Shown: positions 1 to 36,845 of the stretch, in pieces
How positions within the stretch are numbered: the first letter of the stretch is position 1
Layout of the letters: each line of letters starts with the position of its first letter
Assembly (NCBI GenBank): GCA_002068435.1
Contig: MVZQ01000006.1
Coordinates: 1 to 36,845 of the forward strand
Origin: Euryarchaeota archaeon ADurb.BinA087
GTDB lineage: Archaea > Halobacteriota > Methanomicrobia > Methanomicrobiales > Methanospirillaceae
DNA length: 36,845 nucleotides
Direction: 5' to 3'
Translations under genes and position numbers: made by a program
The notes under the pieces: model-generated
The model's database searches: none
What the model was told of the DNA's origin: nothing
Seen by the model: only the letters and a program-made list of their open reading frames with translations

Positions 1-16
1 TCTTTTCTCCCCCACC

Positions 17-24
17 TTTATATC
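17..24 (+). promoter_or_regulatory. TATA box of the DUF5518-like gene
   Basis: The sequence TTTATATC matches the archaeal TATA box. It lies about 36-43 bp before the ATG at 60, so transcription would start around 45-50 and leave a short leader that just includes the GGTGA ribosome site at 46-50. This is a visual match only. Confidence 0.5.
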
Positions 25-59
25 ATGGGAGCCCTATCACTGTCCAGGTGAAGACTGGT

Positions 60-404
60 ATGGCTGAAACGAAGAACAATTTCTGGATGGGTGCCATAAT
101 TGGAGCGGTCATCATCATCATCATCGACCTGATGGTTCCCTTCCTTGGTCCCCTTCTTGGTGGATTCGTTGCCGGATTTATAGCAAAGGGGGGTACCCTG
201 AATGGCGGAAAAGCAGGCTTTGTCGCAGGGATACTTGCTACGATAGTGATCGGTCTTGTCATTATCGCAGGAATGCTCTCTCCTCCCATCGCTGCATACC
301 TTCCTCAGATGAGCACCGGTTATTTCCTCTTAATCACCATCACTCTCTATCTGGCACTCTTCGGGCTTATTGGCGGTCTTATTGCAGGAGCTCTCAGAAA
401 ATAG
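60..404 (+). CDS. Small multi-spanning membrane protein, DUF5518-like
   Basis: A 114-residue, very hydrophobic protein with three to four membrane segments: an Ile-rich run near residues 8-22, a Gly-rich pair near 26-42, then segments near 55-78 and 88-110. Glycine-rich helices (GPLLGGFVAGFIAKGG, later GLIGGLIAGALRK) resemble the DUF5518 family of archaeal membrane proteins, whose function is unknown. The ATG at 60 is preferred over the in-frame GTG at 48, because GGTGA at 46-50 is well placed as its ribosome site and the GTG would lie inside that site. It is a single gene facing a convergent YkgJ gene. No catalytic residues are seen, so a structural or permeability role cannot be told apart from others. 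Confidence 0.8.
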   Translation: MAETKNNFWMGAIIGAVIIIIIDLMVPFLGPLLGGFVAGFIAKGGTLNGGKAGFVAGILATIVIGLVIIAGMLSPPIAAYLPQMSTGYFLLITITLYLALFGLIGGLIAGALRK

Positions 405-419
405 GGTGCTCTATTTTTT
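398..419 (+). terminator. Weak hairpin plus T-run after the DUF5518-like gene
   Basis: AAAATAG and CTATTTT form a short AT-rich hairpin overlapping the stop codon, followed by a run of T (414-419). Archaeal termination often needs only the T-rich tract. The hairpin itself is weak. Confidence 0.4.
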
Positions 420-438
420 ATCCGCGGAGTCATTTTTC

Positions 439-846
439 TCATGGTGCTTTATCCCTGCAGGCCGGGCAGCTCCCGTAGTATTCAAGGTTCTTCCAGTTCC
501 AGGGAGTAAATTCCCGGCATACCCGTGGCTTGACATCGTGGATCCTGCACCATGATCGTCCATCGTCCGATCTCCAGAAGAACGGGCAATATCGCAGTTC
601 CTTCCCGTCAGGGTCCTGCCAGTACCGGATCCGGGCTATTTTGGGCAGGTCATCGATGGAGAGAGCCGCGCCGCTGATTTTCATTCCATCGGCCAGATAG
701 ATGGTGACATGCCGGAGAATATCCTGCCGGTCGGACTCGAGCCAGGGGACGAGGTCCTCTGCGATCCCCTTCTGTCCCCATCCCCACCGTTCGCAGCAGC
801 GCCCGCACTGGAGGCAGTCCTGTCCAGGTGTCTTCGGTGCACTCAT
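439..846 (-). CDS. YkgJ-family cysteine-cluster protein (short form)
   Basis: A 135-residue cytoplasmic protein. The N-terminal motif CLQCGRCC (about residues 16-23) followed by later cysteines (YCPFF; WCRIHDVKPRVCREF; SCPAC near the C-terminus) is the signature of the YkgJ/UPF0153 family (formerly CxxCxxCC family). These proteins are presumed to bind zinc or an iron-sulfur cluster; the reaction is unknown. The start ATG has no clear Shine-Dalgarno, and an AAGATACTAAG stretch about 25-30 bp upstream suggests a leaderless message. It is transcribed away from a second, longer YkgJ protein at 981-1730. Confidence 0.85.
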   Translation of the reverse strand: MSAPKTPGQDCLQCGRCCERWGWGQKGIAEDLVPWLESDRQDILRHVTIYLADGMKISGAALSIDDLPKIARIRYWQDPDGKELRYCPFFWRSDDGRSWCRIHDVKPRVCREFTPWNWKNLEYYGSCPACRDKAP

Positions 847-944
847 GTCCTATCAGGATTTCTTAGTATCTTTTCCGTGGATCCGAAAAACTATCGTCCT
901 TCTTTTCCCGGGACAGATTTCCGGATTCCCTCATCGGGAGAAAG

Positions 945-953
945 CATATTATC
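945..953 (+). promoter_or_regulatory. TATA-like element of the long YkgJ gene
   Basis: CATATTATC lies 28-36 bp before the ATG at 981, the spacing expected for a leaderless or nearly leaderless archaeal transcript. No ribosome site precedes that ATG, which fits. Confidence 0.35.
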
Positions 954-980
954 CCGCAGTCCCACTTCCTCTTCATCGGC

Positions 981-1730
981 ATGGTGAACTCTGCAGGCGA
1001 ATTCCCGATATCCTGCCGGATCATTGCACTCATCCAGGAGCGAAACCGTCTCTTCTCCTATCCCCTGGACCATCTCGCAGAACGAATACAGGAGACGGGT
1101 TTTTGCTGTAGCTCCTGCGGAGCGTGCTGTACACGGATCCGGAATGGCCACGTCTTCCTGCTCGACCGGGATGCCGCGGCTGCCCGGGCAATCGATCCCG
1201 CCTCACTTATTCCTGCTCCTGACCCGGAGTTCTGTGACCAGGACGGCACCTTCTATGGTTCAGGGTACTCGCTGCGGACAAGGGGGGACACAGTCGGTTC
1301 GTGCTGGTTCCTGCAGGATGGCAGGTGCCGGATCTACCCCCAACGATTCGCGGTCTGCAGAACGTACCCATACATGCTCCGGAGGATTGTTGATGAGCAG
1401 GGAACCCCCGACTGGCGTTTTATTGCGAGGTTGTCTCAGCATGGAAGCTCAGGCCACAGGATACAACCGGAAGAGTGCCGCCGTATCGCCCTGGAAACAA
1501 GGGGGTATGAGAATGCCCTGCTCACGCACGAAATCGCCTTCCTTGAATTCATGCGAGGGTATTTTTCAGAAGAGGGGCTCTTTCACGATCCTTACCAGTA
1601 TTCCCGGTCATTGAACCGGGCCGCCGCAGGAGAACCAGTGACCATCATGGTATACTATGACCAGGGCCTGGAAGAACAGCTGGTCAGGGCGGGCTGGGTG
1701 GGGAGGAGGGACTCGCTGTCATTCTGTTGA
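981..1730 (+). CDS. YkgJ-family cysteine-cluster protein (long form)
   Basis: A 249-residue protein with the CCSSCGACC motif near residues 42-50 and the second half of the YkgJ signature near residues 110-135 (SCWFLQDGRCRIYPQRFAVCRTYP). A C-terminal extension of about 110 residues without further cysteine pairs distinguishes it from the short paralogue at 439-846. The family is presumed to bind a metal or iron-sulfur cluster through these cysteines; its substrate is not known. The start at 981 could equally be the GTG at 984. The two YkgJ genes are divergent, separated by 134 bp, so a shared control region is plausible. The family call is firm; the function is open. Confidence 0.85.
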   Translation: MVNSAGEFPISCRIIALIQERNRLFSYPLDHLAERIQETGFCCSSCGACCTRIRNGHVFLLDRDAAAARAIDPASLIPAPDPEFCDQDGTFYGSGYSLRTRGDTVGSCWFLQDGRCRIYPQRFAVCRTYPYMLRRIVDEQGTPDWRFIARLSQHGSSGHRIQPEECRRIALETRGYENALLTHEIAFLEFMRGYFSEEGLFHDPYQYSRSLNRAAAGEPVTIMVYYDQGLEEQLVRAGWVGRRDSLSFC

Positions 1731-1983
1731 TCCATCGCCAATCGTAAAACGAATACCTCCCGTTCCAGCCAACCGTGACCCTGAATAGGTGTGAGAAGTT
1801 CCCGGGCGACATTGAACCTCCCCCTATGTCTTCACCATTCCGGTTGCACGGGCAATCGTCCCCTGTCTTCAGGAGCCCTCCTTGCACGTGAAGGAGTCTG
1901 TGGTATCTTCTCAATTCAAAAAATTCTTATTCGTGCAATGAATCACTCATGTACAGAAGAATCGACCGGGATGGGAACAGGAA

Positions 1984-3162
1984 ATGAAAAAGGAACGGTG
2001 CGATGAGACTCCTCCGATAAGCCGGGCTAAGAAGAAGCTGCTGCAGGAACTGGCACGCGAACATGGTACCCCGATCTTTGTCATCGACCACGAGAAGATC
2101 CGGCAGAATTACCGGGAGTTCAGGCAGTACATGCCCGACGTCCAGGTCTACTTCGCGGTCAAGGCAAATTCCACCCCGTCAATTGTGAAGACCCTCTATG
2201 ACCTGGGGGGCAGTTTCGATGTTGCTTCCCTCCCTGAGTTCATGATCGTCTACCAAAATATCAAAGGCATGCCGGAAAAGGAGCGGCTGGACTGGATCTG
2301 GGACAAGATCATCTATGCCAACACGATAAAACCGATCGAGACCCTCCAGGTCCTCGACCAGTACAAGCCCCTGGTTACGTTCGATAACCACGAGGAGTTA
2401 AAAAAGATCAGGCAGTATGCCCAGCATGCCGGTCTCGTGCTCCGGCTCCGGGTGCCAAACACCGGCTCGATGGTGGAGCTCTCCTCGAAGTTCGGGGCCG
2501 ATCCGGGCGAAGCAGTGGACCTGATCGAGGAGGCGTTCGGGATGGACCTGGTCGTTGAAGGCCTGAGCTTCCATGTCGGCAGCCAGTGCACCAATTTTGA
2601 GAATTACATGCAGGCGCTCCAGTTGTCAGCCAATATCATCGATGAAGCCGAGTCCCGGCTGGACCGGAAGATACGGATCCTTGATATCGGGGGAGGGTTC
2701 CCGGTGAAGTATCACCCGGGGGTCAAATCCCTGAGGACGTTGGCAAAGAAACTGAATGCCGAGATCAAACGACTGTTCCCCTCCGATATGCAGATCCTCG
2801 CGGAACCGGGGCGATTCCTTGTTGCCAATGCCTGCACGTTGGTGGCAAAAGTGGTGGGAAAGACAATCCGGGATGGAAAGCCGTGCTATTACATCAATGA
2901 CGGGGTGTACCATACCTATTCCGGGCAGATCTTTGATCACTGCACCTACCCGGTCCTCTCCTTCAAGCCCGGTGAACGGCGGCTCTCCGCGGTCTTCGGA
3001 CCGACCTGTGATTCGTTTGATACGATCACCCTCTCAGCCGAGCTCCCGGAACTCGAGATTGGTGACCTGGTCTTTTCGGAGAACATCGGAGCATATTCGA
3101 TTGCATCATCCACCTTCTTCAACGGGTTTCCTCCGGCAAAGGTGGTAAATATCAACCAGTGA
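1984..3162 (+). CDS. Fold-III PLP-dependent amino-acid decarboxylase (ornithine/lysine decarboxylase type)
   Basis: A 392-residue enzyme of the alanine-racemase-fold decarboxylases. Visible hallmarks are the PLP lysine K60 in YFAVKAN, HVGSQ at 197-201, the phosphate-binding DIGGGFP at 234-240, EPGR at 274-277 and GPTCDSFD at 339-346, where C342 and D343 correspond to the Cys-Asp of eukaryotic ornithine decarboxylase. GPTCD favours an ornithine or lysine decarboxylase; carboxynorspermidine decarboxylase usually differs here, and diaminopimelate decarboxylase normally has EC/ES. A stretch at about 92-108 looks like an insertion before the YANTIKP strand. The product would be putrescine or cadaverine in polyamine synthesis. 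The start ATG follows GGGAACAGGAA. Substrate is inferred from motifs only. Confidence 0.85.
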   Translation: MKKERCDETPPISRAKKKLLQELAREHGTPIFVIDHEKIRQNYREFRQYMPDVQVYFAVKANSTPSIVKTLYDLGGSFDVASLPEFMIVYQNIKGMPEKERLDWIWDKIIYANTIKPIETLQVLDQYKPLVTFDNHEELKKIRQYAQHAGLVLRLRVPNTGSMVELSSKFGADPGEAVDLIEEAFGMDLVVEGLSFHVGSQCTNFENYMQALQLSANIIDEAESRLDRKIRILDIGGGFPVKYHPGVKSLRTLAKKLNAEIKRLFPSDMQILAEPGRFLVANACTLVAKVVGKTIRDGKPCYYINDGVYHTYSGQIFDHCTYPVLSFKPGERRLSAVFGPTCDSFDTITLSAELPELEIGDLVFSENIGAYSIASSTFFNGFPPAKVVNINQ

Positions 3163-3189
3163 TCCAGATCCCCCCATTTTTGCCTGAGA

Positions 3190-3237
3190 TGTGGAACGAG
3201 AAGGAAGCTACTCCCTCCCTCATTCCACAGTTTTATT
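3190..3237 (+). terminator. Hairpin followed by T-run between decarboxylase and aldo/keto reductase
   Basis: TGTGGAA at 3190-3196 pairs with TTCCACA at 3223-3229. The stem continues inward through G-T wobbles (CGAGAAGGAAG against CTCCCTCCCTCA), giving an imperfect stem of up to about 17 bp, directly followed by TTTTATT. It looks like an intrinsic terminator for the decarboxylase. The T-rich end lies about 30 bp before the next ATG, so it could also serve as that gene's TATA element. Confidence 0.5.
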
Positions 3238-3262
3238 GACCTGCAATCCAGAAGGGGATCTC

Positions 3263-4108
3263 ATGGTCGCGGGCAACAGGTTCCGGAAGCTGTTCGGAGT
3301 GTTCTCCAGGACAGGCCTCGGAGGTGAAGGGATTCTCCGGACGGAAGGGAGAGGCAGGGAAGCACATCAGATGCTCACCGGAGCATACGAGGCAGGGATC
3401 CGCTATTATGACTCTGCCCCCGCATATGCGGGCAGCGAACGATACCTCGGCCGGTTCTGGCAGGAGCACCCGGGCTGGGCAAAAGAGGCGTTCCAGACCA
3501 GCAAATCGGCTGAGAGGGATGCACAAGGTGCTTTGGCTGATCTGGCACGGAGCCTCTCCACCCTCGGGCGGGACCAGCTTGGCCTCTGGCAGATCCATGA
3601 TCTGAGGGATGCTGTGGACATCAGGAGGCTTGAGGCGAAGGGAGGTGCCCTCCAGGCATTCTACAGTGCCCGCACTACCGGAACCGTGCGGGCGATTGGT
3701 GTCACCGGGCATCATGACCCGGCGGTTCTCCTCCATGCGGTCAGCTCATGGGACGTGGATTCGGTCCTCCTCCCGGTGAGCCCGATCGAGACTGCCCTTT
3801 CGGGATTCTCTGACCTGGTGATCCCTGCAGCCAGGGAGCGGGGAATCGGGGTGATCGGGATGAAGGTGTTCGGGGGTGGGAGTTATCTCTCCCCGGAATC
3901 GGGCCTCCTCCCCGAACATTTTCTCCGGTATGCGCTCTCCCAGGATGTCGACATGGTGATCGCAGGATGTTCCAACCAAAACGAGGCCCGCCTCCTTGCC
4001 CGGGTGGGGAACGAATTCTCTCCGATGGATGAGGAGGAGCAGTCCCGGCTGGTCGGATTGTTCCGCCCGTATGCCCGGCTCCTGGCCTTTTACCGGGGAG
4101 TCATTTAA
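3263..4108 (+). CDS. Aldo/keto reductase family oxidoreductase
   Basis: A 281-residue NADPH-dependent (beta/alpha)8-barrel oxidoreductase. The catalytic tetrad is visible: D50 and Y55 in YYDSAPAYAGSE, K81 in QTSKS and H112 in LWQIHDL. The C-terminal part (VIAGCSNQNEARLL) matches the cofactor-binding end of the family. The ATG at 3263 is chosen because AGAAGGGGAT lies just upstream and because the family motif GLGGEGI then sits near residue 20; the reading frame is open further upstream but without family similarity. It shares orientation with the decarboxylase, but a hairpin and T-run lie between them, so separate transcription is likely. The substrate (aldehyde or ketone) cannot be told from sequence. 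Confidence 0.85.
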   Translation: MVAGNRFRKLFGVFSRTGLGGEGILRTEGRGREAHQMLTGAYEAGIRYYDSAPAYAGSERYLGRFWQEHPGWAKEAFQTSKSAERDAQGALADLARSLSTLGRDQLGLWQIHDLRDAVDIRRLEAKGGALQAFYSARTTGTVRAIGVTGHHDPAVLLHAVSSWDVDSVLLPVSPIETALSGFSDLVIPAARERGIGVIGMKVFGGGSYLSPESGLLPEHFLRYALSQDVDMVIAGCSNQNEARLLARVGNEFSPMDEEEQSRLVGLFRPYARLLAFYRGVI

Positions 4109-4217
4109 CTCTGCTCCGCATCAGAGAATTTTCCTGCAACGGATCCCGCCAGGTGCCCTGAAAGGCGAGTGGCCCGGCCCGCTTTTCAAAGGATCTGAAG
4201 CAGGGTACTGGGCGGAT

Positions 4218-4991
4218 TTACAGCTTTCTCTGGAAGAAGCTGATCATCTGGGTGTATGCATCGGTCGCCGCATCATCGGTTGCAAGCGATTCATTGGCGA
4301 TCATGAATCCGTGGGGTTTCCCCTGGTATACTTTCAGTTCGTAGTAGGTTCCTGCATCGTCAAGTTCTTTCGTGTAGTTGTATATTCCGTCTATCGGGCT
4401 TGGGGCGTCCCCGGATCCATGGAGTATAAGGATCGGGTCAGCGAGCGATCCAATCTGCTCTGCCGGGGTCGTGTCATTGGTATATCCGCGTGAGTAAGGG
4501 AATCCGTAGAATGCAACCCCCGCCTTCAGGTCCTGCACCTGGGGGAGGAAGAGCATCGTGTACCTCCCGCCGGCGCAAAAACCGGTCAGGCCGATTCTTG
4601 CAGGATCGACCTCCTGCCGGGTTTCGAGCAATGCGACCGAGGAGCGTACAATTGCCTCGACCTCAGGGTCGCCAGCCTGTTGTCCGTACGTCTGCCATTC
4701 GGGAGCGATTACCACATATCCGTCTCCTGCCATCCGTTCGATCATGTCCTTGTAGCCCTGTTCGAGCCCGTTGAACGAATGCAGGAGCACGATCCCCGGG
4801 TGCTTTCCCACCGTGGAAGGGACGGCCAGATAAGCCGGGTAGTCTTTTCCGCCAGCAGAAATGGTGATCATCGAGCCGGTCACCGGACCGGTCGGGGTCT
4901 GGTTCCCCTGGCTCCCGGTTATGCAACCCGCACTGAACAGGACGAGGATGAGGAAGCTGCAGATGATGAGGGAAGGTATGAATTGTTTCAT
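4218..4991 (-). CDS. Dienelactone-hydrolase-family lipoprotein
   Basis: A 257-residue alpha/beta-hydrolase. The N-terminus carries a signal peptide ending in a lipobox-like LFSAGC with C23, so the mature enzyme is probably lipid-anchored outside the membrane. The catalytic triad of dienelactone hydrolases is seen: C139 in GFCAGG (Cys nucleophile instead of Ser), D195 in HGSGDAP and H227 in KPHGF. Family members hydrolyse cyclic or simple esters; the natural substrate here is unknown. It is convergent with the aldo/keto reductase gene and has its own promoter region at 5044-5070. No strong ribosome site is seen before the ATG. Confidence 0.85.
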   Translation of the reverse strand: MKQFIPSLIICSFLILVLFSAGCITGSQGNQTPTGPVTGSMITISAGGKDYPAYLAVPSTVGKHPGIVLLHSFNGLEQGYKDMIERMAGDGYVVIAPEWQTYGQQAGDPEVEAIVRSSVALLETRQEVDPARIGLTGFCAGGRYTMLFLPQVQDLKAGVAFYGFPYSRGYTNDTTPAEQIGSLADPILILHGSGDAPSPIDGIYNYTKELDDAGTYYELKVYQGKPHGFMIANESLATDDAATDAYTQMISFFQRKL

Positions 4992-5364
4992 GGTCTCTCA
5001 CGCGTGACGAGTAACCATTCCGGACGTAAAAAGGATTTCCGGATGTTTCACATTTTATAACATTGTTTCACCGGTTCTCTGGAAGGAAAACTGGCAGAGG
5101 CCCGGGGATAGCCCGGGTGCGACTTCCCCTCTTTGCCACAATCCTGCCTACCCTGGATCAACCGATTGGGCGCTGGAATCAGATCCCAATCAGAAGGGTG
5201 GTATTCAATCCTGGAAATAAGGGGTGTTTTCAGACAGATTATCGATATCCGGCGCAGATACTGAAATAGCAGATGAGCGAAGGTTCATGGGAGGAAGATG
5301 ATGGATCATGATACGGGTTCTGATCCCACGTTCTGATTCCGGTCCCGCTTCACATCTCCCCGGA
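4992..5364. other. Intergenic region, promoter of the hydrolase lipoprotein; no gene seen
   Basis: The region lies between the start of the hydrolase gene and the end of msrA, both on the minus strand. It holds the TATA box and TGTTTCA repeats described at 5044-5070. Short reading frames in it have no protein-like composition or ribosome site. I see nothing else there. Confidence 0.6.
5044..5070 (-). promoter_or_regulatory. TATA box flanked by two TGAAACA boxes
   Basis: On the minus strand TTATAAAATG (5051-5060) resembles an archaeal TATA box about 60 bp upstream of the hydrolase ATG. Two identical heptamers TGAAACA (plus-strand TGTTTCA at 5044-5050 and 5064-5070) flank it, 20 bp apart, close to two helical turns. 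This placement suits an operator that controls access of TBP/TFB. The regulator is unknown. Confidence 0.45.
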
Positions 5365-5841
5365 TTATTCCCAGCTGGTTTGAGTGGTGCTGTATCCCCT
5401 GGCGCACTTCTCATAGTACTGCTGGTGGCACTCCTCGGCAGGCCAGAACACTCCCGCAGGCAGGATATCGAGGGGCACCGGCTCTCCTCTTGATGTGCTG
5501 ACGCTCCTGTTGAAGGATTCAGCCAGTGCTCTTTGTTCCGGTGAGTGATAAAAAATGACAGGCCGTGGCGTCCCCTTCTCCTGTGAGACCGGAACAAGAT
5601 TCCAGAATACATCCAGGAGGTCGGCATAGGATATCCGTGCCGGATTGAAGATCACCTGGACGGCCTCGACATGCCCCGTGTTCCCGGAAGAGACCTGTTC
5701 ATAGGTGGGATCGGGAACATCTCCCCCGGTATACCCTACCCTGGTGGCAATAACGCTCTCCCTTCTCCGGAACTCTGCCTCGAGATCCCAGAAACACCCG
5801 GCGGCAAACGTTGCCACCTCGCCATGCAGGCTGTCTTCCAT
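5365..5841 (-). CDS. msrA: Peptide methionine sulfoxide reductase MsrA
   Basis: A 158-residue cytoplasmic enzyme that reduces the S-epimer of methionine sulfoxide in proteins and thus repairs oxidative damage. The nucleophile is C16 in AAGCFWDLEAEF. Other family motifs are VGYTGG, the stretch NTGHVEAVQV and the C-terminal WPAEECHQQYYEKC with candidate resolving cysteines. Length is normal for a single-domain MsrA without a fused MsrB. It is divergent from the HDAC-like gene (142 bp apart) and lies in the same orientation as the hydrolase, but 373 bp away, so it is probably its own unit. It fits the other oxidative-stress genes near 28.6-30.0 kb. Confidence 0.93.
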   Translation of the reverse strand: MEDSLHGEVATFAAGCFWDLEAEFRRRESVIATRVGYTGGDVPDPTYEQVSSGNTGHVEAVQVIFNPARISYADLLDVFWNLVPVSQEKGTPRPVIFYHSPEQRALAESFNRSVSTSRGEPVPLDILPAGVFWPAEECHQQYYEKCARGYSTTQTSWE

Positions 5842-5950
5842 GATTGCATATGTGGCACCGGAAAAGATGGAGGTTCCGGTGTGGCCCTGCCGGATACAAA
5901 CCAGTCGGTCCCGCCACTCTGCGGAAGTGGCAGGAAGGGCGCCGATGTTT

Positions 5951-5958
5951 TTTATACC
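5951..5958 (+). promoter_or_regulatory. TATA box of the HDAC-like gene
   Basis: TTTATACC lies 26-33 bp before the ATG at 5984, preceded by further T residues. This spacing predicts a leaderless or near-leaderless mRNA, in agreement with the absence of a ribosome site. Confidence 0.5.
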
Positions 5959-5983
5959 ACCCCCCTGTATTTTCCTGTAGGCT

Positions 5984-6895
5984 ATGTCCCCCTGTATCCT
6001 GGTCCTGAACGACCAGTCAATCCGCCATGACCTGAAAGGTCATCCCGAGTCAGAACTGCGGATGGAGCAGATCAGATCCGTTCTCCCCGGCCGCAGGATC
6101 GTTCTTAAGGCTCCTCCTGCCTCCATGGATGATCTCCTCCGGGTGCATCTGCCGGAATACTTATCCCGGCTCGAAGACCTTTCAGGCCGGTGCCGTCCCG
6201 GGGGAGCAGCATTCCTTGATTCGGACACCTACGTCGTTTCCGGTTCCTGTGACGCGGCACGATATGCGGCCGGTGCAGCGATCGCGGCTGCGGAAGAGGC
6301 ACTCTCCGGCCGGCCGGCATTCGCTGTGGTCCGTCCTCCCGGCCACCATGCAGGCCCGGTGTACGGGATGGGATTCTGCCTCCTCAACAACGTTGCTGTT
6401 GCGGCAGCCCGGGCTCTCCTGACGATATCCCGGGTTGCCATCATCGACTGGGATGTCCACCATGGGAACGGGACCCAGGCGATCTTCTATGACTCGGAGC
6501 GGGTACTCTACTGCTCCGTGCACCGCTCACCCTTCTTTCCCGGCACCGGGAGCAGGGAAGAGACAGGAAGCGGGGAAGGGGAAGGATTCACGATAAATGT
6601 CCCGCTCCCGTCCGGGTCGGGGGGCGATGCATATCTCCGGGCTTTCCAGGAGGAGATCCTCCCTGCTGTCTGCTCGTTTGACCCTGACCTGATCCTGATC
6701 TCAGCAGGGCAGGACTCGCTTTCTGATGACCCCCTTGGCGGGATGAACCTGGGGCCCGGCGACTTTAGCAGGTTCACAGAACTGTTATGCTCTGTTGCCA
6801 GGAAACCGCCGGCACTCGTTCTCGAGGGAGGGTATGGGCCTTCCCATGGGGAGGCAATTACGGAGATCCTCCGGGTCCTGGACCGGTGGGAGTAG
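5984..6895 (+). CDS. Histone deacetylase superfamily amidohydrolase
   Basis: A 303-residue zinc amidohydrolase of the arginase-deacetylase fold. The active site is complete: general-base histidines H121/H122 in PPGHHAG, zinc ligands D157 and H159 in DWDVHHGNG, a third zinc aspartate D249 in SDDPLGGM, and the transition-state tyrosine Y284 in EGGYGPSH. Relatives remove acetyl groups from lysine side chains or from acetylpolyamines. Most methanogens of this type have histones, and the window also encodes a decarboxylase of polyamine type, so both substrates are possible. The ATG is placed by the upstream TATA box. The gene is monocistronic and convergent with the kinase genes. Confidence 0.92.
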   Translation: MSPCILVLNDQSIRHDLKGHPESELRMEQIRSVLPGRRIVLKAPPASMDDLLRVHLPEYLSRLEDLSGRCRPGGAAFLDSDTYVVSGSCDAARYAAGAAIAAAEEALSGRPAFAVVRPPGHHAGPVYGMGFCLLNNVAVAAARALLTISRVAIIDWDVHHGNGTQAIFYDSERVLYCSVHRSPFFPGTGSREETGSGEGEGFTINVPLPSGSGGDAYLRAFQEEILPAVCSFDPDLILISAGQDSLSDDPLGGMNLGPGDFSRFTELLCSVARKPPALVLEGGYGPSHGEAITEILRVLDRWE

Positions 6896-7035
6896 CGCAG
6901 CATGGATGATGAGCCATGTGGGGAGGAACAGCAAGGTTCCCCCATGAGGACGGTGTTACGGTCTCCATGACACGATTTTAGGAGAGAGGGGAATGAACCG
7001 CCACTGTCAAGGTACTCCCAGGTGATAGGGTGTTC

Positions 7036-7046
7036 AGGAAAAAATA
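7036..7046 (-). terminator. T-run downstream of the histidine-kinase genes
   Basis: On the minus strand a TTTTTT tract (plus-strand A-run 7039-7044) lies about 55 bp past the stop of the second kinase gene, typical of archaeal T-rich termination. There is no convincing hairpin. Confidence 0.35.
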
Positions 7047-7100
7047 ATACGATCTCCCATCTCCTCTTATTCGTACTGTTCGCCGGTCACCTTGCGTTCG

Positions 7101-9362
7101 CTACCAGCAGGAGAAATAGAACGTTGTGCCCTTGTCCACTTGGGATTCTACCCAGATGCGGCCCCCGTGCATCTCGACAATCCGCTGGACGATTGCAAGG
7201 CCAATCCCCGTGCCTTCATATGCATCAGAAGTCTGCAGTCTCTCGAACACCCCGAAGATCTTTTCTGAATATTTCATATCAAATCCGATTCCGTTATCCC
7301 TGATAAAGTACATGAGCTGCCCGTCCCGGGTCAGGGAACCGATCTCCACAAGCGGAGCTTCCCTCTTCTGCGAATACTTTATTGCGTTCCCGATGAGGTT
7401 TGCATACACCTGCTTTAACAGCGACGGGTCTGCCTGACAGGGAGGGAGATCCCCTACTTTAAATTCCACCTTTGAGAATGCGGGATCTTTTCTGATCTCG
7501 TGGAGGATCTCCCTTACCATGACGGAAGGCTGAACGGTCTCCTTCTCAAGGCCCCTCATCCTCAGTCGCGAAAAGGCAAGGAGGTCATCGATCAGCCTGC
7601 CCATCGCGTGCGCATTGTTCCGGAGCGATTCAAGGTAATTCCTGTCTTTTTCCGGGATGTCTGTGAGATCCTGCAGGAGGATTGAGGAATACCCGGAGAT
7701 GGCTCTCAGGGGTGCCCGGAGATCGTGGGAGACGGTATAGGTGAAGGATTCGAGGTTCTTGTTGACCTCGGTTAGCTGCCGGGTCCGTTCGTCCACCCTG
7801 GTCTCGAGCTCGGTATTGAGATCCTGTATCTCTTTTTCGACCTCTTTTAACCGGGTGATATCGTTGCCTATCGATAGGATCTCAACAACCGTACCTTCCT
7901 TGTCATACAGGGGCCGGTTCGTCCATGCTATCCATACCCGGCCGCCATCCATCTTCGTATTCTCGTTTTCAGTCACTTCATATTTTTCCGGATGGACGGC
8001 GAGGTCGAGGATCTTAAAGCGGAGATTCTCCCCGTTGCTCCCAAATTCCGGTACGATGGTCCCGACAACATTCTGCCCGATAATCTCCTCGGTATCGAAT
8101 CCGAAGAATTTCAGTGCATAATCATTGATAAAGGTGATATTTCCCAATGTATCGAATCGGAGTATGATGCTGTTGGCACTCTGAACAAGGGTGCGGTACT
8201 GCTCTTCTTCAGCCTTGAGATCAGCCAGCGTGGTCTTCACTCGTGCGACCATCGAGGAGATACTCTCTTCCAGGGCGATGAGTTCTTCGCTTATCGGCGG
8301 TGTGATGGGATGGTCAAGATCTCCTTCTGCTATCCTGTTCACATCCTGCACCATGGTCTTGATGGGGCGGGTAAGGGTCTGGATCACGATGAGGGCAAGC
8401 AGACCGCAGATAACAAGGGCAACCAATCCCAGCGAAATCAGGAAGAGGGAACTCTCATTAAGGGCGTCATGGATTGGTTGATTGCTATACGTCAGCTCAA
8501 CAATCCGGCTCGCATCTGAGCCGTAGCGTTCGTCCTTGAGATCAATGAAGAGATACTTGACGGTGTTCCCTTCAGAGGAGCTGGGAATAGTAAGGGTTGT
8601 CCGGTTGGCAAAAATCCCTCTGAGCAGTGCAGTGAGTGCGGGATCTTTAACCTCCACGGGAGTGTCATTAATGCTCTCCCTTAACGTCGAATCGAAGATA
8701 CGGACATTCACCAGGTAGGGATTGGCCTGTTTCACCTTCCGGAGGAGGTTTTCATCGACGTACCGGTATTTCATCGGGGGTGTCACGTTTGAAATACCAA
8801 CCTCGAGGATATACCGGTGGTCCGGGGTTGGCATATAGGCAAATTTTCTCAATTCGCCCGTACTCTTTTCACCAACGATGCGGTCCGGAAAGAACCCGGA
8901 AGAGCTACGTATGCCGGCAAGGTAATCGGCGAAGTAGGGGGCAAATTCAGAAAAGTTCAGGCCCAGTTCCACGGGATACGTGGTGGCGATGATGGTTGCC
9001 GCATCATCGATCACGTATAGCTCCATCTCCCCTCCGATCTTTTGTTTCACCATCTCGAGATCCATCTTTGCAGGATCTCCGCCTGCCCGGGAATATTCCT
9101 GGAGGAAGGCAGGGAATGCAACCTCCATCTGCTGGTTCAGGCTGTCATCGTAATACCGGAGTGCTTCTTCCTTGGACCTGAAATGTGAGACGATGTTGTT
9201 CTCTGACTGGAGTTTGATAAGTTCAGCATTTTCTTCGAGGTTCCGTTGGGTTGAAAGATAGCTGATTCCGATAAGCCCTGCTACCGCTATCATGAGGATG
9301 AGGAAGATTGCCCCTATCAGGTAGTATGAGAACGGATAGCCACTAATTACGTCCTTCCCCAT
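7101..9362 (-). CDS. Membrane sensor histidine kinase (sensor-HAMP-PAS-HisKA-HATPase)
   Basis: A 753-residue kinase. Domains in order: TM helix about 12-36; an extracytoplasmic sensor of about 265 residues, Cache-like by position; TM helix about 304-330; HAMP linker beginning TRPIKTMVQDVN; PAS about 387-505; a short coiled linker; HisKA with the phospho-acceptor H546 in TVSHDLRAPL; and HATPase with an N-box (GNAIKYSQ), DNGIGFD and EGTGIGLAI. The ATG at 9362 follows a strong GGAGAAGGGGT ribosome site; an upstream in-frame start at 9428 lacks one. It lies just downstream of a paralogue with the same architecture, probably in one transcript. No response regulator is adjacent. The ligand is unknown. 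Confidence 0.92.
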   Translation of the reverse strand: MGKDVISGYPFSYYLIGAIFLILMIAVAGLIGISYLSTQRNLEENAELIKLQSENNIVSHFRSKEEALRYYDDSLNQQMEVAFPAFLQEYSRAGGDPAKMDLEMVKQKIGGEMELYVIDDAATIIATTYPVELGLNFSEFAPYFADYLAGIRSSSGFFPDRIVGEKSTGELRKFAYMPTPDHRYILEVGISNVTPPMKYRYVDENLLRKVKQANPYLVNVRIFDSTLRESINDTPVEVKDPALTALLRGIFANRTTLTIPSSSEGNTVKYLFIDLKDERYGSDASRIVELTYSNQPIHDALNESSLFLISLGLVALVICGLLALIVIQTLTRPIKTMVQDVNRIAEGDLDHPITPPISEELIALEESISSMVARVKTTLADLKAEEEQYRTLVQSANSIILRFDTLGNITFINDYALKFFGFDTEEIIGQNVVGTIVPEFGSNGENLRFKILDLAVHPEKYEVTENENTKMDGGRVWIAWTNRPLYDKEGTVVEILSIGNDITRLKEVEKEIQDLNTELETRVDERTRQLTEVNKNLESFTYTVSHDLRAPLRAISGYSSILLQDLTDIPEKDRNYLESLRNNAHAMGRLIDDLLAFSRLRMRGLEKETVQPSVMVREILHEIRKDPAFSKVEFKVGDLPPCQADPSLLKQVYANLIGNAIKYSQKREAPLVEIGSLTRDGQLMYFIRDNGIGFDMKYSEKIFGVFERLQTSDAYEGTGIGLAIVQRIVEMHGGRIWVESQVDKGTTFYFSCW

Positions 9363-9472
9363 ACCCCTTCTCCTTATCATTCTGTTCCCGGGTAATGGTA
9401 ATGATACTATCGTGTTGGAGATCTGCACTATTATGAGGCGAATCGCCTTTTTTCAAAGGAAGGTATGATACT

Positions 9473-11746
9473 TCAGGCGGATTCTTCGAACGTGAAATAA
9501 AAGGTTGCCCCCTTGCCTGGTTCACTCTCAGCCCAGATTTTTCCCCCATGGCGGTGTATGATTCGTTCGACGCTTGCAAGACCGATCCCGGACCCTTCGA
9601 ACTCTTCTGGTTTATGAAGTCGCTGGAAGGGTTTGAAGATCTGTTCTGAGTACTTCATGTCAAATCCAATACCGTTATCCCTCACGTAATAGAGTATGGT
9701 GGAGTCTCTGACGATTGCCCCGATCTCGATCCGGGGCGCATTGGTATCCCTCGTGAATTTTACCGCATTTCCGATAAGATTTTCATATACCTGCCGGAGC
9801 ATCACCGGATCCGCATAGCAGTGTGGCAATTCCCCGACTCTGATCTCGATCTGCCGGTCTGGCATCGGCTCAAGTCGCATGGCTACGATCTCCCGGACCA
9901 GCGCCGTTGGATCAATCCACTCGCGGCTGAGTTCCTGCCGCCCCACCCGGGAGAGGGTCAGAAGTCCATTGATCAAATTATCCATGATTCCGATGTTCTT
10001 CCGGATTACCTCGATATAGTGCCGCTCCTTCTCATCCAGCCGCGAATCGGTCGATTTTTGCAGGATAAATGAGTATCCGTCAATGTATCGGAGGGGAGCC
10101 CGGAGGTCATGGGATACCGAATAGGTGAATGTCTCCATCTCGGCAGTGGCTTCTCCCAGTTCCCTGGTTCTCTGCTCGACTCTCCGCTCCAGTTCCAGAT
10201 TCAGCTGTCGCATCTCCTTCTCGATGTCCTTTAAACGGGAAATGTCGACAATAGTTCCCCGGGTACCAAGAACCGTTCCTTCATTGATGAATCGTGCGGT
10301 ATTATACACCATGATCGGAAAGATGCTGCCGTCTTTCCTGATAGCGGTGTATTCGTCCCCCTCCGTCTTCTTCCCGTGCAGGACTGCCGTGAAATTCTCA
10401 TTTGCCCGTACACGGTCTTTTGGAACCAGCACATCGAAAAGAGTTATTCCTTTCTCGAGATCCTCTGGGTCATACCCAAATAAGGCATAGGCTGCGGGAT
10501 TAGCAAAGGTGATTTTCCCGGTCATTTCAGTCTCAAAGACCCCTTGAGGCAGGAACTGGATGAGATCCATGAATCGTTTCTCATTGATCTCACACTCCCT
10601 GATCTGCTCTTTCAGCTTTTCAACCATGAGCTGGGTTCTTTCAGCAAGGATTGAGAACTCATAGCCGGTGACCGGCCTGATGGCTTGGTTGAGATCTCCA
10701 CTGGCGATCGTATCAACATCTTCGACAAGCTGCTCAATGGGGCGCGAGATCTTTCGGGAGACCAGGATGGCGATAAGTGCTCCGGAAAGGAGCACAAGTG
10801 CAGCAACCAGGGCATGCTGTATGGCGAGCTGGTTCAACTGGCTGGTAAGGAGTGCGTCATTGTAGGTGATTTTGGCAAAAATGCTGGTATCCGCTCCATA
10901 GGTGGGATCGCGGAGATCAATCACCTGCCAGAAGATGGTCCGTTCCCGCTCATTGTCATGAACCTCCTGGCTGGTCCGGTTCTCCCAGAGGATATAATCA
11001 AGCATGGCATGGTCCTGCTCGGTGGGAACATACGTGGTATTCCCTATCAGCCGCTTCTGCTTCTGGAACAGCAATACTTCTTCAAGATAGGGATTGAATT
11101 CCCAGATATTATTGATCGCATCATGGCCGAGCATTCTCCGCTCCCCCTCAAAATGTTCCGAGCGGAGCCCGAGCTCAAGGATGTATCGGTGATCAGGGGT
11201 TGGCATGTAACTGAATTTTGTCCGGGCTCCTGTGTTCCAGTCATTGACCACCCGGTCAGGGTAGAATCCCGATGTATTTTCTATCTCATGGAGATACTGG
11301 CAGAAGTCTGGGTAGATGACTGTAAAGTCCAGCCCGATGTCGGCAGGCACCGTCGCATATTCGATGACGCACCTGTCATTGATGACATAGACATCCATGC
11401 CGCCTATCGCAGATTTAAGGCCTTCGAGGTCCATTCGGGCAGGGATTCCTCCCGTCCTGTTGTATTCCTGCATCACTACCGTGAACGCCTTCTCCATCTC
11501 GTCGTTGTAGGTCGTATCATAGAGTTTAAGCCCGACATCGTTCAATGTGAAGGAGTTGTCGATGTACATCTCGGTCATGACTCTGAGCCGATTTGCATTA
11601 TCCTTGAGATCCCGGGCAGAATGTGCGTAGTTGACCCATATCCCGGCAAGAACGAGTATGATAATGATAAGAACAATGATCCCGGTGAGGAGATGCTTGA
11701 ATGGCAGCTTTCTATCGGTGATTGGAATCCGGGTCTCCCCCTTCAC
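9473..11746 (-). CDS. Membrane sensor histidine kinase, paralogue of the downstream kinase
   Basis: A 757-residue kinase with the same plan: TM about 16-42, extracytoplasmic sensor, TM about 308-333, HAMP (SRPIEQLVEDVDTIASGDL), PAS (about 390-510), HisKA with H546 in SVSHDLRAPL, and HATPase with NAVKFTR, DNGIGFDM and EGSGIGLAS. The sensor shares with the other kinase a conserved stretch around SGFYPDRVV and YMPTPDHRYILELG, indicating a tandem duplication with diverged ligand sites. The start is GTG, without a ribosome site. A TATA-like TTTTTATGA about 25 bp upstream suggests leaderless translation. It is the first gene of the pair and divergent from the SPFH gene. Confidence 0.92.
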   Translation of the reverse strand: MKGETRIPITDRKLPFKHLLTGIIVLIIIILVLAGIWVNYAHSARDLKDNANRLRVMTEMYIDNSFTLNDVGLKLYDTTYNDEMEKAFTVVMQEYNRTGGIPARMDLEGLKSAIGGMDVYVINDRCVIEYATVPADIGLDFTVIYPDFCQYLHEIENTSGFYPDRVVNDWNTGARTKFSYMPTPDHRYILELGLRSEHFEGERRMLGHDAINNIWEFNPYLEEVLLFQKQKRLIGNTTYVPTEQDHAMLDYILWENRTSQEVHDNERERTIFWQVIDLRDPTYGADTSIFAKITYNDALLTSQLNQLAIQHALVAALVLLSGALIAILVSRKISRPIEQLVEDVDTIASGDLNQAIRPVTGYEFSILAERTQLMVEKLKEQIRECEINEKRFMDLIQFLPQGVFETEMTGKITFANPAAYALFGYDPEDLEKGITLFDVLVPKDRVRANENFTAVLHGKKTEGDEYTAIRKDGSIFPIMVYNTARFINEGTVLGTRGTIVDISRLKDIEKEMRQLNLELERRVEQRTRELGEATAEMETFTYSVSHDLRAPLRYIDGYSFILQKSTDSRLDEKERHYIEVIRKNIGIMDNLINGLLTLSRVGRQELSREWIDPTALVREIVAMRLEPMPDRQIEIRVGELPHCYADPVMLRQVYENLIGNAVKFTRDTNAPRIEIGAIVRDSTILYYVRDNGIGFDMKYSEQIFKPFQRLHKPEEFEGSGIGLASVERIIHRHGGKIWAESEPGKGATFYFTFEESA

Positions 11747-11766
11747 TGATAATAGAAATTCAAGTC

Positions 11767-11775
11767 ATAAAAATG
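11767..11775 (-). promoter_or_regulatory. TATA-like element of the kinase pair
   Basis: On the minus strand TTTTTATGA is centred about 25 bp upstream of the GTG start at 11746, where the TATA box of a leaderless transcript would lie. Confidence 0.35.
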
Positions 11776-11959
11776 ATCTGGATCGTTCTTATCATATCGA
11801 AGAATCGAAGTGAAAGATTCGCATTCCAGTGCATGGATTGTCCCGGTTGGCAGGGAGGATATCGTATTGTATCCCTCGCGGTCTCCCGCTTTCTTTTCGA
11901 CACCACCCAGCCAACACAATACCTATCGTATCAGCCATCAAACAGGCTGATCGATCGTT

Positions 11960-12934
11960 ATGGCATCACTTTCAGAGCGAATTCCAACCCCCTCGAGTTT
12001 CGAGAGGACCTCCAATGTCGTTCTCGCAATCGCAGGGGCATTTCTGATCGCGGTTATTGTGTGGTTTGCCACAGAGAACCCGATCTATACGATTGCTGCG
12101 GCCCTGATCGTGGGCTACCTCCTACTCGGGGTCAGGATCGTCCGGCCCACCCACCGGGTGCTGATCGAGTTTCTCGGAAAATTCCAGAGGTTCGGCGGGC
12201 CGGGATTCTACTGGGTCCTCCCGGGCTTCCAGAAGCTCTACGCAGTGAACATCACTGAAAAAATGGTGAATGCCACCCGGCAGGAGATCATCACCGCCGA
12301 CAACCTGAACGCGACCGTGGATGCCCAGGTCTACTTCAAGGTGAAGGATGACGAGGTGAACGTGAAGCGGTCCCAGTACAATGTCTTCAACTACGAGGAC
12401 CAGATCGTCAACCTGGCCCGGACCACCCTCCGTAACATCATCGGGACGCTCTCTTTAAAGTCGGCAAACAGCGAGCGGTCACGGATCAACGATGAGCTCG
12501 GGAAGGTGCTGAAGACCGAGACCCAGTCCTGGGGGATCGAGATCGTCAGGACCGAGCTGAAGGAGATCATGCCTCCGCCCGACGTGCAGGACACGATGAA
12601 CAAGGTGGTCAAGGCCGAGAACGAGAAGATTGCCGCGATCGACTTTGCAACGGCACGGGAGACCGAAGCCGATGGGCTGCGCAGGGCTGCCGTCAAGCAG
12701 GCGGAAGGGGTAAAACAGGCCAAGATCCTCGAAGCCGAGGGGCAGGCCGAGGCGATCCGGCTCGTGAACGAGGCTGCCGACCGGTTCTTCATCGGCAACG
12801 CCCAGAAGCTGAAGTCCCTCGAGGTGACCGAGAGCGCTTTAAAGACGAATACCAAGATCGTCCTCCCGGAAGGCCAGCAGATCGTGAATGTGATTGGGGA
12901 GCTTGCCGGGAGCAAGATGGGGCTGCAGGAATAG
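11960..12934 (+). CDS. SPFH/stomatin-prohibitin family membrane protein
   Basis: A 324-residue protein of the stomatin/prohibitin/flotillin superfamily. Two hydrophobic segments (about residues 20-37 and 43-58) are followed by the SPFH domain (about 60-220), which begins VRPTHRVLIEFLGKFQR and contains the typical TADNLNATVDAQVYFKV strand region. The C-terminal part (about 220-300) is an Ala/Glu-rich coiled coil (ARETEADGLRRAAVKQAEG) as in oligomerising stomatins. Such proteins form large membrane rings or microdomains, often with a NfeD partner or protease; no partner gene is adjacent. It is divergent from the kinases and 240 bp upstream of sbcD on the same strand. A T-run at about 12952-12957 probably ends its transcript. 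Confidence 0.92.
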   Translation: MASLSERIPTPSSFERTSNVVLAIAGAFLIAVIVWFATENPIYTIAAALIVGYLLLGVRIVRPTHRVLIEFLGKFQRFGGPGFYWVLPGFQKLYAVNITEKMVNATRQEIITADNLNATVDAQVYFKVKDDEVNVKRSQYNVFNYEDQIVNLARTTLRNIIGTLSLKSANSERSRINDELGKVLKTETQSWGIEIVRTELKEIMPPPDVQDTMNKVVKAENEKIAAIDFATARETEADGLRRAAVKQAEGVKQAKILEAEGQAEAIRLVNEAADRFFIGNAQKLKSLEVTESALKTNTKIVLPEGQQIVNVIGELAGSKMGLQE

Positions 12935-13115
12935 AAGAACCAACATCCTTTTTCAGGTATCCGTTCACATGAATGTCAGATCTCCCTGGTCTAGTGATTT
13001 TGAGTGCAGTAGTTCAAAAGAAGAAAAAGAGCTCTGGCATTCCTCCCTCCCTCAGCGAACTGGTTTTCCCTAGGCCCTCTTCCCTCGATTCATTTTCTCC
13101 CCGCACTTCTCTATC

Positions 13116-13123
13116 TTATATAG
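13116..13123 (+). promoter_or_regulatory. TATA box of the sbcDC-addBA block
   Basis: TTATATAG is a good archaeal TATA box 52-59 bp before the sbcD ATG, which predicts a leader of about 30 nt containing GGAGACGGTG as ribosome site. It supports a separate promoter for the repair block rather than read-through from the SPFH gene. Confidence 0.55.
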
Positions 13124-13174
13124 GAGCAGTTCTTTACCCTCTACCAATCAATCACCTCCAAGCGGAGACGGTGC

Positions 13175-14401
13175 ATGAAAGTCCTCCATACTTCTGACTG
13201 GCATCTGGGCAACGTGTTGCATGGGAGGAAGAGGTATGACGAGTACGAACAGTTCCTCGACTGGCTGGTGGGGTGTATCAGGGATGAGCAGATTGATGTT
13301 CTGCTGATTGCGGGGGATATCTTTGACACAACTGCCCCAAGCAACCGTGCACAGGAACTGTACTACCATTTTCTCAACCGGGTGGCGGAGATTCATGGCC
13401 TCCAGGTCGTGGTTACCGGTGGAAATCACGACTCCCCGTCATTGTTGAATGCCCCAAAACCCCTCCTTCGGCAGTTACACATCCATGTGGTGGGGGCAGC
13501 CACCCCGGATATATCAGAAGAGGTGTTCCTTCTCAAATCAGGGGATAGCTTGGAATCCGTGATTGTGTGTGCGGTCCCCTATCTTCGTGACAGGGACATA
13601 CGGAGGGTAGAGCCCGGCGAGAGTATCGATGACAAAATGACGAAGATCCAGGAAGGGATCAGCGATCATTACCGTCAGGTGTGGACCGTTGCACAATCGC
13701 TCAGGGGGGATAGAGCGATACCGATCATCGCAATGGGGCATCTGTTCCTTGCCGGGTGCTCCCCAAACGGGGATGACAGGGTCAGGGAGCTGTATATCGG
13801 CACCCTTGATGGTGTTGACCCGGGCAGCATCCTCCATGGATTTGACTACCTGGCACTGGGACACCTCCACGAGCACCGGAAAGTCACAGGAAGTCCATGG
13901 TGCCGGTACTCGGGAGCACCGATTCCCCTTGGATTTGGTGAAGCCGGACAGGAGAAGAAGGTGGTAGTCATCGATCTTCCCGAAGAGGGGACCCGATCGG
14001 TACGGGAGGTCCCGGTCCCCTGCTTTCTAAGGTTGCAGAAGATCCCGGGTACGATCTCCGCAATCGAGCAGACACTGCGAGGGCTATGTGCAGGAGAGGA
14101 GCGTGTCTGGGTTGAAATCGTTGTCGAATCTGGTGGCACCTCGGCGGGTCTCCAGTCACGCCTCCATGACCTTGTGCGGAATTCACCTGTGGAGATCCTG
14201 AAGATTGAGAATGCTGCTCTCACGAATGCGGTATTACGTGCCATGGAGGAAGGGGAGCATCTTGGAGATCTTGATGAGACGGACGTCTTCTCCCGCTGCC
14301 TGGACGAACATGGGATAACGGGTGGGGACCGGGATCAGCTGATCACCCTGTTTCAGGAGATCCTGGTCGCGGTCCGGGAAGAAGACCGATATGCAGAATG
14401 A
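13175..14401 (+). CDS. sbcD: Exonuclease subunit SbcD (Mre11-type phosphoesterase)
   Basis: A 408-residue metallophosphoesterase, the nuclease half of the SbcCD/Mre11-Rad50 complex that trims DNA ends and opens hairpins. Two-metal site residues are visible: D8 and H10 (TSDWHLG), D48 (AGDIFD), N84-H85 (GGNHDS), H189 (AMGHLF), H230 and H232 (LGHLHEHR). The length and the capping C-terminal domain agree with bacterial SbcD; the architecture is closer to that than to the usual archaeal Mre11. The ATG follows GGAGACGGTGC. The stop is 9 bp before sbcC, a typical operon spacing. Confidence 0.95.
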   Translation: MKVLHTSDWHLGNVLHGRKRYDEYEQFLDWLVGCIRDEQIDVLLIAGDIFDTTAPSNRAQELYYHFLNRVAEIHGLQVVVTGGNHDSPSLLNAPKPLLRQLHIHVVGAATPDISEEVFLLKSGDSLESVIVCAVPYLRDRDIRRVEPGESIDDKMTKIQEGISDHYRQVWTVAQSLRGDRAIPIIAMGHLFLAGCSPNGDDRVRELYIGTLDGVDPGSILHGFDYLALGHLHEHRKVTGSPWCRYSGAPIPLGFGEAGQEKKVVVIDLPEEGTRSVREVPVPCFLRLQKIPGTISAIEQTLRGLCAGEERVWVEIVVESGGTSAGLQSRLHDLVRNSPVEILKIENAALTNAVLRAMEEGEHLGDLDETDVFSRCLDEHGITGGDRDQLITLFQEILVAVREEDRYAE

Positions 14402-14410
14402 GGAAGCACG

Positions 14411-17400
14411 ATGCGGATACTGAAGCTCCGTTTCAAGAACCTGAATTCTCTCGCGGGAGAATGGAGCATCGATTTTACGCACCCTGCATATGTCTCACCA
14501 GGTATCTTTGCAATAACGGGACCCACAGGATCAGGGAAGACCACCATCCTCGATGCGATCTGCCTGGCCCTCTATGGGCAGACTCCCCGTCTGAAAACGA
14601 TCTCGAAGAGCACGAACGAGATCATGACCCGGAATGCCGCTGAATGTTTTGCCGAGGTTGAGTTCGAGTCCCAGGTCGGCCGCTTTGTCTGCCATTGGAG
14701 CCAGCGCCGGGCACACAAAAAACCGGAGGGAGAACTGCAGCCTCCAAAGCACGAGATTGCCGACCAGGCTTCGGGAAAAGTCCTTGAGAACAAACTGCAG
14801 AGGGTGGCAGAGAGGGTCATCCAGACCACGGGGCTCGATTTTACCCAGTTCACCCGCTCGATCCTGCTCGCACAGGGTGATTTCGCTGCGTTCCTGAATG
14901 CAAATCCCGATGAACGGGCCCCGATTCTCGAAAAGATAACAGGAACAGCGATCTATAGCGATATCTCAAAAAAAGTGCATGAGAGGAATACCCTGGAGGC
15001 TGGAAAAAGGAACGAGCTCCAGGAGAGGATTGGAATCCTCGAGATCCTCTCCCCAGAGGAAGTCGCTGCTCTGAAGCGTACCTCAGAAGAGATTGGGGAA
15101 GCGATCCGGAAAAAGTCATCTGAACGCGACTCGATCAGGAAGGCTGCAGAATGGCTGCAGCAGATCTCCCGGCTTGAGGCGGAGATCGAAGCCCTTGCGG
15201 AAGAGAACCGATTGCTTGAGGTGAAAAGGGCGGATGCTGCACCCGATCTTGCCCTTCTTGCCCGGGCAAGGAAGTGTCAGCCGTTCGAAGAGTCCTATCG
15301 GGATCTCACCTCTTCGAGAAAACTCTCTGAGACCTATGAAAGCGAGATTGGTGCAGCGAGGGAACAACTGGATGGTACCCGGGTTTCCTATATGGCATCG
15401 CTCAGGGCGTATGAGAGCGCACGGCAACGGTATGAATCGCTGAAGGCTGCTGCAGAAGAAGAGAAACAGGTTCTCATCCGGGTCCGGAATCTCGACACCC
15501 GGATTCAGGAGATAAAAGATCAGATTGCCGAGAAGAAGATCGAGCTGAAGAAGGGTGAGGCCAGCCTCCAGCAATGCACACGGAATATCACCAAGCAGAC
15601 CGAACGGGACAAGGAGAAGAAAGCCGAGCTCACCACGGCCATCACCTACCTTGAGGATCATCCGGAAGATTCCCTCCTGCGGGAGATCTTATCGGGTCTT
15701 GGTGAGAAAATGCGGCACTATGAACAGCTGACCCGGCGTCTTCTGTCAAACAGGGACCAGCTGGCATCACAGACTGCCGAAGTGGAACGGCTCAAAAAAG
15801 CCCATGAAGCCCAGAGAACGCTCCTCGAGGAGATAGATCGGGAGTTTCAGGAGGCAACCGCGGCAGCACGGATGATTGAGGAGACTGCCGATCAACTGAT
15901 GGATTACCGTGAATCCGGATTCTGGCAGTCTTGTGTGGTATCCCTGAAAGAACGGCGGATAAAATTAGAGGCCGAGCTGAAGATTCACGATGCTATCGAG
16001 CAGATTGGCGTGAAGATCCGGGAACGTGAAGAACACCAGGCCCAGCTGAAGGAGGAGATTGCAAAGAAACGGGAGATCCTGTCAGGCCTGATACGTGAAC
16101 AGGATCTGAAAGAAGAGATTCGTGCCCGGATCGAGACCAATCTCGCGCTCCTCCACCGTATCGAAAGCCTTGAAGAGGCTCGAAGTCACCTTCTGGAGGG
16201 TGACCCCTGCCCGTTGTGCGGCTCTCCTGATCATCCTTATGTCCGGGGGACCATCCCCCGTATGGACAGGGTGAAATCAGAATGGGAGGAGATCAGAGAG
16301 GAGTTGAGAATGCTCTCCGACCAGATACGACAGACGGAACTTTCTCTCTCACAATCAGAGACAACCCTCTCGTCTGATATAAGAGCGGTAACGGAACAAA
16401 AGGATCGGATCCGTGAACTGCTGGATGACTCAGTCCTCGGGTTCGAGGATATGGGTTTTGTCACGAACTCCAGCCTCCTGAAAAAGTCCCTCTCCCATGC
16501 CCTCACGCTCTGTGAGGTGCATTCTGCATGGTGTTCCGATATCGTCGCATCTTATGAAGGTATAGTGCCGCGGTTGAAGGATGCCTCCGATGCCGCGACC
16601 CGGATAAAAGAGAGTCTCTCCAGTCATCAGATTGCGTTGGGGAATCTTGACATATCGTTGAAAATTCGCTCAAACACCCTGTATGAGCTGGAGCAGCAGG
16701 TTGCATCGGATGCAGAGGAACTGGCACGATTATATCAGGAAGTTGCCGCTGAACTTCATGGGTTTGGAATAGCGTTTACGGAGGGGACATCGATTGCCGG
16801 GATCCTGGAATCCCTGGAGAAGAGGAAGCGGGAGTTCGAGAAGATGGCGAAACGGAAAACGGATATTGAAAAGGAGATTGACCTCATTGCGGGCACCATA
16901 CAGAACCACCAGAAGCAGATGGAGGATACCAGAGTGGCCGTTGCATCGCAGTTGCAGGGTATCAGCGAGAAAGAGGGGGTATTCGCCGCATTAGACCAGG
17001 AGAGGAAGGAATTATTTGGCACCAGGGATCCCGACCGCGAAGAGAAACGATCGGCTGATGAGCTCCGTTCTGCCGAGGAACAATTCAGAGAGGCTTCCAG
17101 TACGTCCAAAGAGTATGAAACCCGTATTAAAACGTTACAGGAGCAGATCGAGAAGAAGAGCGGAACTCTGGAGCAGATCCTGATCACGGTCCGGGATCAT
17201 ACTTCTGCATTTCTGGCCGGCATCCAAAAGGCAGGATTCTTGGGAGAGGAGGAGTTTAACGCATCACGGATGCCCCGTGACCGGTTTGAAGTGCTCGAGA
17301 AGAGGGAGACTGACCTGATCTTCGAGGAACGGGATCTCTCATCACGGATAAAGGAAAGAACGACTGCCCTTTCATATGAGCGATCCCTGAACCTGACCGA

Positions 17401-18091
17401 TAAGTCCCCTGATACTCTGGAAGAGAAGATCTCTTCACTCGAATCGGATATGAGCGGTCTCAACCAGGAACAGGGGGGTATCCGCCAGAAGGTGATCGAT
17501 CATGAGGCACTGGTTGCCCACCAGAACGAGCTGCTCCTCGTGCTCCGGAAGCAGGAGGCAGAATGCCTCCGCTGGGAGAAGCTGCACGATCTGATCGGAT
17601 CTTCGGATGGGAAAAAATTCCGGGTCTTTGCACAGGGTCTCACGTTCGACCGCCTCATCGCCCATGCGAACCGGCACCTCAGGAAGATGAGTGACCGGTA
17701 TCTCCTCATACGGGGGGGAAGATCCTCCCTTGACCTCGATATCATGGACAATTACCAGGCAGGGGAGATCCGCTCCACAAAGAACCTTTCCGGAGGGGAG
17801 AGTTTCATTGTCAGCCTCGCCCTCGCCCTCGGACTCTCTGGCATGGCAAGCCGGAATGTTCGGATCGATTCGTTGTTCCTGGATGAAGGATTCGGGACGC
17901 TGGACAGTGAGACCCTCGAGGTAGCCCTTGAGACCCTCGCAACCCTGCAGCAGGAAGGAAAGATCATCGGGATCATCTCCCATGTCCCGGCGCTCAAGGA
18001 GCGGATATCGACAAAGATCATTGTCGAGAAGATGACGGGCGGGAGGAGCCGGCTCAAAGCCCCGGGGTGCAGGGCTCCTGGCACTTCATGA
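14411..18091 (+). CDS. sbcC: Exonuclease subunit SbcC (Rad50-type SMC ATPase)
   Basis: A 1226-residue SMC-like ATPase that partners SbcD. The N-terminal half of the ATPase has Walker A GPTGSGKTT (37-45) and QGDFAAFL. Long antiparallel coiled coils rich in Glu/Lys/Arg follow, joined by a zinc hook C600-P-L-C603 (CPLCGSPDHP). The C-terminal half has the ABC signature NLSGGES (about 1125-1132), Walker B SLFLDEGFG (about 1155) and a D-loop (TLDSETLE). Size and the NSLAGEWSIDF N-terminus match bacterial SbcC, which is longer than most archaeal Rad50. GAGGAA between the genes is its ribosome site. The final 15 residues are Arg/Gly-rich and probably disordered. Confidence 0.95.
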   Translation: MRILKLRFKNLNSLAGEWSIDFTHPAYVSPGIFAITGPTGSGKTTILDAICLALYGQTPRLKTISKSTNEIMTRNAAECFAEVEFESQVGRFVCHWSQRRAHKKPEGELQPPKHEIADQASGKVLENKLQRVAERVIQTTGLDFTQFTRSILLAQGDFAAFLNANPDERAPILEKITGTAIYSDISKKVHERNTLEAGKRNELQERIGILEILSPEEVAALKRTSEEIGEAIRKKSSERDSIRKAAEWLQQISRLEAEIEALAEENRLLEVKRADAAPDLALLARARKCQPFEESYRDLTSSRKLSETYESEIGAAREQLDGTRVSYMASLRAYESARQRYESLKAAAEEEKQVLIRVRNLDTRIQEIKDQIAEKKIELKKGEASLQQCTRNITKQTERDKEKKAELTTAITYLEDHPEDSLLREILSGLGEKMRHYEQLTRRLLSNRDQLASQTAEVERLKKAHEAQRTLLEEIDREFQEATAAARMIEETADQLMDYRESGFWQSCVVSLKERRIKLEAELKIHDAIEQIGVKIREREEHQAQLKEEIAKKREILSGLIREQDLKEEIRARIETNLALLHRIESLEEARSHLLEGDPCPLCGSPDHPYVRGTIPRMDRVKSEWEEIREELRMLSDQIRQTELSLSQSETTLSSDIRAVTEQKDRIRELLDDSVLGFEDMGFVTNSSLLKKSLSHALTLCEVHSAWCSDIVASYEGIVPRLKDASDAATRIKESLSSHQIALGNLDISLKIRSNTLYELEQQVASDAEELARLYQEVAAELHGFGIAFTEGTSIAGILESLEKRKREFEKMAKRKTDIEKEIDLIAGTIQNHQKQMEDTRVAVASQLQGISEKEGVFAALDQERKELFGTRDPDREEKRSADELRSAEEQFREASSTSKEYETRIKTLQEQIEKKSGTLEQILITVRDHTSAFLAGIQKAGFLGEEEFNASRMPRDRFEVLEKRETDLIFEERDLSSRIKERTTALSYERSLNLTDKSPDTLEEKISSLESDMSGLNQEQGGIRQKVIDHEALVAHQNELLLVLRKQEAECLRWEKLHDLIGSSDGKKFRVFAQGLTFDRLIAHANRHLRKMSDRYLLIRGGRSSLDLDIMDNYQAGEIRSTKNLSGGESFIVSLALALGLSGMASRNVRIDSLFLDEGFGTLDSETLEVALETLATLQQEGKIIGIISHVPALKERISTKIIVEKMTGGRSRLKAPGCRAPGTS

Positions 18092-18165
18092 TCAATCGAA
18101 TTGAGGATTTTCTGGCCATTCGGATAATTTCGACGAAAGGAATCGTTCAAGACTCCAACCGCGTA

Positions 18166-18177
18166 ATACTGTAGTAT
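18166..18177. promoter_or_regulatory. Near-palindrome directly before addB-like start
   Basis: ATACT and AGTAT are inverted around a central GT, ending 3 bp before the ATG at 18181. It could be an operator or a small hairpin hiding the start. No ribosome site is visible in this 89-bp gap. This is an observation only; palindromes of this size occur by chance. Confidence 0.2.
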
Positions 18178-18180
18178 CCT

Positions 18181-21100
18181 ATGACAGCCCGCTGTTCGGT
18201 CATCCAGGGTCTTTTTGGGGATCATCTGGAAGCGTTCATCAGTGACTTCCAGGCCGGGAGTGAACGCAATCCTTTCTCAACCTGGCTCATCCTTCCCACC
18301 GAACGGCTCGTGCAGCATGTCAGGGACGAACTTTCGAGAAAGGATGTTCCCTTCATCCCGTCCCGGATCTGCACGATGAAAGGATTCTGCAGGAGTTATT
18401 TTGAGGAGCATCGGACCACCACGCGTGAACTGACAGAGGCAGAGTCGCGACTGCTCCTCACACAGATCCTTTCCGACAACCGGGAGGTGCTGCCGTTGTT
18501 CTTTGTGCGGGACCGCCCCCTGCCCGGCACCATCGAGAATCTCCAGGAATTCATACGGGTTATCACGGCGAGGAACGTCAGCTTCCCGGAATGCCTCGGA
18601 GATCTGCAGGGCGAGAAGAGTGAGCAGATTGCCAGGATCATTTCTGCTTACCGGAACCGGCTGAAAGAGCTTGACCTGGTGGATCCTGATACGCTCATTG
18701 AATGGACGATCCTCCACCTGGGAAAAGAAGGTGCAACGCCTCACCGCCAGATATTCGTGTACGGTCTCTTCAGGCCTCTTCCCCTCGAAGAGGATCTCCT
18801 CTCCCACCTCCGGGAGCGATCAGAATCATTCACCTGTTTCATCCCATCAGGAGCTGATCCCGCAATTTTCTCCGGAACGCTTGATTGGACAGGGAGTATC
18901 GATACCGGGTCATCGTTTCAGCTCCCCCCTTCCACTTCCTCATTCTTGACCGGGATATTCTCTTCACCGGGACCGATCGACATCGGTGAGTCCATCAGGC
19001 TGGATACCTTTCCCTCCCATTCTGCTGAACTCCAGGCGATTGCAAAAGAGATATGCCTTCTGAACGAGGATGGTGTTCCCCTCTCTGATATCTCGGTCGC
19101 GTTCCCGGAATTGCAGGATGAACTCTACCGTATCACGGAGGTATTTTCGGATTTTGGGATTCGCTGGAATTCACGTGTTACCCCAAAGTTATCCAGATTT
19201 CCGGTAATCCGGTTCCTTGTGGGAATCATCGGGCTTGTGGTCAACCGTTACCCCCGTGAGGAGGTCATCTCATTCCTGAACAGCCCTTACATGCATGGTC
19301 CCTCACGGAAGGGATTCCTCCTGCTGGATCCGTCAGAAGTTGACCTTGTTTCACGCCATGCCTGTGTTGAATCCGGGAGGAATGAATGGCGGGATCGTCT
19401 TGAATATCTCGCTTCATCGATCGCAAACGGAAGTGAAAGGCGATACCATGGAATCAGCCAGGATTCGGCAGGCCGGGTAAGGGACGGGATCCTCCGGCTC
19501 TTCGATACACTGGAGGGGCTTGAAGGCAGGAGAAGCATGCAGGATTTCGTGCGTGAATACCGGGGCTTCCTCGATCGGTATCACCTGCCCAACCTCCCGT
19601 CCGCATCCGGGAACCAGGAACGTTTCAGCGATGAACGCATTTTCGGTATCTTCCGTGAACGGCTGGAATCCCTGCGGCATAACCCATTCCTCCCGGAAGG
19701 CAGGAAGGTCACGACTGATGTATTCCTCCGCATGGTCAATATCCTCATCGATGAGCCGGTAGGGGATCCTGACCCTGAGGGGGGAGGGGTGTCGGTTATC
19801 GGGATCCGCGAGGCAATTCACCTGCATCTGCCGGTATTGTTCCTCTGTGGATTGGTAGAGGGGGTTGTTCCCCGCCTGACCACCCGGCTTCCCTTCACTA
19901 ATTCGCTTGAAAACGCACGGATGGGGACCCGGTCCCTTGCGGAAATCCTCCATGAACAGGAGTATTACTTTATCGCAGCGCTCCTCTCTTCACAGCACGT
20001 CTATCTGAGTGCACCCCTCGCTGATGGGACCAACCCGCTCCTCACGTCTGCCTTCTTCGAGCGGGTAAGGATGGTATGCCATCCGATGGGGTGGAACAGT
20101 ACCGGCCAGGATGCCGAGCGCTTTTCACGTAGCCTCGCGGCTGTTACTGCAGGAGAAAGGATTGCAGAAGGGCTGGTTTGCCAGGCTCTTGATCATCTGG
20201 ATCCACTGCTCAGTATCGACGACCTGGTAGCTCGTATCAATGCCGAGCGCTACTACCGGAAGGGAACCTGTGATTCCATCTACGAGGGAATGCTGTCTGC
20301 TGATGAAACCATCGCTGCTGCTCTCGAGGAGCGGTTCAGCCCCGATGGGGTATATTCCGCAACAAGCCTCGAGACCTATGCCCAGTGTCCCTTCAGGTTT
20401 TTCCTTGGAAATGTCCTTCGGCTGGAAGATCTCCCTGATGGTGATCAGAACCTCTCTCCAGCGGACCGGGGAAGTGCAGTACATGATATCCTCTCGACTT
20501 TTTACCGCCGCTGGCTTGCAGCGGGACGGGGGAACATCACCCCCGCTTCTATAGAAGCAGCAACCAGTCTCATGCAGGAGATTGCCCGGGAAGAGCTTGA
20601 CCGTCACCATTTCGAGAGTCCCCTCTGGGAGGCGACCTGTCTGCAGATGAAGGGCTCTCCTCATGCCGGCCCGGGATACCTGGAACGCTTCCTCACCAAG
20701 GAAGCGGAAGCAGAGGATTCCCCGCTGGTTCCCAGCCATTTTGAATTCTCCTTCGGGATGGACCCGTCCGGAACCGATGACCCAGCCTCGGTAGAAGAAG
20801 CAGTTGCCCTCACCAGTTCCGACGGGTGTGAACAGCTCCGGATACGGGGTCGGATCGATCGGATCGATATCTCCCCGGAAGGGCTCTTCCTCATCTACGA
20901 CTACAAGACCGGACGCGGGCATCCAAAAATCAAGGATATCGAGGAAGGGAAAGCCCTGCAGCTCCCTCTCTACCTGCTTGCCTTCGAGGCGCTTTCGGAA
21001 AAACGCGGGGTGGCCGCAGGGTACTACCAGATCAGGAAGGAAGTCCGGCGCGATCTGCTCCTCTGCGATGAACAAGCAAGGTGTCTTGTCGCATCACGGA

Positions 21101-21291
21101 CAAAGGTGACACCGGATATCGCTGCACTGATCACGCGATCCTGCGATTTTGCCATCGGGTATATCCGCAGGATCAGGGCGGGGGCGTTTCCCTTCCCTGC
21201 CGACGAGCACTGCCCGAACTCCTACTGCGAGTTCAGGCGCATATGCCGGTTCGATCCGTACAGGGTCTCCGATTTAGGGGAGGAGTCCTGA
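18181..21291 (+). CDS. AddB-like subunit: inactivated helicase fold plus PD-(D/E)XK nuclease
   Basis: A 1036-residue protein resembling AddB/RexB of bacterial helicase-nucleases that resect double-strand ends. The N-terminus (ILPTERLVQHVRDEL, then TMKGFCRSYF) has the helicase-like layout, but no GxGKT is visible, so it probably does not hydrolyse ATP. The C-terminal nuclease shows RGRIDRID and D907-Y908-K909 (IYDYKTG). Four cysteines, C736 (CPFRFF), C1011, C1016 and C1022 (CPNSYCEFRRIC), frame the nuclease as in the iron-sulfur-bound AddB nuclease, although the C-terminal spacing here is C-x4-C-x5-C. The stop overlaps the next ATG by one base (TGATG), which implies translational coupling with the AddA-like partner. 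Confidence 0.85.
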   Translation: MTARCSVIQGLFGDHLEAFISDFQAGSERNPFSTWLILPTERLVQHVRDELSRKDVPFIPSRICTMKGFCRSYFEEHRTTTRELTEAESRLLLTQILSDNREVLPLFFVRDRPLPGTIENLQEFIRVITARNVSFPECLGDLQGEKSEQIARIISAYRNRLKELDLVDPDTLIEWTILHLGKEGATPHRQIFVYGLFRPLPLEEDLLSHLRERSESFTCFIPSGADPAIFSGTLDWTGSIDTGSSFQLPPSTSSFLTGIFSSPGPIDIGESIRLDTFPSHSAELQAIAKEICLLNEDGVPLSDISVAFPELQDELYRITEVFSDFGIRWNSRVTPKLSRFPVIRFLVGIIGLVVNRYPREEVISFLNSPYMHGPSRKGFLLLDPSEVDLVSRHACVESGRNEWRDRLEYLASSIANGSERRYHGISQDSAGRVRDGILRLFDTLEGLEGRRSMQDFVREYRGFLDRYHLPNLPSASGNQERFSDERIFGIFRERLESLRHNPFLPEGRKVTTDVFLRMVNILIDEPVGDPDPEGGGVSVIGIREAIHLHLPVLFLCGLVEGVVPRLTTRLPFTNSLENARMGTRSLAEILHEQEYYFIAALLSSQHVYLSAPLADGTNPLLTSAFFERVRMVCHPMGWNSTGQDAERFSRSLAAVTAGERIAEGLVCQALDHLDPLLSIDDLVARINAERYYRKGTCDSIYEGMLSADETIAAALEERFSPDGVYSATSLETYAQCPFRFFLGNVLRLEDLPDGDQNLSPADRGSAVHDILSTFYRRWLAAGRGNITPASIEAATSLMQEIAREELDRHHFESPLWEATCLQMKGSPHAGPGYLERFLTKEAEAEDSPLVPSHFEFSFGMDPSGTDDPASVEEAVALTSSDGCEQLRIRGRIDRIDISPEGLFLIYDYKTGRGHPKIKDIEEGKALQLPLYLLAFEALSEKRGVAAGYYQIRKEVRRDLLLCDEQARCLVASRTKVTPDIAALITRSCDFAIGYIRRIRAGAFPFPADEHCPNSYCEFRRICRFDPYRVSDLGEES

Positions 21292-24200
21292 TGGCCGCAA
21301 CAAGACGGCAGAACGAGGCGATCTCCACCCATGACAGGAGTCTTGTGGTCACTGCGGGGGCGGGTACCGGAAAGACCTATGTCCTCGTGCAGAAATACCT
21401 CGACCTCCTCGAGACCCGGGGAGTGACGGTCCCCGAGATACTTGCCCTCACGTTCACGGAAAAGGCTGCTGCCGAGATGAAAGAACGGATACGGAGAGCA
21501 CTGTCAGGAAAAAAAGGAGAACGGTGGGAGCGGGCGGCGGTGGATTTCCTGGTTGCCCCTGTCCAGACCTTCCACTCCTTCTGTGCCCAGGTCCTTCGCG
21601 AATTTCCCATTGAATCCGGCCTCGAACCGGGATTCGCAGTGCTGGACGAGAGGCAGGTCTCCCGCCTCCATGGAAAGGCATTCGAGAACCTTGTCCACGC
21701 ACCTCATCCCCCGACTGTCCATGATGCAGTTGTACGAATCCTCTCGGTATTCGAACCGTCCATAGTCCGTGCGATGCTCGCGGAGATGTACGGCAAAAGG
21801 CTGTCATACCAACAGTTCTTTGAGGCACTCGGGTCGGACAGGGACCAGGTGATGCAGTCCTGGATGCAGGAAGTCAACATGGTCCGTGAAACAGGGATCA
21901 GGGATATACGGAACGACCGTTCGTTCAATGCTGCACTCACCACGCTTTTTTCTCTCGCTGATCGTTATGAGGGTGCTGATGACAAGGCTGTCTGCTATCT
22001 CTGCGGGATCCGGCCGCTTCTCGAGGGTATCTCAGGGGATTCCGGCATTGAGGAGTTCTGTTCTGCCGCCCCCGATCTCCTCACAAAGCGCCCGGGGAAT
22101 GTCGGGAGCAGGAAAGTATGGAATGGAAACGACCTCTCGCTGTTCAAATCAGCCTATAAAGAACTGAATGACATCCTGAAGAGGAAGAGCAGTCTCTTCC
22201 GGATGACGGTTGACCCTGCCGATCCGCTTGTCACTGGCGCAATTGACCTCCTGGGAGATCTCTTGCTTGTCTATCGCCGGTATACAGAACTGGTGGAGCG
22301 GGAGAAGGCGGTCCTTGGGGGACTTGATTTCGAGGATCTGATCCTGCACGCCCGGCAGCTGTTCCTGACCAATGAAGATCTCGTTGCCACCCATTTCCTG
22401 CCACGGTTCAGGTACATCCTCATCGACGAGTTCCAGGACACCGATCCCTTGCAGTTTGACATCATCCTCGCGATCATCGGCACACCCGATCCATCTCCGG
22501 ACTGCCTCTTCATTGTCGGCGATCCCAAGCAGTCGATCTATCTCTTCCGGGATGCTGATGTCACCCGTTTCAAAGCGGTCCAGGAGATCATTCTCAATCA
22601 GTGCCATGGACGTGAGGTGCACCTAGACACGAGTTTCCGGAGCACAAAAGAGGTGATAGGGTGTGCAAACTATCTCTTCTCCCGCCTCTTTGCCTCGGCA
22701 GAGAAACCGTGGGAGTTCGGGTACGAACCGATCCTTGTGTCGGAAGCCCGGGCAGAGGATGCGGGATCAGTTGAACTGCTGCTCCCCCCGTCAGTAGAGG
22801 ACTCTGCTGCGACGAAGTGGATCGAGGCTGACATGGTGGCACGGAGGATCCAGAGCCTTGTCCATGGCTCTCCTGTCCCTGTCTATGAGGAAGCAGAGGA
22901 CCGGTCGTTTATTTCAAGGCCTGCCCGGTACGGCGATATTGCGATCCTCCTTGAACAGAGGACGAACCTTTCCTCGTATCTTGCTGCCCTCGCCAGATAT
23001 GGCATTCCTTTCTACGTGCACGGAGGGACAGGGTTCTATTCGCGGCAGGAGGTGTATGACCTGTACAATCTCCTCCGGTTCCTCCACTTCAGGCATGATG
23101 ATATCAGCCTTGCAGGAACGCTCCGCTCGCCGTATTGTGGCCTCCCTGATTCCGATTTGTTCCGGATTGCAGGAGAAAAGGGCCGGACCTTCTGGGAGAA
23201 GCTCCAGAACTACGCTGAACAGACCGCTTCAGAGGGTCCGGTTCGTGCATGCCGGCTCCTCTCTCTCTGGATGGCAGATGCGGGGCGGACCGGCATCGTC
23301 CCGCTCATCAGGCGGATCCTTTCTGAATCCGGGATATACACGGTGTATGCGGCACTTCCCGAGGGGAAACAGGTCCTTGCCAATATTGAGAAGATCGTCG
23401 CCATGGCCCGGGTTCGGGAGGGTGCCGGAACCTACGGACTTGCCGACTTCATCGAGGATCTCGGGACCGCCATGGATGAGGAGGAGCGGGAGGGTGAAGC
23501 CCCGCTCGATGCCCTCGCCGATAACTCGGTCAATGTCATGACGGTCCATGCCGCCAAGGGGCTGGAATTCCCAATTGTCGTGGTTCCTGACATGGGGATG
23601 CGGTTCCGGGAGACGTTCCCTCCCATCATGATCGGCGATAATCCGCTCCTCGTTGGGATACCGGTCCCCGATCCAGAGGAAGATTTCGAGCTTACGAAGA
23701 CTCCGATGCTTCTTGCCCTCCGGGAGATGCGGCGCCAGAAGGAACGTGCCGAGAAGAAACGGCTCCTCTACGTTGCCCTTACCCGTGCAAGGGACCACCT
23801 GATCATGAGCGGTTCTGCCCCGGCCAACCCTGCCCTTTCGATTCCGCTTGCAACCTCCCGGATCGAATGGCTCTTCTCGGCCCTCGGAATCACGGATGAT
23901 GCTATTGCTGCCGGAGGAATGGATCTGGTGAGCGGCAACATAACCGTCCACCTCGCCATAACGAGCGATCCGGCAACAATCCCTGCAGAGGCCACAGAGA
24001 CCATCCCGGAGCTTCTTGTCGTGCCTGAGGAATGTGCAGGCAGGAGCGGTACCTGGTCGCCGAAAGAGTTTGATAAGGGTCCGGAAAGGATTGAGATTAT
24101 GTCGGTGACGGAACTTGAGAATAAAGGATCAGCTCATGTTCCTTCGCCATGCAAACCGATTAAATCCCGTTACTTAGTGGGAATTGACGGTGCAATGAAG

Positions 24201-24623
24201 GGAACCATCATCCACGAGGTATTCCGTGGCCGTGATCCCAGGGTGGTGTGCCTGGAGTATGGAGTGAGTGATCAGGAAGCAGTCCGGCAATGCAAGGAGA
24301 TGGTAACCCGGTTCCGCTCATCGGCAATGATACAGCAGGTGAAGAGGGAGTTCTGTGAGCTGCCTTTCGTTATCACCTATGCCGATAGGCATGTAACCGG
24401 GAAGATTGACCGGTTGTGCGAACTCATCGATGGTACCTGGGTGGTGATCGATTACAAGTCGGACCCGGTTGATCCTTCAGAATATACGAAAAAGGCGTGG
24501 GAATACCAGACTTCAATGGACGTCTACGTCGAAGCGGCCAGGCAGCTTGTGAAGGAAAAGAGTGTTGAAGGATACCTGTATTTCACGGAAACAGGGGAAT
24601 TTTTGGAAAGCAGTGGGGAATGA
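21291..24623 (+). CDS. AddA-like UvrD/RecB-family helicase-nuclease
   Basis: A 1110-residue SF1A helicase fused to a RecB-type nuclease. Helicase motifs: Walker A TAGAGTGKT (21-29), LTFTEKAAAEM (Ia), DEFQDTDP with D379-E380 (II), VGDPKQSIYLFRDAD (III), TVHAAKGLEFPIVVV (V) and LYVALTRARDHL (VI). The C-terminal nuclease has GKIDRL with D1040 and IDYKSD with D1054 and K1056, so both activities should be intact. The start is fixed by the TGATG overlap with the AddB-like gene; the frame is open further upstream, but only inside that gene. Together the two subunits should unwind and degrade DNA from broken ends. The stop is 9 bp from the end of the convergent HTH_42 gene. Confidence 0.93.
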   Translation: MAATRRQNEAISTHDRSLVVTAGAGTGKTYVLVQKYLDLLETRGVTVPEILALTFTEKAAAEMKERIRRALSGKKGERWERAAVDFLVAPVQTFHSFCAQVLREFPIESGLEPGFAVLDERQVSRLHGKAFENLVHAPHPPTVHDAVVRILSVFEPSIVRAMLAEMYGKRLSYQQFFEALGSDRDQVMQSWMQEVNMVRETGIRDIRNDRSFNAALTTLFSLADRYEGADDKAVCYLCGIRPLLEGISGDSGIEEFCSAAPDLLTKRPGNVGSRKVWNGNDLSLFKSAYKELNDILKRKSSLFRMTVDPADPLVTGAIDLLGDLLLVYRRYTELVEREKAVLGGLDFEDLILHARQLFLTNEDLVATHFLPRFRYILIDEFQDTDPLQFDIILAIIGTPDPSPDCLFIVGDPKQSIYLFRDADVTRFKAVQEIILNQCHGREVHLDTSFRSTKEVIGCANYLFSRLFASAEKPWEFGYEPILVSEARAEDAGSVELLLPPSVEDSAATKWIEADMVARRIQSLVHGSPVPVYEEAEDRSFISRPARYGDIAILLEQRTNLSSYLAALARYGIPFYVHGGTGFYSRQEVYDLYNLLRFLHFRHDDISLAGTLRSPYCGLPDSDLFRIAGEKGRTFWEKLQNYAEQTASEGPVRACRLLSLWMADAGRTGIVPLIRRILSESGIYTVYAALPEGKQVLANIEKIVAMARVREGAGTYGLADFIEDLGTAMDEEEREGEAPLDALADNSVNVMTVHAAKGLEFPIVVVPDMGMRFRETFPPIMIGDNPLLVGIPVPDPEEDFELTKTPMLLALREMRRQKERAEKKRLLYVALTRARDHLIMSGSAPANPALSIPLATSRIEWLFSALGITDDAIAAGGMDLVSGNITVHLAITSDPATIPAEATETIPELLVVPEECAGRSGTWSPKEFDKGPERIEIMSVTELENKGSAHVPSPCKPIKSRYLVGIDGAMKGTIIHEVFRGRDPRVVCLEYGVSDQEAVRQCKEMVTRFRSSAMIQQVKREFCELPFVITYADRHVTGKIDRLCELIDGTWVVIDYKSDPVDPSEYTKKAWEYQTSMDVYVEAARQLVKEKSVEGYLYFTETGEFLESSGE

Positions 24624-24632
24624 AGGTGGGAA

Positions 24633-25706
24633 TTAAACCAGTTCCACCCACCTCCCAAAAAATTCCCCGTACCGCTGGACCTCTCTCTCCACGGCTTCCT
24701 GTTCCTCGTCATTGAGTTCCCTGAACGGATTCAGGAGTACCTCAATCGAGTCCTTCTTTACCCTCTTCTTCCAGGTCCCGGCCACCTTTCCGTAAAGGAC
24801 GATGACGGCAGTCATGGCATTTCCTTTCACGATCATCCGCTCGATCTCCCGGGCATCGCTGATCGCGCTTCGGTCAGTATAGGCTATCGTATACTCGTCG
24901 TACATTGAAAGGAGGAGGGCAACCGGTGGATCAGGGATCACTTCTCCGTCCTCAGGGGGAGACCAATATGGTTTTCCGTCGATTAAGGTCCGCTCCAGCT
25001 CCTCCCTGATCGAATCGAGTCCGGCCTCTGCATCCCTGCTGGAGAGTCCCGACCACCAGGAGAAGTCCCTGAGCTGGGCCGGCCCGTGGCTGCCAAAGTA
25101 TCGGCATGCAAGTTCAGCAAGGGATTGTTCTCTCGTGAGTGCTCTCGATTCCCTGACCCGTTCATCGACAAGCGCATAGGTATGCTGCCTCCCCTGCATC
25201 GGCCCGCTGCAGATCAACCCCTCGAGCTCCGCCTGCATGATGATGTGGGCAAGGCGCTGAACATCGGTCACGATACCGATGTCTGCCAGAATACCCTTCA
25301 GGTCCTGCCTCGTGAGAACATGGTGACCCTCGAGGGCCTTTTCAATTGCAGCATTGCTCTTCGAAAATAAAGTGGTATCAAGCCCCAGCTTCCGGTTGGA
25401 CGCCGCCACCGTCGATTTCACCCCTGGGGCTGTCAGGGCGGTCATCCACCTGAGGTCCTCGGGCAGGATGAAATGCCACGTGGGACGTAACACATGGACA
25501 CGGAGAATCTTTCCATCATTATACGCATCCTCGATTATCGCAGCAGTTACATCCCTGATTCTGAGCCCGAGCGACCAAATCGCAGCGGAAAAATCCTGGG
25601 CCTGGACAGCTCCTGCATGGGCCACCGCTTCAGCCGCGGTCGTGACGGTTGGTTGGCTGAGGCCTGAATGATAGAGGCGGAGGGAAGGGATCTCTTCCGG
25701 CGTCAT
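24633..25706 (-). CDS. HTH_42 winged-helix protein, AlkZ/YcaQ-like DNA glycosylase candidate
   Basis: A 357-residue protein of the winged-helix DNA-binding family PF06224 (HTH_42). Family motifs visible: VQAQD near residues 34-38, RPTWHFI near 77-83, and YDEYTIAYTDRS near 275. Q35-A-Q37 matches the QxQ catalytic motif at the same distance from the N-terminus in AlkZ-type glycosylases, which excise bulky alkyl adducts and can unhook interstrand crosslinks; YcaQ-type relatives have QxD instead. Glycosylase activity is inferred from this motif alone. The ATG at 25706 has no clear ribosome site. It is downstream of VOC and SRPBCC genes on the same strand and tail-to-tail with the AddA-like gene. 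Confidence 0.8.
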   Translation of the reverse strand: MTPEEIPSLRLYHSGLSQPTVTTAAEAVAHAGAVQAQDFSAAIWSLGLRIRDVTAAIIEDAYNDGKILRVHVLRPTWHFILPEDLRWMTALTAPGVKSTVAASNRKLGLDTTLFSKSNAAIEKALEGHHVLTRQDLKGILADIGIVTDVQRLAHIIMQAELEGLICSGPMQGRQHTYALVDERVRESRALTREQSLAELACRYFGSHGPAQLRDFSWWSGLSSRDAEAGLDSIREELERTLIDGKPYWSPPEDGEVIPDPPVALLLSMYDEYTIAYTDRSAISDAREIERMIVKGNAMTAVIVLYGKVAGTWKKRVKKDSIEVLLNPFRELNDEEQEAVEREVQRYGEFFGRWVELV

Positions 25707-25888
25707 CACAGGAGGGAGTTATCCATGCCAGGAATCTTCATTCTTCCGTCCCTCCCTCCCCCGGCATACCGCAGAAGCATATCTCGTGACCAGTTTTCCG
25801 TCCTCGAGGTCGGTAACCTTCGTCCTGTCCCTGAAGCGCGTTTGCCGTTTCCTAACCTGATCAAGTTCCCCCCGAGACCCAGGGCCTC

Positions 25889-26308
25889 CTACGATGCGTT
25901 GGGATCCTCCTGGAGCATCCCAAAGAGGTTCCCCTCGGTATCCCGGCAGTGTGCCCACCAGCCGATCCCAGGTATTCCCATCCGGGGGAGTATGATGTTT
26001 CCTCCGGCTTTCCTGACCAGGCCGACCGATCGGTCGAGATCGGAAACCCCGATGGTACAGACATATGCATTGACCGCCTGGCCCTCAACCGGGGGAGGAC
26101 CCCGCCGGAAGACGAGGCCTCCGTTGATCCCGGGATCGGTCTCCGGACCGGTGATGACAAACCAGTACCGGTTCTCATCCTTCATCTCGATACCGGGCAT
26201 CACCCATTCGCGGATCTCCCAGCCATACACATTCCGGTAAAACTGTGCCGCCCGTCTGGGGTCATCGGCCTGGATCTCGAAATGAATAATCCTGTTCACA
26301 GGCACCAC
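25889..26308 (-). CDS. VOC-family (glyoxalase/bleomycin-resistance fold) protein
   Basis: A 139-residue, single-domain vicinal-oxygen-chelate protein. It opens with IIHFEIQADDPRRAAQFYRN, the first beta-alpha-beta unit of the fold. The second half has YVCTIGVSDLDRSVGLVRKAGG and ends DTEGNLFGMLQED, the typical C-terminal strand with a metal-ligand glutamate position. Members act as dioxygenases, glyoxalases or drug-binding proteins; nothing here fixes the substrate. The start is GTG at 26308 (or GTG at 26305), with TGAGGAA just upstream as ribosome site. It lies 76 bp after the SRPBCC gene and 182 bp before the HTH_42 gene, in a likely common transcript. Confidence 0.88.
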   Translation of the reverse strand: MVPVNRIIHFEIQADDPRRAAQFYRNVYGWEIREWVMPGIEMKDENRYWFVITGPETDPGINGGLVFRRGPPPVEGQAVNAYVCTIGVSDLDRSVGLVRKAGGNIILPRMGIPGIGWWAHCRDTEGNLFGMLQEDPNAS

Positions 26309-26384
26309 AACCGTTCCTCAGTCGATGTCCTCTCCAGCATACGCCGTGAATGTCCGGTGGCCTGATCTCCGGATATCCGTCTCA

Positions 26385-27365
26385 TCACTCCCTCCATTTT
26401 CTCTCGACCAGTTCGGCAAGACGGTCCATGGTCTCCATCCAGCCCTTTGCCATCTCCGATTTCATCATTTCGTCTTCAACGTCTTCAGGAGTCTCGATAA
26501 CGGATTTGTCGACCATCTTCGTCTTCCCGTCAACCTCTTCGAAGCTGATGATCTCGAGCTGGACATGGCCGGGCATCCCTTCGAACTCGAGGGTCTGGAC
26601 GATTCTTCTCGGGGAGACTTCGTGATACACCCCGTGAAAGGCATACTCGTTGCCATCGGCGTCCCGCTGGATGAACCTCCAGGTCCCCCCTGTCCTCGCA
26701 TCCATCGTATCAACGGTGGTCGTGAGATTTCCCGGGCCCCACCAGAGAGGGATCCTGGCGGGATCGGTCACTGCCGAGAAGAGGCGTTCAGGAGGGGCAT
26801 CGAAGATTCTCGTGAGGGAGGCAGGTTTTCCAGGCTCTATCACGAGGACATTCTTTTCCCTGTGCTGGTTCTCGTCTTGGAGTAGTTTTTCGAGCTTGTC
26901 AAATGATTCGTTCCACCCTTCCTTTGCCTGTTCGCTCATCGTTCCAGGAGGCAGCCCTTCATGCAGGAGAGTGAACGTTGTTTTGCCGTTCTTCTCCTCG
27001 AACGTCAGAGTCACGAGAAGCTCTTTGGGCCACTCTCCGGGCATCCCATAGAACGATGCCGGAACGATCGCTCCTTTTTCATCGGAAAAGCTGTCGGTGG
27101 TGACGATCTTCTTCCCTGGTACAATCTCCCGGTAGATCCCGGTACTCCAGAATTCCTGGCCATCAGGGGATCGCATACAGAACAGGGATTTTCCCCCCAC
27201 CCTGAAATCGATCATGATGAACGGTGCCGTGAAGTCTTTTGGCCCCCACCAGCGTTTTACATACCCTGGGTCGGTCCATGCCTTCCATACTAGGTCAACC
27301 GGGACATCAAAGACGCGGGTGATTGAGAGGCCGGCAGTCTTTCTCTTTGTCATTGTTTTCTGCAT
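26385..27365 (-). CDS. Double SRPBCC (AHSA1-like) domain protein
   Basis: A 326-residue protein made of two consecutive SRPBCC/AHSA1 ligand-binding domains. Domain 1 (about 10-160) begins ITRVFDVPVDLVWKAWTDP and has KRWWGPKDF. Domain 2 (about 178-320) begins LTRIFDAPPERLFSAVTDP and has PLWWGPGNL. Each ends in a long amphipathic helix (GWNESFDKLEKLL; GWMETMDRLAELV). Such domains usually occur singly; the fusion gives an intramolecular pair. They bind hydrophobic ligands, and no enzymatic residue is evident. The ATG follows GGAGGAATTCC, a strong ribosome site. It heads the minus-strand trio with the VOC and HTH_42 genes. Confidence 0.9.
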   Translation of the reverse strand: MQKTMTKRKTAGLSITRVFDVPVDLVWKAWTDPGYVKRWWGPKDFTAPFIMIDFRVGGKSLFCMRSPDGQEFWSTGIYREIVPGKKIVTTDSFSDEKGAIVPASFYGMPGEWPKELLVTLTFEEKNGKTTFTLLHEGLPPGTMSEQAKEGWNESFDKLEKLLQDENQHREKNVLVIEPGKPASLTRIFDAPPERLFSAVTDPARIPLWWGPGNLTTTVDTMDARTGGTWRFIQRDADGNEYAFHGVYHEVSPRRIVQTLEFEGMPGHVQLEIISFEEVDGKTKMVDKSVIETPEDVEDEMMKSEMAKGWMETMDRLAELVERKWRE

Positions 27366-27731
27366 GGAATTCCTCCATTCGTTCCCGCGGTCTTGTTATT
27401 CCCCGTTATTAAATACTTAACCGGGAGTTTCAAAATCTGCCAATCCTCCAAAAAATTCTGTACCAGGGGCGACAGGACACAGAAAAGTACTGAATCGGTA
27501 TTTTCCCTGCGAGACCGGGTGATTCCTGCCCGAGCCGGGTTCTTTGTCATGACAGGGCGGAAAAAGGAATGATGTATACAGAATCATCTGTCCATCAGGC
27601 CTGTTCAACTTCCCGGCGGCCGGATGCCTCCAGAATCACTATATCGAGATCGAGAAGTGTCTTAACCCTATGTCTTCAAGCCCAGGAAATCCTTTCTCTC
27701 CTTTTCCCGTAAATCCTGCCTGGGAAGAGAG
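27366..27731. other. Intergenic region, promoter side of SRPBCC gene; no gene seen
   Basis: It holds an AT-rich element (about 27405-27420, minus-strand TATTTAATAA) that may be the TATA box of the SRPBCC gene about 45 bp before its ATG. The remaining sequence to the end of the DUF2115 gene contains only short frames without coding character. I see no repeat or RNA structure there. Confidence 0.5.
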
Positions 27732-28367
27732 TCACCCATTGTAATAGTGCCGGTCGAACGTTTGCCGGAGGAACTCCTTTTTGCGGTGATCACTCCCCTT
27801 TACCGGTGGCTTAAGATACCCGACCTCTGGGATCTGGAAGGCCGGGCAGAAGGGGCAGAGGGCCGAATCGACATCGTTTGCCTTCTCCCTGACGGGGCAG
27901 TAGTACGTCCCATCGATCATCTCGACCTTGTCCCCGCCGGGGAATGGCGTCCCGACAGGATGGCCGGGGAGCTCCTGCACAAACATGCAGAAGCCGGAGA
28001 GGAGGAATTTCAGGAACCGGAGCCGGACCTTTTCGTCGTCGACCGAACGACACTGGGTAGCGACCATCGTCCAGTATTCTTCTGCTTTCTTCTCCAGTGG
28101 CTGGTTCATCGGAGCGAAACTCCCCTGCTGCTTCATCAGCCGGAGCGCCTGGTAGGTCCCGTGGAGATGGGCGGTGATCGTCTCTTCCAGCCGTTTCCGG
28201 TATTCCGGGTTGATGTCCTGGATCGCACCCGAGAAGTTCCACCGCATCTGCTGGAGGTCCCGGGGCGAGAAGGAGAGAACGAGGTCGGCGATGGCCTGGC
28301 CGAGCTCGCCACGGGTCTTCATCGAGCCAAGTGATGAGCATTGTCGGGTAATATCTTCCTGGTCCAT
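27732..28367 (-). CDS. DUF2115 (UPF0305) family protein
   Basis: A 211-residue soluble protein. The C-terminal half contains the cysteine motif [11 protein letters not shown] followed by [10 protein letters not shown], characteristic of DUF2115, a family found mainly in methanogens. Three closely placed cysteines plus the preceding CPV cysteine could bind a metal. The N-terminal half is helical ([20 protein letters not shown]). No function is established for the family. It is divergent from the superoxide dismutase operon with 237 bp between the starts, so joint regulation is possible but not shown. GGAG lies 9 bp before the ATG. Confidence 0.85.
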
Positions 28368-28476
28368 GGTCAGGGACTCCGCAGATCAGTGGTGATCATG
28401 CCTCTCCTGTTAGGTATGCTGTCACAGGATTTCAGGTTTCAGATCCTCCAGGGAGATCCCAAGGACTGCACGGCAG

Positions 28477-28495
28477 GTTTCAAATTTTGTTTCAA
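28477..28495. promoter_or_regulatory. GTTTCAA direct repeats upstream of the SOD operon
   Basis: GTTTCAA occurs at 28477-28483 and again at 28489-28495 around a short AT-rich core, about 110 bp upstream of the sod ATG and about 110 bp upstream of the divergent DUF2115 start. It resembles the TGTTTCA boxes at 5044-5070 and the GTTTC/GAAAC elements at 30247-30273. A possible operator; no regulator is known. Confidence 0.3.
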
Positions 28496-28604
28496 CCGTT
28501 GCACTTCGGGCAAGGGCCTTTACCATTTCGTGAGAGATACCGGCACCAATGGCTGGCGATACCTATTCACAAGGTGTCTCCCTCCATCTACCGAGGAATC
28601 CATC

Positions 28605-29243
28605 ATGGAAGAGATGAAACTATACACGCTCCCCACGCTCCCCTACGCGTATAAGGCCCTTGCACCGTTCATATCAGAAGAACAATTGAAGCTGCACCAC
28701 CAGAAGCATCATCAGGCATACGTGAACGGCGCGAATGCCATCTTCTCAAAATTTGAGAGTGCACGGAAGGAAAACTCGGAGTTTGATGTAAAAGCAACGC
28801 TCAAGGAACTCTCGTTCCATATCGGGGGATTCAAACTCCACAACCTGTTCTGGAGGAACATAGCGCCGCCAGGCTTAGGAGGAGGGGATCTTCCCCGCGG
28901 TGCACTGGCGAAAGCGCTCGATTCGGAGTATCTCAAGTTCGAGCGGTTCCGAAAGGAATTTTCGCAGGCTGCCGTTAGTGTCGAGGGGTCAGGCTGGGCA
29001 GTATTGACCTACTGCAGGAAGACGAAGAGGCCTCTGATCGCCCAGCTCGAGAAGCATAACGTGAACGTGATACCCGGGTATACCATCCTGATGGTCCTCG
29101 ATGTATGGGAGCATGCCTATTATCTTGATTACAAGAATGACCGGGCAAAATATGTTGAAGCATTCTGGAATCTTGTGAACTGGAACGACGTCGAAAATCG
29201 GTTTGATCACCTCCTGGCCCAGGAAGCCGCCGGGACGAAATAG
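28605..29243 (+). CDS. sod: Iron/manganese superoxide dismutase
   Basis: A 212-residue enzyme that converts superoxide to oxygen and hydrogen peroxide. Metal ligands by family pattern: H31 ([12 protein letters not shown]), H79 (KLHNLFW), D166 and H170 ([11 protein letters not shown]). The C-terminal [12 protein letters not shown] is also typical. Fe versus Mn cannot be decided by eye. The ATG at 28605 follows GAGGAA with proper spacing and matches the usual N-terminus ([17 protein letters not shown]); the frame is open upstream but without protein similarity. Rubredoxin starts 28 bp downstream, and the following genes overlap, so it leads a redox-stress operon. Confidence 0.95.
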
Positions 29244-29271
29244 GAGATCAATCAGAGAAAGGGGTATTATC

Positions 29272-29448
29272 ATGGGAGACAACATGGACCGTTACCGATG
29301 TACAGCTTGCAGCTATGTCTATGATCCAGCGGTAGGAGATCCCGGCACAGGAGTGCCTCCCGGGGTTTCCTTCGAAGATCTCCCTGAAGACTGGGTCTGC
29401 CCGGAATGCGGGGCCAGTAAGGACCAGTTCGAGAGAGTGGAGGAATGA
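29272..29448 (+). CDS. Rubredoxin
   Basis: A 58-residue electron carrier with one FeS4 centre. The four cysteine ligands are in [12 protein letters not shown] and [11 protein letters not shown]. The intervening [10 protein letters not shown] and the segment [11 protein letters not shown] are standard. The start at 29272 follows GAAAGGGGT. An alternative ATG at 29284 (after GGGAG) gives 54 residues, the usual rubredoxin size. In anaerobes rubredoxin passes electrons to superoxide- and oxygen-reducing enzymes; here it sits between a superoxide dismutase and a DUF488 gene. Its last codons overlap the next start (ATGA). Confidence 0.95.
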
Positions 29449-29801
29449 TCCGGACAAAACGCGTCTATGATACTCCCGATGAGGGAGATGGATTTCGTGT
29501 CCTGGTCGAACGGCTGTGGCCGAGAGGCATGCGGAAGGAACGGGCAGCGATCGACCTCTGGATGCGGGATGCGGGAGCAAGTCCTGCACTCCGGAAATGG
29601 TTTGCTCACGATCCGGCAAAATGGGAAGAGTTCGAGGATAAGTATTTTTACGAACTGTCGGAAAAACCTGAAGTTATCGATCAGCTCGCCGGCCTTGCCC
29701 GGGAACATCCTGTGATAACATTTCTTTTTGCCGCAAAAGATGAAGAGCATAATAATGCGGTAGCACTGAAACAATATCTGGATATGAGAGGAATGGGATG
29801 A
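29445..29801 (+). CDS. DUF488 family protein
   Basis: A 118-residue soluble protein. It opens [19 protein letters not shown] and continues with [14 protein letters not shown], the clear signature of the short DUF488 family (COG3189 type), followed by [15 protein letters not shown] and a closing [16 protein letters not shown]. No catalytic mechanism is established; no cysteine pair or cofactor motif is present. It begins inside the rubredoxin stop codon (ATGA at 29445-29448) and ends overlapping the ferredoxin start in the same way, so translation of the three genes is probably coupled. The context suggests a role in oxidative or nitrosative stress. Confidence 0.9.
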
Positions 29802-30022
29802 AAGTCATCATCGACCGGTTGAACTGCGTCAGCTGCGGGACCTGCTGGGAGCTCTGCCCGGATTTTTTTGAAGAGAACCCCGACGATTCCTTCAGCCAGG
29901 TCAGAGAGAAATTCCGGCTCGATGGGATGAGGGGAGAAGGGATTCCACCAGTTGAACTGGAGGCGTGCACTGTTGAAGCCGCAGACCTCTGCCCGGCATC
30001 GGTAATCTCCATCGAAGGGTAA
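29798..30022 (+). CDS. Single-cluster ferredoxin (Pyrococcus-like cysteine pattern)
   Basis: A 74-residue ferredoxin. Cysteines C10, C13, C16 and C20 stand in CVSCGTCWELCP, with C57 and C65 in ACTVEAADLCPAS. The layout matches the single [4Fe-4S] ferredoxin of Pyrococcus furiosus, in which the first, third and last of these positions bind the cluster with an Asp at the second; here the second is Cys13. C20 and C57 correspond to the pair that forms a redox-active disulfide there. The loop between the halves is longer than usual (about 35 residues). Start and stop place it last in the sod operon (ATGA overlap at 29798-29801). Confidence 0.92.
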   Translation: MKVIIDRLNCVSCGTCWELCPDFFEENPDDSFSQVREKFRLDGMRGEGIPPVELEACTVEAADLCPASVISIEG

Positions 30023-30321
30023 ACTGTACAAGGCATCGGTGCGGCATTTCATCCCCGATGAACGAGCCTCTGGCATATTCATCCGTTATATTCGACCGGA
30101 GCGCAGTCAAGGGTGTTGATAGGAAAGGACTTCCGGCACTGAGCCCCCGGATGCAGGTGTGAGTCTTGTGACTTTTTGCCTGTTGCCTCAATTCATACCG
30201 ATTGATCCGGCAGACCACTGAGGGGGTTTCCCTATCCGGAAATTTTGTTTCATAATTCGAAACGACACGAAACCTATTTGCCGATCGACAGACACCACTC
30301 CCCCGTTAAAGAGGAGAGAGA
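30023..30321. other. Intergenic region with GTTTC/GAAAC elements; no gene seen
   Basis: GTTTC at 30247-30251 is inverted against GAAAC at 30259-30263, and GAAAC recurs at 30269-30273, 10 bp later. These lie 50-75 bp before the GTG start of the next gene, where an operator could sit. The remaining sequence has no coding character on either strand. Confidence 0.4.
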
Positions 30322-30708
30322 GTGGACCCAAAAACCCTTGCAAAGGTAAAAGAGTCTGAACGGAATCTCAACATCAGGCTCGAGACGCATGAATCCTCCG
30401 AACATCCGACGTTCTGGGAGGTGACCGCCTGGATGACCCGGACGGCAGAGTACGAGAAGATGACGGGTAAAGCAGATCTCCCCCGTGTCTGGGGCCGGAA
30501 ATATATCACCACGCCGACCGCGGGAGGGATGGTACTCGTGATCCGGAATCCCCAATCGGGCGATACGTTCACAACCGAGACCTGGGGCGATATCCCCTCA
30601 TATGATTCGTTTGTGGAAAAAGTGCTGGATCGGGTGAAAGAGAGCCCGCTTGATGAAGATTTCACCACGCTGTGCGATGAAGCCAATACGGTAATCCCGG
30701 CAGGATAG
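30322..30708 (+). CDS. Hypothetical small soluble protein
   Basis: A 128-residue acidic, soluble protein that I do not recognise. Visible features: a charged N-terminal helix (KTLAKVKESERNLNIRLE), HPTFWEVTAWMTRT with several aromatic residues, a central WGRKYITTPTAGG strand region, and a terminal helix (YDSFVEKVLDRVKES). There are no cysteine clusters, transmembrane segments or nucleotide-binding motifs apart from one isolated cysteine near the end. The start is GTG after GAGGAGAGAGA, a strong ribosome site, and codon use resembles its neighbours. It stands alone between the sod operon and the CDF transporter; an upstream GTTTC element may link its control to the sod operon. Confidence 0.75.
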   Translation: MDPKTLAKVKESERNLNIRLETHESSEHPTFWEVTAWMTRTAEYEKMTGKADLPRVWGRKYITTPTAGGMVLVIRNPQSGDTFTTETWGDIPSYDSFVEKVLDRVKESPLDEDFTTLCDEANTVIPAG

Positions 30709-30858
30709 CCCTCGAGGCGTGGGGGTAAGCCCGGGCATTTTCCCGTTTATGGAGGTTTGTCATGGGGACCAGCTTTTATTCATGATGCGTTCTGCAATCC
30801 GGCACCGGTAACCCTATTATCGATGCATTTCCCATATCCCCCTGGATGGAGGCACCGC

Positions 30859-31794
30859 ATGGAACCAGAGGAGACGGAATCAGGCCATGAATCCAGCCTG
30901 CCGGCCGGACGAGAGGATTACACCAGGGCACTCTGGATCGGCGTTGCGGCAACCCTCTTCGTTTTTTTCATCGAAGTGGTCGGGGGGTATGTATCAGGTT
31001 CGCTCTCCCTCCTTTCCGATGCAGGTCATATGGTCATCGATGCATCATCCCTTCTGCTCTCCCTCTCGGCAATCCAGGCAGCCCGGTCTCTTCCCACCCG
31101 GCAGAGGAGCTATGGTCTTCACCGTGCCGGGATCTTCGCGGCCTTTTTGAACGGCCTCCTCCTGGTCGGGGTATCGGCCTGGATCCTGTATCAGGCATAT
31201 CAGCGGATCCTCTCTCCGCAGGCGGTTGAGAGTACGATGATGTTGATAGTCGCCGCAGCCGGCCTTGCGGCAAATGTTGCCATTGCGTACCGCCTGCACG
31301 GGAGCCGCGACCTGAACATCCGTGGGGCATTTCTCCATGTGGCGGGAGATGCCCTCTCCTCCATTGCCGTTGTCCTTGCAGCGCTCTGGATCATGGCTAC
31401 CGGGCAGGTCCTGGCAGATCCCCTCCTGTCGGCAGTCATCGCGGTGGTCATCCTCGTCACTGCTCTGGGGGTCCTCCGGGAATCGACTGAGGTGCTGTTC
31501 CAGTTCACCCCCCGCGATGTGAACCTGGATGAGGTGATCAGGGAGATTATGACGGTTCCCGGTGTCCTCGGTGTCCATGATCTTCATATCTGGAGTCTCA
31601 GCTCGTCGATCAGGGTCATGGATGCCCATGTCTACAGCTGTGAACAGGACGTCAGAGAGAACGAGAGGATAAAGCATGAGATCAAGCGGAGGCTGGAGCG
31701 GTTCCGGATCTACCACTCCACCCTTGAGTTCGAATGCGAGGAATGCCAGAACGAGGGGGACCAGGCATGCATGCTGACCAGGGGCAAAACATAA
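30859..31794 (+). CDS. Cation diffusion facilitator (CDF) metal transporter
   Basis: A 311-residue zinc/metal-ion exporter with six membrane segments. The metal site is visible in TM2 (SDAGHMVID, with D54, H57 and D61) and TM5 (HVAGDALSS, with H160 and D164). The YGLHRAGI loop after TM2 is typical of the ZitB/ZnT type. The C-terminal cytoplasmic domain (about 220-290) has VPGVLGVHDLHIWSLSS. A cysteine-bearing tail (ECEECQNEGDQACM) could bind metal. The ATG at 30859 is chosen for the GGAGG 6 bp upstream, although the frame is open earlier. It exports cations from the cytoplasm in exchange for protons. Confidence 0.92.
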   Translation: MEPEETESGHESSLPAGREDYTRALWIGVAATLFVFFIEVVGGYVSGSLSLLSDAGHMVIDASSLLLSLSAIQAARSLPTRQRSYGLHRAGIFAAFLNGLLLVGVSAWILYQAYQRILSPQAVESTMMLIVAAAGLAANVAIAYRLHGSRDLNIRGAFLHVAGDALSSIAVVLAALWIMATGQVLADPLLSAVIAVVILVTALGVLRESTEVLFQFTPRDVNLDEVIREIMTVPGVLGVHDLHIWSLSSSIRVMDAHVYSCEQDVRENERIKHEIKRRLERFRIYHSTLEFECEECQNEGDQACMLTRGKT

Positions 31795-32100
31795 ATCGGG
31801 GAGATCCAGGGAGAGGGCCCTGATATAACGTTGCTGATATCGATACTCCATCCCCACTGCAAGTCCCGCAATCCTGAAAATAGCAGATACTGCTCTCCTG
31901 GATTGAGAAATCGAGGTTTGCACACGTTCTAAAAAGTGACAAAAGCAACAACTATCGTTCCATGCCGGATACTTGGACGATGTCTTATTTAAAACCGAAA
32001 TTCCAGTAAGTATAACTCCGGGAAATATTGCGGTATATGTAACTCCGGGAAATATTCCCGTAAATGTAACTCCGGGGAATATTTTTGAACATATCAAACG
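31795..32100. other. Intergenic region with tandem repeats; no gene seen
   Basis: The stretch after the CDF stop is unremarkable to about 31990 and then becomes AT-rich and holds the 27-bp repeats at 32013-32093. A long minus-strand frame crosses it and the CDF gene, but it lacks protein similarity and antisense overlap makes it unlikely. I see no small gene on the plus strand. Confidence 0.5.
32013..32093 (+). repeat. Three tandem 27-bp repeats upstream of the DUF998 gene
   Basis: TAACTCCGGGAAATATT starts at 32013 and again at 32040, and with one change (GGGGAATATT) at 32067, giving a strict period of 27 bp. The middle unit contains CGGGAA-ATA-TTCCCG, an inverted repeat with 6-bp arms around the AT-rich core. 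The block ends 7 bp before the ATG at 32101 and so covers the expected promoter. It could be an array of regulator sites; the array is contiguous, without CRISPR-like spacers. Confidence 0.7.
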
Positions 32101-32763
32101 ATGCATTCAGCGTATATGAGAAAGAATCGGTTTCCCTGCCAGGTTGCAGCGGTGTGTGGAATGGCTGCTCCTCTTCTCTTTGCAGTCACCACGGTTGCTA
32201 TCGGCCTTGCAACACCGGGGTATGATCCAGTCACCCAGCTCGTCAGCGAGCTCGGAATTCCCGGTACTCCCTATGCCACCGCGATGAACAGTGTCGGGCT
32301 CATTATGACAGGGATCCTTATCAGTGTGTTTGCGTCAGCCGTGCATTCGGTCCTTTCCGGAGGATGGAAGGGAGCGCTCGGAGCAGTCCTTGTAGCGGTG
32401 GCGGGGATCTCGTTTGTCGCCATGGGAATCTTCCATTGCGATAAGGGGTGCATTCCGACAACTTCTGGCGGGAGCCTCCACCTTCTGTTCGGTATGGTCG
32501 CACTGGCTGCAGGACTCAGTGCGGCACTCCTCTTCTCTCTTGTCAAGGCCCGGGAAAGAGGATGGAATGGATACTGGCAGTACTCCCTTTTTACCGGTGT
32601 CCTTATCCTGGTGATGCTCCCTCTCCTCCTTCTTCACCCTGACAAAGCCGGACTCGTTCAGCGGATTCTGATAGGACTTATCTTCCTCTGGATGGAGGTG
32701 CTCGCCCTCCGTGCATACGTCACCTTTCGCGTTCCTCCTGATGACTTGAATGAACCGGCCTGA
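32101..32763 (+). CDS. DUF998 family membrane protein
   Basis: A 220-residue integral membrane protein with six hydrophobic segments (about 16-37, 62-82, 89-110, 126-147, 160-180, 185-207). The loop after TM1, GYDPVTQLVSELGIPGTPYA, is the hallmark of DUF998; a second loop holds FHCDKGCIP with two cysteines. The family is widespread in archaea and bacteria, and its role is not established. The ATG at 32101 has no obvious ribosome site; an in-frame ATG at 32116 (after GCGTAT) is possible. It is directly preceded by the tandem repeats and followed by T-runs. Confidence 0.85.
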   Translation: MHSAYMRKNRFPCQVAAVCGMAAPLLFAVTTVAIGLATPGYDPVTQLVSELGIPGTPYATAMNSVGLIMTGILISVFASAVHSVLSGGWKGALGAVLVAVAGISFVAMGIFHCDKGCIPTTSGGSLHLLFGMVALAAGLSAALLFSLVKARERGWNGYWQYSLFTGVLILVMLPLLLLHPDKAGLVQRILIGLIFLWMEVLALRAYVTFRVPPDDLNEPA

Positions 32764-32823
32764 TGTCGTATCCGGACAGCAGGTCTCCCCTCAATTGAGC
32801 TAAAAAATTGTATGGAGAATCCC

Positions 32824-32872
32824 GTCTTTTCATTTCATTTTTTGAATAGTACCCATACCCTTTTTTTTATGA
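32824..32872 (+). terminator. T-rich tracts downstream of the DUF998 gene
   Basis: Successive T-runs (TTTT, TTTTTT at 32838-32843, TTTTTTTT at 32861-32868) follow the DUF998 stop by 60-110 bp. Multiple T-tracts without a strong hairpin are typical of archaeal termination. Confidence 0.5.
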
Positions 32873-32903
32873 GCGTGCTAATCCGGGTTCAGCGGTTCCT
32901 CTT

Positions 32904-33185
32904 TTAACCCCCCCCAGGATGATGGAACCGCTTATCAGGAAGGATTTTTTTGAGGGGCAGCACTATCCTGATACCCTCTGAAAAGAGATTGTCTATCACC
33001 TCTCGCTCAAAACTGCCCTTGTTCTCATATTCATTCTCCAGTGCCTCCGTTCCCGCAAACAGGGTCAGGATATCTCTTCCCTTCCTCTGGATGGAGAACA
33101 GGTACGGCGTCCCCTTGCAGCAATCGGTACAGCTGATCTTTGTTTCATATTTTGAATTACACCACAATCGTTTTTTGTCGTGCAA
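32904..33185 (-). CDS. Possible small hypothetical protein with a cysteine motif, non-ATG start
   Basis: A reading frame of up to 93 residues whose middle uses the codons typical of this genome (CTG, ATC, GAG, AAG) and reads like a folded protein (ILTLFAGTEALENEYEN, REVIDNLFSEGIRIVLPL). Near the N-terminus it has SCTDCCKG, a possible metal site. No ATG exists in frame; the only bacterial-type start is TTG at 33183-33185, and no ribosome site is visible. It may be a real small gene with an unusual start, or the remnant of a longer one. It is convergent with the DUF998 gene. I do not recognise a family. Confidence 0.45.
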   Translation of the reverse strand: MHDKKRLWCNSKYETKISCTDCCKGTPYLFSIQRKGRDILTLFAGTEALENEYENKGSFEREVIDNLFSEGIRIVLPLKKILPDKRFHHPGGG

Positions 33186-33274
33186 CTGATAGCGGATTGA
33201 CGCATTTTTCGGGATGCCAGGCAGTGGTAGCTACCCGGAAATATGCAGGGTTCAGGGAACCGGGAGAAGGATAC

Positions 33275-34162
33275 ATGAGATGGGAGAAAGTGTTGATCGT
33301 GCTTCTTATCCTTAACCTGGCGAGTTCCGTCTCCCTGATCTTCCTGCATTGTACCTCGTGTGGGATTGGATTTGGCGGTGAGGCCTCCCCGGTTTTGTAT
33401 GCAGCGTCCGGAAGTGGCAGTGGTATTGGCAATAACGCAACCCCCCTTCCTGGCAATGAGAAGGACTCCATCGATGACTGGGATCTCATCGATTCGCAAC
33501 CGGAAGAGACACTCCAGGAACCTGTTCTGCCATTGGAAGCGAATCAGTCTGAGGGAGGGTCTCTTCAGACCGCTGAACCTCTCCGGCAACCAGCAACGAA
33601 ATCCCCTTCTCATGCACCTGCAGTCCCAATCTCCTCTCCGTATGGATGGATCAATTACACGAGTTCCCGGTACCCATTCAGTCTCCGTTATCCGGAGACA
33701 TGGATGATCAATGAGAGACCCCCCGGCTCAGCCCGGACGATACTGCATCTGACAGCCCCGGTTGAGACTGAATGTGAGAAGACGGGTACCCAGTGCTACA
33801 AATATATGGCGAATATGACGGTAGAGGTGGACCCGAATCCGGTCACCCTGCTCCCTGATGAATATTTCATCCAGGCTGTCGCCGATCTCCAGGGAACATA
33901 TTCAATCACCACTACCAGCAAAAGTGCCCCTTGTATCATCTCAGGAATCCGGGCATATCAGATTGAATTTTACACAAGAGATAAGAGGGGGAACCCTGAC
34001 AGGAGCTTCATGCAGTACTATGTTGTCGTCGATGGAAAAGCATACATCATCAGCTATACCGGACCCTATTCAACGTGGGAAAACGTCTATTCGGAGAATA
34101 AAGGCGATGCCCAGCGTATCATCGATTCGATCGTATTCAGGAGGAATTATTTAGAGGCGTGA
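33275..34162 (+). CDS. Secreted/anchored protein with PsbP-like domain
   Basis: A 295-residue protein with an N-terminal hydrophobic segment (LIVLLILNLASSVSLIFL, about residues 7-24) that is a signal anchor or signal peptide, followed by HCTSCGIG. A low-complexity linker rich in Ser, Pro, Glu and Gly (about 35-125) leads to a C-terminal domain starting GWINYTSSRYPFSLRYPETW, which resembles PsbP-like domains found in many archaeal surface proteins, and closing with YSENKGDAQRIIDSI. Several N-x-S/T sites (for example NYT, NMT) could be glycosylated outside the cell. The ATG at 33275 follows GGGAGAAGG; the frame is open upstream without similarity. Role unknown. Confidence 0.8.
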   Translation: MRWEKVLIVLLILNLASSVSLIFLHCTSCGIGFGGEASPVLYAASGSGSGIGNNATPLPGNEKDSIDDWDLIDSQPEETLQEPVLPLEANQSEGGSLQTAEPLRQPATKSPSHAPAVPISSPYGWINYTSSRYPFSLRYPETWMINERPPGSARTILHLTAPVETECEKTGTQCYKYMANMTVEVDPNPVTLLPDEYFIQAVADLQGTYSITTTSKSAPCIISGIRAYQIEFYTRDKRGNPDRSFMQYYVVVDGKAYIISYTGPYSTWENVYSENKGDAQRIIDSIVFRRNYLEA

Positions 34163-34165
34163 GCC

Positions 34166-34197
34166 GGGATTATCCTCCCTTCCCCCTGGAGGATCCC
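34166..34197. terminator. Hairpin between convergent genes
   Basis: ATCCTCC (34172-34178) pairs with GGAGGAT (34188-34194), extended outside by GGG against CCC. It lies just after the PsbP-like gene stop and about 60 bp past the end of the convergent surface-protein gene, so it could serve either. No long T-run follows. Confidence 0.35.
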
Positions 34198-34257
34198 ACA
34201 TCTTTGCTGTAACCGGGATGATCCATCTCCCTGTCTCATAGAATGATAAAAGGATAA

Positions 34258-36048
34258 TCAGGTGATGGGGGTGGTGGAGAACCCGGCAAGGGTATCCGGA
34301 CCATTATTCATGAACACCCAATAGCCTTTGAATGGCTGTACATTGTATACCTGCCCGCCCTTTGCATACGACCATCCTGGCTGATTCAAGGAGGGGCTGA
34401 TCACGATGGTGTAACCAGGTAGTTCCCCTACCTCTTCAATGGTAACCAGAGCCTCATTGAGGGGCATTTCCGGGAATGACTGGGTTCCTGGATCATAGGC
34501 AGGAGCTACCCCCATGAGGTTCATCCCTTTGTTGACGGTCCGTAGCGGGGGAGCTGAGGGAGCGTTTGATGGGATAAGGGTGGCGTTGACGATCTCTCCG
34601 TCGGCTACTTTTATGAAGCATGCATAAAGGGGCTGGACGGCATCTGATCCCGTAGGGCAGAACCATTGTGTACCATCCCATCCCAGCACTACAAGGATCT
34701 TTCCTTGTTCAACCTCTGGAAACACCTGTGAGAACCGGGACTGATTCTCCTCCAAAAGGACCGGTGTTGAGAATAGATTCCAGCCCCCGTTCAATGTTAC
34801 TTTCAAAACCAGAGCGTCGGGTGATGGAGATGTCGTCGCCTTGTGATTCACCCAGGACTGATTTATCAGCCCGGTAGTCCCGGCGGTCTGTGTAGCAATC
34901 GTGTGGGAAGTTGACGGGCTCAGTCCCTGGACAGTAAAGGTCTGGATCCCTTTGGTAACGTTGGTCTGGAAAACGCCATCGAGGTAAACCATAACGTGGT
35001 CGAAATTGGCTGATACGGGATCAGTCCAAATCCAGGTGATGCTGGTCTGCTGGAAGGTGATGTTATGGAGGTCCGAGACACTCTCCGGAGCAACCTGGAT
35101 GGGAGGTTCTGGTGCAGTTGTCGCCGTGTGATTCACCCAGGACTGGTTTATCAGCCCGGTAGTCCCGGCGGTCTGTGTAGCAATCGTGTGGGAAGTTGAC
35201 GGGCTCAGTCCCTGGACAGTAAAGGTCTGGATCCCTTTGGTAACGTTGGTCTGGAAAACGCCATCGAGGTAAACCATAACGTGGTCGAAATTGGCTGATA
35301 CGGGATCAGTCCAAATCCAGGTGATGCTGGTCTGCTGGAAGGTGATGTTATGGAGGTCCGAGACACTCTCCGGAGCAACCTGGATGGGAGGTTCTGGTGC
35401 AGTTGTCGCCGTGTGATTCACCCAGGACTGGTTTATCAGCCCGGTAGTCCCGGCGGTCTGTGTAGCAATCGTGTGGGAAGTTGACGGGCTCAGTCCCTGG
35501 ACAGTAAAGGTCTGGATCCCTTTGGTAACGTTGGTCTGGAAAACGCCATCGAGGTAAACCATAACGTGGTCGAAATTGGCTGATACGGGATCAGTCCAGA
35601 TCCAGGTGATGCTGGTCTGCTGGAAGGTGATGTTATGAAGGTAAATGATACTTGCCGGCGCAGTTGGAGCCGCGTTGGACTCTCTCTGGTCAATCAGAAA
35701 TCCCCAGGCATCGCCGACAGAATCTGAGGTAAACCGGACTCTGATGAAATTCGTCGGATACCAATCGGTCCAGACATTCTCGTAATTGATTCCGTCTCCA
35801 CTATACGTTTTCAGGAGTCTATTGCCTCCATCATACAACCGGATCATATCACCTAGCGTTTCAAGATGATACCGCTGGAAATGGAGTCGCATCTGGGTTG
35901 CACCGGGATCAGTGATGACCCAGGCATTGTCATACTCATCCGGGTAGGGATGAGGCGACTCGGCCAGGATCTCCGCAGCAGCAGTTCCTGTAAGCAACGC
36001 AATGATAGCAAGAGCGATAGCAATAATCGCCATTGAATTCTTTTTCAT
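34258..36048 (-). CDS. Surface protein: CUB-like domain, three near-identical repeats, C-terminal domain
   Basis: A 596-residue exported protein. A signal peptide (residues 1-25, ending GTAAAE) is followed by a CUB-like beta domain (about 27-125: AWVITDPGATQMRLHF, YDGGNRLLKTYSG). Three units of 95 residues follow, each with ITWIWTDPVSANFDHVMVYL and AGTTGLINQSW and of fibronectin-III-like layout; they are nearly identical even at DNA level. The C-terminal part (about 415-596) opens LNGGWNLFSTPVLLEE, a domain common at the end of methanogen surface proteins. No PGF-type anchor is seen. Many NxS/T sites fit glycosylation. GGAG precedes the ATG. Probably cell-surface binding or adhesion; ligand unknown. 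Confidence 0.85.
   Translation of the reverse strand: MKKNSMAIIAIALAIIALLTGTAAAEILAESPHPYPDEYDNAWVITDPGATQMRLHFQRYHLETLGDMIRLYDGGNRLLKTYSGDGINYENVWTDWYPTNFIRVRFTSDSVGDAWGFLIDQRESNAAPTAPASIIYLHNITFQQTSITWIWTDPVSANFDHVMVYLDGVFQTNVTKGIQTFTVQGLSPSTSHTIATQTAGTTGLINQSWVNHTATTAPEPPIQVAPESVSDLHNITFQQTSITWIWTDPVSANFDHVMVYLDGVFQTNVTKGIQTFTVQGLSPSTSHTIATQTAGTTGLINQSWVNHTATTAPEPPIQVAPESVSDLHNITFQQTSITWIWTDPVSANFDHVMVYLDGVFQTNVTKGIQTFTVQGLSPSTSHTIATQTAGTTGLINQSWVNHKATTSPSPDALVLKVTLNGGWNLFSTPVLLEENQSRFSQVFPEVEQGKILVVLGWDGTQWFCPTGSDAVQPLYACFIKVADGEIVNATLIPSNAPSAPPLRTVNKGMNLMGVAPAYDPGTQSFPEMPLNEALVTIEEVGELPGYTIVISPSLNQPGWSYAKGGQVYNVQPFKGYWVFMNNGPDTLAGFSTTPIT
34843..35638 (-). repeat. Three in-frame 285-bp direct repeats, near-identical
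   Basis: Identical anchors begin at 34843, 35128 and 35413, giving an exact period of 285 bp (95 codons). Copies one and two differ at only about two positions by eye; copies two and three differ at one position until the third diverges near 35637. Synonymous sites are also conserved, which points to recent duplication or gene conversion rather than selection on the protein. Confidence 0.9.
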
Positions 36049-36124
36049 CTCATCAGCTCCACAATCTCGATAGGATTTGTGAACGCACGTCTTTTCACGG
36101 ATCCCTTATTGTATTGATAGTTTG

Positions 36125-36132
36125 CTATAAAC
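36125..36132 (-). promoter_or_regulatory. TATA-like element of the repeat surface-protein gene
   Basis: On the minus strand TTTATAGC lies about 80 bp before the ATG at 36048, predicting a leader of about 50 nt. The match is moderate and the surrounding sequence is AT-rich. Confidence 0.3.
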
Positions 36133-36352
36133 AAGAGGGGATTATATTCGTTTCCTGCAGTTGCAAATTCTGTAAATACAACAAGGTTTTAAAAGCGTTC
36201 CAACAACCCGGTTCCAGCCATTGAAAGTCCCTGTGTAAGGATATATGTATAGAAGAAGGAAAGCATATCCGATGCTTCTCTGTTTTGGATAAAAGAAGAG
36301 ATACTGTTCGAAGATCGATTTCGGGAAAAAGTTCTTACTTTCAGGAAGGGAT

Positions 36353-36359
36353 AAAAAAA
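36353..36359 (-). terminator. T-run downstream of the partial surface-protein gene
   Basis: Seven consecutive T on the minus strand, about 60 bp past the stop of the partial gene, are a likely archaeal T-tract terminator. Confidence 0.35.
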
Positions 36360-36421
36360 TCAAGAAATGTTAGGGGATTCACCCCTGACTTGGTTGAGTA
36401 TTGTTTTCTTTCTTTTCCTCC

Positions 36422-36845
36422 TCAACTGACCGTGAAGGCTGCATTGCTCATATCGGTGACTGCCGAATTGGAGAGACTGGTGACCCTGACCCAGTAGTTG
36501 GACCCAACCGGCATGGAAGCCGGAACGGTGAGGGCATACGAGCCAGATCCCCCGGCCCCGATGGAGGTGCTTGGGGAGACTACCCTTACGACGGTTGTTC
36601 CCTGCAGGGCCTCAATTCTCACCCTGTTTCCAGGATTGCCGGCATAACTCCACCGGATGGTTTGCGGGGAGCCGCGTGGCCAGTTCTCACCACCGTTGGG
36701 AGCTATAACGGTAATCGCAGAGCTGATGGTGAACGGTGCATTGCTGGTATCGGTGACGGTTGAGTAGGTGTTGCTGGTGACCCTGATCACGTAATCCGAT
36801 CCTACAGGGATGGTGTAGGGGATCGTGAGCGTGTAGGATCCTGAA
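36422..36845 (-). CDS. Surface protein with Kre9/KNH-like repeats, C-terminal part (5' end outside window)
   Basis: The last 141 codons of a gene that continues past the window end. The visible part holds one full repeat, ITVIAPNGGENWPRGSPQTI to FTVS at the stop, and the end of a preceding copy (SGSYTLTIPYTIPVGSDY, then RVTSNTYSTVTDTSNAPFTI). This NGGE-W--G---I-W pattern is the Kre9/KNH-like (Ser-Thr-rich glycoprotein) beta domain that is common in secreted archaeal proteins, where it often follows catalytic or binding domains. It ends directly after the repeat, without an anchor. Together with the next gene it suggests a cell-surface locus. The product cannot be named without the missing N-terminus. 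Confidence 0.85.
   Translation of the reverse strand, partial: SGSYTLTIPYTIPVGSDYVIRVTSNTYSTVTDTSNAPFTISSAITVIAPNGGENWPRGSPQTIRWSYAGNPGNRVRIEALQGTTVVRVVSPSTSIGAGGSGSYALTVPASMPVGSNYWVRVTSLSNSAVTDMSNAAFTVS

Follow-up and report, generated by a model that had tools for sequence, protein, structure and literature searches.

A bacterial-type SbcCD–AddAB block as the probable replacement of the archaeal Mre11–Rad50–NurA–HerA operon at its chromosomal site

Why does an archaeon carry genes of the bacterial SbcD, SbcC, AddB and AddA type in one block, and how does this block relate to the archaeal mre11-rad50-nurA-herA operon? The question is raised by a stretch of 36,845 nucleotides of Euryarchaeota archaeon ADurb.BinA087 (contig MVZQ01000006.1), in the following called the window. 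Our analysis leads us to the view that the block is probably a housekeeping, bacterial-type module for the resection of double-strand-break ends which has replaced the archaeal Mre11–Rad50–NurA–HerA module at its site. In Sulfolobus islandicus mre11, rad50, nurA and herA are each essential (PMC4351679), and the cooperation of the two archaeal complexes Mre11–Rad50 and NurA–HerA has been described as unclear (PMC8708640).

Composition and host of the block

The original prediction described four co-directional genes for SbcD, SbcC, AddB and AddA with all catalytic motifs. Open reading frames, Pfam domains and a motif check confirm this description, and the spacings are also as claimed, with 9 bp between sbcD and sbcC, 89 bp between sbcC and addB and an overlap of 1 bp between addB and addA.

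13116-13122, + strand: TTATATA, a TATA-like element of archaeal type, 53-59 bp before sbcD begins, a consensus match only
13175-14401, + strand: sbcD, 408 aa, Mre11-family nuclease, bacterial-type
14411-18091, + strand: sbcC, 1226 aa, Rad50-family ATPase, bacterial-type, with CPLC zinc hook
18181-21291, + strand: addB, 1036 aa, subunit with an inactive, helicase-like N-terminal part, a PD-(D/E)XK nuclease and four cysteines (736, 1011, 1016, 1022)
21291-24623, + strand: addA, 1110 aa if counted from the ATG at 21291, helicase of SF1 with a PD-(D/E)XK nuclease at its C-terminus

The mechanically derived reading frame of addA begins at GTG 21081, and GGAGG precedes addA. Presumably the block is co-transcribed as one module.

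All four proteins contain Pfam domains above the gathering scores, namely Metallophos and SbcD_C in SbcD, AAA_23 and SbcC_Walker_B in SbcC, PDDEXK_1 (151 bits) in AddB, and UvrD-helicase (191 bits), UvrD_C and PDDEXK_1 in AddA. Every catalytic motif that we checked is intact in the translations: SDWHLG, AGDIFD, GGNHDS and GHLHEH in SbcD; GPTGSGKT, the zinc hook CPLC, LSGGES and LFLDEGFG in SbcC; GRIDRID and YDYKTG in AddB; and GAGTGKT, LIDEFQDTD, GKIDRL and VIDYKSD in AddA. AddB also has the four cysteines which in AddAB mark the Fe-S site, the last three being spaced C-x4-C-x5-C; in B. subtilis AddB the spacing is C-x2-C-x5-C.

The E. coli-type SbcD model scores 355 bits on the window's SbcD, the archaeal Mre11 models only 46, 30 and 16 bits, and for SbcC the SbcC models reach 545 and 356 bits against 57 bits for archaeal Rad50. 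SbcD passes both TIGR00619 (195 bits, cut-off 77.65) and PF12320 (SbcD_C; 46.7 bits, cut-off 24.4). SbcC passes SbcC_Walker_B and stays below the SbcC subfamily cut-off (TIGR00618, 356 vs 478.5). The addA models score 346 and 332 bits on AddA; unlike bacterial AddAB, both subunits miss the NCBIfam equivalog cut-offs (346 vs 708 for AddA, 59 vs 904 for AddB), these models being restricted to Gram-positive or alphaproteobacterial members. Since a curated NCBIfam cut-off is passed only by SbcD (TIGR00619), SbcC, AddB and AddA are divergent rather than textbook members of their families. Among solved structures AddA matches best B. subtilis AddA (3u44_A, 224 bits; the mycobacterial UvrD/REP helicase-nuclease subunit 6ppu_B scores 110 and RecB 90 bits), and an order-wide AddB profile matches best B. 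subtilis AddB (3u44_B, 149 bits; 49 bits for 7sjr_A and 40 for RecC). By these comparisons AddA and AddB are nearer to AddAB than to AdnAB or RecBCD. The assignment of the proteins as bacterial-type SbcCD and AddAB is thus supported by the model scores, the structure matches and the SbcD tree described below.

The host is archaeal: the nearest named relatives are Methanoregula, Methanoregulaceae and Methanomicrobiales MAGs. A contig of a related MAG (L034 of G011) is collinear with window positions 11907-25752 at 90% DNA identity; the block is therefore not an assembly chimera. Upstream of the block two tandem HAMP-PAS-histidine kinases (7101-11746) are conserved in G011 as well; next to the archaeal operon we did not observe them in those relatives that we examined. 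As to the archaeal set elsewhere, neither NurA nor HerA gave a match in the window's own genome, but with a source MAG of 2.25 Mb that is 76% complete this absence is weak by itself. The single PF01935 match in this genome is a 24.6-bit fragment and not HerA.

Two modules at one chromosomal site

A congener of the window's genome (G003) has the archaeal operon between the same SPFH and DUF2115 genes. The comparison with this genome (blastn against L069 and L113) divides the window as follows:

11960-12934, + strand: left flank, SPFH/Band 7 gene, 93% protein identity to L069:1-573, present also in the archaeal-operon state (G003)
12915-25903, no strand: exchanged segment of 13 kb, which carries sbcDC-addBA and a gene for an AlkZ-like glycosylase
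25904-28367, no strand: right flank shared with G003, with an ORF at 25668-26240 (+) and the DUF2115 gene at 27732-28367 (-); 76% and 80% DNA identity

DNA homology extends from 12359 to 12914, in the 3' end of the SPFH gene, and is found again from 25904 onwards. The matching interval of G003 comprises 8.2 kb and contains herA-nurA-rad50-mre11 and an RMMBL-domain gene.

Both states are found in different species of five genera (g1, g5, g9, g12 and g16), in most cases among identical neighbouring genes, and same-site pairs are window/G003, G056/G061, G035/G026, G022/G033 and G009/G001. In g9, for example, the order in G061 is mre11-rad50-nurA-herA-f5-f4-f10-f20-f30-f44-f14-f19-f6; in G056 addA-addB-rad50-like-mre11-like, transcribed in the opposite direction, is followed by the last 53 residues of herA and then by the same series from f5 to f6. 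The archaeal operon itself can be interrupted: in G068 and G054 (L096-L099) rad50 and nurA are separated by an insertion of 10-20 kb whose genes include PAS-domain kinases.

AddB-like proteins occur in 57 of 121 relatives and AddA in about 60; a search of the genome contigs with the single AddB led to only three near relatives. For the archaeal module we used a HerA profile (A1) and an Mre11 profile (A2) built from the loci, because Pfam NurA (PF09376) alone missed the divergent NurA of G020 and G024. Canonical archaeal HerA was found with A1 in 65 genomes, and the distributions of Mre11 (A2) and SbcD behave likewise. Family f1, which comprises 17 genera including that of the window, contains 29 genomes with AddAB only, 31 with HerA only, two with both and 11 with neither; at a completeness of at least 90% the numbers are 18, 22, zero and six (Fisher p=4.8e-8). 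For the whole order at the same completeness SbcD alone is present in 21 genomes and Mre11 alone in 49, with none having both and 18 having neither (p=6e-10), and among all 121 genomes the two occur together only in G013, which is 73% complete. Of 11 independent pairs on the species-marker tree 10-11 are opposite in state (sign p 0.001-0.012), and in f2 AddAB and HerA are likewise exclusive (8 vs 2). In f3-f6 AddAB and the archaeal operon coexist in 16 genomes of at least 90% completeness, at separate loci and without SbcCD, and genes of both are also present in G013, G025 and G401; AddAB is thus not incompatible with the archaeal operon as such. From the 11 f1 genomes with neither module we conclude that neither is strictly required or that a third solution exists.

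Genomes of at least 90% completeness which lack both AddAB and archaeal HerA are G014, G016, G030, G037, G040 and G057. A second, divergent clade of HerA-like ATPases, encoded by a lone gene (e.g., G014:C1:1563721, G030:C30:12441, G018:C7:297754 and G034:C1:94551), is found also in genomes with neither module; as a substitute it was rejected, standing alone with no recognisable NurA partner.

The original prediction had set the block apart from HerA–NurA. This holds, and the link between the two is stronger than guessed: they share a site and are mutually exclusive. It is hardly credible that incomplete or mis-binned MAGs have produced this pattern. The window's genome and the two genomes with mixed signals, G006 and G013, are incomplete; however, the exclusion becomes sharper at 90% completeness and above, separate MAGs give collinear contigs, and single-contig genomes, which largely refute such an artefact, show both states (archaeal in G015, G043 and G049, AddAB in G022, G036 and G064). 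Of the single-contig genomes we take G015 to be Methanoregula boonei, G036 Methanoregula formicica, G014 Methanosphaerula palustris, G034 Methanospirillum hungatei and G117 Methanocorpusculum labreanum. If these names are right, cultured Methanoregula species show both states.

Remnants, partner genes and origin

Fragments of the archaeal operon are present at 7 of 14 AddAB loci. Tails of HerA lie beside addBA or sbcD in G007, G035, G056 and G071, the one of G056 (53 aa) being 92% identical to intact HerA; in G029 a Rad50 tail (110 aa, 88% identity) and in G036 a broken NurA and a Rad50 tail lie beside addBA. AddA or AddB fragments were sought at the archaeal-operon loci of about 24 genomes, and none was found (7/14 vs 0/24, p=3e-4 with the loci treated as independent). 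The window's own locus is free of archaeal-operon remnants. When the search was widened to 374 genomes of the phylum, one more f1 genome with both modules came to light (G401). On one of its contigs nurA and herA are intact, mre11 is lost and rad50 is reduced to about 136 residues, and these genes adjoin addA-addB and an Mre11/Rad50-like pair. G401 is an intermediate state.

In an EF-2 tree built for 70 genomes no fewer than 12 switches between the two states occur inside f1, and the presence of AddAB and of HerA changes 14 times each when all f1 genomes are counted; G007 (AddAB) is sister to G002 (archaeal operon). This species tree is built from one gene, which may mislead, it places the window's genus in two positions, and the genus labels are group codes. 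We therefore speak of several independent events and give no precise number.

The same observations could be read as an old tandem arrangement followed by differential loss, in which an f1 ancestor had addBA beside the archaeal operon, as G401 has, and lost one or the other without any repeated replacement. The age of AddAB in the order, the tree that keeps families together, the side-by-side modules of G401 and the coexistence at separate loci in f3-f6 all fit such a history, and we regard it as a serious if rather unlikely alternative. The remnants, however, are one-way, archaeal ones beside addBA and never AddA or AddB beside the archaeal operon. Moreover the junctions come directly before sbcD or the gene in its place, and the herA tail adjoins them (G056, G035); the exchange between window and G003 also flips the orientation of the module relative to the shared flanks. 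We infer that replacement was repeated.

AddAB is the constant part of the module and its partners vary: some species have SbcCD, others a pair that is Mre11/Rad50-like but unrelated, and others again a coiled-coil protein. In g5 and g12 a coiled-coil protein of about 460-510 aa precedes addB and SbcCD was not found. Such genes, directly upstream of addB in genomes which have AddAB and lack SbcCD, are L054:8463-9848 (G022), L050:8370-9893, L052:8338-9828 and L090:8129-9607. The protein has an invariant FDAKSPK motif and no Pfam match, is RmuC-like in appearance only, and its predicted structure is poor (mean pLDDT 51.6). In G056 (L089:4456-8291) and G401 (L145:13285-17120) the place of SbcCD is taken by yet another Mre11/Rad50-like pair, the third kind and a very divergent one (377 and 901 aa); it forms a very long branch in the SbcD/Mre11 tree. 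In G064 sbcD-sbcC is divergent from addBA.

In the SbcD tree, which includes a small bacterial sample of five, the SbcD proteins of the order cluster with those of bacteria, and the Methanomicrobiales Mre11 is split off at 100/99; a placement of all four proteins in ordinary archaeal families was not obtained. Rooted on the Mre11 split, the bacterial sequences lie inside the archaeal SbcD diversity, and on so small a sample transfer in either direction is conceivable. The AddA proteins of the order fall into a single group, which is structured by family and separate from the small number of bacterial and haloarchaeal sequences compared; the outgroup branches are long. As AddAB is found across most of the order and the tree keeps families together, it must be old in the Methanomicrobiales. 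Outside the order the phylum search gave only distant AddB-like proteins. A distant AddB-AddA-like pair is found on haloarchaeal plasmids; on Haladaptatus plasmid NZ_CP119793.1 (L230, 2627-9807) its neighbours are BREX-5 pglZ and an endonuclease gene of the MutH/Sau3AI type.

A recent acquisition of the whole block from bacteria is improbable. SbcD and SbcC are bacterial-type and bacteria fall within the archaeal SbcD diversity, as such an acquisition might lead one to expect, but the GC content of the block equals that of its surroundings, AddB, SbcD and AddA have their closest relatives in other Methanomicrobiales, the order's AddA stands apart from the bacterial and haloarchaeal sequences, and the partner genes differ between species. 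With AddAB old in the order and the partners varying, the notion of a single transferred or newly assembled module is not supported as it was put. We prefer to regard the window's block as a module that was resident, or came from within the order, and then occupied the archaeal locus, and not as a fresh bacterial arrival.

Proposed role and comparison with known systems

The mutual exclusion and the same-site replacement suggest that the block substitutes functionally for HerA–NurA. Judging from what is known of the families, SbcCD would open ends that are blocked by hairpins, by proteins or in other ways, and AddAB would then load on the end, unwind both strands and degrade them to leave a 3' overhang, which could be handed to the archaeal recombinase RadA. 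No bacterial RecA above the cut-off was found in 73 genomes, and the recombinase must therefore be RadA. That congeneric species have one module or the other at one site leads to the prediction that AddAB can feed RadA.

RecBCD and AddAB degrade phage DNA in bacteria, and a role in foreign-DNA degradation had also been suggested for the block. If AddAB and SbcCD were kept mainly to destroy foreign linear DNA, resection would have to be served otherwise. The bacterial precedent and the distant plasmid-borne pair beside BREX-5 pglZ speak for such a role. However, the window and neighbouring genes gave no dedicated match to defence families beyond shared helicase and ATPase folds, the flanking genes are ordinary metabolic and signalling genes with no defence-island context, and exclusion with the archaeal resection operon would be unexpected for a defence add-on. 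The anti-phage role thus found no support, and we give it little credence.

The block resembles bacterial AddAB (B. subtilis, PDB 3u44; RexAB) in the adjacent addB-addA order, the helicase and nuclease motifs and the best structure match of both subunits. It differs in its archaeal host with RadA and no RecA and in the varying adjacent partner gene. With bacterial SbcCD it shares the sbcD-sbcC order, the zinc hook, the model scores and the tree position. Here, however, the genes lie upstream of addB in an archaeon, and SbcC is longer (1226 aa) and below its subfamily cut-off; in B. subtilis sbcD-sbcC come after addB-addA. The likeness to the archaeal mre11-rad50-nurA-herA operon is in the chromosomal site and the inferred role in end resection, whereas AddAB and HerA–NurA are unrelated machines and SbcCD and Mre11–Rad50 distant homologues. 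In bacteria RecBCD and AddAB have a complementary distribution as non-orthologous end-processing machines replacing one another between lineages (PMC1193525). That case involves two related bacterial machines; the present one concerns a single locus, where a bacterial-type set stands against an archaeal one and where remnants and an intermediate are found. The open-access literature that we searched contains no report of this exchange, although archaeal AddAB may have been mentioned earlier.

More tentatively, the whole of the end-resection step may be an interchangeable cassette at a fixed slot in the Methanomicrobiales, with recurrent and recent exchange between Mre11–Rad50–NurA–HerA on one side and SbcCD–AddAB, or AddAB in different company, on the other; RadA would then work behind a front end of the bacterial RecA type, possibly under chi-like control. 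We hold this for a possibility somewhat short of even. Congeneric species with either module at one site are a natural experiment, by which the archaeal genes, all four together, act as a single unit that can be replaced. Pairs of close relatives could reveal effects of the machine on recombination tract length, virus sensitivity, CRISPR spacer uptake and the need for chi-like sites. In the decayed fragments and in G401 one sees stages of non-orthologous displacement such as are rarely observed. G047 has, far from its intact AddB-AddA pair, a second copy that is broken by an internal stop codon (G047:C1:2946809-2948196).
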